This document shows, piece by piece, positions 1-64,000 of a DNA stretch of 64,000 nt. The stretch comes from Kaistia adipata DSM 17808 (GTDB lineage Bacteria; Pseudomonadota; Alphaproteobacteria; Rhizobiales; Kaistiaceae), in NCBI RefSeq assembly GCF_000423225.1, contig NZ_AUHO01000007.1, positions 434,001 to 498,000 of the forward strand, given 5' to 3'. The notes under the pieces were generated by a model. The model had not been told where the DNA came from. It searched no databases and saw only the letters and a program-made list of their open reading frames with translations. The translations under genes were made by a program, and so were the position numbers. Each line of letters begins with the position of its first letter. Position 1 is the first letter of the stretch.

Positions 1-1323
1 CGAGAGATTGACCGTGCCGCTGCCGGTGCCGTCGATCTGGCCGATGCCGAACAGGTCGGAGAGCGCGGCGCGCACCGGCAGGCCGTCGACGCGGCCCTGC
101 AGCGAGGTCGAGGCCGCCTCGTCCTTGAGCGAGGCCGACAGGCTGGCCGAAAGCCGGCCGCCATAGAGCTGTGCCTCGCCGATCGAGAGCGTCAGCCGCT
201 CGTCGCGGATCGTCGCCGAGGCGGCGGTGCGGCCGAGGCGGGCGCTGCCGAGCAGGACCTGCGAGGCGGAGACGCGGAGGTCCACGTCGCCCTCGTCCAG
301 CGAGCCGATCGCGAAGGGCTGGTCCGGGGCCGCGCGCACCGCGGTGACCGCGCTCGCCAGCGCCTCGGCATAGGCGGAGAGGTCGAGGCTCTCGAAGGCG
401 AGCGTGCCCTGGATCGACGGGCGGCCGGCGACGCGCTCGAGCGACAGCACGCCTTCGCCGTCATTGCCGTCGACGCTGATCTTGGCATCGGCGAAGGTCA
501 GGATGCCGGCGGCGAGGCTCGCCTGAGATTCGATCGAGGCGCTGCCGAGCGTCGAACCCTCGCCCATCGGCATGTCGAAGAAGCCGGCGAGGCGGCGGAT
601 AGACGGGGTCGTCACCGAGAGCTGTCCCTCGCCCTCCGGGTTCGCCAGGTTGCGGATGGTGCCGTTGAACGAGGCTCGCAGCGGCGTCGAGGCGATGGCG
701 AAGCGAAGCGCCGTGGGCTTGCCGCCGACCAGGTCGAGCGGCGTGCCGATCGAGCCGTTGAAGTCGAAATTCTCGTCCTGCCAGCGGGCGCTGCCCTTGA
801 TGCTGGCGGTCGCGCTCGGGTCGGGCCAGTTGACGTCGGCGTCGACATTGGCGAGCCGGAGTTCGGGCTGGCCGCCGACGGTATAATGCAGCGTGCCGGC
901 ATGGATGATCAGCCGGCCGAGTTCGGAATCGCCCCGGAGCGCGCGCGGCAGCGTCCAGTTGGCGGCGCCGCGCTCGTCGACGGTGAAGCGGAAGACCGGC
1001 TTTTCCAGCACCAGGGCGGACGGCCGCACATGGCCGACCAGCAGCGACATCAGGCTCAACTCGGCCTGCAGGCTCTCCATCTCGACCAGCGGCTGCGCGT
1101 CGCTGTTGGAGCCGATGCGGACCGTCTCGAAGGTGACTGTCGGGTAGGGCGTGAAGGCGACCGTCGGCGTGCCGTCGAAGGTCAGCGCGCGCCCGCTCCA
1201 GCCGGCGACCTCGCGCGTGATGGAGCGGCGGACCGCCTCGATGGTGACCAGCTTGGGCGCGATCAGCCCGAAGCCGACGCAGATGACGAGAATCGCCAGG
1301 ATGGCTAGCAGGATTTTCTTCAT
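1..1323 (-). CDS. AsmA-like family protein (C-terminus beyond window)
   Basis: This reading frame runs off the left edge; 441 codons are visible and the C-terminus is missing. It starts at the ATG at 1323 with MKKILLAILAILVICVGFGL, a single uncleaved N-terminal membrane segment typical of AsmA proteins. The remainder is the repetitive beta-rich pattern of the family (for example FETVRIGSNS, LVGHVRPSALVLEKP, LSLMSLLVGH), in which short strands alternate with small loops. AsmA-like proteins are anchored in the inner membrane, reach into the periplasm, and are linked to outer-membrane lipid transport or assembly. The gene is divergent from the acetoacetyl-CoA synthetase gene across about 205 bp. 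The family call is by sequence style and N-terminal anchor; the specific role is not known. Confidence 0.75.
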   Translation of the reverse strand, partial: MKKILLAILAILVICVGFGLIAPKLVTIEAVRRSITREVAGWSGRALTFDGTPTVAFTPYPTVTFETVRIGSNSDAQPLVEMESLQAELSLMSLLVGHVRPSALVLEKPVFRFTVDERGAANWTLPRALRGDSELGRLIIHAGTLHYTVGGQPELRLANVDADVNWPDPSATASIKGSARWQDENFDFNGSIGTPLDLVGGKPTALRFAIASTPLRASFNGTIRNLANPEGEGQLSVTTPSIRRLAGFFDMPMGEGSTLGSASIESQASLAAGILTFADAKISVDGNDGEGVLSLERVAGRPSIQGTLAFESLDLSAYAEALASAVTAVRAAPDQPFAIGSLDEGDVDLRVSASQVLLGSARLGRTAASATIRDERLTLSIGEAQLYGGRLSASLSASLKDEAASTSLQGRVDGLPVRAALSDLFGIGQIDGTGSGTVNLS

Positions 1324-1528
1324 TTGGCCCGGTGTCGACCGCCCCTCACGTTTCGGAAGGTGCTACGACCGAATGGTTTCCCGATAGGCAGAATTCCGTG
1401 ATTTCGCAAGGCTTTTCTCGGTCATGGCAGCCATGTTTCGGGCGTGACTCGGGGATAGGCTGCGGATATCCATGGGCTGTCGGCGCAATCATGCCGCACT
1501 GCAACCTGTCCGGGAGCCTGACCACGTC

Positions 1529-3508
<1,980 letters not shown>

Positions 3509-3515
3509 GCGATAT

Positions 3516-5204
3516 CTAGCCGACGATCGTCCGCTTCTCCGCCCGCGTCCCGGCGCGGGCGAGGAGGGCGACCGGCAGCATGCCGATGACGACGATGACG
3601 AGCGCGGCGATGGCGCCATCCTCATAGGTGCCGCGCGCCGCCTCGCCATAGACATAGGTGGCCAGCGTCTCGAAGTTGAACGGCCGCAGCAGGAGCGTCG
3701 CCGGCAGTTCCTTCATGCAGTCGACGAAGACGAGCAGGCCGGCGGCGGCGATGGCGGGCGAAAGCAGCGGCACGTGGATGCCGCCGAGGAGGCGGCCTGT
3801 GCCGGCGCCGAGCGCATGCGCCGCCATGTCGATCGAGGGCGAGATGCGGGTGAAGCCCGCCTCGATGCCGCCGATCGAGATCGCCAGGAAGCGCAGGCAA
3901 TAGGCGAGGATCAGCGCCGCGCCTGAACTCATCAGGATCAGGCCGGGCGAGCGACCCCAGATGCCCTTGATCGCGTCGGCGATCCAGTTGTCGAGCCCGG
4001 CGATCGGCACCAGCAGGCCGACGGCCAGCACCGTGCCGGGAATGGCGTAGCCGATGCCGGAGAGGCGGATCAGGCCGTGCAGGCTCTTGCGGCGCGACAT
4101 CCGCCCGGCGCTGGCAAGGAACAGTCCCACGCCGACCGTGATCAGCGCCGCGACGGCCGCGAAGAGCAGACTGTTGCCGGTCCAGACCCAGAGATCGGCC
4201 GGGATGCCGCCGAGCTGGATACGCCGCCAGGCGGAGACGACGAGATAGCTCGCCGGCACGACGAAGCCGAGCAGGATCGGCGCGGCGCATAGAAGCGTGG
4301 CGACGAGGCCGGAAAGGCCGCTCAGCGGCTGCGCCATGGCGGGCTTGTTGCCGCGTGGGCCGGAATAGTTCATGCCGCGCCGCCCGAGCCGTTCGATCAG
4401 GACGAGCGCGAAGACGATCGCGAGCATGACGAGCGCGATCTGCGCCGCACCCTCGATCGAGGAGCGCGTCACCCAGGTGGTGTAGATCGCGACGGTGAGC
4501 GTGCGTACGCCGAGGAATTCCGAGGCGCCGATATCGTTCAGCGCCTCCATCAGCGCCAGGCTGACGCCAACGGCGACAGCAGGGCGCGCCAGCGGCAGCG
4601 CCACCGTGCGGAAGGTGCGGAAGCGGTCGGCGCCGAGGGTGCGCGACGCCTCCAGCATCGACGCCGACTGCATGACGAAGAGCGCCCGCACCGGCAGGTA
4701 GACGTAGGGATAGAGGATCAGCCCGAGCAGGAAGATGGCACCGCCAAGCGAGCGGATGTCGGGAAAGGGCAGGCCGCGCGGATCGGTGATGCCGAGGAGG
4801 TTGCGCAGGCCGGTCTGCAGCGGCCCGATCGGGTGCACCACGTCGAGATAGGCATAGGCCATGACGTAGCTTGGCACGGAGAGCGGCAAGAGCAGCGCCC
4901 ACTCGAGGATGCGCCGGCCGGGGAAGCGGTAGGCCGTCACCAGCCAGGCGGCGCCGATGCCGATGGCGGTGACGAGGATGCCGACGCCGAGGAGCAGCAG
5001 CGCCGTCGTGCGCGCCGCGGCCGGCAGCACGTTGGCGATCAGATGTGGCCACAGCGTGCCGGAGCCGCGGGCGGCGAAGAACACGAGGCCGAGGATCGGC
5101 GCCAGCGCCAGCAGGGCGACGAGTGCGCAGCCGACCAGCCAGAGGTGGTCGGAGCGGGTGGAGCGGGTGCCGGCCCGCGGCGCCGTCATCGCGGAATCGG
5201 TCAT
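3516..5204 (-). CDS. ferric iron ABC transporter permease (FbpB/AfuB type, fused two-domain)
   Basis: Inner-membrane permease of about 562 residues with two homologous halves of roughly six membrane segments each, as usual for FbpB/SfuB permeases that import Fe(III) stripped from siderophores or citrate. Each half carries an EAA-type cytoplasmic loop (EASRTLGADRFRTFRTVALPLARPA in the first half; DMAAHALGAGTGRLLGGIHVPLLSP in the second). It lies 64 bp downstream of the binding-protein gene in the same operon. Two in-frame ATGs exist, at 5225 and 5204; I prefer 5204 (MTDSAMTAPR) because a perfect palindrome spans both, and the extra seven residues are encoded inside the hairpin. No ATPase gene follows, so the energising subunit must be encoded elsewhere. 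Confidence 0.88.
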   Translation of the reverse strand: MTDSAMTAPRAGTRSTRSDHLWLVGCALVALLALAPILGLVFFAARGSGTLWPHLIANVLPAAARTTALLLLGVGILVTAIGIGAAWLVTAYRFPGRRILEWALLLPLSVPSYVMAYAYLDVVHPIGPLQTGLRNLLGITDPRGLPFPDIRSLGGAIFLLGLILYPYVYLPVRALFVMQSASMLEASRTLGADRFRTFRTVALPLARPAVAVGVSLALMEALNDIGASEFLGVRTLTVAIYTTWVTRSSIEGAAQIALVMLAIVFALVLIERLGRRGMNYSGPRGNKPAMAQPLSGLSGLVATLLCAAPILLGFVVPASYLVVSAWRRIQLGGIPADLWVWTGNSLLFAAVAALITVGVGLFLASAGRMSRRKSLHGLIRLSGIGYAIPGTVLAVGLLVPIAGLDNWIADAIKGIWGRSPGLILMSSGAALILAYCLRFLAISIGGIEAGFTRISPSIDMAAHALGAGTGRLLGGIHVPLLSPAIAAAGLLVFVDCMKELPATLLLRPFNFETLATYVYGEAARGTYEDGAIAALVIVVIGMLPVALLARAGTRAEKRTIVG

Positions 5205-5227
5205 GCCCCGGAGGATCCGGGGCATGA
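5201..5227. repeat. 27-bp palindrome over the permease start
   Basis: A 12-base arm beginning TCATGCCCCGGA and its exact reverse complement are separated by three bases (positions 5213-5215). On the minus strand both arms contain an ATG of the permease frame (5225 and 5204). The hairpin would separate the binding-protein and permease messages and could lower permease translation or stabilise the upstream transcript. Confidence 0.8.
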
Positions 5228-5268
5228 GGGGACGGGCGGGACGCCGGTCGGTCGGTACATGCGGCCGA

Positions 5269-6303
5269 TCAGTCGTCGAAGCCGACGACGTCGACCAGTT
5301 CGCTCGCCTGCTTGCGGTCGTTGGCGATCGCGGTCAGGGGCGTCGGGTCGACGGTCAGTGTGCCGAGCTCAGCGATGATCGGGTCGGCGGCGACACCGGC
5401 GCGGACCGGATATTCGAAGTTCGCCTTGGCGTAGATCTCCTGGGCTTCCTGCGAGGCGAGGAATTCCAGGAGCTTGACGGCGTTCTCCTTGTTCGGCGCG
5501 TTCTTGGCGACGGCAGCGCCCGAGACGTTCACATGCGTGCCCGCCTTGTCCTTGAAGGTCGGCAGGATGACGCGGATCGCGTTGCCCCATTCCTGCTGCT
5601 CCGGGCCGCCCTTGCCCGACCGCATCAGGCCCACATAGTAGGAATTGGCGATGCCGACGTCGCAGAGATTGGCGAGGATGTCGCGCGCCACGTCGCGGTC
5701 GCCGCCGCCGGCCTTGCGGGCGAGGTTGCCCTTGACGTCGGTCAGCCAGGTCTTGGTGGCGTCGGCGCCGTCCTTCTCGATCATCGCCGCGATCAGCGAG
5801 GTGTTGTAGGGGTGCTGGCCCGAGCGGATGCAGACCTTGCCCTTGAAGCGCGGGTCGGCGAGATCCTCATAGGTCAGCGTCTCGTCCTTGACCCGGTCCT
5901 TCGAGGCGTAGATCACGCGGGCGCGCATCGAGAGCGCGTACCACTGGCCGTCGGCGTCGCGCAGATTGGCGGGGATGGCGGCTTCGAGCGCCTCGGTCTT
6001 GACCGGCTGGGTCAGGCCGCGATCGACCAGTTCGATCAGGTTGCCGTAGTCGACGACCGAGAGCAGGTCGGCCGGCGAGTTGGCGCCCTCGGTGGCGACG
6101 CGCTCGGCGAGGCCTTCCTTGACGAAGATCACATTGGCCTTGATGCCAGTCTCTTTGGTGAAGCTGTCGAGCAGTGGCTGGATCAAACCGGGCTCGCGCG
6201 TCGTGTAGACATTGACTTCGCCATCGGCGAGCGCGGGCAGCGCGGACGTCAGCAGAACCGCGGCGGCAGCGGCGCTCTGGGCAAGGCGGGCGAGGCTAGG
6301 CAT
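5269..6303 (-). CDS. ferric iron ABC transporter periplasmic substrate-binding protein (FbpA/AfuA type)
   Basis: Periplasmic Fe(III)-binding protein of 344 residues. The first 27 residues (MPSLARLAQS...ALPALA) form a signal peptide with cleavage expected near ALA-DG. The mature protein starts with VNVYTTREPGLIQPLLDSF, the characteristic N-terminus of the FbpA/FutA group, and has the paired iron-ligand tyrosines in IANSYYVGLM (Tyr222-Tyr223). Length matches the family (about 330-345). It is the first gene of a binding-protein/permease operon, with the permease 64 bp downstream. A 31-bp symmetrical operator-like sequence lies about 124 bp upstream, consistent with iron-responsive control. Iron specificity is inferred from family and the tyrosine pair. 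Confidence 0.9.
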   Translation of the reverse strand: MPSLARLAQSAAAAAVLLTSALPALADGEVNVYTTREPGLIQPLLDSFTKETGIKANVIFVKEGLAERVATEGANSPADLLSVVDYGNLIELVDRGLTQPVKTEALEAAIPANLRDADGQWYALSMRARVIYASKDRVKDETLTYEDLADPRFKGKVCIRSGQHPYNTSLIAAMIEKDGADATKTWLTDVKGNLARKAGGGDRDVARDILANLCDVGIANSYYVGLMRSGKGGPEQQEWGNAIRVILPTFKDKAGTHVNVSGAAVAKNAPNKENAVKLLEFLASQEAQEIYAKANFEYPVRAGVAADPIIAELGTLTVDPTPLTAIANDRKQASELVDVVGFDD

Positions 6304-6426
6304 CGTCGTGATCTCCGTTCACCGAGGGGGCGGAACCCTGGTCGCCACGCTTCACGGCGACTAACGCCGGCTGCATCCCATCATCCGGAATAGACGTCAA
6401 TAGAATTTCGCTTGAATATCAGCAAC

Positions 6427-6457
6427 TTAGATCGATTCCAAAATGGAATGAATCTAA
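6427..6457. promoter_or_regulatory. 31-bp interrupted palindrome, candidate iron-responsive operator
   Basis: Two nested inverted repeats share one centre at 6442: the outer pair is TTAGAT (6427-6432) with ATCTAA (6452-6457), and the inner pair is ATTCCA (6435-6440) with TGGAAT (6444-6449). The site stands in an AT-rich patch between rsmE and the ferric-binding-protein gene. The outer TTTAGA-like half sites resemble Irr-type iron control elements of rhizobia, but the match is partial. Regulator identity is inferred. Confidence 0.5.
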
Positions 6458-6505
6458 ACTGCGGGCTTTCTACTTCTGGAAACGGCGGACCGGACGGTCC
6501 TATGC

Positions 6506-6562
6506 CTTGCCGGACGGCAAGTCATCTGAACAGGAAGGTGTAGATCGTCGATCTACCACCTT
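6506..6562 (-). terminator. two hairpins downstream of rsmE
   Basis: Six bases past the rsmE stop is a long hairpin (6535-6562: AAGGTG and TAGATCG arms pairing with CGATCTA and CACCTT, one bulged base). A second hairpin follows at 6506-6521 (CTTGCCG pairing with CGGCAAG). There is no run of T, so this may be an RNA-end stabiliser or a weak terminator rather than a classical intrinsic one. Confidence 0.4.
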
Positions 6563-6567
6563 GCCGC

Positions 6568-7323
6568 CTAGGCTTCGACCCAGTCGCCACAGGTCGCCTG
6601 CACGAGGGCAAGCGCCGCCACCGCCGCCGTGTCGGCGCGCAGGATGCGCGGGCCGAGTGGGATCGCGGTGACGAAGGGCAGCTTATGCAGTGTCTCGCGC
6701 TCCTCGGGCGAGAAGCCGCCTTCGGGTCCGATCAGCACGGCGAGCGGGCCCTTCGGCAGGCCGCGCAGGATCGAGACGGGATCGGCGCCGGTCTCGTCCT
6801 CGTCGCAGAAGATGATGCGACGCTCGGGCTCGTCCTTCGGCCAGCGGGCGAGCAGGGCGGCGAGCTGTTCGGACGGCGCGATCTCCGGGATCGACAGCAC
6901 GCCGCATTGCTCCGCCGCCTCGATCGCGTTGGCGGAGAGGCGGTCGTCGTTGAGGCGCGTCACCTGGGTGCGGCGGGTGATCACCGGCCGGATCAGCCCG
7001 GCCCCCATCTCGACCGCCTTCTGCACCATGTAGTCGAGCCGCGCCTGCTTGATCGGCGCGAACAGGTAGTGGAGCTGCGAGGGCGGCGTCTGTTCGCGCG
7101 CGCGCTCGTCCGCCGTGAGCACGGCGCCCTTGCGGCCGGCCTCGGCGAGCGTCGCCCGCCATTCGCCATCGCGGCCGTTGAAGATCAGCACCGGGTCGCC
7201 TTCGCGCATGCGCAGCACGTTGACGAGATAGTTGGTCTGGCCCTTGTCCATGACGATGCGCGCGCCCGCGTTGAGCGGCGCGTCGATGAACAGGCGTTGG
7301 GTGGTGAAATCATAGCGCGACAT
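6568..7323 (-). CDS. rsmE: 16S rRNA (uracil1498-N3)-methyltransferase
   Basis: Methylates N3 of U1498 in the decoding region of 16S rRNA using S-adenosylmethionine. The 251-residue protein has the N-terminal PUA-like domain (RLFIDAPLNAGARIVMDKGQTNYLVNVLRMREGDPVLIFNGRDGEW) and the C-terminal SPOUT knot with the SAM-binding motifs LIGPEGGFSPEE and PLGPRILRADTA. I chose the ATG at 7323 (MSRYDFTTQRLF) because the longer frame adds 37 residues with no family counterpart. It is divergent from xseA with about 150 bp between the start codons. Typical housekeeping gene of usual length; nothing odd seen. Confidence 0.93.
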   Translation of the reverse strand: MSRYDFTTQRLFIDAPLNAGARIVMDKGQTNYLVNVLRMREGDPVLIFNGRDGEWRATLAEAGRKGAVLTADERAREQTPPSQLHYLFAPIKQARLDYMVQKAVEMGAGLIRPVITRRTQVTRLNDDRLSANAIEAAEQCGVLSIPEIAPSEQLAALLARWPKDEPERRIIFCDEDETGADPVSILRGLPKGPLAVLIGPEGGFSPEERETLHKLPFVTAIPLGPRILRADTAAVAALALVQATCGDWVEA

Positions 7324-7476
7324 GCGCTTCGATAGCGCGGAGCCCGGCCGCGCCGCAAGGTGGGTGGCGAGGGCGGGGCGGAACGGCCGGGTTGACCGGA
7401 ATCGGACGGGGGGGCATTCAGGGGCGACAGCCACCCGCCGCCGGTTTCCGGCGACATCAGCAAGGCCGCGACCGAC

Positions 7477-8961
7477 TTGACCGATCCCGTCTCAAACGCC
7501 GGCGAATATTCCGTCACCGAGATCTCGATGGCGCTGAAGCGCACGGTCGAGGATGCGTTCGGCTTCGTGCGCGTGCGCGGCGAGATCTCGGGCTATCGTG
7601 GCCCGCACTCCTCGGGCCACGCCTATTTCGCGCTGAAGGACGATCGCGCCAAGATCGAGGCGGTGATCTGGAAAGGGAATTTCGGCAAGCTGCGCTTCCG
7701 GCCCGAGGAGGGCATGGAGGTCATCGCCACCGGCAAGCTGACCACCTTCCCGGGCTCGTCGAAATACCAGATCGTCATCGAGGCGCTGGAGCCGGCCGGC
7801 GTCGGCGCGCTGATGGCGCTTCTGGAAGAGCGCCGGCGCAAGCTCGCCGCCGAGGGGCTGTTCGACTCGGCCCGCAAGCGGCCAATCCCCTACCTGCCGC
7901 GCGTCATCGGCGTCGTCACCTCGCCGACTGGCGCCGTCATCCGCGACATCCTGCATCGCCTCGACGACCGCTTCCCCGTCCGCGTGCTGGTCTGGCCGGT
8001 GCGGGTGCAGGGCGAGACCTCGGCGGCGGAAGTCGCGGCTGCCATCGCCGGCTTCAATGCGCTTGCTCCCGATGGCGCGATTCCGCGCCCGGACGTTCTG
8101 ATCGTGGCGCGCGGCGGCGGCAGTCTGGAAGACCTCTGGGGCTTCAACGAGGAGATCGTCGTGCGTGCGGCGGCCGCGTCGCAGATCCCGCTGATCTCCG
8201 CCGTCGGCCACGAGACGGATACGACGCTGATCGACTTCGCCGCGGATCTCCGCGCGCCGACGCCGACCGGCGCCGCCGAAATGGCGGTTCCGGTGCGTTC
8301 GGAGCTGGTCGGCACGGTGAACGACCTCGGCCGTCGGCTCGACGGTGCCATGCTGCGCCTCGTCGAGGGCCGCCGGCGGGAACTCCGCGCCGCGACCCGC
8401 GCCCTGCCACGTCTCGACGACCTGCTCGCCATCCCGCGCCGCGCCTTCGACGAACTCGCCGCCCGCATCGGCCGCGCGCTCGGCGCCAACACGCTCGCCC
8501 ATCGCGGCCGGCTGGAGCGCACCGCCGGCCGTCTGCAGCCGGCCTCGCTCGACCGCCTGACGCTGCGCGCCCGCGACCGGCTCGCGGCGCTTGGCGAGCG
8601 CCAGGGCCGGGCGCTCGAGGTGCACGCCGAACGCAAGCGTGCGCTGTTTGCCCGCGTCGCCGGCCGCCTCCGCATCGAGACGGTCGCCGAACGCGTCCGG
8701 CGCGGGCAGGAGCGGCTGGCCGCCGTCTGGCGCGTGGCGGAGACGCTTTCCTACAAGAACGTGCTGGCGCGCGGCTTCGCACTGGTGACAGATGCCGAGG
8801 GTAGGACGGTGCGCATGGCGGCGAAGGTTACGAGCGGCCAGGCGTTAACCATCAGGTTCCAGGATGGCGAGATCGGCGCGATCGCCACGGGCGGCGGCGC
8901 CGAGCCGCGGCCGAAACGGGCCGCCAAGCCGAAGCCGCCGACGCAGGAAAGCCTGTTCTAG
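7477..8961 (+). CDS. xseA: exodeoxyribonuclease VII large subunit
   Basis: Large subunit of exonuclease VII, which degrades single-stranded DNA from both ends and works with the small XseB subunit (not in this window). The 494-residue protein has the N-terminal OB-fold ([30 protein letters not shown]), the catalytic-domain blocks [16 protein letters not shown] and [20 protein letters not shown], and [27 protein letters not shown], then a long alpha-helical, Arg/Ala-rich region. The start is a TTG (TTG ACC GAT) since no ATG or GTG fits the conserved N-terminus ([20 protein letters not shown]). It is convergent with the ThDP-enzyme gene 30 bp downstream. Confidence 0.93.
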
Positions 8962-8991
8962 CCGCTCCTCGCCGAACTCGGAGGATGTCGC

Positions 8992-10668
8992 CTATTCCTT
9001 CAGCCGCTTGCCCTTGATCTCGGCGAGCGTGGCCGAGGGCGAGATTGCTTCCGGGTCGACCTTCAGATGCAGGATGGCCGGCTTGCCGCTCGCCTGGGCG
9101 CGTTCTAAGGCGGGCAGGAAATCCTCCGTCCGCTCGACCGTCTCGCCATGGCCGCCAAAGGCGCGGGCAAGCGCGGCGAAATCCGGATTGACCAGCTTCG
9201 TCGCCTCGATGCGGTCGGGATAGCTGCGCTCCTGATGCGCGCGGATCGTGCCGTACATGGCGTTGTCGACGACGATGACGAGGATCGCCGCGCCTTCCTG
9301 CGCCGCTGTGCCGAATTCCTGGCTCGTCATCTGGAAGCAGCCGTCGCCGGCAAAGGCGATGACGGTGCGCTCGGGAAAGCGCAACTTCGCGGCCACCGCC
9401 GCCGGCAGGCCGTAGCCCATCGAGCCGGAGGTCGGCGCAAGCTGGGTGCGAGGGCCGGAGAAGCGGTGATAGCGATGCACCCAGTTCGAATAATTGCCGG
9501 CGCCGTTGGTGAGGATCGCGTCCTTCGGCAGGACGTCGCGCAGCGCCCGCATCACCGCGCCCATCTCGACGCCGCCGACATTGCGCGGCTTCGGCTCCGA
9601 CCAGTCGCGATAGGCGGCGTTGGCGGCGCGGGTCTCGGCGCTCCAGCGGATCGTCGCCGGCGGATGCACGGCCTCGATCTGCGCGGCGAAGCCGTTCGGC
9701 GTGGCGTTGATCGCGAGCGCCGGCCGGTAGACGCGGCCGAGTTCCTCCGAGCCGCCATGCACATGCACCAGAGTCTGTTTCGGCTCGGGGATATTGAGCA
9801 GCGTGTAGCCGGAGGAGGGCATCTCGCTCATCCGCCCGCCGACGAGGAGCAGCAGGTCCGCCTCCTTGACCCGTTTCGCCAGCGCCGGGTTGATCGCGAT
9901 GCCGACCTCGCCGGCGAAGTTCGGGTGCTCGTGGTCGAACAGGCCCTGGCGCCGCAGCGAGACGCCGACCGGCAGGTCGAAGCGCTCGGCGAAGCGCTGC
10001 ATCGAGCCGATCGCCTGGTCGCTCCAGCGCGAGCCGCCGAGCACGAGAAGCGGTCGCTCGGCCTTCCAGAGCAGCTTCTGCAATTGCGCCGTCTGGGTCA
10101 GGCCGGGATAGGTCTCGATCGCTTCGGCGGGGCCGGCCGCGGCGACGGCGGCCTTCTCGCGCAGCATGTCCTCGGGCAACGCCAGCACGACAGGGCCGGG
10201 GCGGCCCGACATGGCGACGTGGAAGGCGCGGGAGAGGAACTCGGGGATGCGGGCCGCCTCGTCGATCTCGGCAACCCATTTGACGACGTCGCCGAACATG
10301 CGCCGGTAGTCGATCTCCTGGAATGCCTCGCGCTCGCGCATCGAGCGGCCGACCTGGCCGATGAACAGGATCATCGGCGTCGAATCCTGCATCGCCACGT
10401 GTAGGCCAGAGGCGGCGTTGGTGGCGCCGGGGCCGCGCGTCACGAAACCGATGCCCGGCTTGCCCGTCATCTTGCCCCAGGCCTCCGCCATCATCGCCGC
10501 GCCGCCTTCATGGCGCGCGACGGTAACGGGGATGGCCGAATCATGCAGCGCGTCGAGCACCGCCAGGAAGCTCTCGCCCGGCACGCAGAACACGCGCTCG
10601 ACGCCATTGGCCTCCAGTGCCTCGACAATGAGGCGGCCGCCGGTACGGGGCGAAACGACGTCGGACAT
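8992..10668 (-). CDS. thiamine-diphosphate-dependent enzyme, acetolactate synthase-like
   Basis: Member of the acetohydroxyacid synthase / benzoylformate decarboxylase superfamily, 558 residues. The N-terminal pyrimidine-binding domain has the conserved Glu in FCVPGESFLAVLDAL (Glu32) that activates thiamine diphosphate. The C-terminal domain carries the GDG...N Mg-ThDP motif (FAGDGCFQMTSQEFG then IVVDNAMYGTIRAHQE). I chose the ATG at 10668 (MSDVVSPRTGGRLIVEALEANGVERVFCVPGE); the longer frame adds 27 non-conserved residues. No small regulatory ilvN subunit or other branched-chain gene is nearby, so it is more likely a stand-alone catabolic paralogue than the biosynthetic AHAS. Substrate is not predictable from sequence. 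Confidence 0.82.
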   Translation of the reverse strand: MSDVVSPRTGGRLIVEALEANGVERVFCVPGESFLAVLDALHDSAIPVTVARHEGGAAMMAEAWGKMTGKPGIGFVTRGPGATNAASGLHVAMQDSTPMILFIGQVGRSMREREAFQEIDYRRMFGDVVKWVAEIDEAARIPEFLSRAFHVAMSGRPGPVVLALPEDMLREKAAVAAAGPAEAIETYPGLTQTAQLQKLLWKAERPLLVLGGSRWSDQAIGSMQRFAERFDLPVGVSLRRQGLFDHEHPNFAGEVGIAINPALAKRVKEADLLLLVGGRMSEMPSSGYTLLNIPEPKQTLVHVHGGSEELGRVYRPALAINATPNGFAAQIEAVHPPATIRWSAETRAANAAYRDWSEPKPRNVGGVEMGAVMRALRDVLPKDAILTNGAGNYSNWVHRYHRFSGPRTQLAPTSGSMGYGLPAAVAAKLRFPERTVIAFAGDGCFQMTSQEFGTAAQEGAAILVIVVDNAMYGTIRAHQERSYPDRIEATKLVNPDFAALARAFGGHGETVERTEDFLPALERAQASGKPAILHLKVDPEAISPSATLAEIKGKRLKE

Positions 10669-10814
10669 GAGGCGATCCTTGCGTGTGCGGGTGTTCGGGG
10701 ACGGCGCATTCGGCGGGTTGCGCCTCAGGAACGGGGATGGTGGCATCAACTTCTGTTCGGCGGAAGCCGCTGTCGCTAGACTGCCGGCACGGGGCCAAGT
10801 TTGGGAATGAAAAA

Positions 10815-11741
10815 GTGCGCAGCGGAAGCTTTCTCGGTAGGGCGGGCCTTGTCGGCCTGATGATGACGGCGGCGATGGCGGGGGCGCCGGGGCTGGCGGC
10901 CGCGCAGGAAGAGGCGGAGGAGGCGGCCAATCCCTATCCGACGACCGAATTCGCCGAAGGCGCCAAGGAGGCGACTGTCAGCGATTCGGGCATCACCGTG
11001 CGGGTTTTCCAGGAACGGCGCCCGGACATCGATCCCGACGATGACGTGCCGGTGTTCCAGATCACGGTGGACGGCAAGATGGTGCTGGAGCATGTCGGGT
11101 CCGCCTCCGGCATTTCGGTTCCCGGCATGAGCGCCTCGATCGCCGAGATCGATCCGACCAACGACAGCAAGGAAGTCTATCTGAGCAACTACACCGGCGG
11201 CGCGCATTGCTGCTCGGAGGTCGTGATTGCCGAGAAGACGCCGGCGGGCTGGGTGGCGGTGGAGGTCGGCGCCTTCGACGGCGACGGCGATTTCCTGCAG
11301 GACCTCACCGGCGACGGGGTGGCCGAGATCGTCACGGTCGACAACCGCTTCCTCTACACCTTCGATTGCTATGCCTGCAGCGCCGCGCCGCTGGTCATCC
11401 GCACCGTGCGCGACGGCAAGGTCGTCGACATCACGACGGAATCGCGTTTCGCCAAGGCGCACCGCGAATGGCTGAAGCAACTCGAGGAAGGCGCCGATCC
11501 CGACGAGCGCTGGAAGTCGCCCGGCTTCCTGGCCGGCTGGGTGGCGCAGAGCGTTCGCGCCGGCGAAGGACCGCAGGCCTTCGCGGCGGTCGTGAACAAG
11601 TGGGATCTGAAGACGGATGACGGCGAGGAGGTCTGCCTGACCGGCGGCGACGTCGACAGCTGCGCCAAGGGCCAGCTCAAGGTTTTGAAATTCCCCGACC
11701 GGTTGAAGCTGTTCCTCGACCAGAACGGCTATAAGTTCTGA
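10815..11741 (+). CDS. secreted protein of unknown function with FG-GAP/VCBS-like segment
   Basis: A 308-residue protein read from a GTG (10815) preceded by a GGGA stretch. This start gives a clean signal peptide, MRSGSFLGRAGLVGLMMTAAMAGAPGLAAAQ, with cleavage near AAA-QE. The mature region has a short acidic linker, then a segment resembling a single FG-GAP/VCBS blade (FDGDGDFLQDLTGDGVAEIVTVDNRFLYTF). Two cysteine groups, GGAHCCSEV and FDCYACSAAP, plus EVCLTGGDVDSCAK near the C-terminus, suggest disulfide bonding in the periplasm. I do not recognise a named family. It is divergent from the ThDP enzyme and followed by another small secreted protein gene about 105 bp downstream on the same strand. 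Confidence 0.7.
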   Translation: MRSGSFLGRAGLVGLMMTAAMAGAPGLAAAQEEAEEAANPYPTTEFAEGAKEATVSDSGITVRVFQERRPDIDPDDDVPVFQITVDGKMVLEHVGSASGISVPGMSASIAEIDPTNDSKEVYLSNYTGGAHCCSEVVIAEKTPAGWVAVEVGAFDGDGDFLQDLTGDGVAEIVTVDNRFLYTFDCYACSAAPLVIRTVRDGKVVDITTESRFAKAHREWLKQLEEGADPDERWKSPGFLAGWVAQSVRAGEGPQAFAAVVNKWDLKTDDGEEVCLTGGDVDSCAKGQLKVLKFPDRLKLFLDQNGYKF

Positions 11742-11846
11742 TTATTTCGTCGCCGCGAGGCGACGGAAAGGGCGCCGCTGCGCGTTAAACCTGTGCGGGT
11801 GGCAATTCGGGCGCGCAACAGCGCCCACAAGCGATGGGATGGAAAC

Positions 11847-12179
11847 ATGCTTTCTCGACGTTCCTTGTTGGCGGGTCTTCTGGCGGCTGCCGTCGCTGCC
11901 CCGCTGGCGACGATCGCCCCGGGCGAGGCCGAGGCCCAGTCCTGGGGTGGCCCGGGGCCTGGCCCGAACCGGCGGCCGCCGCCGCCGCGCCATGAGCGCC
12001 GGCCGCCGCCGCGCCGCGGCTATGTCTGGGTTCCCGGCCATTGGGAGTGGCGCCGTGGCCGCTACGTCTGGATGAGCGGCCGCTGGGTGCGCGCGCGTCC
12101 CGGCTGGCATCACCGCAATTCGCAGTGGGTCTGGCGCAACGGCCGCTGGGTTTATATTCCGGGCGGCTGGCACCGCTGA
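11847..12179 (+). CDS. small secreted WXXGXW-repeat protein
   Basis: A 110-residue protein with a Tat/Sec-like leader (MLSRRSLLAGLLAAAVAAPLATIAPGEAEAQ), a proline/arginine-rich spacer (RRPPPPRHERRPPPRRG), and aromatic repeats YVWVPGHWEWRRGRYVWMSGRW and QWVWRNGRWVYIPGGWHR. These correspond to the WXXGXW-type (YXWXXGXW) repeat seen in small exported proteobacterial proteins whose role is unknown. I chose the ATG at 11847 because the leader begins exactly there; an upstream ATG at 11793 would push the leader inward. The tail is strongly basic, suggesting binding to envelope polymers. An intrinsic terminator follows 20 bp after the stop. Confidence 0.75.
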   Translation: MLSRRSLLAGLLAAAVAAPLATIAPGEAEAQSWGGPGPGPNRRPPPPRHERRPPPRRGYVWVPGHWEWRRGRYVWMSGRWVRARPGWHHRNSQWVWRNGRWVYIPGGWHR

Positions 12180-12199
12180 TCGGCCTTCGAGGGCTCTGG

Positions 12200-12230
12200 A
12201 ACGGCGCGGATTTCCGCGCCGTTTTCTTTT
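12200..12230 (+). terminator. intrinsic terminator after the WXXGXW protein gene
   Basis: Perfect 10-bp stem, AACGGCGCGG (12200-12209) with CCGCGCCGTT (12214-12223), four-base loop, followed by a T-rich tract (TTTCTTTT). Because the beta-mannosidase gene ends at 12240 on the other strand, it may act on both. Confidence 0.85.
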
Positions 12231-12239
12231 GCGTCCGCT

Positions 12240-14675
12240 TCAGCGATAGGTCGCGCGCAGGTGGTGGACGGTGAGGTCCGCCGCGGTCGGCAGGCGGTGG
12301 CCCGCCTCCGCCTTGAAAGCGACGCTGCGCGGTTCGCCCGGCAGCAGCAGGAAGCTCGCATCGTCGAAATGGCCGGGAATGCCCTCGGCTTCGGCGCGAA
12401 CGTGGAAGGCCGGCGCGTCGGTGGAAAGCGTGAAGCGCCCGGCGCCGTCGTCGCGCACCGTGACCGTGGCGGGCCGCAGCTCGAACCGTTTCGGCACGTC
12501 GGGGAAGACGACGATCTGCCGCTCGGGCGCGGCGACGCCGTCGACGCTGGCGTCGATGACGTGGAAGCGGTCCTGCGCCGGGGCGGCCGTGATCGCCAGG
12601 ACTTCGATCGCGCGGTCGGGCGGCACGCTCATGCGCGCGGCGTGCTCGTCGATCAGCGTGCCGTCGAGATCGAAGCTTCGCAGTCGCGTCTCGATCGTCA
12701 CGGCGCGATGGCGGTCGTTGATCGCCCGCACGACGAGCTTGCCGTCGTCGAGACGGGCGGCGAGAGCCACCGGATCGAAGAAGCGCTTGGCGTGATAGTG
12801 CAGCGTCTTCCAGGCGAGCGAGTGGTCGATCGACGACCAGGAGACGGCGGGCCAGACGTCGTTCAGTTGCCAGTAGAGCGCGCCCATCGAGTGCGGCTTC
12901 AGGCTGCGCCAGTAGCGCACGGCCGTCTCGATCGCCAGTGCCTGCTGCAATTGCGACAGGTAGACGAAGCCCTCGAAATCGCCCGGTACGCGGAAATAGC
13001 GCGCCATGGTGTCGATGATGCGCGAATTGCCGGCGCCGTCGCGCTGGTGGAACTCCATCACCGGGGAGGTGGCGTTCCAGTTCTCCGGCTCGGCGAAGGC
13101 GCGGATGCCGGTCATGGACGGGAAGGACTGGAAGCCGAACTCGGAGCAGAAGCGCGGCTTCACCGTGTAGTAGTGCTCGAAATTCTTGTTCGAGTGCCAG
13201 ACGTCCCAGAAGTGCAGGTCGCCGGAGCGGTCGTCGTGCCAGGCGTCGCCATAGTCCATGTCGCCGTTGCAGGGGCTCGACGGCCAGAAGCGCCGGTCGG
13301 GATCGGTGTCCTGCACCGCCTTGTCGATGACGCGGTTGAAGCGGTCGTAGTTGACGAGGTAGCGGTCGCGGTTGTTGCGCGAGATCTCGAACCAGTTGAG
13401 CGAGCCGATCACCTCGTTGTCGCCGCACCAGAGCGCGATCGACGGACGGCTGGAGAGGCGTTTGATCTGGTAGCGCAGCTCGGCGTCGATCTCGGCCAGG
13501 AAGTCCGGCGTCGAGGGATATTGCGAGCAGGAGAACATCATGTCCTGCCAGACCAGCAGGCCGAGCCGGTCGCAGGCGTCGTAGAAGGCGTCGAACTCGT
13601 AGAAGCCGCCGCCCCAGACGCGGATCATGTTCATGTTCGCCTCGACGGCGGCGGAGAGCAGCGCGTCGATGCGCTCATGCGTGATCGCGCCGGGCAGGGC
13701 GTCGGCGGGGATCCAGTTGGCGCCCTTGGCGAAGATGTCGATGTCGTTGACGCGGAAGAACATCGAGGCGCCGACCTCGTCCTTCTCCGTGACCACCTCC
13801 AGCGTGCGAAAACCGACGCGGCGGCGCGCGGTGTCACCGGGGATGGAGACGACGGCGTCGTAGAGCGGCTGCTTGCCGTGGCCGGCCGGCCACCAGAGAT
13901 CGGGCTTGCCGATGTCGAGCGCGATCTCGACCTTGCCGCCATGTTCGGCCGAGACTTTCACCGTGGCGGTGATGCTCTTGCCGGCGAGGTCGACGGTCAC
14001 CGGGACGGTGACGTCGGCCGGCGCGAAAAGCTCGATCGCGGCGATCGCGGTCACCGTGCCGTCGGCATGGTGGCGCTGGCGGATCTGCACCGCCTCGATG
14101 CGTGCCGCTTCGTAGAAGTGCAGGATCGGCGCGGCGTAGAGGCCGGCGACCATCAGGCAGGGCCCCCAGTCCCAGCCGCCATGGCATTGCGGCTTGCGGA
14201 TCATGTTCAAGTCGGCGACGCGGTTGTTCGAGACGCTCCAGGGAATTGGAAAGGGCTGGCGCGCGGCGCGGGTCGCCGCCTCGGCGCCGGCGGGCGCGAA
14301 GCGGATGCGGATCTCGTTCTCTCCGGCGACGAGCGCCCCAGTCACGTCGATCCGGTGGCGGAGGAAGCAGGAACCGAGCGTCGCGATCGTTGTGCCGTTC
14401 AGCACGATCTCGGCGAAGGTATCGACGAATTCGAGCTCCAGCACGGCCCAGCGGCCGGCGAGGTCGGCGGCGGCGACGTGGAACCGACGGACGATTTCCC
14501 AGTCGGTCTCGCCGACCCACTGCATGTCGGCCTCGTTGGTGCCGACATAGGGGCTGCCGATCCGGCCGGCGGCGACGAGGGCCGAATGCACGTCGCCGGG
14601 AACCTTGAAGGGCACCGGCGCATCCAACGCCGTGTTCGAGAGCGTCCAGGAACCGGCGAGGGAATGTTTCGACAT
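12240..14675 (-). CDS. beta-mannosidase, glycoside hydrolase family 2
   Basis: Exo-acting enzyme that releases beta-linked mannose from the non-reducing end of manno-oligosaccharides. The 811-residue protein has the GH2 order: jelly-roll N-terminal domain ([28 protein letters not shown]), immunoglobulin-like domains, and TIM barrel with the proton donor in WCGDNEVIG (Glu421) and the nucleophile in [13 protein letters not shown] (Glu512). The motif [31 protein letters not shown]-like stretch (N-M-I-R-V-W-G-G-G) is typical of mannosidases rather than beta-galactosidases. No signal peptide is seen, so it is probably cytoplasmic. Start at 14675 ([10 protein letters not shown]) rather than 14822, which would add 49 non-conserved residues. 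Divergent from transaldolase. Confidence 0.9.
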
Positions 14676-14874
14676 TGTCAGGACCTTTGGCTGCGTGTCG
14701 GCGGGAACGATGGCCCGTCGCGTTTCGGAGCGGAAGGCGAACCGTCGAAAAGCAGATTTACCCGTTTGTTTTCGACAGGCGAAGATAATTTCCAGCTTCC
14801 ATTTGTCGGCCGGGATGCTCATATGCCAGGTACAAACGTGCGAATGCGCGGCAGTCAGATTGGAGGAGTGTCCG

Positions 14875-15846
14875 ATGACCTCGAAACTTGATCAGCTCAA
14901 AGCCATGACCGTTGTCGTTGCCGACACCGGCGATCTCGAGGCCATCAAGACCTATCGCCCGGTCGATTGCACGACCAACCCGTCCCTCGTCCTCAAGGCG
15001 GCCGAACTGCCGGCCTATCAGGACGTCATCGAAGGCGCGATCGCCTGGGGCCGCAAGCAGGGCGGCACCAAGGACGCCGTCGCGGCGCATGTCGCCGACC
15101 GTCTCGCCGTCGCCTTCGGCGCCGAGATGTCGAAGCTGGTCCCGGGCCGCATCTCGACCGAGGTCGACGCCGACCTCTCCTTCGACACCGAGGCTTCGGT
15201 GAAGCGCGCCCGCGACATCATCGCGACCTATGAAAGCATGGGCGTGCCGCGCGAGAAGATCCTCGTCAAGCTCGCCTCGACCTGGGAGGGCATCCGCGCC
15301 GCGGCGATCCTCCAGAAGGAAGGCATCGACTGCAACCTGACGCTGCTGTTCTCGCTCGCCCAAGCGGTGGCCTGCGCCGACGCCGGCGTGTTCCTGATCT
15401 CGCCCTTCGTCGGCCGCATCCTCGACTGGCACGTCAAGGCGTCCGGCAAGACGTTCGAGCCGGAAGAGGATCCGGGCGTTCTCTCGGTCCGCCAGATCTA
15501 CAGCTACTACAAGCAGCACGGCATCGAGACCGTCGTCATGGGCGCGTCGTTCCGCTCGACCGGCGAGATCGAGGCGCTGGCCGGCTGTGACCGCCTGACC
15601 ATCGCTCCGGCGCTGCTCGAGAAGCTCGCCGCCGACAACGGCACGCTGGTGCGCCAGCTCGATCCGGCCAACACCGGCGAGAAGCTCGCCACCGTCGCTG
15701 CCGACGAGAAGAGCTTCCGCTGGGCGATGAACGAGGACCAGATGGCGACCGAGAAGCTCTCGGAAGGCATCCGCCTGTTCGCCAAGGACCTGCGCGCGCT
15801 GCGCACCCTGATCGCCAAGCGCCTCGAGGCCGGCGTCCCGGCCTGA
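14875..15846 (+). CDS. tal: transaldolase
   Basis: Class I transaldolase of the pentose phosphate pathway, moving a dihydroxyacetone unit between sugar phosphates through a Schiff base. The 323-residue length and sequence match the TalB type: [17 protein letters not shown] near the N-terminus, the Schiff-base lysine in [12 protein letters not shown] (Lys132, the same number as in E. coli TalB), and [17 protein letters not shown]. The start is the ATG at 14875 after a GGAGGAGTG ribosome site; the longer upstream frame is non-coding leader. A strong intrinsic terminator follows. It sits between a mannosidase and an arabinofuranosidase, which fits pentose/hexose use. Confidence 0.95.
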
Positions 15847-15871
15847 TCGGCACCCCGCTTTCGACTTCGAG

Positions 15872-15906
15872 CCGGCCGCCCGCCCCTTCGGGCGGCCGGT
15901 TTTTTT
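15872..15906 (+). terminator. intrinsic terminator after transaldolase
   Basis: Perfect 10-bp stem CCGGCCGCCC (15872-15881) with GGGCGGCCGG (15890-15899), followed by seven T. Confidence 0.93.
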
Positions 15907-16075
15907 GTGCGTCGCGCATGGCCGAATCGTTGCCGCTCAAGGGGCCAGGGGCTTCAATATTTTTTGCGTGCAGTGTGTCGACAAATGATCCACAGTGCGT
16001 CGCGGGCTTGCGCAAAGGGTTTCCCAGACGTGCCGGGGAACGCGGTCCGCGCCGATCGCACGAGGAACGATCACC

Positions 16076-18004
16076 ATGCCGGATAGCCTGACGACGACCG
16101 CGCCGCGCCGCCTGAACCCGGTGCCGCATACGCGCGTGACCTTCCATGCGGGCTTTTGGGCCGAGCGCACGCGGGTCAACCGCGAGGTCACCATCCCGAC
16201 CCAGTTCCAGCGGCTGGAGGAGGAGGGCTTCATCGAGGTGCTCGACGTCGACCTGCCGCCGAAGCCGCTGGTCCGGCCGATCAACGAATACGGCCTGTCG
16301 ATGCAGATGTTCTTCGATTCCGACTTCGGCAAATGGATCGAGGCGGCGAGCTACAGCCTCGCCACCCACCCTGATCCGGCGATCGAGGCGAAGATCGATT
16401 TCCTGGTCGAGAAGCTCGATCACGCCCAGCTCGCCGACGGCTATCTCAATTCCTGGTTCATCCGCCGCGATCCGGAGAAGCGCTGGACCAATCTGCGCGA
16501 CTGGCACGAGATGTACTCGATGGGGCATCTCGTCGAGGGCGCCGTCGCCTATTTCCAGGCGACGGGAAAGCGCCGCTTCCTCGACGTGATGATCCGCTGC
16601 GTCGACCATATCGCCAGCCGCTTCGGTCGCGAGCCGGGCAAGCTCCGCGGCTATGACGCGCATGAGGAGATCGAGCTGGCGCTGGTGAAACTCTTCCGCG
16701 CGACGGGCGAGCCCCGTTTCCTCGATCTCGCCCGCTATTTCATCGACGAGCGCGGCACGCAGGATCCGCATTTCTTCGACGAGGAGGCGAGGATCCACCC
16801 GGGCGGCAAGCCGTTCAATTTCGGTACTTACGAATACAGTCAGTCGCACAGGCCGGTGCGCGAGCAGGACCAGGTCGTCGGCCATGCCGTGCGCGCCATG
16901 TATCTCTACAGTGCCATGGCCGACCTCGCCGCCGAGGATGGCGACACCGCGCTGAAGGCGGCGCTCGACAAGCTCTGGAAGCATCTGACCGGCCGCCAGC
17001 TCTATGTCACCGGCGGCATGGGCCCGGCGGTCGAGAACGAGGGCTTCACCCGAGCCTTCGACCTGCCGAACGAGACCGCCTATGCCGAGACCTGCGCCGC
17101 CGTCTCTCTGGTGTTCTGGGCGCATCGCATGGCGGCGATCGACCTCGACGCGCGCTATGCCGACCACATGGAACTCGCGCTCCACAATGGCGCGCTCTCC
17201 GGCGTCTCGCTGGCCGGCGATCGCTATTTCTACGAAAACCCGCTCGAGAGCCACGGCCAGCACCGGCGCTGGCTCTGGCACTATTGCCCCTGCTGCCCGA
17301 CCAATCTCGCCCGCCTGGTCGCCTCGCTCGGCGGCTATATCGCGAGCCATGACGACGAGAATGTCGCGATCCACCTCTATGCCGCTTCGACGATCGACTT
17401 CGATGTCGCCGGCAGGGCGCTGCGCCTGACCCAGCAGACGGCCTATCCCTGGGATGGCGATATCCGCATCACGGTTGGTGCGCCCGAGCCGGTGCCAGCG
17501 ACGCTCTGGCTCCGCATCCCCGGCTGGTGCCGTAAGGCGGCCGTGACCGTCAACGGCGAATCCGCCGATGTGGCCGGCGCGACCCGCAAGGGCTATTGCG
17601 GCATCAACCGGCGCTGGGAGGAGGGCGACGAGATCCGCCTCGCGCTCGACATGCCGGTCGAGCGGCTTCGCGCTCATCCCGATGTCGGCATGGACGCCGA
17701 TCGTGTCGCGCTCCGGCGCGGGCCGGTGGTCTATTGCGTCGAGGAGACCGACAATCCCGCGCCGCCGCAGCATATGCGCCTGCTCGGGGAGGCGGCCGAG
17801 GTGCGCGATGCCCCCGACCTGCTCGGCGGCGTCGTGACGCTCGCCGTTCCCGCGACGATCGACCAGACGGCGGATTGGCGGGACACGCTCTACCGTCCCG
17901 AGCCGGCCGAGACCGTCCGGGGCACCTTGACCGCGATCCCCTATTTCGCCTGGGCCAATCGCGAGCCGGGCGCCATGCAGGTCTGGTTGCGCGCCGGGCG
18001 CTGA
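16076..18004 (+). CDS. beta-L-arabinofuranosidase, glycoside hydrolase family 127 (DUF1680)
   Basis: Family GH127 enzymes of the HypBA1 type hydrolyse beta-L-arabinofuranosyl links, notably those attached to hydroxyproline in plant extensins. The 642-residue protein keeps the whole active site: Glu338 and Cys340 in YAETCAAVS, and Cys404, Cys406 and Cys407 in HYCPCCPTNLARL; in the characterised enzyme Glu338, Cys340 and the CC pair bind zinc and the first Cys of the pair is the nucleophile. The glycines and aromatic residues of the (alpha/alpha)6 barrel are present (NSWFIRRDPEKRWTNLRDWHEMYSMGHL region). No signal peptide, so cytoplasmic. ATG at 16076 (MPDSLTTTAPRRLNPVP). Downstream genes deal with hydroxyproline, which strengthens the assignment. 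Confidence 0.9.
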   Translation: MPDSLTTTAPRRLNPVPHTRVTFHAGFWAERTRVNREVTIPTQFQRLEEEGFIEVLDVDLPPKPLVRPINEYGLSMQMFFDSDFGKWIEAASYSLATHPDPAIEAKIDFLVEKLDHAQLADGYLNSWFIRRDPEKRWTNLRDWHEMYSMGHLVEGAVAYFQATGKRRFLDVMIRCVDHIASRFGREPGKLRGYDAHEEIELALVKLFRATGEPRFLDLARYFIDERGTQDPHFFDEEARIHPGGKPFNFGTYEYSQSHRPVREQDQVVGHAVRAMYLYSAMADLAAEDGDTALKAALDKLWKHLTGRQLYVTGGMGPAVENEGFTRAFDLPNETAYAETCAAVSLVFWAHRMAAIDLDARYADHMELALHNGALSGVSLAGDRYFYENPLESHGQHRRWLWHYCPCCPTNLARLVASLGGYIASHDDENVAIHLYAASTIDFDVAGRALRLTQQTAYPWDGDIRITVGAPEPVPATLWLRIPGWCRKAAVTVNGESADVAGATRKGYCGINRRWEEGDEIRLALDMPVERLRAHPDVGMDADRVALRRGPVVYCVEETDNPAPPQHMRLLGEAAEVRDAPDLLGGVVTLAVPATIDQTADWRDTLYRPEPAETVRGTLTAIPYFAWANREPGAMQVWLRAGR

Positions 18005-18013
18005 AGCGAGTAG

Positions 18014-18047
18014 TGCAGGGCCGTGCCGGTCGCGCGCTTGGCCCTGC
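18014..18047 (+). terminator. hairpin after the GH127 gene
   Basis: An eight-base stem, GCAGGGCC (18015-18022) with GGCCCTGC (18040-18047), sits ten bases after the GH127 stop. There is a long loop and no T run, so partial attenuation between GH127 and the oxidase gene is more likely than full termination. Confidence 0.35.
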
Positions 18048-18119
18048 GCAAGTCACCTCGGCCGTGCTACGCATCGGCCTGCCATCGGGAAGGCTGCGGG
18101 GGCAGTTCGGAGAAGCTGA

Positions 18120-19364
18120 ATGCGTGTCGGAATCGTCGGGGCGGGGATCGTCGGAGTCGCGACCGCGCATGCGCTGCTGGACGAAGGGCACGAGGTCGAT
18201 CTGATCGACCGCGAGGGCATCGCGGCCGGGACCTCGGCCGGCAATGCCGGCTGGATCGCCCATCTCGACATCATGCCGCTCGCTTCGCCCAAGGTCTGGC
18301 GCAACCTGCCACGCTGGGCCTTCGATCCGCTCGGGCCCCTCGCCATCCGGCCGAGCTACCTGCCGAGACTGGCGCCCTGGCTCGCCCGCTTCGTCGCGGC
18401 CAGCCAGCCTTCCCGCATCGAGGCATCCGTCCGGGCGATCACCAGCCTGAACGGCATGGCGCTCGCCGCCTGGGAGCGGCGGCTGGAAGCGCTTGGCCTC
18501 CGCCATCACCTGCGCGAGCGCGGCCTGCTGTCGGTTTGGGCGGATGAGCGCGCCTTTCGCGCGACACTCCCGATGATCGAGCGGCAGCGCGGGCTCGGCA
18601 CCCCGGTCGAGACGCTCGACGCCGTGGCGCTCCGGGCGCTCGAGCCGGCGCTCGGGCCCCGCGCGGTCGCCGGCGCGCTCTATCCGACCGGCAAGCATGT
18701 CTCCGACCCGCTCGACCTGACCCGCGCCCTCGGCCTGGCGGCGCTCGATCGCGGCGCGCAATTGCGCGGCTTCGAGATCCTCGCGATCCAGGAGCGGGGA
18801 GGCGAGGTCGCGATCCGCACCTCGCTCGACACGCTGGCGCTCTATGACCGGATCGTCGTCGCCGCCGGCGCCTGGTCGAAGCCGCTGGCCGCCGCGCTCG
18901 GCGACGCCGTGCCGCTCGATACCGAGCGCGGCTACAACGTCACTTTGCCTTCGGGCCGCCTTGGGTTGACCCGGCCGATCATGTTCGAGGGCGAGGGCTT
19001 CGTCACGACGCCGCTCGACAGCGGTGACCGTGTCGGCGGCAGCGTCGAGTTCGCCGGCCTCGAGGCCGCGCCCAACTTCAAGCGGGTCGACGCGATCCTG
19101 GGTCGGCTGCGGCGTTTCCTGCCCGAGGCGGATCTATCCGGCGGCACGCGCTGGATGGGCTTCCGTCCCTCGATCCCGGATTCGTTGCCGGTCATCGGCC
19201 GCGCCAGCCGCAACCCGAACGTCGTCTACGCCTTCGGCCATGCCCATCACGGCCTGACCCAGGCGGCGGCGACGGCCGAGCTGGTCGCCGCGCTCGTCGC
19301 CGATCGCCGGCCGCCGATCGATCTCGCCCCCTATTCTCCCGAACGCTTTGGAAAGAGGCTCTGA
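18120..19364 (+). CDS. FAD-dependent D-amino-acid oxidoreductase, probable cis-4-hydroxy-D-proline oxidase
   Basis: DadA-family flavoprotein of 414 residues. The N-terminus has the Rossmann FAD motif VGIVGAGIVGVATAHALLDEGHEVDLIDRE, followed by GTSAGNAGWI and, near the C-terminus, GFRPSIPDSLPVIGRASRNPNVVYAFGHAHHGLTQAAATAELV, the closing FAD-binding block. DadA-like enzymes oxidise D-amino acids to imino acids and pass electrons to the respiratory chain. The very next gene, two bases away, is a 4-hydroxyproline 2-epimerase, so the likely substrate is cis-4-hydroxy-D-proline, as for HypO of rhizobia. The general D-amino-acid dehydrogenase role remains an alternative. Confidence 0.82.
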   Translation: MRVGIVGAGIVGVATAHALLDEGHEVDLIDREGIAAGTSAGNAGWIAHLDIMPLASPKVWRNLPRWAFDPLGPLAIRPSYLPRLAPWLARFVAASQPSRIEASVRAITSLNGMALAAWERRLEALGLRHHLRERGLLSVWADERAFRATLPMIERQRGLGTPVETLDAVALRALEPALGPRAVAGALYPTGKHVSDPLDLTRALGLAALDRGAQLRGFEILAIQERGGEVAIRTSLDTLALYDRIVVAAGAWSKPLAAALGDAVPLDTERGYNVTLPSGRLGLTRPIMFEGEGFVTTPLDSGDRVGGSVEFAGLEAAPNFKRVDAILGRLRRFLPEADLSGGTRWMGFRPSIPDSLPVIGRASRNPNVVYAFGHAHHGLTQAAATAELVAALVADRRPPIDLAPYSPERFGKRL

Positions 19365-19366
19365 GC

Positions 19367-20383
19367 ATGGCGCGTCACACCTTCGTCTGCATCGACGGCC
19401 ACACCTGCGGCAATCCGGTCCGCGTCGTCACCGGCGGCTCGATCCCGGTGCTGAAGGGCGCGACGATGTTCGACAAGCGCCAGCATTTCCTGGCCGAGTT
19501 CGACTGGATCCGGAAGTCGCTCTGCTTGGAGCCGCGTGGCCATGACATGATGTCGGGCTCGATCCTCTACCCGCCGTCGAGCGACGCCTATGACGTGGCG
19601 ATCCTGTTCATCGAGACCTCGGGCTGCCTGCCGATGTGCGGCCACGGCACGATCGGCACGGTGACGACGATCATCGAGCACGGCCTGGTGACGCCGAAGA
19701 CGCCCGGCCTCTTGCGGCTGGAGACGCCGGCCGGCCTCGTCGAGGCGCGCTATGTCCAGAACGGCCCCTATGTCGACAGCGTGACGCTGACCAACGTGCC
19801 GTCCTTCCTGCTCGGCCGCGACTACGAGGTCGAGGTCGACGGCATCGGCGCGCTCAAGGTCGATGTCGCCTATGGCGGCAATTTCTACGCGATCGTCGAG
19901 CCGCAGGAGAACTATGCGGATCTCTCGGATCTCGAGCCGTCCGACATCGTCCGCCTGTCGCCAAAACTGCGCGCCGCTTTCAACGCGCGCCATGCGATCG
20001 TCCACCCCACGAACCCGGCGCTGAACCGGCTGACCCATGTGCTGTGGACCGGAAAGCCCAAGAACGCCGGCTCCTCGGCCCGCAATGCCGTGTTCTACGG
20101 CGACAAGGCGATCGACCGCTCGCCCTGTGGCACCGGCACCTCGGCACGCGTCGCGCAGCTTCATGCGACCGGCCGGCTCCAGGAGGGCGAGGCCTTTGTG
20201 CATGAGAGCATTATCGGCTCGACCTTCACCGGCCGCGTCGCCGGCACCACGACGGTTGGCGGCCTGCCGGCGATCATCCCGACCATCGAGGGCTGGGCGC
20301 GCGTCACCGGCTACAACACCATCTTCGTCGACGACCGCGATCCGTTCTGGGCCGGCTTTCAGGTGGTCGACGGGGAGGGGTAG
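19367..20383 (+). CDS. 4-hydroxyproline 2-epimerase (proline racemase family)
   Basis: Inverts C2 of trans-4-hydroxy-L-proline to give cis-4-hydroxy-D-proline, the first step of bacterial hydroxyproline use. The 338-residue protein keeps both catalytic cysteines, Cys91 in PMCGHGTIG and Cys254 in DRSPCGTGTSARVA. Two cysteines exclude the related trans-3-hydroxyproline dehydratase, which has Thr at the second position. HTCGNPVRVVTGG near the N-terminus is the family hallmark. The start codon follows the oxidase stop by two bases, so the two proteins are almost certainly co-translated. Proline racemase itself is possible from motifs alone, but the neighbour favours hydroxyproline. Confidence 0.88.
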   Translation: MARHTFVCIDGHTCGNPVRVVTGGSIPVLKGATMFDKRQHFLAEFDWIRKSLCLEPRGHDMMSGSILYPPSSDAYDVAILFIETSGCLPMCGHGTIGTVTTIIEHGLVTPKTPGLLRLETPAGLVEARYVQNGPYVDSVTLTNVPSFLLGRDYEVEVDGIGALKVDVAYGGNFYAIVEPQENYADLSDLEPSDIVRLSPKLRAAFNARHAIVHPTNPALNRLTHVLWTGKPKNAGSSARNAVFYGDKAIDRSPCGTGTSARVAQLHATGRLQEGEAFVHESIIGSTFTGRVAGTTTVGGLPAIIPTIEGWARVTGYNTIFVDDRDPFWAGFQVVDGEG

Positions 20384-20488
20384 GACGCGACCCTGCAAAG
20401 AAGTGTGAGGTCGGCTGCATCGGGCTCGTAGCGAAGGCTGCAAGGCTCGGCTAGAACGGCTTACCCTCCGCCAATCCGGATTGCTGCC

Positions 20489-21520
20489 ATGCGTGCTCTC
20501 GTCCTTGAAGAAAAGCTCAAGCTCTCGCTCCGCGACATTGACCTGCCGCTCGAAGTCGGCCCGCGCGATGTCCGCATCGCCATCCACACGGTCGGCGTCT
20601 GCGGCTCGGACGTGCACTATTACACCCATGGCGCGATCGGCCCATTCATCGTCAAGGCGCCGATGGTGCTCGGTCACGAGGCGTCCGGCACGGTGCTCGA
20701 GATCGGCTCCGAGGTTCGGAATCTCAAGGTAGGCGACCGCGTCTGCATGGAGCCCGGCATCCCGGATCTCAGCTCGAAGGCCTCGAAGCTCGGCATCTAC
20801 AATGTCGATCCGAGCGTCACCTTCTGGGCGACGCCGCCGGTGCATGGCTGCCTGACGCCGGAAGTCGTCTTCCCCGCCGCCTTTACCTACAAGCTGCCCG
20901 ACAATGTCTCCTTTGCCGAGGGCGCGATGGTCGAGCCCTTCGCCATCGGCATGCAGGCGGCGACCAAGGCGAAGATCGTCCCCGGCGATACGGCGCTGGT
21001 GATCGGTGCCGGCCCGATCGGCATCATGGTGGCGCTGGCGGCGCTCGCCGGCGGCTGCAGCCGCGTCTACATCTCCGATCTCGTCAACGAAAAGCTCGCC
21101 ATCGCCGGCCGCTATGACGGTATCGTTCCGGTCAACATCCGCGAGACGGACCTGAAGGCGAAGATCGCCGAGGAGACGGAGAACTGGGGCGTCGACATCG
21201 TGTTCGAGGCATCCGGTTCCCCGCGCGCCTATGACGGCATCTTCAACTATGTCCGTCCCGGCGGCACCATCGTCTTTGTCGGCCTGCCGGTCGAGCCGAT
21301 CGCCCTCGACATCGTCTCGGCCTCGGCCAAGGAAGTGAAGATGGAGACGGTGTTCCGCTACGCCAACGTGTTCGACCGCGCGCTGGCGCTGATCGCCTCC
21401 GGCAAGGTCGATCTCGCGCCGCTGATCACCGGCACCTACGATTTCGAGGATTCGATCGCCGCCTTCGAGCGCGCCGCCTCCGCCAACCCGAACGACGTCA
21501 AGCTGCAGATCACGCTCTGA
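20489..21520 (+). CDS. zinc-dependent polyol dehydrogenase, xylitol/sorbitol dehydrogenase type
   Basis: MDR-family NAD-dependent dehydrogenase of 343 residues. The catalytic zinc site is present: Cys38 in [13 protein letters not shown], the GHEASGTV histidine/glutamate, and the [10 protein letters not shown] block. The Rossmann motif is [16 protein letters not shown]. The usual four-cysteine structural zinc lobe is missing; in its place is [25 protein letters not shown], as in rhizobial and acetic-acid-bacterial xylitol dehydrogenases. It would oxidise a pentitol or hexitol to a ketose in the cytoplasm. It lies about 105 bp downstream of the epimerase gene and may have its own promoter. Exact polyol is not predictable. 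Confidence 0.85.
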
Positions 21521-21524
21521 ACTT

Positions 21525-21645
21525 CACCTCTCCCATGGGAGAGGTCGGAGCGAAGCCCCGGTGAGGGGGTAGGGCATTCTTCGGCGAGGCCGTAAACCCT
21601 CACCCGCCGCACTCCGTGCGTCGACCTCTCCCTCAGGGAGAGGTG
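21525..21645. repeat. 121-bp inverted-repeat intergenic element (CTCTCCC type)
   Basis: The ends are inverted copies of each other: the left end CACCTCTCCC...GGGAGAGGTCG and the right end CGACCTCTCCC...GGGAGAGGTG. Inside are GGTGAGGGGGT and its inverse ACCCTCACCC. Such elements are common, non-coding and dispersed in Alphaproteobacteria. Parts of the same word recur at 22750-22782 and 42281-42314. Confidence 0.75.
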
Positions 21646-21660
21646 AGAGGCGGAAATAGC

Positions 21661-21690
21661 AAAAGGCCCCGGAGCGCTCCGGGGCCTTTT
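21661..21690. terminator. perfect bidirectional terminator
   Basis: A fully symmetrical 30-bp palindrome: four A, GGCCCCGGAGC, its complement, and four T. It stands between two convergent genes (polyol dehydrogenase and PRC-barrel protein) and so can stop transcription from both sides. Confidence 0.92.
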
Positions 21691-21709
21691 CCGTTCGGAG
21701 GGGACTGGA

Positions 21710-22078
21710 TCACATCATCCAGTAGGGCGGCATGCCGTAATAGTCGTGCACGCGCTTCTCGTAGTCGCGGTCGCCCCAGGCCGGCTCGTCGCCCTCGTCA
21801 TAGGTCGGGCCGCCTTCGAGCTGCTCCTTGGTGAGGCCGACGACATAGCCGCCCTGGGCGGTGTCATACTTCAGGGCATTCCACGGTAGCGGATGGTATT
21901 TCTCGCCGATGCCGAGGAACCCGCCGAAGGACATGATCGCATAGGCGACGCGACCGGTAATCTTGTCGATCATGACGTCATGAATATCGCCAAGACGTTC
22001 GCCGGCTGTATTGTAGATGGCGGTGCCATCGACCTTGTCGGCGCCGATCAGCGAGTTGGAAATGTGGACCTGCTGCAT
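21710..22078 (-). CDS. PRC-barrel domain protein
   Basis: A 122-residue protein with a PRC-barrel fold over residues about 8-80 (LIGADKVDGTAIYNTAGERLGDIHDVMIDKITGRVAYAIMSFGGFLGIGEKYHPLPWNALKYD), followed by a short acidic and aromatic tail (DYEKRVHDYYGMPPYWMM). Such proteins are widespread in Hyphomicrobiales and are often stress or photosynthesis-apparatus relatives of unknown function. The start at 22078 has a strong ribosome site (GGAGGAAAACG before ATG). It is a single gene bounded by the strong palindromic terminator and the MaoC gene. Confidence 0.88.
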   Translation of the reverse strand: MQQVHISNSLIGADKVDGTAIYNTAGERLGDIHDVMIDKITGRVAYAIMSFGGFLGIGEKYHPLPWNALKYDTAQGGYVVGLTKEQLEGGPTYDEGDEPAWGDRDYEKRVHDYYGMPPYWMM

Positions 22079-22160
22079 CGTTTTCCTCCATGCTTGCGAT
22101 TGCATGGCGGGTAAACGTGATGCGTTGATCTTGGTTCCGATGCCGGGATCGGCTTTCCGA

Positions 22161-22607
22161 TCACGCCGGCTTCTTCGCGACGAGGTAGATGTGCTCGCAG
22201 GCGAGCACCGTCTCGCCGGTCTGCTTGGTGACCGTGACGAGTTCCGAGACGATGCCGTGCGTGGCGCGCTTCGGATGGTCGCGCTTGTCGACGATCTTGG
22301 CCTCGACCGTGATGGTGTCGTTGATGAAGACGGGCTTCACGAACCGCACCTTGTCGTAGCCATAGGACATGGCGTGCGGGTTGATCGTCGTCGCCGTCAT
22401 GCCGACCGCGACCGACAGGATCAGCGTGCCGTGGGCGACGCGCTGCTTGAAGTCCTGCGTCGCGCACCATTCGGCGTCCATGTGGTGCGGGAAGAAGTCG
22501 CCCGTCTGCCCGGCATGGATGACGATGTCGGCCTCCGTGATCGTCCGCCCCATCGTGTGACGGGAGAAGCCGATCTCGTAGTCCTCGAAATATTGCTCGA
22601 CGATCAT
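22161..22607 (-). CDS. MaoC-family acyl-CoA hydratase/dehydratase
   Basis: Single hot-dog-fold protein of 148 residues. The hydratase motif D-x-x-P-x-H is intact: [12 protein letters not shown], with Asp37 and His42, followed by [13 protein letters not shown], and [30 protein letters not shown]. Family members add water to 2-enoyl-CoA or dehydrate 3-hydroxyacyl-CoA. It is the last gene of the leftward sugar operon, after the SDR gene, with 189 bp between them holding inverted repeats. The AGAGGAAACCT ribosome site favours ATG at 22607. Its presence in a sugar-acid pathway is unusual, since no CoA ester is expected in the classical route. Confidence 0.82.
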
Positions 22608-22749
22608 AGGTTTCCTCTTTCGCGGCCGGACGCCGCGCGCCACCGGGAAGGCTCCGTCGACCGGAGCGCCGGGCGGACAGCTCCGGCTGGATGGATGCCC
22701 GCCTTGGCGGGGATGACGGCGGGGGCAGGGGCCTCCGCCGGTCGGAGTT

Positions 22750-22782
22750 CCTCTCCCGCCACCATCGGGGCTGCGGGAGAGG
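22750..22782. repeat. CTCTCCC-type hairpin in the MaoC-SDR gap
   Basis: Ten-base perfect stem CCTCTCCCGC (22750-22759) with GCGGGAGAGG (22773-22782). The adjacent stretch 22695-22730 contains a fragment (GGATG...GGGGATGACGG) of the GGATCC-type repeat found at 30974 and 35799. The 189-bp gap is thus built from repeat debris. Confidence 0.65.
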
Positions 22783-22796
22783 GCAGGGCGTGGGCC

Positions 22797-23531
22797 TTAG
22801 TTGACCCAGCCGCCGTCGATGATGTGCATCTGGCCGGTCGTGTAGGTGGCCGTCGCCAGGTAGATGGCGAGGTCGGCGATCTCTTCCGGCTGGCCGATGC
22901 GGCCGATCGGCTGGCGGGCGATGAACGCCTTGCGGGCGGCCTCGTAGTCGCCCTGGTCGCGCAGGCGCTGCTGCAGCGAGGGGCTCTCGACGGTGCCGGG
23001 ACAGATGCCGTTGCAGCGAATGCCCTTGGTGACGTAGTCGGCGGCGATCGACTTGGTCAGGCCGACGGTGGCCGCCTTGGTCACGGCATAGGCGAAGCGG
23101 TTCGGCACGCCCTTGATCGAGCCAGCGACGGAGCAGATGTTGACGATCGAGCCATCCTTCTGCGCCAGCATGCCCGGCAGCGCGGCCGAGATCGTGCGCC
23201 ACATCGACTTGACGTTCAAATCGTAGGCGAAGTCGAGATCGGCTTCGGTGGCCTCTTCCAGCGTGCCGGCATGGACGATGCCGGCGCAGTTGAACAGCAC
23301 GTCGATGGTGCCGATCTCGGCGATCAGCGCCTTGACGTCGTCATTCGACAGGACGTTGAGCTTGCGCGTGGTGATGTTCTTGACGCCGTCGAGCTCGGCG
23401 AGCTTCGCCTCGTTGACGTCGGTCGCCCAGACGATCGCGCCCTCGGCCGCCGCCTGCTCGGCGATCGCCCGTCCGATACCCTGCGCCGCCGCCGTGACCA
23501 GCGCGACCTTGCCTGCGAGCTTACCGCTCAT
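22797..23531 (-). CDS. SDR oxidoreductase, probable 2-keto-3-deoxy-L-fuconate (or -rhamnonate) 4-dehydrogenase
   Basis: Classical short-chain dehydrogenase of 244 residues: cofactor motif VTAAAQGIGRAIA, NAG at 81-84 (FNCAGIVHAGT), Asn106, and the Ser134-Tyr148-Lys152 catalytic set (ICSVAGS, FAYAVTKAA). The acidic Asp38 after the second strand (WATDVNEAKL) indicates NAD. Its layout, including IRCNGICPGTVESPSLQQRL and the C-terminal MHIIDGGWVN, closely resembles the group that contains human DHRS6/BDH2 and the Xanthomonas 2-keto-3-deoxy-L-fuconate dehydrogenase. It follows the sugar-acid dehydratase gene by 34 bp, which fits oxidation of the dehydratase product at C4. The specific substrate is inferred. 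Confidence 0.85.
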   Translation of the reverse strand: MSGKLAGKVALVTAAAQGIGRAIAEQAAAEGAIVWATDVNEAKLAELDGVKNITTRKLNVLSNDDVKALIAEIGTIDVLFNCAGIVHAGTLEEATEADLDFAYDLNVKSMWRTISAALPGMLAQKDGSIVNICSVAGSIKGVPNRFAYAVTKAATVGLTKSIAADYVTKGIRCNGICPGTVESPSLQQRLRDQGDYEAARKAFIARQPIGRIGQPEEIADLAIYLATATYTTGQMHIIDGGWVN

Positions 23532-23565
23532 TGTCGTCAGTCCCTTCAGTTCGTCGTCAGAACGA

Positions 23566-24675
23566 TCAATTCTTGGTCAGGAACGTCGAGCCCTCGACCG
23601 TCTGCCGGCCGATGGCGTCGAAATCCCACGAGATGCCGAGGCCCGCCTCGGGACTCGGAACGGCATAGCCGTCCGCGATCGTCATACCCTTTGTCGTCAG
23701 GCTGTCCAATTGCGGGATGTATTCGACCCAGCGCGCATTCGGCACGGCGGCGCAGAGCGCCACGTGCAGTTCCATCAGGAAATGCGGGCAGACGACGACG
23801 TTGAAGGTCTCGGCCAGGTGCGCGACCTTGAGCCAGGGCGTGATGCCGCCGATGCGGGCGACGTCGACCTGGACGATCGAGCAGGCGCGGCGCTGCAGGT
23901 AGTCGCGGAAATGCAGGCTCGAATAGAGGCTTTCGCCGACAGCGATCGGGATCGAGGTCGATTCACAGAGCCGAATGTGGCCGTCGACGTCGTCGGCGGT
24001 CAGCGGCTCCTCGAGCCAGCCGATATCGGCCGCCTCGTAGTGGCGCGCGCGGCGGATCGCCTCGTCGACCGAGAAGGCCTGGTTGGCGTCGGTGAAGAGC
24101 TCGAAGCCGGGGCCGACGGCCTCGCGCACCGCGGTCAGGCGGGCGACGTCCTCGTGGATCGGCCGGCCGACCTTCATCTTGGCGCCGCCGAAGCCGTTTT
24201 CCTTGGCGCGCAGCGTGTCCTCGATGATCGATTCGACTGGCAAATGCAGCCAGCCGCCCTCGGTGGTGTAGAGGCGGATCTTCTCCTGCGCGCCGCCGGC
24301 GAGGATATGCACCGGCAGGTTGGCCTTGCGCGCCTTCAGGTCCCAGAGCGCCGTGTCGATGGCGGCGAGCGCCAGCGAGGTGATGGCGCCGACCGAGGTG
24401 GCGTGCGTCATGAACAGGAGGTCGCGCCAGATCTGCTCGATCATGCCGGCCTCGCGGCCGATCAGGGCCGGCGCCAGCGTCTTCTCGATCAGCGACATGA
24501 TCGCCGGCCCGCCGGTGCCGATCGTGTAGCTGTAGCCGGTGCCGACGACGCCGTCGGAATCGGTGATGCGGATGATCGGCGTTTCCTGGCTGACGAAGGA
24601 CTGGATCGCGTCGACCCGCTTCACCTTCGGCTTCAGGTCGACCATCAGGCCTTCGACACGAACGATCTTTGCCAT
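23566..24675 (-). CDS. enolase-superfamily sugar acid dehydratase (mandelate racemase subgroup)
   Basis: A 369-residue enolase-superfamily member. Visible catalytic residues are the KxK base (Lys166, Lys168 in GGAKMKVG), the Mg ligands Asp196 (FTDANQAF), Glu222 (WLEEPL) and Glu248 (VGESLYS), Asp271 (VQVDVARIGG) and the general acid/base His298 with Glu302 (CPHFLMELH). The Asp271-His298 dyad with KxK marks the mandelate racemase subgroup, most of whose members dehydrate aldonic or aldaric acids to 2-keto-3-deoxy acids in the cytoplasm. It sits between the transporter ATPase gene and the SDR gene. L-fuconate, L-rhamnonate or a related 6-deoxy acid is the inferred substrate. Confidence 0.86.
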   Translation of the reverse strand: MAKIVRVEGLMVDLKPKVKRVDAIQSFVSQETPIIRITDSDGVVGTGYSYTIGTGGPAIMSLIEKTLAPALIGREAGMIEQIWRDLLFMTHATSVGAITSLALAAIDTALWDLKARKANLPVHILAGGAQEKIRLYTTEGGWLHLPVESIIEDTLRAKENGFGGAKMKVGRPIHEDVARLTAVREAVGPGFELFTDANQAFSVDEAIRRARHYEAADIGWLEEPLTADDVDGHIRLCESTSIPIAVGESLYSSLHFRDYLQRRACSIVQVDVARIGGITPWLKVAHLAETFNVVVCPHFLMELHVALCAAVPNARWVEYIPQLDSLTTKGMTIADGYAVPSPEAGLGISWDFDAIGRQTVEGSTFLTKN

Positions 24676-24698
24676 TGTTTCCCCCGGGGGCTCTCGTT

Positions 24699-25802
<1,104 letters not shown>

Positions 25803-25808
25803 ATCAAA

Positions 25809-26654
25809 TTATCCCTTGACGCCGCCGAAGGTGAGACCGGCGATCAGATGTTTCTGCACGATGAAGGTCAGCAGGAGCGCCGGCACGATGATGATCACGG
25901 CCATGGCGCACATGCCGGTCCAGTCGACCGTGAACTGTGCGGTGAAATCCATCAGCCCGACGGGCAGCGTCTTCGACGCGGTGGTCCGCGTGAGCTGAGA
26001 GGCGAGGGCGAACTCGTTCCACGAGGTGAGGAAGGCGAAGATGCCGGCCGACGCGATGCCCGACTTGGCGAGCGGGAACTCGATCTTCCAGAACGCCTGC
26101 CAGCGGGTGCAGCCGTCGACCTGGGCCGCTTCCGAGAGCGAGAGCGGGATCTGCCGGAAGAAGCCGTCGATCAGCCAGATCGTGAACGGGATGTTGAGCG
26201 CCAGATAGACCAGGATGACGCCGAAATCGGTGTCGATCAGGCCGACGCGGCTCCAGATCATGAAGACCGGCAGCGACAGCGAGATGCCCGGCACCGTGCG
26301 CGACAGCATCAGCCAGAGGAAGGCGACGTTCTTGCCCTTGAAGCGGTAGCGGGCGAAGGCGTAGCCGCCCATCATGCCGATCAGCAGCGCCAGGATCGTG
26401 CTCGTCACCGAGATGATCAGCGAGTTGACGAAATAGCGGACGACGGGGATGCCCTGCTGGTTCTCGGACATGCCGAGGATCGCGCGGAAATTGTCGAGCG
26501 TCCACCGCTCGGGGATCCAGACCGGGGGACGCGCCATCACCTCGACATTGTCGCGGAAGGCCGTCATCACGATCCAGAGGCCGGGCAGGCAGATGATCGT
26601 CATGACGACGAAGATGCCGAACCGGATCAGCCAGCGTTGCCAGGAACGTTCCAT
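25809..26654 (-). CDS. carbohydrate ABC transporter permease (MalG type)
   Basis: Inner-membrane permease of 281 residues with six predicted helices; the first is WLIRFGIFVVMTIICLPGLWIVMTAF. The EAA loop is SLSEAAQVDGCTRWQAFWKIEFPLAKSGIAS, which docks to the ATPase. It is the smaller, second membrane subunit of the CUT1-type sugar importer. The first permease gene ends one base upstream of its start, indicating translational coupling. Confidence 0.93.
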   Translation of the reverse strand: MERSWQRWLIRFGIFVVMTIICLPGLWIVMTAFRDNVEVMARPPVWIPERWTLDNFRAILGMSENQQGIPVVRYFVNSLIISVTSTILALLIGMMGGYAFARYRFKGKNVAFLWLMLSRTVPGISLSLPVFMIWSRVGLIDTDFGVILVYLALNIPFTIWLIDGFFRQIPLSLSEAAQVDGCTRWQAFWKIEFPLAKSGIASAGIFAFLTSWNEFALASQLTRTTASKTLPVGLMDFTAQFTVDWTGMCAMAVIIIVPALLLTFIVQKHLIAGLTFGGVKG

Positions 26655-26655
26655 A

Positions 26656-27558
26656 TCAGGCCACCCCGCCCATGGTCCGGCGCGCGGCCGCGAGTTTGCG
26701 GAAGAAATAGACGGTGAAATAGACCGACAGCAGGATCGAGGCGTAGGACATGGCGTTGGCCATGCCCATGCGGGCGTCCTGGTAGCCGGTGCGCGCGATC
26801 AGCGTCCAGAGCAGCTCCGTGCGTCCCGCCGGGCCGCCATTGGTCATGATCTTGACCATGTCGTAGGCGCGGGCGACGTCGAGCGAGCGGATCGCCATGG
26901 CGATGTAGACGAAGGGCATCAGGTAGGGCAGCGTGATGTGGCGGAACACCTGCCACGGATTGCAGCCGTCGACCTTCGCCGCCTCGATCGGATCGCGCGG
27001 CATCGCCATCAGGCCGGCCAGCAGCAGGATCGCGAAGATCGGCGTCGACATCCACACCTCGGCCATCAGGATGGCGAGGTTGGCGGTGACCGGATTGACC
27101 AGCCAGGGGATGGTGACGTCGGACCAGCCGAGCGACTGGATGGCGTTGTTCACCAGGCCGACATTGTCGTTGAAGATGTACTTGAACTGGAAGCCGACCA
27201 GGATCGGCGAGAACATCATCGGGAACATCATGATCGTCCGGATGATGCGCTGGCCGGCGGTCAGCTTGTCGATCAAGAGCGCGATGCCGAGACCGAGAAC
27301 CAGTTCCAGGTTGAGCGCGATCGTCAGGAAGACCAGCGTGCGGCCGAAGGCCCACCAGAAGTCAACGTCGGTGAGCAGGCGCTGATAGTTGCGCCAGCCG
27401 ACCCACTGCCAGAGCGAGGCGGGCTGCACCAGGCGATAGCCGGTGAAGCTCGTGTAGAGCGAGAACAGGAGCGGCAGCGCCACCACCAGCGCGATGATGA
27501 CGAAGGCCGGCATCAAGAGCAGGATCGGAGGCGAGAGCCGGCTTCGGAAGAAACGCAT
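26656..27558 (-). CDS. carbohydrate ABC transporter permease (MalF type)
   Basis: Inner-membrane permease of 300 residues with six predicted helices (first: ILLLMPAFVIIALVVALPLLFSLY) and the EAA loop PIEAAKVDGCNPWQVFRHITLPYLMP. The motif YTSFTGYRLVQP after the first helix is usual in MalF/UgpA-type subunits. It follows the binding-protein gene with a 175-bp gap that holds a stable hairpin, and it precedes the MalG-type gene by one base. Confidence 0.93.
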   Translation of the reverse strand: MRFFRSRLSPPILLLMPAFVIIALVVALPLLFSLYTSFTGYRLVQPASLWQWVGWRNYQRLLTDVDFWWAFGRTLVFLTIALNLELVLGLGIALLIDKLTAGQRIIRTIMMFPMMFSPILVGFQFKYIFNDNVGLVNNAIQSLGWSDVTIPWLVNPVTANLAILMAEVWMSTPIFAILLLAGLMAMPRDPIEAAKVDGCNPWQVFRHITLPYLMPFVYIAMAIRSLDVARAYDMVKIMTNGGPAGRTELLWTLIARTGYQDARMGMANAMSYASILLSVYFTVYFFRKLAAARRTMGGVA

Positions 27559-27689
27559 GAAGATGTTCCGTGAGCCGTTGTTTGGCTTGGACCCGGGGGA
27601 GGGCCGTCGGGTCCGGTCGTCTGGGCTTCGCGCCTCTTGCGGGCGAAGCGTGCGGCGGCGCGTGTCGGGGGAAACGTGCCAACGCGAAA

Positions 27690-27713
27690 CCCTCGCCCGC
27701 GAACGGGCGAGGG
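27690..27713 (-). terminator. intercistronic stem-loop between binding-protein and permease genes
   Basis: Perfect 10-bp stem CCCTCGCCCG (27690-27699) with CGGGCGAGGG (27704-27713), four-base loop, 20 bases past the binding-protein stop and with no T run. Stem-loops at this place in sugar ABC operons protect the binding-protein message and reduce transcripts for the permeases. Role inferred from position. Confidence 0.6.
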
Positions 27714-27733
27714 GATGGCTTGGGCGCAGGCGC

Positions 27734-29074
27734 CTACTGCAGGACGCCGGCGTCTTCCATGATCTGGGTCGCCTTGGCGGCGGCCGTGTCGAGGGCTTCC
27801 TTGGCGGTCTTCTGGCCGACGATCGCCGACTGGAGTTCCGGCCAGATCACGTTCGACACTTCGATCCACTGCGCGACGAGCGGCGGCGTGCGGGCCTCGT
27901 CGAGCGACTTCTCCCAGACCGTGAACATCTCGGCCATGTAGGGGGTGTCGCTCTTCTTGAACTCCTCGACGACGTCGGTGAAGGCCTGGGTGCGGGCGGG
28001 CAGGTTGCCGGCGCGGGCCTCCATCATGGCGGAGTCGTAGTCGGTCAGGAAGGTGACGAGGCTGACGGCGGCTTCCTTGTTGTCACAGGCTTCGGTGACG
28101 GAGAAGGAGTGCGAGCCGGACCAGCCGCCGCGCTTGCCGGAGGTGCCGACCGGCGCCACCGCGAAGCCGACCTTGCCGGCGACCTTGGACTTGGCCGGGT
28201 CGTTGTAGAAGGCGGCGAAGCCGGGCCAGTCGAGGTCGACGGCGAGCGTGCCGGCGGCGAAGGCCTGGCCGATGTCGTCCCAGGTGTAGTTCACCGTGCC
28301 GGCCGGAACGGCCTTGGCGTTGTAGATGTCGATGAACCACTGCAGCGCGTCGATGCCGGCCTGCGAGTTGAAGATCGGCTTCCAGTTCTCGTCGAACATG
28401 TCGCCGCCATTGGCGCGCACGATCTCCATGAACCGGCCGGTCATGCCCTCGTCCTTGCCGGCGAAGGCGGTGCCATAGAGGTTCGGCGGGCTGGCGAAGA
28501 AGATGATCTGCTGCTTCAGCTCGTCATAGGTCGCCGGCGGGGCCAGCTCGGTGCCGAACTTCTCCTTGTACTTCGCCTTGTTGTCGGCGTTCTCGTACAG
28601 GTCCTTCAGGTAGTAGAGGTTCGACACGTCGGTGACGCGCGGCAGCTGCACCAGGCGGCCGTCGACCATCGACGAGGCCAGCGTGCCCTGCACGAACTGG
28701 TCGAGCGTCGCCTGCGGGACGTGGTCCTTCAGGTCGATGTAGAGGTCGCCATACTGCGGCGCGAAGCTGGTGTGGTTGGAGCCGACGCACCAGGTGATCG
28801 TGCCGGAAGCGATGTCCTGCTTGATCTCGCGGTCGAGCTCGAAATGGTTCTTCGACGAGACGATCTCGACCTTGGCGCCGGTCGCCTTCTCCCATTCGGG
28901 CAGGCGGGTATAGAGCTTCTCGTACTGGGTGCCGCCGATCAGCTTGACCTTCAGCGTGACGCCGGGGAACTGGCCCCAGTCGGTCTGCTGGTCGGCCGCA
29001 TGGGCGACGCCGGCGAGCGCGCCGAGGGCGGCGCACGAAAACAGGGCGGCGCGAATGCCGCGGAAAATGGTCAT
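27734..29074 (-). CDS. sugar ABC transporter periplasmic substrate-binding protein
   Basis: Extracytoplasmic solute-binding protein family 1, 446 residues. The leader MTIFRGIRAALFSCAALGALAGVAHAA gives cleavage near AHA-AD. The mature protein follows the family pattern: VTLKVKLIGGTQYEKLYTRLPEWEKATGAKVEIVSS, PRVTDVSNLYYLKDLYE, and YTWDDIGQAFAAGTLAVDLDWPG. It captures the sugar for the MalF/MalG/UgpC-type importer encoded behind it. ATG at 29074 is supported by GAGGAATCGACC before it; the longer upstream frame runs through the promoter. It heads the leftward operon, divergent from the IclR gene. Confidence 0.92.
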   Translation of the reverse strand: MTIFRGIRAALFSCAALGALAGVAHAADQQTDWGQFPGVTLKVKLIGGTQYEKLYTRLPEWEKATGAKVEIVSSKNHFELDREIKQDIASGTITWCVGSNHTSFAPQYGDLYIDLKDHVPQATLDQFVQGTLASSMVDGRLVQLPRVTDVSNLYYLKDLYENADNKAKYKEKFGTELAPPATYDELKQQIIFFASPPNLYGTAFAGKDEGMTGRFMEIVRANGGDMFDENWKPIFNSQAGIDALQWFIDIYNAKAVPAGTVNYTWDDIGQAFAAGTLAVDLDWPGFAAFYNDPAKSKVAGKVGFAVAPVGTSGKRGGWSGSHSFSVTEACDNKEAAVSLVTFLTDYDSAMMEARAGNLPARTQAFTDVVEEFKKSDTPYMAEMFTVWEKSLDEARTPPLVAQWIEVSNVIWPELQSAIVGQKTAKEALDTAAAKATQIMEDAGVLQ

Positions 29075-29105
29075 GGTCGATTCCTCACCCCGGCGCCACG
29101 CCGAC

Positions 29106-29119
29106 CCAAACCGGTTTGG
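29106..29119. promoter_or_regulatory. LacI-type operator-like palindrome
   Basis: Perfect 14-bp palindrome CCAAACCGGTTTGG, 32 bases before the binding-protein start. The AAACCGGTTT core with central CG is the usual form of LacI/PurR-family sites. No LacI-family gene lies in the window, so the regulator, if any, is encoded elsewhere. Confidence 0.5.
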
Positions 29120-29149
29120 CGCCTGACATTGTCCACCATTGAATGGAAT

Positions 29150-29160
29150 ATTCGTATATA
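29150..29160 (-). promoter_or_regulatory. shared AT-rich motif, copy 1 (TATATACGAAT)
   Basis: On the minus strand this reads TATATACGAAT. It matches copy 2 (30088) at 10 of 11 positions and copy 3 (32673) at 9 of 11. It overlaps the predicted -10 region of the leftward transporter operon in the 160-bp divergent gap. Possible IclR-type operator or common promoter element. Confidence 0.5.
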
Positions 29161-29185
29161 AGCGAAATTGACTGACGAGTGTCAA
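29156..29185 (-). promoter_or_regulatory. sigma-70-like promoter of the leftward sugar operon
   Basis: On the minus strand a consensus -35 TTGACA (29185-29180) is followed after 18 bases by TTATAT (29161-29156). The -35 lies inside an inverted repeat, ATTGAC (29167-29172) and GTCAAT (29181-29186), which could be a repressor site. Confidence 0.55.
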
Positions 29186-29234
29186 TGTCTAACTTGTCAC
29201 GGTCCGGAGGGGTGGCCGGGGGGAGAATTGCCGC

Positions 29235-30017
29235 ATGACCGAAGACGCGAACGACCGTTACAGGGCGCCCGCCCTGGACAAGGGGCTCGACATTCTCGAG
29301 CTGCTCGCCGCCACCGACGAGAGCATGACCCAGGCGGAAATCGCCAAGGCGCTCAACCGCTCGCCGAACGAAATCTACCGTATGCTCGACCGCCTGGTGC
29401 GGCGCAGCTATGTCGCCCGCGTGCATGGCGACCGCTACGAACTGACGCTGCGCCTGTTCGCGCTGGCGCATCAGCACGCCCCCGTCCGCCGGCTCGTCAG
29501 CCAGGCCCTGCCGGTGATGCGGCAGTTCTCGCGCGAGTCCGAGCAGGCCTGCCACCTCGCCGTTTACGACCGCGGCCGGATCGTCGTCGTCGCCCAGATG
29601 GATGCGCCAAGCTATTGGAGTTATTCAATTCGTGTCGGCGCGCGTGTCAGTCTCTACAACACCGGCTCGGGTCACGTGCTGCTCGCCTTCGCGACGCCGG
29701 AGGAGCGCGCGATGATGGAGGCCGAGCGCGAGGAGCAGGCCGAGGACAAGGTGCGGCCGAGCAATCTCGACGAGCGGCTGGTGCAGATTCGCCGCCGCGG
29801 CTACGAGTCGACGCCGAGCGCCCAGTCGCAGTCGGTCTACAATCTTTCCGTGCCGGTGCTCGGCGCCAACGATACCGCGCTCGCGGCGCTGACCTGTCCC
29901 TTCCTGCCGCGCATCGACCGTCCGAACGTGCCCGACCTGCAGGAGGCGCTGGCGATCCTGATCGGGGCCAGCCGCGAGCTGTCGCATGTCGTCGGGCGCG
30001 GGATCGACGAGGAATGA
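29235..30017 (+). CDS. IclR-family transcriptional regulator
   Basis: A 260-residue regulator with an N-terminal winged helix (residues about 10-65: ALDKGLDILELLAATDESMTQAEIAKALNRSPNEIYRMLDRLVRRSYV) and a C-terminal GAF-like IclR effector domain (residues about 80-250: AYD..RIVVVAQMDAPSYWSYSIRVGARVSLYNTGSGHVLLAF). IclR proteins of this type respond to small acids such as 2-keto-3-deoxy sugar acids. It lies between the leftward transporter operon and the rightward lactonase gene, the usual place for a local regulator, and the surrounding promoters carry shared motifs. Confidence 0.93.
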   Translation: MTEDANDRYRAPALDKGLDILELLAATDESMTQAEIAKALNRSPNEIYRMLDRLVRRSYVARVHGDRYELTLRLFALAHQHAPVRRLVSQALPVMRQFSRESEQACHLAVYDRGRIVVVAQMDAPSYWSYSIRVGARVSLYNTGSGHVLLAFATPEERAMMEAEREEQAEDKVRPSNLDERLVQIRRRGYESTPSAQSQSVYNLSVPVLGANDTALAALTCPFLPRIDRPNVPDLQEALAILIGASRELSHVVGRGIDEE

Positions 30018-30087
30018 CCTCATTCGCGGGTGGGGAGTCGGGCTGTCCTCGCGCGCCGGAATCTCGTTTTGTTGTGAATTCTATCCT

Positions 30088-30098
30088 TATATATGAAT
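30088..30098 (+). promoter_or_regulatory. shared AT-rich motif, copy 2 (TATATATGAAT)
   Basis: Reads TATATATGAAT, 34 bases before the lactonase-like gene start, in a short AT-rich island between the IclR gene and this gene. Best match to the other two copies at 29150 (minus) and 32673. Confidence 0.5.
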
Positions 30099-30131
30099 GG
30101 TTGAAGACGGCACGGCCGGAGGAGAGATGTC

Positions 30132-30962
30132 ATGCGGATGATCGATACCCATTTGCACCTGGTCTACCAGGAGCGCTTTTCCTACCCCTGGCTTGAGAGC
30201 GCGCCGGCGCTCAACCGCAACTTCACCCTCGACGACTACCTGCCGCAGGCGAAGGCCGCCGGCATCACCGACATGCTGCACATGGAGGTCGACGTCGCCG
30301 AGAAGGACATCGAGGCGGAGACCGCCTTCGTCACCGGCCTTGGCCAGGGCGTGATCGGCGCCATCGCCGCCTGCCGGCCGGAGAGCGAGGGCTTCGCGGC
30401 CCAGCTCGAGCGCCAGGCTGCCAACCCGAAGGTCCGGGGGCTCCGCCGCATCCTGCACCAGTCGCCGGACGAGCTCGGCCAGCGGCCGATCTTCGCCGAG
30501 AACATCAAGCGTCTCGCCGCGCACCAGCTGACCTATGATTTCTGCGTGCTGCCGCACCAGCTGCCGATCGCCGCCGCGATCGCCAAGGCGGCGCCCGACG
30601 TGCAGTTCGTCGTCGACCATTGCGGTGTGCCGAACGTCAAGGACAAGGCGTTCGAGCCGTGGCGCGCCAACATGTCGGCGATCGCCGAGCTGCCCAACGT
30701 CGCCGCCAAGATCTCCGGCGTCATTGCCTATGGCGACCCGGTCAACTGGACGGTGGCGGATCTCCGCCCCTTCGTCGAGCACACGATCGGCGCCTTTGGC
30801 TGGGACCGCGTCGTCTGGGGCTCGGACTGGCCGGTCTGCACGCTGACGGCCGATCTCGGCCGCTGGGTCGCCGCGACGCACGAGCTGATCCAGGGCGCCA
30901 GCGACGACGAGAAGGCGAAGCTCTGGCACCGCAACGCCGAGCGCATCTACCGGCTGGATTGA
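30132..30962 (+). CDS. amidohydrolase-superfamily lactonase (L-fuconolactonase/rhamnonolactonase-like)
   Basis: A 276-residue TIM-barrel metal hydrolase of the amidohydrolase_2 group. Metal ligands are visible in IDTHLHL (His7, His9), VVDHCGVPN, and the closing WGSDWPVC aspartate. Members of this group (COG3618) open sugar lactones such as L-fucono- and L-rhamnono-lactone, or related dicarboxylic lactones. It is the first gene of the rightward half and would act after the Gfo/Idh dehydrogenase. No signal peptide, so cytoplasmic. The ATG at 30132 follows GGAGGAGAGATGTC. Confidence 0.85.
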   Translation: MRMIDTHLHLVYQERFSYPWLESAPALNRNFTLDDYLPQAKAAGITDMLHMEVDVAEKDIEAETAFVTGLGQGVIGAIAACRPESEGFAAQLERQAANPKVRGLRRILHQSPDELGQRPIFAENIKRLAAHQLTYDFCVLPHQLPIAAAIAKAAPDVQFVVDHCGVPNVKDKAFEPWRANMSAIAELPNVAAKISGVIAYGDPVNWTVADLRPFVEHTIGAFGWDRVVWGSDWPVCTLTADLGRWVAATHELIQGASDDEKAKLWHRNAERIYRLD

Positions 30963-30973
30963 TTTCAAACGCT

Positions 30974-31073
30974 CGGTCGTCATCCCGGGCGAAGCGAAGC
31001 TGAGACCCGGGATCCATGCAGCGGCCTGCCGCTGGAGGCTGAATGGATCCCTGCTTCCGCAGGGATGACGGCA
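30974..31073. repeat. GGATCC-type intergenic repeat, copy 1
   Basis: Two imperfect hairpins face each other: CATCCCGGG...CCCGGGATCCAT on the left and ATGGATCCCTG...CAGGGATGACGG on the right. The same organisation occurs at 35799-35906 and a fragment near 22695. Non-coding, dispersed element between the lactonase and mutarotase genes. Confidence 0.7.
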
Positions 31074-31111
31074 GCGGCACTCACAAGAATGAAGCAAAGG
31101 GAGAAGACTAG

Positions 31112-31441
31112 ATGAAGCGCATGGGATCCGTGATCGGCCTGAAGGCGGAGGCCATTCCCGAATACAAGCGCCTGCACGCGGATGTTTGGCCGGGCGTGCT
31201 GGCGAAGATCGCCGACTGCAACATCAAGAACTACTCGATCTTCCTGAAGGAGCCGGAAAACCTGCTCTTCGCCTATTTCGAGTATCACGGCACCGACTTT
31301 GCCGCCGACAGCGCCAAGATGGCCGAGGATCCGGTCACGCAGGATTGGTGGAAGATCTGCGGGCCGATGCAGGAGCCGCTCGAGACCCGCAAGGAAGGCG
31401 AGTGGTGGGCAGGCATGGAAGAGGTCTTCTACACCCCCTGA
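31112..31441 (+). CDS. L-rhamnose mutarotase family protein
   Basis: A 109-residue protein of the RhaM/DUF718 family: IPEYKRLHADVWPGVLAKIADCNIKNYSIFL, then NLLFAYFEYHGTDF, DWWKICGPMQEPLE and the C-terminal EEVFYTP, which match the layout of RhaM (YxxxHxxxWPEL, NYAIYL, RWWKYM, EVFYLP). RhaM interconverts alpha and beta anomers of L-rhamnose; homologues are also found in L-fucose clusters. A ribosome site (AAGGGAGAAGACTAG) precedes the ATG. Its position before the dehydrogenase suggests it supplies the anomer that is oxidised. Confidence 0.88.
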   Translation: MKRMGSVIGLKAEAIPEYKRLHADVWPGVLAKIADCNIKNYSIFLKEPENLLFAYFEYHGTDFAADSAKMAEDPVTQDWWKICGPMQEPLETRKEGEWWAGMEEVFYTP

Positions 31442-31529
31442 GACCTGCGGATCGGCGACGCGGCGGCCTGCTTCCCGCCGCGTCGGCCTGGCCGGATTGT
31501 CCGGTCGCGAACACCACGACGAGGTTTTC

Positions 31530-32609
31530 ATGACGTCCTTCGATCCCGCCACGCTCACGCAGGCCTGGCCGCTTCCGACCGCGCCGCGCCCGATCGTCAT
31601 CATCGGCGCCGGCGGCATCGTCAACGACGCGCATCTGCCGGCCTATGCGCTGGCCGGCTTTCCGGTCGCCGGCATCTTCGATCGTGACGTCGGCCGCGCC
31701 AAGGCGCTCGCCGAGCAGTGGAGCGTGCCGTTCTTCCGCACGCTCGACGAGGCGGTGGCGGTGCGCGACGCCGTCTTCGATCTCGCCACGCCGCCGGTGG
31801 CGCATCTGGAGATCCTGCGCCGCCTGCCCAAGGGCGCGACCGTCCTGATCCAGAAGCCGATGGGGCGCGACCTCGACGAGGCGACGGCGATCCTGCAGCT
31901 GGCGCGCGAGCGCCAGCTGACGGCGGCGGTGAATTTCCAGCTCCGCTTCTCGCCGATGATGCTGGCGGTGCGCGACGCGTTGCAGAAGGGGCTTCTCGGG
32001 CGGCTGGTCGATGTCGAGGTACATCTCAATCTTGTCACGCCCTGGCATCTGTTCCCGTTCCTGAAAGGCATGGAGCGGGTCGAAATTGCGGTGCATTCGA
32101 TCCACTATCTCGACCTGATCCGCTCCGTGCTCGGCAATCCGACCGGCGTGCATGCCCGCACGCTTGGTCATGCGAGCCACGACCTGGCGCAGACCCGCAC
32201 CACGGCGCTGCTCGACTTCGCGCCGGATGTCCGCTGCACGCTGTCGATCAACCACGACCATGATTTTGGCCGCCGCTTCCAGGACGCCACCTTCCGCTTC
32301 GAGGGCGACAAGGGCGCGGCTTCCGTCAAGCTCGGCCTGCTCTTGAACTATCCGGAGGGCGAACCGGACGAGCTCTGGATCACGGACAGCCGGGGGCCGC
32401 AGGCCGAGTGGCAGCAAGTGCCGCTCGCCGGCGGCTGGTTCCCGCATGCCTTCGCCGGCGTGATGTCCAACCTGCAGCGCTACGCCGCCGGCGAGGATGA
32501 AAGCCTCGTCACCTCGGTCGAGGATGCCTGGCACACCATGGCGCTGGTCGAGGCGGCGTTCCGCTCGGCAGCGGCGCCGGCAACGCCGGTTCCTGGGCTG
32601 CCGGAATAG
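31530..32609 (+). CDS. Gfo/Idh/MocA-family sugar dehydrogenase
   Basis: A 359-residue NAD(P)-dependent oxidoreductase. The N-terminal Rossmann domain has VIIGAGGIVNDAHLPAYALAGFPVAGIFDRD and the family lysine in VLIQKPMGRDLDEA (a variant of the EKP motif with Gln before Lys). The C-terminal alpha/beta domain contains AVHSIHYLDLIRSVLG with the conserved histidines. Likely oxidises the sugar at C1 to a lactone. ATG at 31530 after GACGAGGTTTTC is preferred; the longer open frame reads through the mutarotase gene. It follows the mutarotase by 88 bp. Confidence 0.87.
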   Translation: MTSFDPATLTQAWPLPTAPRPIVIIGAGGIVNDAHLPAYALAGFPVAGIFDRDVGRAKALAEQWSVPFFRTLDEAVAVRDAVFDLATPPVAHLEILRRLPKGATVLIQKPMGRDLDEATAILQLARERQLTAAVNFQLRFSPMMLAVRDALQKGLLGRLVDVEVHLNLVTPWHLFPFLKGMERVEIAVHSIHYLDLIRSVLGNPTGVHARTLGHASHDLAQTRTTALLDFAPDVRCTLSINHDHDFGRRFQDATFRFEGDKGAASVKLGLLLNYPEGEPDELWITDSRGPQAEWQQVPLAGGWFPHAFAGVMSNLQRYAAGEDESLVTSVEDAWHTMALVEAAFRSAAAPATPVPGLPE

Positions 32610-32672
32610 GCGGGCCCGATCAAATCAATCAATTCATCCGCGAGCGCTTGATTTGCGGGTAAGTGAATGATT

Positions 32673-32683
32673 GATATATGAAT
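32673..32683 (+). promoter_or_regulatory. shared AT-rich motif, copy 3 (GATATATGAAT)
   Basis: Reads GATATATGAAT, 26 bases before the second MaoC gene, matching copy 2 at 10 of 11 positions. A TTGATT (32649-32654) lies 17 bases upstream of TGATAT, so the motif may also overlap a -10 element. Confidence 0.5.
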
Positions 32684-32708
32684 TCTGTTTTCGAGGGAGG
32701 ATGAGGCC

Positions 32709-33269
<561 letters not shown>

Positions 33270-33276
33270 GCCAAGA

Positions 33277-34434
33277 ATGTCCCAGTCCGATCTGCCGCTC
33301 GACGGCCTGCTCGTCGTCGATCTGAGCCAGTTCCTGTCCGGCCCGTATTGCGCGCTCCGGCTGCGTGATCTCGGCGCCCGTGTCATCAAGATCGAGCGCC
33401 CGGACGGCGGCGATCTCTGCCGCCGCCTCTATCTGACCGATACCGAGATCGGCGGCGACTCGACGCTCTTCCATGCGATCAACCGCAACAAGGAGAGCTA
33501 CGCCGTCGACATGAAAAACCCGGTCGAGCTGGAGAGCCTGAAGAAGCTGCTCGCCAGGGCCGATGTCGTCATGCAGAACTTCCGCCCCGGCGTGATCGAC
33601 CGCCTCGGCCTCGGCTACGAGACGGTCAAGGCGATCAACCCGGACGTCGTGTACGGCTCGATCACCGGCTATGGCGACGAAGGTCCGTGGGTGACGCGGC
33701 CGGGCCAGGACCTGCTGGCGCAGGCGCGTTCCGGCGTCACCTGGCTGAACGGCGACGAGGGCCAGGGTCCGGTGCCGTTCGGCCTCGCCATCGCCGACAT
33801 GCTGGCGGGCGCAGCGCTCTGCCAGGGCATCCTGGCGGCGCTGGTCAAGCGCGGCATCTCGGGCAGGGGCTCGCATGTCGAGACCAGCCTGATCGAGGCG
33901 CTGATCGACTTCCAGTTCGAGGTGCTGACGACGCATCTGAACGATGGCGGCCGCAAGCCGACGCGCGCCAGCTTCCGCAGCGCGCATGCCTATCTCTCGG
34001 CCCCCTATGGCATCTATCCGACCAAGGATGGCTTCCTCGCGGTCGCCATGATGCCGGTCTCGAAGCTCGGCGACCTGCTGGGCATGCCGGAGCTTGAGCC
34101 CTATCGCGACCAGCCGAAGAGCTGGTTCTCCGAGCGTGACACGATCAAGCAGCTGATCGCCGCGAAGCTCGCCACCGAGACGACCGACCACTGGCTGTCG
34201 ATCCTCGAGCCAGCCGACGTCTGGTGCGCCAAGGTGCTTGAATGGCCGGAGCTCCTGAAGAGCGAGGGCTTCACCGCGCTCGACATGCTGCAGACGGTGG
34301 AGCGGGCCGACAACGTGCGTGTCGTCACCACGCGGTCGCCGATCCGCGTCGACGGCAAGCGCCCGACAAGCGCGGTCGCCGCGCCGCGCATCGGCGAGCA
34401 CACCGACGCGATCCGGGCCGAATTCGGCCTCTGA
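33277..34434 (+). CDS. CaiB/BaiF family (class III) CoA-transferase
   Basis: A 385-residue class III CoA-transferase: VVDLSQFLSGPYCALRLRDLGARVIKIERPDGGDLCRR at the N-terminus, NFRPGVIDRLGLGYETVKAINPDVVYGSITGYGDEGPW, and the catalytic aspartate Asp174 in GLAIADMLAGAALCQGI. These enzymes move CoA between organic acids in the cytoplasm through an aspartyl-CoA thioester. It is sandwiched between a MaoC-like gene (7 bp before) and a solute-binding-fold gene (137 bp after). Donor and acceptor acids are unknown. Confidence 0.9.
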   Translation: MSQSDLPLDGLLVVDLSQFLSGPYCALRLRDLGARVIKIERPDGGDLCRRLYLTDTEIGGDSTLFHAINRNKESYAVDMKNPVELESLKKLLARADVVMQNFRPGVIDRLGLGYETVKAINPDVVYGSITGYGDEGPWVTRPGQDLLAQARSGVTWLNGDEGQGPVPFGLAIADMLAGAALCQGILAALVKRGISGRGSHVETSLIEALIDFQFEVLTTHLNDGGRKPTRASFRSAHAYLSAPYGIYPTKDGFLAVAMMPVSKLGDLLGMPELEPYRDQPKSWFSERDTIKQLIAAKLATETTDHWLSILEPADVWCAKVLEWPELLKSEGFTALDMLQTVERADNVRVVTTRSPIRVDGKRPTSAVAAPRIGEHTDAIRAEFGL

Positions 34435-34571
34435 CGCTTCCGGCTTCGGCGTCGCCACGGCGCCGAAGCCTCGCGGATTTCGCAGCCATGCCGGTCCGCC
34501 GGCCGAATGTTCATTGTCAGCCATGATCCGGTCGCGTGAGGCGGGCGATCATGACCGAGGGGGAAGAGATT

Positions 34572-35711
34572 TTGACCAAGCCGATCACGCTCAAGGGCAT
34601 GACCTGGAGCCACCCGCGCGGCTACGATCCGGTCGTCGCCTGCGCCGAGCTCTACCTGAAGGAGACGGGCGTCCAGGTCGAATGGGACAAGCGCTCGCTG
34701 CAGGATTTCGAGAGCTTCCCGGTCGAGGAACTGGCGCGCGCCTATGACCTGATCGTCATCGACCATCCGCATGTCGGCCAGATCACCAAGGAAGGCTGCC
34801 TGGCGCCGCTCGACGTCGCCGGCCGCGAGGCGGAGCGCGAGGCGCTTGCCGCCGGTTCCGTCGGTGCCTCCTACAAGAGCTACACCTGGCAGGGCCACCA
34901 GTGGGCCTTCCCGATCGACGCGGCGACGCCGGTGCTCGCCTATCGCCCGGACCTGGTCGCGGCGCCGCCGAAGACCTGGGACGAGGTGCTCGCGCTCGGG
35001 CCCGGCAAGGCTCTGGTGCCGTTTCGCGCGCCGCACTCGCTGATGAGCTTCTATTCGCTCGCCGCCAATCTCGGCCATCCCTGCACGGTGACCGGCCCCG
35101 GCGACCTGATCGATCCCGCCGTCGGCGTCCGCGTCTACGACTTCCTGGCCAAGCTCGCCGCGAACGGCATGGCCGATTTCGACAGCGACCCGATCCAGGT
35201 GTTCGAGAAGCTGGCGGCGGAAGGCTCCGACATCGCCGTCGCGCCGCTGCTCTACGGCTATGTCAGCTATGCGACGGACGGTTTCCGGCCGAACCGGCTC
35301 GCCTTCGCCGACATGCCGGTCCTCGGCACGGCTGGCCCGGTCGGCTCGGCGCTCGGCGGCACCGGCATCGCCGTCTCGGCCTATTCGAAGAACCGCGACG
35401 CGGCGATCGATCTCGCCTACTGGCTCGCCAGCGCCGATGTGCAGCGCGACCCCTATGCGTCGAATGGCGGCCAGCCCGGCCACGCCGTGGCCTGGGAAGA
35501 CCCGGCCGTCAACGCACCGACGCACGGCTTCTACGAGAACACCCGCGCGACGCTGGAAGGCGCCTGGGTCCGCCCGCGCCACAATGGCTACATGGCGTTC
35601 CAGGACGCCGCCTCGAAGCGCATCAACGCGGCGCTGCAGGCCGGCGAGCCGGGCGACGCCGTGGTCGCCGAGCTGAACCGCATGTTCCGCGACAGCTTCG
35701 CCAACGCCTGA
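34572..35711 (+). CDS. solute-binding-protein-fold protein without signal peptide
   Basis: A 379-residue protein of the extracellular solute-binding protein (MalE-like) fold: RGYDPVVACAELYLKETGVQVEWDKRSLQDFESFPVEEL, YDLIVIDHPHVGQITKEGCLAPLD, and AFPIDAATPVLAYRPDLVAAPPKTWDEVLALG. It has no signal peptide from any possible start (ATG 34536, ATG 34551, TTG 34572). I favour the TTG because GAGGGGGAAGAGA lies just before it. Without export it cannot serve an importer; it may bind a CoA-linked or acid intermediate in the cytoplasm. It ends the MaoC-CaiB gene run. Family assignment is solid; function is unknown. Confidence 0.78.
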   Translation: MTKPITLKGMTWSHPRGYDPVVACAELYLKETGVQVEWDKRSLQDFESFPVEELARAYDLIVIDHPHVGQITKEGCLAPLDVAGREAEREALAAGSVGASYKSYTWQGHQWAFPIDAATPVLAYRPDLVAAPPKTWDEVLALGPGKALVPFRAPHSLMSFYSLAANLGHPCTVTGPGDLIDPAVGVRVYDFLAKLAANGMADFDSDPIQVFEKLAAEGSDIAVAPLLYGYVSYATDGFRPNRLAFADMPVLGTAGPVGSALGGTGIAVSAYSKNRDAAIDLAYWLASADVQRDPYASNGGQPGHAVAWEDPAVNAPTHGFYENTRATLEGAWVRPRHNGYMAFQDAASKRINAALQAGEPGDAVVAELNRMFRDSFANA

Positions 35712-35734
35712 GGCGACGTCGCCTGATGATAGAG

Positions 35735-35764
35735 AACGGCCGGGCAATGCTCCGGCTGTTTTCG
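35735..35764 (+). terminator. intrinsic terminator after the catabolic operon
   Basis: Stem ACGGCCGG (35736-35743) with CCGGCTGT (35752-35759) allowing one G-T pair, then TTTTCGTT. It lies about 25 bp after the solute-binding-fold gene. Confidence 0.65.
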
Positions 35765-35798
35765 TTCGGGGTGCCCCGGTTGTCGGCCCTCGCTCTGC

Positions 35799-35906
35799 CG
35801 TCCTCCTCGCGAAGGCGGGGATCCATACAGCCGCGCCGCTGGCCGTTCGAAGCTCCCGATGTCTCGACTGTATGGATCCCGGCTCGGGGGGGGGGCGGGA
35901 TGACGG
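35799..35906. repeat. GGATCC-type intergenic repeat, copy 2, with ten-G run
   Basis: GCGGGGATCCATACAG on the left faces CTGTATGGATCCCGG on the right; the unit ends in GGGATGACGG as in copy 1. A run of ten G (35886-35895) sits in the right arm and may vary in length or be a sequencing weak point. Confidence 0.65.
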
Positions 35907-36193
35907 CGAGGGTCGGGCGGCGTGGTGCGTCCCCATCGATGCCGAAGGGGCGAGGTCGAACGGAATGTCTGGCGGGCAGCGACGATCGTCAGCCCAAAAA
36001 AACAGGCTGTCGTCGTAACGAAACGCGCGATGCGATAAGGTATCCTCGCGATGAGGCGCCGCGTTGGGGCATTCCGGCCGTTCCGGAACGCCCATCCCGA
36101 TCCGGCATCGTTGTTGCATGGATCAGGAGCCGGCCCGGACGACGCCGCGGGTCGGGGACGGAATAAAGCGCGCTGCCAGACGAGGCCATACCG

Positions 36194-38707
<2,514 letters not shown>

Positions 38708-38727
38708 GCGACGCGGAAGGGGGCGCG

Positions 38728-40920
<2,193 letters not shown>

Positions 40921-40990
40921 GGCGACCGGCGGGACGGGGTGAGATGAGAAAAACACTGCAGGGCAACGAGCATTTCGGGAGGGACTGAGG

Positions 40991-42256
40991 ATGGATCGGC
41001 CGCAGACCAATGCGCCGCTGGCGCGTAGTGCCATGGCCTTCGTGCTGGCGGGTGGACGCGGCAGCCGCCTGATGGAACTGACGGACCGGCGCGCCAAGCC
41101 GGCGGTCTATTTCGGCGGCAAGTCGCGCATCATCGATTTCGCGCTGTCGAATGCCGTCAATTCCGGCATCCGCAAGATCGGCGTCGCCACCCAGTACAAG
41201 GCGCACAGCCTGATCCGCCACCTGAACCGGGGCTGGAACTTCTTCCGCTCCGAGCGCAACGAGATCTTCGACGTCTTCCCGGCCAGCCAGCGCGTCTCGG
41301 AGGACCAGTGGTACCGGGGCACGGCCGACGCGGTCTATCAGAACCTCGACATCCTGAAGGACTACGACGCCAAGTATTTCGTCATCCTGGCCGGCGACCA
41401 CATCTACAAGATGGACTACGAGAAGATGCTGCAGCAGCACGTCGACTCGGGCGCCGACGTGACGATCGGCTGCCTCGAGGTGCCGCGCATGGAGGCGACG
41501 GGCTTCGGCGTCATGCATGTCGACGAGACCGACCGCATCAGCGCCTTCGTCGAGAAGCCGAAGGACCCGCCGGCGATGCCAGGCAAGCCGGACAAGGCGC
41601 TGGCCTCGATGGGCATCTATGTCTTCGACACCAAGTTCCTGATCGACGAACTGGAGCGCGACGCCAACGACCCGAATTCGAGCCGCGACTTCGGCAAGGA
41701 CATCATCCCGAACATCGTCAAGAACGGAAAGGCGGTCGCGCATCATTTCGAGACTTCCTGCGTCCGCTCAAGCCAGGAATCGGTCAGCTACTGGCGCGAT
41801 GTCGGTACGGTCGACGCCTATTGGGAGGCGAATATCGACCTGACCAGCGTCGTGCCCGACCTCGACCTGTTCGACCGCAACTGGCCGATCTGGACCTATA
41901 GCGAGGTGACGCCGCCGGCGAAGTTCGTGCACAACGAGGACAATCGGCGCGGCTATGCGCTGTCCTCGCTGGTGTCCGGCGGCTGCATCGTCTCCGGCGC
42001 GTCGCTGGAGCGGGCGCTGCTCTTCACCGGCGTGCGCTGCAACTCCTATTCGCATGTCGAGAACGGCGTCATCCTGCCTTATGTCGAGGTCGGACGCGGC
42101 GCCCGGTTGAGCAATGTCGTCGTCGATGCCCGCGTGCAGATCCCGGAAGGGCTGATCGTCGGCGAGGACCCGGAGCTGGACGCCCAGAGGTTCCAGCGCT
42201 CGGCGAACGGCATCTGCCTGATCACCCAGCCCATGATCGACGCGTTGAACACGTGA
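40991..42256 (+). CDS. glgC: glucose-1-phosphate adenylyltransferase
   Basis: Makes ADP-glucose for glycogen synthesis and is the usual allosteric control point. The 421-residue protein shows the nucleotidyltransferase signature [44 protein letters not shown], the catalytic region [16 protein letters not shown], the substrate lysine region [10 protein letters not shown], and the C-terminal left-handed beta-helix ([34 protein letters not shown]). Length and motifs are standard. It is followed by a 91-bp gap with a strong hairpin before glgA. Confidence 0.96.
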
Positions 42257-42280
42257 TCATGCGTTCTTCAAGACCCTTAC

Positions 42281-42314
42281 CCCAGCCCTCTCCGGAACGT
42301 GGGAGAGGGCTGGG
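42281..42314. repeat. 13-bp-stem hairpin between glgC and glgA
   Basis: Perfect stem CCCAGCCCTCTCC (42281-42293) with GGAGAGGGCTGGG (42302-42314), eight-base loop. The CCCTCTCC word ties it to the repeat family at 21525 and 22750. It lies 33 bp before the glgA start and could modulate read-through in the operon. Confidence 0.75.
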
Positions 42315-42347
42315 TGAGAGCCTGGCTTTCCTTCCAAAGGCCCATTG

Positions 42348-43799
42348 ATGACCTTGAAAATCCTCGCCGTCGTCTCCGAGATCTATCCGCTGGTGAAGAC
42401 GGGCGGGCTGGCCGACGTCGCCGGCGCGCTGCCGGGCGCGCTGGCGCCCGAGGAGGTGGCCGTGACGACGCTGGTGCCGGGCTATCCGGCGGTGATGACG
42501 GCGCTGAAGAAGGGGGAGGTCGTCCAGACCTTCGCGAACCTGTTCGGCCATCCGGCGCGGCTGCTCAAGGGCCAGGCCAAGGGGCTGGACCTGCTCGTGC
42601 TCGACGCGCCGCATCTCTACGACAGGACGGGCAATCCCTATGTCGATGCCGACGGCAAGGACTGGATCGACAATCCGCTGCGTTTCGCGGCGCTCGCCCG
42701 CGTCGCGGCGGATCTCGGCCAGGGTCTCGTGCCGGCGCTGAAGCCCGACGTGATCCACGCGCATGACTGGCAGGCCGGCTTGGTGCCGGCCTATCTCCGC
42801 TACTCCGACAGGCCCGGCGTGCCGACGGTGATGACCGTGCACAACCTCGCCTTCCAGGGCCAGTTCGGGCGCGACCTGCTACCGGCGCTCGGCCTGCCGG
42901 CGCGCGCTTACGCCATCGACGGCGTCGAGTATTACGGCACGATCGGTTTCCTGAAGGCCGGCCTGCAGCTTGCCGACCGGGTGACGACCGTTTCGCCGAC
43001 CTATGCGGCCGAGATCCGCACGCCCGAGGGCGGCATGGGGCTCGACGGCCTGCTGCGCAGTCGCGGCAGCGCCGTCTCGGGCATCCTGAACGGTATCGAC
43101 ACCGGCGTCTGGAACCCGGCCGCCGACCCGATGATCGCCGCCCCCTATGATCTCGCCCATCTCTCGGCGCGCGCCGCCAACAAGAAGGCGCTGCAGCAGC
43201 GGCTCGGCCTCGATCCCGATCCGAACGCGCTCGTCTTCGGCGTTGTCAGCCGGCTCTCCTGGCAGAAGGGGCTCGACCTGCTGCTCGATCGGCTGCCGGC
43301 GCTGGTCGCCGGGGGCGGCCAGCTCGCCATGCTCGGCTCGGGCGAGCCGGCGCTGGCCGGCGGCTTCGCCCATGCCACCGTTGCGCATGGCGGCCGCGTC
43401 GGCGTGGTTAATGGCTATGATGAGGCGCTCGCCCATCTGATCCAGGCCGGGGCGGATGTCATCCTGGTGCCGTCGCGCTTCGAGCCCTGCGGCCTGACCC
43501 AGCTTTGCGCCCTGCGCTACGGCGCGCTGCCGCTCGTCGCCCGTGTCGGCGGGCTCGCCGACACGGTGATCGACGCCAACGAGGTGGCGATCGCTTCGGG
43601 CGCCGGCACCGGCATCCAGTTCAACCCGGTGACAGGCGACGCCTTCGAAAACGCGCTCACGCGCGCCTTCGAGCTCTGGCGCGACCGAGCGGCCTGGAAG
43701 AAGCTGCAGAAAAACGCGATGCGGACCGACGTCTCCTGGACCCGTCCTGCCGCCGCCTATGCCCGGCTCTATCGCGAACTCGCGGCCGGGCACGGCTGA
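42348..43799 (+). CDS. glgA: glycogen synthase (ADP-glucose-dependent, GT5)
   Basis: Extends alpha-1,4-glucan chains from ADP-glucose. The 483-residue protein has the N-terminal ADP-glucose motif [33 protein letters not shown], and the C-terminal catalytic loop [34 protein letters not shown] three bases upstream (42345) is in frame, but the ATG at 42348 gives the usual [21 protein letters not shown]. Its stop overlaps the glgX start (TGATG), so the two are translationally coupled. Confidence 0.96.
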
Positions 43800-45886
43800 T
43801 GTCGACGGACGCGGTTCGCGATGGCGCGCCGGAGCCGCTCGGCGTCACGCCGACCGCGACCGGCGTCAACGTCGCCGTCCATTCCGCCGATGCCGAGGCC
43901 GTCTTCTTCTGCCTGTTCAACGCGGCCGGGGAGGTCGAGCTTCGGCGCATCCGCCTGCCGGCGCGCACCGGCGACGTCCATCACGGCCATATCGACGGGA
44001 TCCGGCCGGGCGACCGCTACGGCCTGCGCGCCGAGGGGGCGTGGCGGCCGGAAGAAGGACAGCGCTTCAACCCGGCGAAGCTCCTGGTCGATCCCTATGC
44101 GCTGGCGCTCGACCGGCCGTTCGTCCTGCATGACGCACTGTTCGACGCCCGTCGGCTGGGTGCTGCGAGCGACGAGCGCGACAGCGCGCCCCATGTGCCG
44201 AAGGCGATCGTCACCCTGCCCTTCGACCGGCCGGCGCCCCGCCTCGATCCGCCGGTCGACTGGGACCGGCAGGTGATCTACGAGCTGCATGTGCGCGGTT
44301 TCTCGAAGCTCAATCCGGCCGTGCCGGAGGCGATGCGCGGCACCTTCGCCGGCCTCGGCCATCCCGCCTCGATCGCGCATCTGACAAGGCTCGGCGTGAC
44401 GACGATCGAGCTGCTGCCGGTCGCCGCCTGGCTCGACGAGCGCCATCTGCCGTCGCTCGGGCTTTCGAATTACTGGGGCTACAACCCGATCGCCTGGATG
44501 GCGCCGGATCCGCGCCTGGCGCCGGGCGGCTTCGCCGAGGTGGCCGCCGCCGTCGCGGCGCTGCACGGAGCCGGCATCGCCGTCATCCTCGACGTCGTCT
44601 TCAACCATTCCGGCGAGAGCGATCACCTCGGCCCCACCGTCTCGATGCGCGGGCTCGACAATGCCGGCTACTACCGGCTCCAGCCGGACGATGCGGCGCT
44701 CTATGTCAATGACGCCGGCACCGGCAACATCCTCGCCTGTGACCGTCCGCCGGTGGTTCGCCTCGTCCTGGACGCGATGCGGGCCTGGGTCGAGCGCACG
44801 GGCATCGACGGCTTCCGTTTTGACCTCGCAACCACGCTCGGGCGCCGGGCGGACGGCTTCGACCCCACCGCGCCGCTGCTCGCCGCGATCGCGCAGGACC
44901 CGATGCTGCGCGACCGGATCCTGATCGCCGAACCCTGGGACATCGGCCCGGGCGGCTACCAACTCGGGGCGTTCCCGGCCGTCTGGGGCGAGTGGAATGA
45001 CCGCTATCGCGACACGGTGCGGCGATTCTTCCGCGGCGATGCCGGCAGGATCGGCGATCTCGCCACCCGGCTCGCCGGCTCGGCCGACATCTTCGCGCCG
45101 CGCCATCGCGGCGTCGATCGCAGCATCAACTTCGTCACCGCGCATGACGGCTTCACGCTCGCCGATCTCGTCGCGCATGAGCACAAGCACAACGGCGCCA
45201 ACGGCGAGCACAATCGCGACGGCACCGACGACAACAAGTCCTGGAACAACGGCGTCGAGGGGAGCGCCACCGATCCGGCCATCCTCGCCCGCCGCAGCGC
45301 CGATGTCCGGGCGCTCCTGATGACGCTGGTCTTCTCGCGCGGCACGCCGATGCTCGCGATGGGCGACGAGCTCGGCCGCAGCCAGAACGGCAACAACAAC
45401 GCCTATGCGCAGGACAATCTGGCGACCTGGCTCGACTGGGCGTCGGCCGACGACGACCTGATCGCCTTCACCGCGCGTCTGTTGGCCCTGCGCGCCGCCC
45501 ATCCCGCCCTGCGCGATCCGCGCCCGTTGATCGGGCGACCGCTCGGCGACGCGAGCGTTCCCGATGTCGTCTGGATCGGTCCCGGCGGCGTCGCGCTCGC
45601 GGATCGGGACTGGAACGATCCGGCGCTGCGGACGCTCGGCATGGTTCTGTCCGAGCCGGAAACGGGCGCGCGGCTCTGCCTGCTCCTCCATGGCGGTGGC
45701 GAGGATGTCGAAGTCACGCTGCCGCCCGCGCGATCCGGCCATGCCTGGGGGAAGGCGGCGGAAAGCCTCGAATTCGGGCCGCTCGCCACTGCGTTCCCGA
45801 TGCCGTCGCGATCCGCGATCCTGCTGGTCGAGGCCGGGGTGGGTGACAGGTTTCTTAACTGGCAGGGACCTAGTTTCCGGCCCTAG
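43799..45886 (+). CDS. glgX: glycogen debranching enzyme
   Basis: Isoamylase-type GH13_11 enzyme that cuts alpha-1,6 branches left after phosphorylase action. The 695-residue protein begins with an N-terminal CBM48-like domain (GVNVAVHSADAEAVFFCLFNAAGEVE) and carries the catalytic triad Asp342 (DGFRFDLATTLGRR), Glu378 (LIAEPWDIGPGGYQLG) and Asp450 (NFVTAHDGFTLADLV). The SWNNGVEG and AMGDELGRSQNGNNNAYAQDN blocks are typical of GlgX. The ATG overlaps the glgA stop by one base. It ends the glg operon. Confidence 0.95.
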   Translation: MSTDAVRDGAPEPLGVTPTATGVNVAVHSADAEAVFFCLFNAAGEVELRRIRLPARTGDVHHGHIDGIRPGDRYGLRAEGAWRPEEGQRFNPAKLLVDPYALALDRPFVLHDALFDARRLGAASDERDSAPHVPKAIVTLPFDRPAPRLDPPVDWDRQVIYELHVRGFSKLNPAVPEAMRGTFAGLGHPASIAHLTRLGVTTIELLPVAAWLDERHLPSLGLSNYWGYNPIAWMAPDPRLAPGGFAEVAAAVAALHGAGIAVILDVVFNHSGESDHLGPTVSMRGLDNAGYYRLQPDDAALYVNDAGTGNILACDRPPVVRLVLDAMRAWVERTGIDGFRFDLATTLGRRADGFDPTAPLLAAIAQDPMLRDRILIAEPWDIGPGGYQLGAFPAVWGEWNDRYRDTVRRFFRGDAGRIGDLATRLAGSADIFAPRHRGVDRSINFVTAHDGFTLADLVAHEHKHNGANGEHNRDGTDDNKSWNNGVEGSATDPAILARRSADVRALLMTLVFSRGTPMLAMGDELGRSQNGNNNAYAQDNLATWLDWASADDDLIAFTARLLALRAAHPALRDPRPLIGRPLGDASVPDVVWIGPGGVALADRDWNDPALRTLGMVLSEPETGARLCLLLHGGGEDVEVTLPPARSGHAWGKAAESLEFGPLATAFPMPSRSAILLVEAGVGDRFLNWQGPSFRP

Positions 45887-45929
45887 CTCGATGCAGCCCT
45901 CGGCAGCTGGCTGACCGGGGCGATTCTTT

Positions 45930-45952
45930 AGCCTGATCTGTGGGGTCAGGCT
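45930..45952 (+). terminator. hairpin after glgX
   Basis: Seven-base stem AGCCTGA (45930-45936) with TCAGGCT (45946-45952), about 45 bp after the glgX stop, followed by GTGTTG. A short T run is absent, so termination efficiency is uncertain. Confidence 0.5.
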
Positions 45953-46090
45953 GTGTTGAAGGTGTGGAATGCCCAGTGATATCGGCATCGTTGATGGCCG
46001 CCTGACTGTCTCACGCCCGATGTCTCATTCAACGGGCCGCATGGCAGATCGATCGAGAGAGGCAGAAGGTGGCAGGCGGGGCCGTTCGGC

Positions 46091-47200
46091 ATGACTTATG
46101 CCGTCACGATAGATCGGTCGTGGGATGACGCTGCGCCGCGTTGGCGTGGGCTCCTCGCCGCGCCACTCGCGTCGCCGTTTCAGGGCGCCCGCTGGCTGTC
46201 GCGCTGGTATGAGAGCTTTTTCGGTCGTGCTGATATCGAGCCGATCATCGTTCATGTCGCGGATCGCAATGGCACCGACGTCATGGGGCTGCCGTTGATC
46301 CTGCGCCACGGCTGGTTGCGGACCATCGAGACCGCAGATCTCGGCATCACGGATTACAATGCGCCCTTGCTCGGCCCGGCCGCGCCTCTCGACGAAGCTG
46401 GCGCACGCGAGCTCTGGCAGGCGGTCCGCGCGGCGCTGCCGCCGGCGGACCTGATCGAATTCTCCAAGATGATGACGACGATCGACGGGCGTCCCAATCC
46501 GCTGGTACTGGCACTCGGAGGCGAGGCCTCCAGACTGTTCGGCAATTTCGTTCGCATTGAATCTGACTGGGACACGTGGCTCAGCAGTCTGGGCCGGCAC
46601 AATCGGAAGGAACTGGCCCGCAAGTGGAGGGTCTTCACTCGGGACGAACGTGCACGCTTCGTCGTTGCCGAGGACCGGCAGCAGGCCGAGCGCTTCTATG
46701 ATCTCATGTCGGCGCAGCAGCGCGAACGCATCCAGTCGCTCGGATTGCCCTATCTGCTCGATGCGCCGGACTATGATCGGTTCTATCGAGAGCTGGTATT
46801 TGACGGCCTGGAAGACGGCTCGATCGTGCTCTCGGCGCTGAAGGCGGGCGATGAGTTCGTTGCAGGCCTGCTCGGCGTGGCACATGACGATCATTTTGCC
46901 ATCTTGCGCATCAGCGCAGCGAGTGATGGCCGTTGGGCCAATTGCTCGCCGGGACGGTTGGTCATTGGCCGAACCATGCAAGCCCTGCACGGCAGGGGGA
47001 TTCGGACGTTCGATTTCACCATCGGCGACTACGCGCACAAGCGCACCTTCGGCGTTCAGCGCATCCCCCTGGTGGACATCATGGACGGCCGATCATGGCG
47101 CGCCTGGCCGAGGTTGGGATGGGGCCGTCTCAGAGCGTTCGTCAGGCGCCGACCGATGCTGGAGCGGCTGGCTCGAAAAGTGATGCGACGGCCTGCTTGA
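46091..47200 (+). CDS. CelD/BcsL-like GNAT acetyltransferase (FemAB-type) of a polysaccharide locus
   Basis: A 369-residue protein of the CelD/Acetyltransf_6 family, with two GNAT-like halves: WLSRWYESFFGRADIEPIIVHVADR and MGLPLILRH in the first; SLGRHNRKELARKWRVF, FVAGLLGVAHDDHFAILRISAASDGRWANCSPGRLVIGRTMQALHGRGIRTFDFTIGDYAHKRTFG in the second. The last motif, FDFTIGDYAHK, is the hallmark of this group. Such proteins are found in cellulose and exopolysaccharide gene clusters and may add acyl or amino-acyl groups. It starts the EPS region but is on the opposite strand to the flippase gene. Exact donor and acceptor unknown. Confidence 0.8.
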   Translation: MTYAVTIDRSWDDAAPRWRGLLAAPLASPFQGARWLSRWYESFFGRADIEPIIVHVADRNGTDVMGLPLILRHGWLRTIETADLGITDYNAPLLGPAAPLDEAGARELWQAVRAALPPADLIEFSKMMTTIDGRPNPLVLALGGEASRLFGNFVRIESDWDTWLSSLGRHNRKELARKWRVFTRDERARFVVAEDRQQAERFYDLMSAQQRERIQSLGLPYLLDAPDYDRFYRELVFDGLEDGSIVLSALKAGDEFVAGLLGVAHDDHFAILRISAASDGRWANCSPGRLVIGRTMQALHGRGIRTFDFTIGDYAHKRTFGVQRIPLVDIMDGRSWRAWPRLGWGRLRAFVRRRPMLERLARKVMRRPA

Positions 47201-47299
47201 ATCCCATTGCCAGCGAGCGGGCAGAGCAGCGGTGCTCGCCTATCAGCTTCTTCACCGGGAGAACTGAAGTGCGCTGCCGCCCTTCAAATGGGGGGAGTT

Positions 47300-48748
47300 C
47301 TAGGCGGAGCTTTGCACGCGCCGCCCCAGCCGGCGCTCAAGGATGCCGCGTGCTTGGCCTTGGTAGGCGATTGATATGGCTGCAGCGTAGACGATGACGC
47401 CGATCAGGATCGCAAGCACAAGTCCGGTCATGCCGGTCGGCATCGGCAGTAGCGCGAGCGAAAGGGCCATGGCTCCCGTCGCTAGAAACACCTTCGTGAT
47501 ATCGAGCATCGGTACAATGAAGCCCATATGGCGAACCGCGATGAACAAGCTTACACCGCCCGCCAGCGTCGAGCCGAGCGCCGTGCCGATGATTGCACCG
47601 ACGGCGCCATGATAGAGCAGTCCGGCTGTCGTCAGGACGATGGTCGTGACGATCTCGATGATGTCGACCAGCGTGGCATAGCCGACGCGCTTTTCCAGGA
47701 TGAAGATCTGGTCGCTGGTATGCACATGCAGAAAACGGATTGCGCCGGCGAGTGCCGAGAGACCGAGGATCGCCTTCGTCGTCTCGCGATAGGGCTCGGC
47801 GATCAGGAGGTCAGTCGCCGGCGTGCTGATCATGGCCAGGCCGACGACGATGGGCGCCATGACTCCGACGAGCAAGGCCGCATTGGTCGCGAGTTGTCGC
47901 ATCGCCTCATCGCGCTTGCCCTCGTTCAGGAGGCGGGCGGCGATCGGGAAGGCCGCCGCGGTGACCAGCATGCTGCCGACCGAGGCGCAGCGCCGGCCTA
48001 GCCCCCAGCCTACCGCCATCAGGCCGAAGGCCGCGGCTCCCGAGACGTGGCTGACCACGTAGCGGAAATTGTTCTCGGCGATCCAGCCGAGGCAGTAGAG
48101 AAAGAGGATCGGCCCGCCATAGGAAGCGGCGCTTCGGAGCATGGACCGGTCGACGCGGCGAGGCAGGATGGCGATGCCGATCATCGGGGCGGCGACGAGG
48201 TTGGCGATCATCTGCGCGATGCCGTAGGCGAGCAGCAGCGCATCGCCCGTCGCCTGCCACCCGCTCACTAGGGCGAGCCCGAGGCCGAAGCCGAGGATCG
48301 GGCCGAGGATCTGCAGCATGGTGTAGGCGAGGATGTTCGACTGCGCCCGCGCCCGCTCGGAATAATGCGTGTTGATGCCGCGCGTCGCGAAGAAGAAGGC
48401 GATGATCGCGACCGTCTGCCAGGTGAGGTGGGTGACGTCGATGATCGCGATGGTGGCGAAGGCGGCGATCAGGCTGATCGGCAGCGAGACGGCGATGACG
48501 GCCGCCTCGGTATGCAGGAAGTTGCCCCGTTCCGCCTGGCCGCGCTCGAACGGCATGAAGCGCAGCGCATAGACCGAGAACCAGGAGAGCGCGATCAGAT
48601 AGGCGAATTCCTGGGTGGCGGTGACGAGCATGTAGGAGCCCATCTCGGCCGGCGGCAGGAAATAGGTCCACACCACCATCGACAGCAGCTGGAACGCCGG
48701 CGTCAGCAATTGCGCCGGCAGGTAGCGGATGGTCTGGCGGATCAGCAT
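47300..48748 (-). CDS. Wzx-type polysaccharide flippase (MATE/MOP superfamily)
   Basis: A 482-residue integral membrane protein with about 12-14 hydrophobic segments (for example FQLLSMVVWTYFLPPAEMG, VSLPISLIAAFATIAIIDV, ALLVGVMAPIVVGLAMIS, ALSLALLPMPTGMTGLVLAILIGVIVYAAA). It fits the polysaccharide-transport (PST/Wzx) flippases that move lipid-linked repeat units across the inner membrane. Its start overlaps the end of the VpsF/Wzy-like gene by seven bases (48742-48748), so the three leftward EPS genes are translationally coupled. Confidence 0.85.
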   Translation of the reverse strand: MLIRQTIRYLPAQLLTPAFQLLSMVVWTYFLPPAEMGSYMLVTATQEFAYLIALSWFSVYALRFMPFERGQAERGNFLHTEAAVIAVSLPISLIAAFATIAIIDVTHLTWQTVAIIAFFFATRGINTHYSERARAQSNILAYTMLQILGPILGFGLGLALVSGWQATGDALLLAYGIAQMIANLVAAPMIGIAILPRRVDRSMLRSAASYGGPILFLYCLGWIAENNFRYVVSHVSGAAAFGLMAVGWGLGRRCASVGSMLVTAAAFPIAARLLNEGKRDEAMRQLATNAALLVGVMAPIVVGLAMISTPATDLLIAEPYRETTKAILGLSALAGAIRFLHVHTSDQIFILEKRVGYATLVDIIEIVTTIVLTTAGLLYHGAVGAIIGTALGSTLAGGVSLFIAVRHMGFIVPMLDITKVFLATGAMALSLALLPMPTGMTGLVLAILIGVIVYAAAISIAYQGQARGILERRLGRRVQSSA

Positions 48749-50040
48749 GCTGCCGGTTTGTCCGTCTCGGCGGGAATGAAGCGGCGGTCGAGCAGGATCA
48801 TGATCATCGCCATGATCAGCGCGAAGTCGATCGTCTTGTTGGCAATGCCGGTCGATGTCGAGGTAATGACGAAATAGTAGGCAAGTGGCAGCAGGGCAGC
48901 AAGGCCGACCGTACGGACGATTTCCGTGCAGAAGGCGGCGAGGCCGAGGAAGAACAGCACCGTCGTGACGACGCCGTAATAGGCGAAGAAGGCGACGACG
49001 AAGCTCTCGATGCCGATGGCGAGGTCGAGCCGACGCTGGTTGGAAGCGATATGCTCGAGGTCGGGCGCGAAGAACACGTCGCGCAGGTTCATGCCGTCGA
49101 AGATCGAGAACATGGCGACACGGGTGGCCGCGCTGCCGTAGTCGTTCTCGAAGCGGCTGAGGAAGCTGTCGAACGCGCCGGCCTGGACCAGCAGCGAGCC
49201 GGCAATGGCGATTCCGGTCAGGAAGAGGATGCCGAGCAGCGCGCCGCGCAGCCGGAACGGCCTGCCGGCGAGGATGCGCGCGATCTCGAGGCCTCCCCGC
49301 ACGGCCAGCAGGCCGAGCAGCGCGACGGTGGCGGCCCGGCCGCCGAAGGCCACCATGGCGCCGAGGCTGTAGATCAGCAGCGCGGCGCGGAGCGGCATGT
49401 CGAAGCGCCGCCCGCCTGGCCCGGTCAGGATCAGCAAATAGGTTCCGGTCGCCAGCGCGTTGACGAGCGGATGGCCGAGCAAGGCCGTGGCGCGCCAGTC
49501 ATAGGTAACGATCTCGCCATGCTCATAGGTGGGGGTCAGGCGGAACGGGGTGAGGTATTCGAGATAGCCGATCGTGGAGTTCAGCAGGAAGAACAGGTGC
49601 ATGCCGATCAGCAGGCGCTCGGTGGCGGGCGCCCGCAGCGACGAGATCGAGACGAACAGGGCGAGCGGCAGCACGAAGGTGTCGACGATTGCTGAGATCG
49701 GCAGCTTCTGGACGACGGCCGTCTGGAACGTCAGCAGAAGGATCGCCAGCGCGAAGATCAGCGTGCCGGGACGCTGGGCCGCGAGCGCCGCCAGCAACCG
49801 GCCCGGGCCGATCGCGATCGCCCAGAGGCCGAGCGCCGCCAGCGCCAGATAGGTGGCGGGATGGAACTTGCTCAATGGCGAGCCGCCGGGCGAGCCATAA
49901 CGAATGCCAGACGCCTCAAGGACGCCTGACGACACGAAGAACAGGACCAGCAGGCACAGCACGGTGAGCGCGCTGGCGAGGCCGATCGGCCAGGGGATCC
50001 GGATGGGGCGGCGGACCGGTGTCGTTGCGACGAGGCTCAT
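48742..50040 (-). CDS. VpsF/Wzy-like polysaccharide polymerase
   Basis: A 432-residue membrane protein with roughly ten hydrophobic segments and a large periplasmic loop near residues 260-330, the topology of O-antigen ligase/polymerase proteins. Notable parts are IGLASALTVLCLLVLFF, STIGYLEYLTPFRLTPTYEHGEIVTYDWRATALLGHPL and FGGRAATVALLGLLAV. It would join repeat units after Wzx export. ATG at 50040 (MSLVATTPVRRPIRIPWP) overlaps the upstream acyltransferase stop (ATGA), supporting the start; a longer frame is rejected because its 93 extra residues are the out-of-frame acyltransferase sequence. Confidence 0.83.
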   Translation of the reverse strand: MSLVATTPVRRPIRIPWPIGLASALTVLCLLVLFFVSSGVLEASGIRYGSPGGSPLSKFHPATYLALAALGLWAIAIGPGRLLAALAAQRPGTLIFALAILLLTFQTAVVQKLPISAIVDTFVLPLALFVSISSLRAPATERLLIGMHLFFLLNSTIGYLEYLTPFRLTPTYEHGEIVTYDWRATALLGHPLVNALATGTYLLILTGPGGRRFDMPLRAALLIYSLGAMVAFGGRAATVALLGLLAVRGGLEIARILAGRPFRLRGALLGILFLTGIAIAGSLLVQAGAFDSFLSRFENDYGSAATRVAMFSIFDGMNLRDVFFAPDLEHIASNQRRLDLAIGIESFVVAFFAYYGVVTTVLFFLGLAAFCTEIVRTVGLAALLPLAYYFVITSTSTGIANKTIDFALIMAMIMILLDRRFIPAETDKPAAC

Positions 50041-51101
50041 GGCGTGGCCTGTTCGGCGAGCGCGCTGGCGCCGCGGCGGGCCGCGCCGCGATCGAGGCTG
50101 ATGCCGAGGAAGAGCAGCGCGCTCCAGCGCCAGCGGACCAGCAGCTGGTGCAGCAGGATGGGAAGGAAGATGCCGGCCAGCAGGGCGGCGCTGAAATAGA
50201 ACCCGACCGGGGCGCCGGGCGCGAGGAGGTCGAAGGCTTTCCGCAAGCCGGCCGTGAAGAAGACGTGGAACAGATAGATCGTGTAGGAGAATCCGCCGAT
50301 GAAGCTCAGCGGCGTCCATTCCAGCTGGCTGAGAAACAGGGCCAGGCAGGTCGAGGCGCCGAACAGCAGCCCGAGCGCCGACTGGCGTTCGAAATCGAGC
50401 TGGTTGAACCCCTCATAGTTCGCCAGGTCAAGCCCGAACAGCACGGCGACGAACAGCCCGAACAGCAGGAGAAGCGGGATCCGGCGTTTCGGAACGGCGC
50501 GGATCCGGCGGTCGGCCGACCACACCCGCAGCAACAGCCCGATCAGGAAGAAGGGCAGCAGGTAGATGGCCGAATTGATGGCGAAGAGGTTGGGCTCGAA
50601 CTGCGGTGCGGCGAGGAAGACGAGGCAGGAGAGCGGCAGCAGCACCGTCAGCAGCAGCCGGGCTCGCGGGCCGGCGAGATAGCAGCCGACGAGCAGGCCG
50701 ACCATCATCAGGATCGTCGCCTGCAGGTACCAGAAATGCTCGTAGGGCAGGATGTAGATCTGCCAGATCGGCCCGGAGAACTGGCCGTAGACGAAGCCGA
50801 AGCAGAGATAGAACAGGGTCGAGACGACGACGAGCGGGATGCCGAGCCGGCGCAGCTTCTTGACGATGGCGTCGCCGAGCGCGGCGCGGTCGGCAATGAA
50901 GGCCTGGAAGACGTAGCCCGACAGGAACGAGAACAGCGGCATCCGGACATGCACGAACAGCTCGGTGAACAGCCGCCAATTGTCGTGCGCGCTGATGTGC
51001 ATGCCATGCGCCGGGCCGTCGCCGATCACGTGGAAGGCGACGAGCAGGAAGCACGCCAGCCCTCGCAGGGTATCGATATGCCCGTCTCTCGCAACTGCCA
51101 T
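50037..51101 (-). CDS. acyltransferase-3 family membrane protein (OafA-like)
   Basis: A 354-residue integral membrane acyltransferase with about ten helices. The N-terminal motif HIDTLRGLACFLLVAFHVIGDG contains the family RGxA and histidine; MPLFSFLSGYVFQAF follows. The C-terminal TIYLFHVFFTAGLRKAFDLL is also typical. These enzymes add acetyl, succinyl or pyruvyl-related groups to sugars of exported polysaccharides. ATG at 51101 (MAVARDGHIDTLRG) chosen over 51188 because the extra 29 residues are not conserved. It is the first gene of the leftward run, divergent from the Wzc-like gene. Confidence 0.87.
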   Translation of the reverse strand: MAVARDGHIDTLRGLACFLLVAFHVIGDGPAHGMHISAHDNWRLFTELFVHVRMPLFSFLSGYVFQAFIADRAALGDAIVKKLRRLGIPLVVVSTLFYLCFGFVYGQFSGPIWQIYILPYEHFWYLQATILMMVGLLVGCYLAGPRARLLLTVLLPLSCLVFLAAPQFEPNLFAINSAIYLLPFFLIGLLLRVWSADRRIRAVPKRRIPLLLLFGLFVAVLFGLDLANYEGFNQLDFERQSALGLLFGASTCLALFLSQLEWTPLSFIGGFSYTIYLFHVFFTAGLRKAFDLLAPGAPVGFYFSAALLAGIFLPILLHQLLVRWRWSALLFLGISLDRGAARRGASALAEQATP

Positions 51102-51442
51102 GCATGGAACTCGCTGGTCCGCGCGCGACCCTGCGCGCCCGAGGATGCTATAGAGCGGTTCCGCGCAGTGTCCCGGACATTCCGCCAACAGTGTTAACCG
51201 AATCGGAATCGTCGACCGTAGCCGTTCGATTCCTCGTTCTTCTCCAGGTGTTTGTCGGTATACTTTGTATTGTCGGGGAATATATTGAGAAGAATTCGTA
51301 TTTCGGTCGCCGATATCCGGAGGCTGGAGCGATGATTATCGTTTAGAAATCCTTAAGCGGACGCCATCCATAGTTGCGTTGCCGGGTGGGCGAACCGGCG
51401 AACCCTGCAGCATGCGCATCAGGCTCTCGCCCGTGGACTACG
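51102..51442. other. 341-bp divergent gap between acyltransferase and Wzc-like genes
   Basis: No gene seen. The middle (about 51190-51350) is AT-rich compared with its surroundings, with stretches such as GTATACTTTGTATTG and AATATATTGAG, so it probably holds promoters for both directions. No convincing operator could be assigned. Confidence 0.5.
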
Positions 51443-53650
51443 ATGGCGGCCAAGGCCAATTTTTCGATCACGCGTCCCCCGGAACCGGTCGTCGAGGGTG
51501 GGACGGCGTTCGATCCGTTTTCGGACCAGATCGATCTGTCCGGGCTGTTCGCGCTGCTGTTCCGGCAATGGCTGCTGATCCTGGTCACGCTGGCGCTGTT
51601 CCTCGGCGCGGCCTTCGCCTATGTCACGACCGCCGCCAAGGTCTATCAGGCGACGACGCGCGTCCTGCTCGACCCGCGCGACAAGCAATTGGTCGGGCCC
51701 GAGGTGGTGCGGCCGACGCAGGGCGTCGACCTGTCCTGGATCGAGACACAGGTGGATCTCGTCACCGCCTCGGCGACGCTCCGCAAGGTGGTCGACAGCG
51801 AGAACCTGATCAACAGTCCCGAATTCGGCGGCGGCGGCGACGCGCCGGACCTCGACAAGGTGCTGACGACCTTCGCCAAGCATGTCCGGGCCGAACGTGC
51901 CGCCGAGACCTATGTCATCGACGTGATCGTCTCGTCGCGCTCGCCCGAGGAGGCGGCGCGGCTGTCGAACGCGGTCGCCGAGGCCTTCATCACCAGCCTG
52001 ACGGAAGCGAAGCAGAACGCGGCGCGCCAGGCCAATCTCCTGATCGCCCGGCAGGTCAGCGACCTGCAGGCGAAGTCGCGCGAGGCCGATGAACGCGTCG
52101 AGGCCTACCGCAAGCAGCACGGCTTCGTGCAGGTCGACGGCCGCTCCGTCGACGAACAGACTCTGACGCAATTGAACGAGGCGAATGTCGCGGCGCGGCT
52201 GAAGGCCGACGAGGCCTCGGCCCGGCTGGCGCGGCTCGATTCGATCGCGCGCAGCAGCGACGGCGACCTTGCCTCAGCGCTTTCGACGATCGATTCGTCC
52301 GTCCTCGCCCGTCTGAAGCTCGACTACGCCGCGGCGCTGCGCCAGCAGACCGAGCTCGGCGAGACGCTGGGCGGACGGCATCCGCGCATGCAGACGGCCG
52401 CGGCCGATGTCGCCCGCTCGCGCAGCCTGATCAAGACCGAGCTCCACGCGCTAGCCGCCAAGGCGCGGGTCGAGGCCGACCTCGCCAAGTCGCAGGTCGC
52501 CAGCACGGCGGCGGCGCTGGCGGCGGCGACCAACAAGGTCAACGAGACCAGCGAGGCCAGCGTCACGCTGCGCGATCTCGAGGGCGAGGCGTCGATCCGG
52601 CGCGACGCCTATCGCGCCTTCGTGGCGCGGGCGCAGGAAACCGGCCTGCAGGAGAACCTGCAGGTTTCAGACGCGCGCATCATCGGCCCGGCCCCCATAC
52701 CGCTCTATCCATCCTGGCCGAAGAAGAAGATCATCCTCGGCCTGGCTGGCATTGGCGGCCTTGGCGTCGGCATGGCGCTCGCGCTCTATCGCGGCCGCGC
52801 CCGGCTGCTGCGGCCGGCGCGCGAGGCGACGTTGGCCCTGTCCGCGCCGCCCGCTCCGACGCCGTCGATCCAGTCCCCCGAGCCCGACACCGAGGCGCGT
52901 GTCGCGGCGAGGGATCGCGGCAATGATGAGCTGGCCGAAATCGCGGTCCCGGGATCGCTGACGGCCGGGGCGTCGCTCGGCGAGGCGGCGGCCGGCGCGC
53001 TGCTCGACGGCGTCGCCCAGGACGGCGCGATCGGCTTCCGCGCGCTGGCGGAACAGCTGACCCGGCCGGCCGACACGACGGGCCCGGCCGTCCATATCCT
53101 GTTTGGCACCGTCGCCAGCGGCGCGATCGCCTCGGTCGCCTACGGCCTCGCCCGCGCGGTGGCGGAACCGGCCGTCGAGACGCTGCTGATCGACGCCAAT
53201 ACCGGCGCGGTTACCGCCGCCTCGGCCCTGATCGGCCAGGACGCGCATGGCATTCTCGACGTGGCGCTCAGCAATGCCGATCCGGCCGCGATCGGAACCC
53301 GGCTCGACGGCGCCTCGATCGTCCTGCTGCCGGCCGCGAGTGCGGCCCGCAGCGCCGAGATCGAGCATCATGGCGACCGGCTGGTCGAGACGGTTCGCGA
53401 TGTCGCCGACGGCTTCGAGCGCGTGGTCGTCGATCTCGGCCCCTCCTGTCCACCGCCCCTGTTCAATGCCCTTCTGTCGATCGCCGACGATGCGGTGATG
53501 GTGGTCGACGCGGAGGAGGCGGGCACGCCGGTGATCGCGTCTGCCTATGCCGATCTGCGCGCGCTGGTGCCGGAGCTGCGCGGCATGGTAGTCGTGCGGA
53601 CATCGTCCCCCGCCATCGAGCCGTCCGAGCCTGCCGCGACGGTTTCCTGA
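51443..53650 (+). CDS. Wzc/GumC-like chain-length regulator with degenerate kinase domain
   Basis: A 735-residue polysaccharide co-polymerase. Membrane segment 1 is at about 36-60 (LFALLFRQWLLILVTLALFLGAAFAYV); the periplasmic part contains a Wzz domain (VYQATTRVLLDPRDKQLVGPEV), long helices and the GNVR-like region (VTLRDLEGEASIRRDAYRAFVARAQE); segment 2 is at about 430-449. The cytoplasmic domain (about 551-735) has the place of the tyrosine kinase but no Walker A lysine (HILFGTVASGAIASVAYGL) and a weak second Walker motif (TLLIDANTGAV). There is no C-terminal tyrosine cluster. Start at 51443 (MAAKANFSITRPPEPV). It likely controls EPS length without autophosphorylation. Confidence 0.85.
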   Translation: MAAKANFSITRPPEPVVEGGTAFDPFSDQIDLSGLFALLFRQWLLILVTLALFLGAAFAYVTTAAKVYQATTRVLLDPRDKQLVGPEVVRPTQGVDLSWIETQVDLVTASATLRKVVDSENLINSPEFGGGGDAPDLDKVLTTFAKHVRAERAAETYVIDVIVSSRSPEEAARLSNAVAEAFITSLTEAKQNAARQANLLIARQVSDLQAKSREADERVEAYRKQHGFVQVDGRSVDEQTLTQLNEANVAARLKADEASARLARLDSIARSSDGDLASALSTIDSSVLARLKLDYAAALRQQTELGETLGGRHPRMQTAAADVARSRSLIKTELHALAAKARVEADLAKSQVASTAAALAAATNKVNETSEASVTLRDLEGEASIRRDAYRAFVARAQETGLQENLQVSDARIIGPAPIPLYPSWPKKKIILGLAGIGGLGVGMALALYRGRARLLRPAREATLALSAPPAPTPSIQSPEPDTEARVAARDRGNDELAEIAVPGSLTAGASLGEAAAGALLDGVAQDGAIGFRALAEQLTRPADTTGPAVHILFGTVASGAIASVAYGLARAVAEPAVETLLIDANTGAVTAASALIGQDAHGILDVALSNADPAAIGTRLDGASIVLLPAASAARSAEIEHHGDRLVETVRDVADGFERVVVDLGPSCPPPLFNALLSIADDAVMVVDAEEAGTPVIASAYADLRALVPELRGMVVVRTSSPAIEPSEPAATVS

Positions 53651-53660
53651 AAGCCTCAGC

Positions 53661-54719
53661 ATGTCCGGTTCTCCCGTGCTCTACGTCGACGAGAGCCATC
53701 TCGGTCGTTTCGTGACCGGGCTGGAACGAATCACGCTCGAGCTGTTCTCGGCCGAGGCGCTGGCGCCGCTCCCGGTCGTGCCGGTTCACGCCAAGGGCGT
53801 GCGCGGCATGATCGCCGCCCAGACCATGCGCCTGCCGCGGCGGCTCGGCTCCAACCGGCGGTCGCTGGCGCTCTGTCCCGGCTTTCCGCCGTCGATCCCG
53901 ATGACGCTTTTCGGCGACCGGGTCATCCCCTACATCCACGACACCTTCCTGCTCACGCGCCCGCAGGACCTCAACTGGCGTGCCCGCATTTACATGGTGC
54001 CGGCCTTCGCCTTCGCGCTGAAGCGGCTGCGCTGGCTGCTGGTCAATTCCGAGACGACGCGGTCGGAGCTCTCCGCCTTCGCCCGCCCCGATGCCGAGAT
54101 CTCGCTCTACCGCCCGCGCGTGCGCGACGTCTTCGGCATCGCCGAGCAGGCGGCGCGGCCGCGCGGCTGGGCGCCGGGTGAGACGCTGCGGCTGATCGCC
54201 ATCGGCACGATCGAGCCGCGCAAGAACCTGCGCGCCGCCGCCCGCATCGTCGCGGCGCTGCGGGAGCAGGGCATTCCGGCGCAGCTCGATCTCGTCGGCC
54301 GGCTCGGCTGGGGCGACGAGGTCGAGGCGCTGCGGCAGATGCCGGGCGTAACGCTGCACGGCTACCAGCCGCCGGAACGCGTGCGCGCCCTCATCGGCGA
54401 GGCGCATGCGCTGATCACCACCTCGCATGACGAAGGGCTGGGGCTGACCCCGCTCGAGGCCCAGCATGGCGGCCTCGCCGTCATCGCCTCCGACATCAAG
54501 GTTTTCCGCGAGGCGCTTGGGCAATCCGGCTGGATGGTCGACCCCGCCGATCCCGCCGCGAGCGCCGCCCGGATCGCCGCGAAGTTGGCCGGTCCCGACG
54601 GGCTCGCCGCCGCCTCGGCGCTCGCCAGGGCCAATCTGGCGCGCTGGAACGGCGCGGCGGAACGGGATCACGCCGCGCTGATTGAACGGCTTTCGGCGCG
54701 GCTCGCGGCGCAGGGCTAG
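53661..54719 (+). CDS. glycosyltransferase, GT4 family
   Basis: A 352-residue GT-B glycosyltransferase. The N-terminal half has VDESHLGRFVTGLERITLELF and YIHDTFLLTRPQDLNW; the C-terminal half has the GT4 pattern LIAIGTIEPRKNLRAAARIV, LHGYQPPERVRALIGEAHALITTSHDEGLGLTPLEAQHGGLAVIAS with the retaining-type EX7E (Glu in DEGLGLTPLE). It adds one sugar to the EPS repeat unit at the inner membrane. It starts 10 bp after the Wzc-like gene. The last four bases overlap the end of the opposing GH10 gene. Confidence 0.87.
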   Translation: MSGSPVLYVDESHLGRFVTGLERITLELFSAEALAPLPVVPVHAKGVRGMIAAQTMRLPRRLGSNRRSLALCPGFPPSIPMTLFGDRVIPYIHDTFLLTRPQDLNWRARIYMVPAFAFALKRLRWLLVNSETTRSELSAFARPDAEISLYRPRVRDVFGIAEQAARPRGWAPGETLRLIAIGTIEPRKNLRAAARIVAALREQGIPAQLDLVGRLGWGDEVEALRQMPGVTLHGYQPPERVRALIGEAHALITTSHDEGLGLTPLEAQHGGLAVIASDIKVFREALGQSGWMVDPADPAASAARIAAKLAGPDGLAAASALARANLARWNGAAERDHAALIERLSARLAAQG

Positions 54720-55870
54720 CCCCTGCGGCGCGTCTCGAACGCCGCGAGCATCGCGTCGCGGGCCGGCTTCGGTTCGAAAGCGGCGTCGAAGGGCAGGGGG
54801 CGCGGTAGCCGGGTCGCGTCCGCATCGAGTCGCAGCATCTCGTGCACGTACCAGCTGGCGGAATCGGCCAGCTGCCAGGTGATCACCGTGGTCACCGCCG
54901 GCACGGTCAGCACCGCGGTCAGGAAATCGCGATAGCGGGCCGCCACCGCCGCGTCGCGCGCCGCGATGTCGTCGGGAAAGGCGGTGTCGTCGATATCGAG
55001 TTCGGTGATCCAGATCTCGACCTTCCGCTCGGCGAGCTGGTGCAGGAAGTCGGCGAAGCCGGCATCGTAAAAGGGCTGGCCGGGGTTCAAATGCCCCTGC
55101 AGGCCGACCGCGTCGAGACGCACGCCCGCGTCCTGCAGCGTGTCGACCAGCCGGAGCAGGCCGCTGCGTATCCTGGCGCCGTCCTCCGTCCACGCCTCCG
55201 CCAAGGCCTCGTTCAGCACCAGTCGCCCCGCCGGATCGGCCGCCTGCGCGCGCTGGAAGGCGCGGACGACGTAGTCGGGCCCGAAGGCCCGCAGCCAGGG
55301 GCCGTCGCGATAGTCACCGGCAAGGCCATGCCCCGGCCAGAACGGCTCGTTGACGACGTTCCAGGAGGGCAGGCGCCCGGCGAAATGGCCGACTGTCTCG
55401 TCGACATGGCGGTCGAGCGCCTTGCGCAGCTCGCTGGTGGAGAGCTTCATCAGCCAGTCCGGCCGGCTCTCGTTCCAGGCCAGCGCGTGGCCGTGCACGG
55501 GCGTGTGGCTCGGCGCGGCGAAGGCGAGGATCGCCTCGGCGTCGCCGGTGAGGAACTGGTCCGCCGAGGGTCGGAGATTGCCGAAAATCAGCGCCCAGTC
55601 GACGGTGAGGATGCCGGCCTCGCGCAGATAGAGCGCCGCTTGCGCCGGGGTGACGAGCGTGTCGGCCGCGATCGAGGTGCCGAAGGTGACGCCGGCGCGG
55701 GCGGCGGCCGATCCGAGGCTGTCGCGCGGTCGGGCCGTCGCGCCGAGCGGCGGCATCGCGCCGAACATGACGCCGGCCTGCAGAATTGCGCGACGGGTTG
55801 GCTTCAAGGGGGGGGGCCGATCCTCGGGTTCCAGTCTTTTTAACCTCTCAGTTCTATCGATATCGGGCAA
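54716..55870 (-). CDS. GH10 endo-beta-1,4-glycanase (xylanase-like) with Tat-like leader
   Basis: Family 10 glycoside hydrolase of 384 residues. Catalytic glutamates are Glu175 in WNVVNEPFW (acid/base) and Glu290 in IWITELDIDD (nucleophile); VHGHALAWNESRPDWL holds the substrate histidine. The N-terminus has a twin-arginine-like leader, PTRRAILQAGVMFGAMPPLGATA (about 25-47), so export is expected. Codons 19-21 lie in a nine-C run (55808-55816 on the plus strand). It sits within an EPS cluster, pointing against its neighbours, and probably trims the exported polymer or a similar beta-1,4 backbone rather than feeding on plant xylan. ATG at 55870 assumed. Confidence 0.86.
   Translation of the reverse strand: MPDIDRTERLKRLEPEDRPPPLKPTRRAILQAGVMFGAMPPLGATARPRDSLGSAAARAGVTFGTSIAADTLVTPAQAALYLREAGILTVDWALIFGNLRPSADQFLTGDAEAILAFAAPSHTPVHGHALAWNESRPDWLMKLSTSELRKALDRHVDETVGHFAGRLPSWNVVNEPFWPGHGLAGDYRDGPWLRAFGPDYVVRAFQRAQAADPAGRLVLNEALAEAWTEDGARIRSGLLRLVDTLQDAGVRLDAVGLQGHLNPGQPFYDAGFADFLHQLAERKVEIWITELDIDDTAFPDDIAARDAAVAARYRDFLTAVLTVPAVTTVITWQLADSASWYVHEMLRLDADATRLPRPLPFDAAFEPKPARDAMLAAFETRRRG
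55808..55816. repeat. nine-base G/C homopolymer in GH10 coding sequence
   Basis: Nine consecutive G on the plus strand encode the prolines at residues 19-21 of the GH10 protein, before its export signal. A change of one base would shift the frame and remove the enzyme. Confidence 0.8.
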
Positions 55871-55926
55871 GGCGCGGGTGCGGGCCCGGCGATGCCGGTC
55901 GCGGGCATGGGAATCGGGAATCGGGG

Positions 55927-56751
55927 ATGGACGGGATGGCGGAACGAGGCAGCGAACGGACGGGCGCTGAGATCACGCAGGCGCAGGGGCCGGCGGATCT
56001 TGTCCGCATCAACGAGGGGCGGATCAACATCGCCACGCAGGCGGAGCTGATCCGGCGCGTCGTCGCCGATGCCAGGCTGCATCGCAGCGGTTCCGTCTTC
56101 ACCCTGAACCTCGACCATCTCGTCAAGCTGCGCGAGGATGCGCGCTTCCGTACCGCCTATGACGCGGCCACCTATGTCAGCGCCGACGGCGCGCCGGTGG
56201 TGAAGATCGCGCGCCGCCAGGGGCACGCGGTCGACCGGGTGACCGGCGCCGATCTCGTCCTGCCGCTCTGCAAGGCGGCGGCCGCCGCCGGCGTCTCCAT
56301 CCATCTCTTCGGCACCTCCGACGTCATCCGCGACGCCGCGGCGCGCCAACTCCTGGCCGATGTTCCCGGTCTCGTCATCGCCGGCTCGGAATCTCCGCCG
56401 CGCGGCTTCGATCCGGAGGGCGAGGCCGCTCGCGGCGCGGCCGAGCGCATCGCCGCCTCGGGCGCCGGCATCTGCTTCGTCGCGCTCGGCGCGCCCAAGC
56501 AGGAGCTCTTCGCCCACGCCGCCGTCGAGCGGTCGACGGGCGTGATGTTCATCTGCATCGGCGCCGCGCTCGATTTCATCTCGGGCCACAGCAAGCGCGC
56601 GCCGGCGATCTTCCAGCATACCGGCACCGAATGGGTCTGGCGCTTCCTGCAGGAGCCGAGCCGCCTCGGCATGCGCTATGCGCGCTCGATGGCCTATTAC
56701 CTCGGCTACCTGATAAAAGGGCCGGACAAGTCCCGCGACAGGCGGGGCTGA
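55927..56751 (+). CDS. WecB/TagA/CpsF-family glycosyltransferase (GT26)
   Basis: A 274-residue inverting glycosyltransferase: VFTLNLDHLVKLREDARFRTAYDAATYVSADGAPVVKIARRQG, RVTGADLVLPLCKAAAAAGVSIHLFG, and FVALGAPKQELFAHAAVERSTGVMFICIGAALDFISG, all typical of family 26. The Asp-Gly-Ala-Pro-Val motif (SADGAPVV) and GAPKQE are family signatures. ATG at 55927 (MDGMAERGSERT) chosen; the longer frame runs into the GH10 leader region. It lies 12 bp before the next glycosyltransferase gene. Confidence 0.9.
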   Translation: MDGMAERGSERTGAEITQAQGPADLVRINEGRINIATQAELIRRVVADARLHRSGSVFTLNLDHLVKLREDARFRTAYDAATYVSADGAPVVKIARRQGHAVDRVTGADLVLPLCKAAAAAGVSIHLFGTSDVIRDAAARQLLADVPGLVIAGSESPPRGFDPEGEAARGAAERIAASGAGICFVALGAPKQELFAHAAVERSTGVMFICIGAALDFISGHSKRAPAIFQHTGTEWVWRFLQEPSRLGMRYARSMAYYLGYLIKGPDKSRDRRG

Positions 56752-56763
56752 GGGTTCCATCGC

Positions 56764-57954
56764 ATGACGCACCGGCTGACCATGTTGCATCCGATCGATC
56801 CGCGCGGCTCCAAGGTCGGCGGCATCGAAACGCATGTGCGGCTGATGTTCGAGCGCCATCCGCCGGATTTCTCCGTGCTGCTGGTCGGGGTCGACGAGCG
56901 CGGCGACCTCGAGCTCGGCAAGGTGGTCAAGCTGCCGGTCGGCGACCACACGATCGACTTCCTGCCCGTCGTGCATATCCCGGATCGCGAGATCCACGGC
57001 GCCGCGAAAAAACTCTGGCAGTCGGTGACGCTGCGCTTCGCGCTCGGCGCGCTGCGCTATCTGCCGACGATCCGCAAACTCGGCGCCGCGCCGCAGGCGA
57101 CGACGGAGCTGCAGCGCTTCGAATTCGCGCCGATCGGGCGGATGCTCGGGCGGCCCGTCGTGCAACTCGTGCATGGCGAGGGCAGCCGCAAGGACCAGAT
57201 GGATTCGCTGATCAAGCGCTTCTGGTACATCAACGCCGTCAACGAGCGCATCGCACTCCGCCTCGCCAGCCGCATCGTCTGCGTCAACCAGAACATCATC
57301 GAGCGCTTCAAGAAGGTGATGCCGCAATTCGTGGCGAAGTCGGAGCTTTTGACCGTCTCGGTCGACATGGACCGCTTCGCGTTGGCGCCATTCTCGCAGG
57401 ACGACGTCTTCCGCATCGTCTTCGCCGGCCGCCTCGATACCTTCAAGGACCCGCCCCTGATGTTCGAGACCATGCGCCGCCTGCATCAGGCGCGCGAGGG
57501 GCGGTTCGAATTCCACTATATCGGCACCAGCGATCCCCATCGCTTCGCCGAGTTCGCCGCGATCGAGCCGTTCACGGTGCGGCACGGCTTCCAGAATTCG
57601 GAGGGCGTGGCGGCGATCATGCGGCAGTGCCATGCCGGCGTGCTGACCTCGTTCTTCGAGGGCATGCCCTGCTATCTCCTGGAACTGCTGTCGACCGGCC
57701 GGCCGGTCGGCGCGATCCGCCTGCCGCAGTTCGACCCGCTGATCGTCCAGGGGGAGAGCGGCTTCCTGGTCGAGCGCCCCGCCGATCCCGTGGCCTCGGC
57801 GGAGCAGATGACGGCCGGCTTCCTCAGGCTCTTCGACGACATCCGCTCCGGTCGCCTCGACCCGGCGGTGATCCGCGCCAAGGCGGTTCCCTATTCGACC
57901 AAGGTGCAGATGCCGAAGCTGTTCGAGCGCCACCGCGAACTCGCGCGCGCCTAG
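56764..57954 (+). CDS. glycosyltransferase, GT4-like
   Basis: A 396-residue GT-B enzyme. MLHPIDPRGSKVGGIETHVRLMFERHPPDF at the N-terminus has the GGxExH motif; the C-terminal half has FRIVFAGRLDTFKDPPLMFETMRRLH and VLTSFFEGMPCYLLELLSTGRPVGAIRLPQF with the EX7E glutamates. It adds a sugar to the EPS repeat unit. It is convergent with the next gene 12 bp downstream. Donor sugar not predictable. Confidence 0.86.
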   Translation: MTHRLTMLHPIDPRGSKVGGIETHVRLMFERHPPDFSVLLVGVDERGDLELGKVVKLPVGDHTIDFLPVVHIPDREIHGAAKKLWQSVTLRFALGALRYLPTIRKLGAAPQATTELQRFEFAPIGRMLGRPVVQLVHGEGSRKDQMDSLIKRFWYINAVNERIALRLASRIVCVNQNIIERFKKVMPQFVAKSELLTVSVDMDRFALAPFSQDDVFRIVFAGRLDTFKDPPLMFETMRRLHQAREGRFEFHYIGTSDPHRFAEFAAIEPFTVRHGFQNSEGVAAIMRQCHAGVLTSFFEGMPCYLLELLSTGRPVGAIRLPQFDPLIVQGESGFLVERPADPVASAEQMTAGFLRLFDDIRSGRLDPAVIRAKAVPYSTKVQMPKLFERHRELARA

Positions 57955-57966
57955 GCCTTTTTCCGT

Positions 57967-59037
57967 TCAGCCCTTCCGCAGGATTCCGTCGAGCAGCGCC
58001 GCCCAGGCGGCGAAGCCCGTTTCGCTCGAAAAATGCTGCGCGCGTTCGATGCGCGGCGCCGGGTCGCCTGGATGGTCGAGGGCTTCGTCGATTGCGCCCG
58101 CCATCGCAGCCACGTCGCCGACGGGGACCAGCGTGCCGTAGCGGCCGCCGTCGAGGATCTCGCGCGGGCCGGCGCAACGCGTCGAGACGACCGGGAGGCC
58201 GGCTGCCAGCGCTTCCACCGCGACCATGCCGAAGGCCTCGGTGCGCGAGGGGATCGCGCAGAGCCGGGCGCGGGCATAGAGCGGCGCCGGATCGGTGAAG
58301 CCGGCGAAACGGACGCGGCCGGCCACGCCTTCGGCTCCGGCCAGGGCCTCGAGCGCGGCGCGCTCGGACCCCTCGCCGGCGATGGTGAGCGTCGCGTCGC
58401 GATGGGTGACCCGGGCGAAGGCGCGGATCAGGTCATCAAAGCCCTTCTCGCGCGACAGGCGGCCGACGGCGACGATCTCCGGCGGTCGCGCGGCCAGCGT
58501 GGCGGTGTCGATCACGGCCGGCAGGATCGGCACGGGATTGTAGATCCGGACCGTCTTGTCGGCCTCGGCGCCCCAGCGGTCGATCATCACCGCGCGGAGC
58601 GTGTCAGAGACGCAGACGATCCGGCTGCAGGACTTGGTCAGGATCGGCATGCCGTAATAGGCGGCGGCGCTCAGTTTTCCGGTCCGGTATTCCTCGAAGC
58701 CATGGAAGGAGACGACGAGCGGCACGGAGGAGCGGGCCCAGAGGCGCGCCAGCGCCAGCTTGGTGGCGTTGCCGGAGAGCGCGGAGAGCGCCACGTCGGG
58801 CCGGAAGCGGCGGAGGAGGGCGGCAAGCGCCGCGATCTGGGCGCGGTTGCCGGGCGGTAGGATCTCGACGTTGACGGCGGGGTCGATCGGCCCGGCCTGG
58901 TCGCCGGCGCCATCGACCGCCAGGATGACCTCGTCGCCCGTGGAGGCGAAATGCGAGGCGAGCATCGCCCAGACCCGCTCGGCGCCGCCACCGCCCGCCA
59001 GCGAGCGCGTGTAAAAGAGAAACTTACGCTTTGCCAT
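57967..59037 (-). CDS. glycosyltransferase, GT4 family
   Basis: A 356-residue GT4 enzyme: FYTRSLAGGGGAERVWAMLASHFASTGDEVILAV, ALSALSGNATKLALARLWARSSVPLVVSFHGFEEY, then EIVAVGRLSREKGFDDLIRAF and IPSRTEAFGMVAVEALAAGLPVVSTRCAGPREIL with the conserved EX7E. ATG at 59037 (MAKRKFLFYTRSLAGG) preferred to 59052. It stands alone on the minus strand among rightward EPS genes, divergent from the GINT1-like gene (about 80 bp apart). Confidence 0.89.
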   Translation of the reverse strand: MAKRKFLFYTRSLAGGGGAERVWAMLASHFASTGDEVILAVDGAGDQAGPIDPAVNVEILPPGNRAQIAALAALLRRFRPDVALSALSGNATKLALARLWARSSVPLVVSFHGFEEYRTGKLSAAAYYGMPILTKSCSRIVCVSDTLRAVMIDRWGAEADKTVRIYNPVPILPAVIDTATLAARPPEIVAVGRLSREKGFDDLIRAFARVTHRDATLTIAGEGSERAALEALAGAEGVAGRVRFAGFTDPAPLYARARLCAIPSRTEAFGMVAVEALAAGLPVVSTRCAGPREILDGGRYGTLVPVGDVAAMAGAIDEALDHPGDPAPRIERAQHFSSETGFAAWAALLDGILRKG

Positions 59038-59118
59038 TAGCCTCGAATCCACCCACCCGGAGCCGTTCGCCTCCGAGCCCTAATGCCTGATGCGCTCCGC
59101 GCCAAGGGAGATGAGACG

Positions 59119-60582
59119 ATGCGGATCGATATCCGGCTCGACCCGACGAATTTGCGCGGCTGGCACCGGGAGATCGTCGCCCGACTCGCCGCGCGTCCGG
59201 ATTTCAGGGTGCGGGTGGAAAAGGGGTGGATCACCGCGCCGCTGCCGCAGGGCGCGGCTACGCTCTTCCTGCTGGAGCGCACGCTTTACGGCGCCGCGCA
59301 TGGCGCGCTGGAATCTGGCATCGCCTGGTCCGATCTCGGCGTGCCGGAGGCCGATGGCGTCGCGCCGGATCTGCTGGTCGATCTCTGCGGCGACGGGATC
59401 GGGCTCATGCCCGTGCTGCATCTTCGCTGCGATGGCGGGCCGGCGGAGGCGGGGGCGCTCGCCGCCGTGCTCGACGAACGGGCGCCAATGTTCGAGACGG
59501 TGCTGGTGGTCGAGGCCGGGGAGCGGATTTTGTCGGCGTGGCGACCGGCGGTCGAGAGCCCGCGCAGCGCCACGGCCGCGCTCGGCATGCTGCTCGGCCG
59601 CGCCGCGCATATGGTCGTGCACGAGGTCGAGCGTCTGACTGACGGCATCCCGGCCGGCAGCCTGCCGCCCTCGCCGGCGCCCGCCGCGCCGCATCGCTCG
59701 GCGGCCGGGTTCTTCACGGCCATGCTCGCCGCCCGCGTGAAGGGCCGGATCGAGCGCCAGCTCGGCCGTGCGCCAAACTGGTATGTCGCCTGGCGCGAAC
59801 GGCCGGATCCCTCCGACGTTCTGCCGGTGATCGGTCCGAGCGGTTTCCGACGCCTACCCGACGATGGCCAGCGCTTCTATGCCGATCCGTTCCTCTGGGA
59901 ACGGGACGGGCGGCGCTTCCTCTTCGTCGAGGAGTTCCCCTACGCGACCGGCAAGGGCGTCATTTCGCTCGCGGAGATCGACCAGGCCGGCAAGGTCGAG
60001 ACGCCGCGCATCGTGCTGGAGACGGATTGCCATCTCTCCTATCCGTTCCTGTTCGAGCATGACGGCGCGGTCTGGATGATCCCGGAGACCTCGTCCCGCC
60101 GGACCGTCGAGCTCTACAGGGCCGATCCGTTCCCGGATCACTGGACGCTGCATTCGGTACTGCTCGACGATGTCGACCTCGGCGACGCGACCTTGCAGAA
60201 GATCGGCGACCGTTGGTGGATGTTCGCCGCTTCGCGCGAGCGCTGGACGTCGAGCTGGGATGCGCTGTCGCTCTATCACGCGCCGTCGCCCTTTGGTCCG
60301 TGGCAGGCGCATCCCGGCAATCCGGTGATGGTGGATCTCACCGCCGCGCGGCCGGCGGGCAGGATCCTCGACATCGACGGCCGGCTGGTGCGGCCGGTGC
60401 AGAACTGCGACGGCCTCTATGGCGCGGCGCTCGGTTTCGCCGAGATCCGGTCGCTGACGCCGAGCGACTATGCGCAGACGATCTCCGCGACGGCTCTGCC
60501 CTGGGGCGACAATCTCGGCCTGCATACCTTCAATCGCAGCGCCTCGCTGGAAGTGATCGACCTCTACGGCCCGCGCGGCTGA
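59119..60582 (+). CDS. GINT1-like beta-propeller protein (formyl-/glycosyl-transferase associated)
   Basis: A 487-residue protein. The first 190 residues are an unknown alpha/beta region (MRIDIRLDPTNLRGWHREIVARLAARPDFRVRVEKGWI...). Residues about 235-480 form a five-blade beta-propeller-like domain seen in the N-terminal part of glucosamine inositolphosphorylceramide transferase 1 relatives: FYADPFLWERDGRRFLFVEEFPYATGKGVISL, HLSYPFLFEHDGAVWMIPETSSRRTVELYRADPFPDHW, DATLQKIGDRWWMFAASRE. In bacteria it lies next to glycosyltransferase or formyltransferase genes. ATG at 59119 follows AAGGGAGATGAGACG. It probably modifies or senses the EPS; no catalytic site was recognised. Confidence 0.68.
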   Translation: MRIDIRLDPTNLRGWHREIVARLAARPDFRVRVEKGWITAPLPQGAATLFLLERTLYGAAHGALESGIAWSDLGVPEADGVAPDLLVDLCGDGIGLMPVLHLRCDGGPAEAGALAAVLDERAPMFETVLVVEAGERILSAWRPAVESPRSATAALGMLLGRAAHMVVHEVERLTDGIPAGSLPPSPAPAAPHRSAAGFFTAMLAARVKGRIERQLGRAPNWYVAWRERPDPSDVLPVIGPSGFRRLPDDGQRFYADPFLWERDGRRFLFVEEFPYATGKGVISLAEIDQAGKVETPRIVLETDCHLSYPFLFEHDGAVWMIPETSSRRTVELYRADPFPDHWTLHSVLLDDVDLGDATLQKIGDRWWMFAASRERWTSSWDALSLYHAPSPFGPWQAHPGNPVMVDLTAARPAGRILDIDGRLVRPVQNCDGLYGAALGFAEIRSLTPSDYAQTISATALPWGDNLGLHTFNRSASLEVIDLYGPRG

Positions 60583-60595
60583 AACGCCGAGCCGC

Positions 60596-60616
60596 GCCCC
60601 GCGCGGGGCCTTTCTG
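60596..60616 (+). terminator. terminator after the EPS cluster
   Basis: Perfect palindrome GCCCCGCGCGGGGC (60596-60609) then CTTTCTG, 13 bp after the GINT1-like stop. Confidence 0.65.
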
Positions 60617-60808
60617 ATTGCGATGAAATTCCAGGGAAATACGGGGTATCCTGGCACGGGGACTCTCGATGACAGCGGGATGACTAAGCCGGCAAAGTCG
60701 AAAAAGCGTTACTGCACGGCTTCGTGCCATCGATTTCGCGGGTGGAAAAGACCGTCACAAAAGCTTTGCTTCGAAACTGCATGATCCGCCCAACCGGGAG
60801 ATCATGAC

Positions 60809-61615
60809 ATGTTGGTACTGGACGGCGTCGCACGACATTTCAACCAGAAGGCTGCGGTCAGCGACGTCAGCTTGACGATCGGATCGGGCAGCTTCGTCGG
60901 CGTGATCGGCCGCTCCGGCGCCGGCAAGTCGACTCTGCTCCGGATGATCAACCGCCTGGTCGATCCGACCGCCGGCGCGATCCGCTTCGGCGATGTCGAC
61001 GTCACCAAGTTGAAGGGTCAGCAGCTGCGCGACTGGCGCGCCCGCTGCGCCATGATCTTCCAGCAGTTCAACCTGGTCGGCCGCCTCGACGTCCTGACCA
61101 ACGTGCTGATGGGCCGCCTCAACACCGTCTCGACGCCGCGCTCGCTGCTGCAGCTCTGGAAGGACGAGGACCGCGCCGTGGCGCTTTCCGCGCTCGAGCA
61201 GTTCGACATCGCCCAGCTCGCCGGCCAGCGCGCCGACAGCTTGTCCGGCGGCCAGCAGCAGCGCGTGGCGATCGCCCGCGCCCTGGTCCAGGAGCCGGAG
61301 ATCATCCTCGCCGACGAGCCGATCGCCTCGCTCGATCCGCGCAACACCAAGGTCGTGATGGACGCGCTTCTGCGTATCAACCGTCACTACGGCATCACGG
61401 TGATGTGCAACCTGCACTCGCTCGATCTCGCCCGCACCTATTGCGACCGGCTGATCGGCATGTCGGCCGGCCGCGTCGTGTTCGACGGCGTCCCGGCCGA
61501 ACTGACCGAGGACGTGGCCCGCGACCTCTACGGCCTCGAGGCCGAGGAGCTTCTCGATTTCGAGCCGGCGACGCTGCCGGCCGCCGTGCCGGGCGGCATC
61601 GCCGCCGCGGCCTGA
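60809..61615 (+). CDS. phnC: phosphonate/phosphite ABC transporter ATP-binding protein
   Basis: A 268-residue ATPase of the PhnC type: Walker [23 protein letters not shown]-loop [22 protein letters not shown] (the LVGRLxVLTNVL stretch is specific to PhnC), signature [15 protein letters not shown], Walker [14 protein letters not shown] and H-loop [10 protein letters not shown]. It powers uptake of phosphonate, phosphite or hypophosphite with the PhnD and PhnE products. It has the first position in the operon. No convincing Pho box was found in the 226 bp before it. Confidence 0.95.
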
Positions 61616-61677
61616 AACCTGCCCGAAACATTTGAAAACGGTGCCGCGACGGCGCCGTCATTTGCTGGAGACGACCG

Positions 61678-62616
61678 ATGTTGAACCGCCGCACCCTGAT
61701 CGGCGCCGCTGTCGCAGGCCTCGCGCTTGCCGGCGTCGTTTCGCCCGCCATGGCCGACTGGAAGGCCGATTTCCCCGAGCTGACGATCGCCGTCATCCCG
61801 GCCGAGAACGCCTCGACCACCGCCGACCGCTACCAGCCGCTGGCTGACTATCTCGGCAAGCAGCTCGGCGTCCCGGTCAAGCTGGCCGTCGCCACCGACT
61901 ACGCCGCCGTCATCGAGGCGCAGCGCGCCGGCAACGCCCAGATCGCCATGTATGGCCCGGCTTCCTACGCCCGCGCCGTGCTGACCGGCGTCGAGATCGA
62001 CCCGGTCGTCGTGCCGCGCCATTCGAACGGCGCCACCGGATATTACTCGGTGATCTACACGCTCGCCGACGGCCCCTACAAGACGATCGACGACCTGAAG
62101 GGCAAGACGCTCGCGCTCGTCGATTCCAACTCGACCTCCGGCAACAACGCGCCGCGCTTCTTCCTGAACCGCGACGGCAAGGACGTCGACACGTTCTTCG
62201 GCAAGGCGATCTTCGCCGGCAGCCATGACAACGCCGTCCTGGCGCTGGCCCAGGGCACCGTCGACGCCGCCGCCAATTCCTGGAACTCGGAAGACGATTC
62301 CAACCTGACCCGCATGATCTCCAAGGGCATTCTCAAGAATGCCGACGGCAAGCCGATGACGAAGGAAGACTTCCGCATCGTCTTCAAGACCGACTTCCTG
62401 CCCGAGGGCCCGTATTCGGTGCTGTCGTCGCTGCCGGCCGACCTGAAGGGTCAGATCAAGCAGGCCTTCCTCGACATGCCGAAGAGCGACGCCAAGGGCT
62501 TCGCGGCGCTTTCGGACGGCAAGGACACCGAGTTCGTCGCCGTCGAGCCGGCCGCCCTGCAGCCGGTCATCGACATGGTCAAGTTCAACGACGAGCAGCG
62601 CAAGAAGGGCTCCTGA
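61678..62616 (+). CDS. phnD: phosphonate/phosphite ABC transporter substrate-binding protein
   Basis: Periplasmic binding protein of 312 residues. MLNRRTLIGAAVAGLALAGVVSPAMA forms an RR-containing leader with cleavage near AMA-DW. The mature protein follows the PhnD pattern: LTIAVIPAENASTTADRYQPLADYLGKQLGVPVKLAVATDYAAVIEAQRAGNAQIAMYGPASYARAV and the ligand region GYYSVIYTLADGPYKTIDDLKGKTLALVDSNSTSGNNAPRFFL. The substrate may be phosphonate, phosphite or phosphate. A strong terminator follows before phnE. Confidence 0.94.
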   Translation: MLNRRTLIGAAVAGLALAGVVSPAMADWKADFPELTIAVIPAENASTTADRYQPLADYLGKQLGVPVKLAVATDYAAVIEAQRAGNAQIAMYGPASYARAVLTGVEIDPVVVPRHSNGATGYYSVIYTLADGPYKTIDDLKGKTLALVDSNSTSGNNAPRFFLNRDGKDVDTFFGKAIFAGSHDNAVLALAQGTVDAAANSWNSEDDSNLTRMISKGILKNADGKPMTKEDFRIVFKTDFLPEGPYSVLSSLPADLKGQIKQAFLDMPKSDAKGFAALSDGKDTEFVAVEPAALQPVIDMVKFNDEQRKKGS

Positions 62617-62638
62617 GCCTCTTCGCGCCTATTCCTGG

Positions 62639-62665
62639 GGCGGCCGGTCATCCGGCCGCCTTTTT
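62639..62665 (+). terminator. intrinsic terminator between phnD and phnE
   Basis: Perfect nine-base stem GGCGGCCGG (62639-62647) with CCGGCCGCC (62652-62660), four-base loop, then five T. It divides the phn operon after the binding-protein gene. Confidence 0.88.
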
Positions 62666-62729
62666 CGTAACCGGCCGCATGTCGCGGTGTCCGCCCCGGG
62701 GCGGATGAAGAACGAGCGGAGACGGCCCC

Positions 62730-63614
62730 TTGGCAACCGCCATTGCAAAGCTTCCGGACCAGCAGGCGGCGGCGCTCCGCCGAGCCTATGCCCAGTCCGT
62801 ATCGGCCAAGCGCATGAAGCTGCTGGCCGCGCTCGCCGTCCTGGCGATCCTGATCGTCATCAGCGCGCAGATGGCCGATGTCCGGCTCGGAAAGCTCGTC
62901 GCCAATATCGGCAATTTCGGCTCCTTCATCAGCCGCACCCTGCCGACGATCACCTTCGACAACTTCTTCGGCGATATCCGCGCCTGGTACTGGAATTTCG
63001 GCGGCTGGTTCCGCCTGCTGGTCGAGACCATCCTGATCGCCTATCTCGGCACGCTGCTTGGCGGCGTGATCGCGTTCTGCCTCTGCTTTTTCGCCGCCGC
63101 CAATCTGGTCCGCCACAAGACGACCCGTTTCGTCGCGCGCCGCGTCCTCGAATTCTGCCGCACGGTGCCGGACATCGTCTTCGCGCTGATCTTCGTCATC
63201 GCCTTCGGCCTCGGCCCGATGGCGGGCGTGCTGGCGCTGACGATCCACACCGCTGGCGCGCTCGGCAAGTTGTTCGCCGAGGTGGTCGAGAACATCGACA
63301 TGAAGCCGGTCGAGGGGCTGGCGGCGACCGGCGCCTCCTGGCTGCAGACTGTCCGCTTCGCCGTGCTGCCGCAGGTCTCGGCCGGCTTCGCCTCCTACGG
63401 GCTGCTCCGCTTCGAGATCAATGTGCGCGGCGCCGGCGTGATGGGCTTCGTCGGGGCCGGCGGCATCGGCCAGGAGTTCTTGATCGCCATCCGCAATTTC
63501 TACTACACCGACGTCAGCGCCATCCTGCTGATGATCATCGTCACCGTGATCCTGATCGATCTCGGCACGGAGCAGATCCGCCACCGGCTGATCGGCATGG
63601 AGCGCATGCGATGA
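62730..63614 (+). CDS. phnE: phosphonate/phosphite ABC transporter permease (first PhnE)
   Basis: A 294-residue permease with about six helices: LLAALAVLAILIVISAQMA, LLVETILIAYLGTLLGGVIAFCLCFFAAANLV, and FALIFVIAFGLGPMAGVLALTIHTAGALG. The EAA loop is VEGLAATGASWLQTVRFAVLPQVSAGFASY. The start is a TTG (62730); no ATG or GTG lies between it and the upstream terminator in frame, and the first internal ATG at 62814 would cut the N-terminus. Its stop overlaps the second phnE start by four bases (ATGA). Confidence 0.92.
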   Translation: MATAIAKLPDQQAAALRRAYAQSVSAKRMKLLAALAVLAILIVISAQMADVRLGKLVANIGNFGSFISRTLPTITFDNFFGDIRAWYWNFGGWFRLLVETILIAYLGTLLGGVIAFCLCFFAAANLVRHKTTRFVARRVLEFCRTVPDIVFALIFVIAFGLGPMAGVLALTIHTAGALGKLFAEVVENIDMKPVEGLAATGASWLQTVRFAVLPQVSAGFASYGLLRFEINVRGAGVMGFVGAGGIGQEFLIAIRNFYYTDVSAILLMIIVTVILIDLGTEQIRHRLIGMERMR

Positions 63615-64000
63615 CTTCCGTTTCCACCTCCCTCGACGCTGGCCGCCACGCGATCCGCGACGCCGCGATCGCCGATCTCGGCGGCCTCCGCGCCCGCCAC
63701 CCCGCCGCCTTCGCGACGTCGGTCGGCAAGCGGGTTCTGACGATCGGCATTCTCGTCGCCGCCGTGCTGCTGGCGCTTGGCGCCATGGTCTGGCTCGATT
63801 TCTCGCTGGTGCGGATCTGGAACGGCCTGCATCGGCTCGGCCAGTTCGCCGTGCTGATGATCCCGCCGATGCCGGAGGGCCGCTTCGAAGCCTTCTCCAT
63901 CGCGCTCGGCGAGACGCTGGCGATCGCCTTCCTTGGCACGCTGACGGCGGCGATCCTCGCCTTCCCGGTCGCCTTCCTGGCGGCCAAGAACGTCATCCCG
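63611..64000 (+). CDS. phnE: phosphonate/phosphite ABC transporter permease (second PhnE, cut by window edge)
   Basis: Only the first 130 codons are visible. MTSVSTSLDAGRHAIRDAAIADL is followed by a long first helix (LTIGILVAAVLLALGAMVWLDF) and FSIALGETLAIAFLGTLTAAILAFPVAFLAAKNVIP, the first part of the transmembrane domain. Two PhnE-type permeases in tandem are common and form a heterodimer. Overlap with the previous gene (ATGA) indicates translational coupling. Confidence 0.9.
   Translation, partial: MTSVSTSLDAGRHAIRDAAIADLGGLRARHPAAFATSVGKRVLTIGILVAAVLLALGAMVWLDFSLVRIWNGLHRLGQFAVLMIPPMPEGRFEAFSIALGETLAIAFLGTLTAAILAFPVAFLAAKNVIP

Follow-up and report, generated by a model that had tools for sequence, protein, structure and literature searches.

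The GH127 gene in this stretch of DNA from a soil bacterium of the genus Kaistia is probably coupled in function to hydroxyproline catabolism. Within the window, the 64 kb stretch analyzed here, GH127, a hypO-like oxidase and a 4-hydroxyproline 2-epimerase constitute a single predicted operon of the Kaistia genome. We place at roughly 60% the probability that this GH127 belongs to a HypR-controlled branch serving plant hydroxyproline-rich glycoproteins, whichever of the proposed substrates it cuts. The genes, an operator core and its conservation, its recurrence across a GH127 clade and an unlinked HypD/HypR pair are read directly from sequence. All four genes named in an earlier sequence-only reading (GH127, oxidase, epimerase and polyol dehydrogenase) were confirmed by domain and structure matches.

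Table 1. Features of the GH127 and hydroxyproline locus, in window coordinates.
Feature	Coordinates	Strand	Basis or remark
Terminator-like hairpin	15869..15902	+	between transaldolase and GH127 operon
Shorter terminator-like hairpin	15941-15955		upstream of GH127
Candidate HypR-type operator	15971..15988	.	palindromic core TGTCGACA at 15976-15983; motif score 20.0
Degenerate palindrome TTGCGCAAAGGGTTTCCCAG	16008..16027	.	judged by eye
GH127 β-L-arabinofuranosidase, predicted cytoplasmic, 642 aa	16076..18004	+	Pfam, PDB match, residues
hypO-like FAD oxidase, D-hydroxyproline dehydrogenase candidate	18120..19364	+	Pfam, NCBIfam, pSymB comparison
4-hydroxyproline 2-epimerase (hypE/hypRE)	19367..20383	+	Pfam, NCBIfam, pSymB comparison, residues
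Zinc polyol dehydrogenase	20489..21520	+	Pfam, PDB match

The HypE start lies 2 bases beyond the HypO stop, while gaps of 115 bp and 105 bp separate GH127 from HypO and HypE from the polyol dehydrogenase. A minus-strand terminator-like pattern precedes GH127 at 15990-16005; the pattern scan returned none between 16006 and 21750. No sigma-70-like promoter emerged upstream of GH127 or elsewhere in the stretch scanned. A tRNA-Cys call within the GH127 gene was regarded as a false positive.

The GH127 product matches the catalytic, middle and C-terminal Pfam domains with 349.2, 88.8 and 82.9 bits (cut-offs 24.9, 24.2 and 23.7), and its nearest solved structure is the GH127 β-L-arabinofuranosidase 4qjy (637 bits, residues 102-666 aligned). 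The intact active site proposed earlier was borne out by alignment: Glu338, Cys340, Cys406 and Cys407, numbered from the ATG at 16076, correspond to the zinc-binding Glu and Cys residues, nucleophile included, of the ETC and CxCC motifs in 4qjy and in the Bifidobacterium enzyme 3wkw. The only NCBIfam match, aceric acid hydrolase, fell short of its cut-off (413.8 bits versus 950). By inspection, the N terminus carries no signal-peptide-like run. A Pfam scan of the 24 predicted proteins of 6568-35711 recognized no secreted protease and no GH121 or GH43 enzyme, and one further glycosidase, a GH2. Because the N terminus does not resemble a signal peptide and the surroundings hold no recognized secreted protease and only the GH2 gene, the earlier description of an extensin-dismantling module overreaches.

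The comparison cluster on Sinorhizobium meliloti pSymB is unannotated in its record, and we take its genes, judged by position, to be hypR, hypD, hypH, hypMNPQ, hypO and hypRE. The product of the second gene of the operon has a DAO fold (208.2 bits, Pfam), resembles D-amino-acid dehydrogenases and matches the pSymB oxidase at 43%, making it a candidate D-hydroxyproline oxidase, HypO. HypE exceeds the cut-off of the NCBIfam 4-hydroxyproline epimerase model PRK13971 (559.2 bits versus 376) and matches pSymB HypRE at 64%. It is of the two-cysteine type (Cys91 and Cys254) and has the HypE-type pocket Ser63, His224 and Tyr244, as in pSymB HypRE; these positions were mapped by inspection, using residue classes from an excerpt of PMC4364671. 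Strains with insertions in pSymB hypRE did not grow on trans-4-hydroxy-L-proline, according to an excerpt of PMC12445080. The fourth gene encodes a zinc alcohol dehydrogenase (Pfam) with sorbitol dehydrogenase as its best PDB match (257 bits). It does follow the epimerase as proposed, but its membership in the module is doubtful: among 12 fetched loci of relatives carrying this epimerase, eight had the polyol dehydrogenase together with the downstream enolase-type cluster and the other four had neither within the stretch, and we therefore group it with that cluster. It is probably a neighbor outside the module, and it may be co-transcribed with the operon.

The operator motif was built from 16 sites at hypR, hypD and hypO promoters, with no GH127 site in the training set. 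Its top match in the window starts at 15971, before GH127, with a score of 20.0 versus 10.3 for the runner-up. Among simulated intergenic stretches, a score this high arose in 2 of 4000 of the region's own composition and in none of 4000 of window composition. The core TGTCGACA lies 92 bp upstream of the GH127 start; it also occurs upstream of GH127 in three further Kaistia genomes (G003, G004 and G006), in the pSymB hypR and hypD promoters and in the HypR-HypD intergenic region of the window genome. For the core by itself the expectation is 1.7 occurrences per 64 kb; the window holds two, one of them inside hypE. We consider the motif that bears it to be a putative operator to which HypR would bind. 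The degenerate palindrome TTGCGCAAAGGGTTTCCCAG is better kept as TTGAGAAAAGCTTTTCTCAG in K. granuli and by eye looks similar to palindromes that separate lacI from the GH127 operon in rhizobia; it is possibly a relict LacI operator.

Outside Kaistia, the window GH127 clusters with GH127 proteins of Rhizobium, Sinorhizobium sp. B11, Agrobacterium and Devosia (16 rows, 100/99). In all 15 sampled clade operons, eight of which (L231-L238) were fetched after the core was already known in the others, the core lay no more than 300 bp upstream of the SBP gene; it did so in none of 74 scorable controls. The promoters of the clade go back to a common ancestor, and with several near-duplicate loci the 15 amount to about seven distinct arrangements. 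With the full matrix at a score of at least 15, an upstream site was found in only 4 of the 15 operons, the one in L226 not at the core, compared with 3 of 80 controls; the core is common to the clade operons, its flanks are not. An X-Pro peptidase, an iminopeptidase-like hydrolase or a hyp gene accompanies GH127 in 14 of the 15 loci, while none of the 80 controls has any of these flank genes at 90 bits or more. In the fetched flanks, M24 X-Pro peptidases occur in nine loci, proline-iminopeptidase-like hydrolases in ten, HypR in five, Kaistia-type HypD in four and HypE in one; one locus (L234) holds a match to S. meliloti-type HypD at 72%. The core before GH127, its presence in the clade and not in the controls, and the recurrent hyp and X-Pro peptidase genes support the coupling of GH127 to hydroxyproline catabolism put forward in the earlier proposal.

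The clade also bears on the substrate. Excerpts of PMC7263609 and PMC10850190 describe the GH127 enzyme HypBA1 as intracellular and as cutting imported β-Ara2 once GH121 has freed it, and assign Araf-β-Hyp activities to two GH146 enzymes. Membership in GH127 thus does not, on these accounts, imply cleavage of the Hyp-linked bond: the family named in the sequence-only reading is right, the HypBA1-type cleavage of Hyp-linked arabinose does not follow from it, and we think it rather unlikely that this GH127 cuts that bond directly. The same accounts favor a narrower version of the coupling, whose probability is part of that given above, with co-induction and separate substrates. GH127 would then cut free β-Ara2 derived from the same plant glycoproteins, as HypBA1 does in Bifidobacterium, and never the Hyp-linked bond; HypR would only report the presence of such glycoprotein. 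All 15 clade loci surround GH127 with their own sugar ABC importer and LacI regulator, which points to an oligosaccharide substrate, and a second GH127 of the window genome, on contig C5, lies beside an importer related to that of the clade (permeases 58-59%, SBP 39%, LacI 57%). However, window-type GH127 genes of Kaistia have no adjoining importer and sit in the hyp operon, and substrates bound to peptides are suggested by the peptide importers and X-Pro peptidases found around the clade; we judge this version rather unlikely. Action on another β-linked sugar, such as rhamnogalacturonan-II or arabinan side chains, would agree with the aceric acid hydrolase match, with 4qjy as nearest structure and with the α-L-rhamnosidase and α-L-fucosidase genes of R. 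leguminosarum-type loci; given the sub-cut-off score of that match and the hyp-gene and X-Pro peptidase surroundings of the clade, we judge it quite improbable.

Adjacency was rejected as the only evidence for coupling. Of 14 Kaistia genomes only five contain a window-type GH127, eight others have this HypE without it, and HypO and HypE were absent from the fetched flanks of all 77 non-Kaistia relatives in the first scan. In the window genome, G003 and G004, moreover, GH127 occupies the place that hypD holds in those eight genomes, and its closest kin outside Kaistia, in Rhizobiaceae and Devosia, are in many cases plasmid-borne. These observations would fit a horizontally acquired GH127 that was inserted between transaldolase and hyp genes in some Kaistia and is unrelated to hydroxyproline. 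Such a chance juxtaposition is unlikely in view of the conserved operator, the core and neighbor genes of the clade and a locus in another genus of the same family (G076), in which GH127, an ATPase and a HypD-like gene lie on one strand and HypO-HypE on the other. The fetched G076 stretch lacks TGTCGACA. Its locus was rejected as a full SBP-permease operon, the upstream genes being signal peptidase II, a SpoU methylase and a methyltransferase, and its HypD-like protein may instead act in arabinose oxidation as L-2-keto-3-deoxyarabonate dehydratase, an enzyme that PDB searches did not separate from HypD; the same doubt may apply, less strongly, to Kaistia-type HypD. In K. granuli (G006), a GntR gene whose product matches pSymB HypR at 54% is followed by GH127-HypD-HypO-HypE in one direction.

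The sequence-only reading had noted that HypD and HypH are not at this place. This holds for the locus, whereas elsewhere in the genome a HypD is encoded on contig C4, adjoining HypR. It matches a pSymB DHDPS-family protein at 83% (E 3.5e-175), and the HypR matches that of pSymB at 70%. The same HypD matches 5czj with 579 bits, a PDB entry named dihydrodipicolinate synthase that we take to be S. meliloti HypD. With this S. meliloti-type HypD at hand, the idea of a pathway broken by hypD loss was rejected, and the two HypD types are exactly complementary across the 14 Kaistia genomes, with the local type in nine and the S. meliloti type in the other five, including the window genome. For hypH, no match to the pSymB-cluster aldehyde dehydrogenase was found in the window genome at E 1e-30, and of 24 aldehyde dehydrogenase matches, ten of which were scanned, a ketoglutarate-semialdehyde-dehydrogenase-like gene (C1:589807-591171) was best for two such models, with 537 and 522 bits (below the cut-offs of 770 and 750). 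The ABC importer beside the C4 HypD was considered as the GH127-clade importer; this was unsupported, with permeases matching at only 30-33% and no match to the R. johnstonii SBP at that locus at E 1e-15.

For the coupled pathway we infer the following scheme, from HypR binding at the core through each enzyme activity to the imported substrate. HypR would repress the GH127-HypO-HypE operon, with hydroxyproline as inducer. Fragments of plant hydroxyproline-rich glycoproteins, whether Hyp-O-arabinosides, short glycopeptides or free β-arabino-oligosaccharides, would be imported and stripped of β-L-arabinofuranose by the cytoplasmic GH127. HypE would convert the freed trans-4-hydroxy-L-proline to cis-4-hydroxy-D-proline, which HypO would oxidize; the unlinked HypD would deaminate the product to α-ketoglutarate semialdehyde, and an aldehyde dehydrogenase would yield α-ketoglutarate.

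Hydroxyproline catabolism and β-arabinofuranose removal are each well described separately; a literature search at the level of listings returned no paper joining them in one regulon. Judging from related loci on plasmids, pairing GH127 with hyp genes may be a real strategy for feeding on plant cell-wall glycoproteins. If so, soil and nodule bacteria would gain a route to the carbon and nitrogen of extensin-like glycoproteins, a substrate class would be predicted for a GH127 subfamily, and the system would be a plant-side mirror of gammaproteobacterial HypR regulons that contain collagenases. Arabinosylated CLE signal peptides limit nodulation. A far-reaching reading, which we regard as improbable, is that Hyphomicrobiales possess a GH127 subfamily devoted to hydroxyproline-O-arabinosides within a HypR regulon that imports and dismantles arabinosylated Hyp peptides of the host plant. 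Such a regulon would comprise importers for sugars and for peptides, X-Pro peptidases, GH127 and HypE/O/D; on rhizobial plasmids its targets would perhaps include arabinosylated CLE peptides, which is speculation.

Compared with known systems, the genes of the window genome resemble the S. meliloti pSymB cluster in HypE, HypO, the unlinked HypD, HypR and the TGTCGACA promoter core, but have GH127 before hypO, with hypD and hypR elsewhere. The 4qjy enzyme, presumably from Geobacillus, has to our knowledge no link to hyp genes. With the HypAA/HypBA2/HypBA1 cluster of Bifidobacterium longum (GH43, GH121, GH127 and an ABC importer), Kaistia shares the GH127 family and its conserved Glu/Cys active site; the B. 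longum enzyme is intracellular in the excerpted accounts, and that of Kaistia is predicted to be cytoplasmic. In contrast to that cluster, no GH43, GH121 or importer adjoins the Kaistia GH127, whose proposed tie to hydroxyproline catabolism is not described in the excerpted Bifidobacterium accounts. HypR regulons of Alteromonadales and Aeromonas take in collagenases, proline dipeptidases or peptide permeases, according to an excerpt of PMC5343134. In them, as proposed for Kaistia, HypR also governs proline peptidases and the steps that set the substrate free; while their substrate is animal collagen, that proposed for Kaistia is a plant arabinosylated glycoprotein.

The four genes proposed by the sequence-only reading are real and their reading frames are open, in a genome assembly of 4.84 Mb on 12 contigs. 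GH127 is 88% identical to a Kaistia granuli DSM 23481 protein; its active-site region can be aligned with those of 4qjy and of 3wkw, an enzyme from Bifidobacterium, and it has the residues named earlier, Glu338, Cys340, Cys406 and Cys407 in its own numbering. By inspection, its N terminus MPDSLTTTAPRRLNPVPHTRVTF contains no hydrophobic run resembling a signal peptide. HypO, an FAD oxidase, and HypE, a 4-hydroxyproline 2-epimerase, are convincing assignments, given their families, their residues and their resemblance to the S. meliloti pSymB hyp cluster. Terminator-like patterns lie ahead of GH127 and none was found in 16006-21750, while no sigma-70-like promoter was found in the stretch scanned at the locus; a single transcript is plausible for the predicted operon. 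The GH2-family gene upstream is divergent from a transaldolase gene and is the upstream neighbour in most Kaistia loci compared. Downstream is a cluster that resembles a unit for importing and catabolising sugar acids, with a divergent IclR regulator; it is largely kept in several Kaistia.

Features at the GH127 locus and related positions (window coordinates unless a contig or locus is named)
Feature	Position	Strand	Remark
GH2-family gene	12240-14822		Ig-like mannosidase domain
Best motif match	15971-15988		score 20.0
Palindromic 8-base core	15976-15983		
Possible relict palindrome	16008-16027		judged by eye
GH127	16076-18004	+	all three GH127 Pfam domains
HypO	18120-19364	+	
HypE	19367-20383	+	
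Polyol dehydrogenase	20489-21520	+	
Putative sugar-acid unit	22161-29185	-	SBP (substrate-binding protein), two permeases, ATPase, enolase-superfamily protein, SDR, MaoC-like protein
IclR regulator	29235-30017		
S. meliloti-type HypD	own genome, C4 28613-29560		579 bits to 5czj
Semialdehyde dehydrogenase-like candidate	own genome, C1:589807-591171		under curated cut-offs
Importer after HypD	own genome, L185:6125-9289		SBP, two permeases
Importer after HypD	G003 (Kaistia), L187:8439-11654		SBP, two permeases
HypD and HypE	G010 (Kaistia), L130, C1:527000-545000, about 9669-11731		no HypO between
Dehydratase-like gene	G139, L222:7705-8733		70% to pSymB
Motif site	Agrobacterium sp. AGB01, L082:5564		score 26.9
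Peptide-type SBP gene	Agrobacterium sp. AGB01, L082, 3722-5464		

Taken alone, the adjacency of GH127 and hyp genes is weak evidence. Among the best 80 of 128 GH127 loci from a contig search, the 77 outside Kaistia had no HypO or HypE match (E 1e-15) in flanks of up to 10 kb, some contigs being shorter; a sugar-ABC permease match was near GH127 in 75 of these 77 and just upstream in 74. Within Kaistia, HypE orthologues occur in 13 of 14 genomes (93-96% identity, 100% in the window's own genome) and window-type GH127 in five (G000, the window's genome, with G003, G004, G006 and G008), that of G008 being cut by a contig end and its locus genes spread over separate short contigs. The eight Kaistia having HypE without window-type GH127 share the order transaldolase-HypD-HypO-HypE, except G010, where HypO is missing between HypD and HypE at the locus and a GntR gene precedes HypD. 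K. granuli (G006) carries transaldolase, a divergent GntR gene, GH127, HypD, HypO and HypE, and in G000, G003 and G004 GH127 occupies the HypD position. The second GH127 of the window's genome, on contig C5 (L144), belongs to a different clade and lies with LacI, SBP and permease genes; its relatives occur in 13 of 14 Kaistia genomes, as fragments in G008.

Evidence beyond gene order comes from a palindrome, TGTCGACA, which is present in the pSymB hypR and hypD promoters, in the HypR-HypD intergenic region of the window's genome and in seven of nine Kaistia-type hypD promoters, G006 and G010 having TGTACACA instead. We built a matrix from 16 such sites, none from GH127, which themselves score 18.0-29.7. 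Its top match in the 64-kb window lies ahead of GH127, the next scoring 10.3. When 4000 stretches were simulated for each of two base compositions, 2 and 0 of them scored as high as the top match. In itself the 8-base core is not rare in the window (1.7 expected, 2 seen). GH127 promoters score 21.9 in G003, 21.9 in G004 and 16.3 in G006, and two sites near the Agrobacterium AGB01 operon 26.9 and 18.8; the former is upstream of a peptide-type SBP gene adjoining the GH127 operon. From its position, the core is a putative binding site of HypR, the GntR regulator. The palindrome at 16008-16027 may be a relict of LacI-type control persisting in Kaistia.

In trees, the window-type GH127 groups with Rhizobium, Sinorhizobium sp. 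B11, Agrobacterium AGB01 and Devosia proteins (16 rows, support 100/99), apart from the C5 Kaistia GH127. We compared 15 non-Kaistia clade loci (L082 and 14 plasmid regions, hand-picked from 40 of 267 matching records; 12 placed in the tree, L235, L237 and L238 assigned by identity) with 80 controls (L006-L081, L144, L221, L223 and L224) that are 44-55% identical to the window GH127, 23 of them placed in a tree, where these fall outside the clade. The core lies no more than 300 bp ahead of the SBP gene in 15/15 clade loci versus 0/74 controls, six controls having no SBP match. It had already been seen in L082 and L225-L230 before the comparison; the later-fetched L231-L238 have it in 8/8, several being near-copies of earlier loci. 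With the full matrix (score at least 15), an upstream site is found in only 4/15 clade operons, that of L226 lying off the core, versus 3/80 controls. This result counts against the link, as does the small number of distinct arrangements, about seven, among the 15 loci; what the clade shares is the core and not its flanks.

Neighbouring genes, counted at 90 bits with flanks of 10-12 kb in the test set and, for most controls, of at most 10 kb, also separate the groups. An M24 X-Pro peptidase (9/15), a proline-iminopeptidase-like hydrolase (10/15), a peptide SBP (3/15), HypR (5/15), Kaistia-type HypD (4/15) and HypE (1/15) occur in clade loci, versus 0/80 controls for each; a peptidase-type gene, a hyp gene or both are present in 14 of 15, and the exception, AGB01, has a peptide SBP. 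In R. johnstonii, two R. leguminosarum strains, Sinorhizobium sp. B11 and Devosia neptuniae, the core is also present in the gap that separates the X-Pro peptidase gene from the divergent gene beside it. R. johnstonii pRL10 clusters the GH127 operon with a gene resembling HypD (53% to the Kaistia type), a GntR gene (61% to that of K. granuli, 60% to HypR of pSymB), the hydrolase gene and the X-Pro peptidase gene, all adjacent. In L235, a Devosia sp. A8/3-2 plasmid, the GH127, SBP and aminopeptidase P genes are each annotated as several fragments, reflecting either decay or sequencing errors.

In 150 genomes sampled evenly across the order, 14 PF07944 matches exceeded 200 bits, in 13 genomes, and among the matches listed at least two have a proline-racemase-family gene no more than 10 kb away, namely those of the window and of G076, which represents another genus of Kaistiaceae. 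In G076 one strand carries GH127, an ATPase gene and a HypD-like gene (48% to the Kaistia type) and the opposite strand HypO-HypE; a regulator-like gene separates the two groups. The G076 GH127 sits on a long branch apart from the window clade, TGTCGACA is absent from the stretch, and the case is unrelated to the window clade. Separately, in G139 a trans-3-hydroxyproline dehydratase-like gene and a GH127 operon belonging to another clade are about 20 kb apart.

HypD and HypH, the deaminase and aldehyde dehydrogenase of the later steps, had been noted as missing, which holds at the locus; genome-wide, an S. meliloti-type HypD is present on contig C4, divergent from a GntR gene 70% identical to pSymB HypR, and pSymB-type HypH has no match at E 1e-30. 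Such HypH matches occur in 5 of 14 Kaistia, and the window's genome offers a ketoglutarate-semialdehyde-dehydrogenase-like candidate. Kaistia-type HypD (77-100%) is in exactly nine of 14 Kaistia genomes and the S. meliloti type (E limit 1e-40) in exactly the remaining five, including the window's and G008 (92% complete, 720 contigs); this complementary spread, in counts uncorrected for relatedness, suggests that the two types replace each other.

The earlier proposal was right in that sugar removal and hydroxyproline use look coupled, on grounds better than adjacency. Most likely, the predicted operon would, under the control of HypR, let the cell use fragments of hydroxyproline-rich glycoproteins from plants. 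The literature titles and abstract openings searched yielded no statement coupling GH127 or β-L-arabinofuranosidase to hydroxyproline catabolism, which does not prove absence. According to excerpts of two papers, the Bifidobacterium GH127 HypBA1 is intracellular and acts on β-Ara2, and Araf-β-Hyp is acted on by two GH146 enzymes (PMC7263609, PMC10850190); action on the Hyp-linked bond therefore cannot be assumed for the window GH127. In the window's genome and G003, the S. meliloti-type HypD is followed in the same direction by a sugar-type ABC importer, whose substrate could be a Hyp glycoside, whereas the pSymB hyp cluster, its gene names assigned by position, has an amino-acid-type importer.
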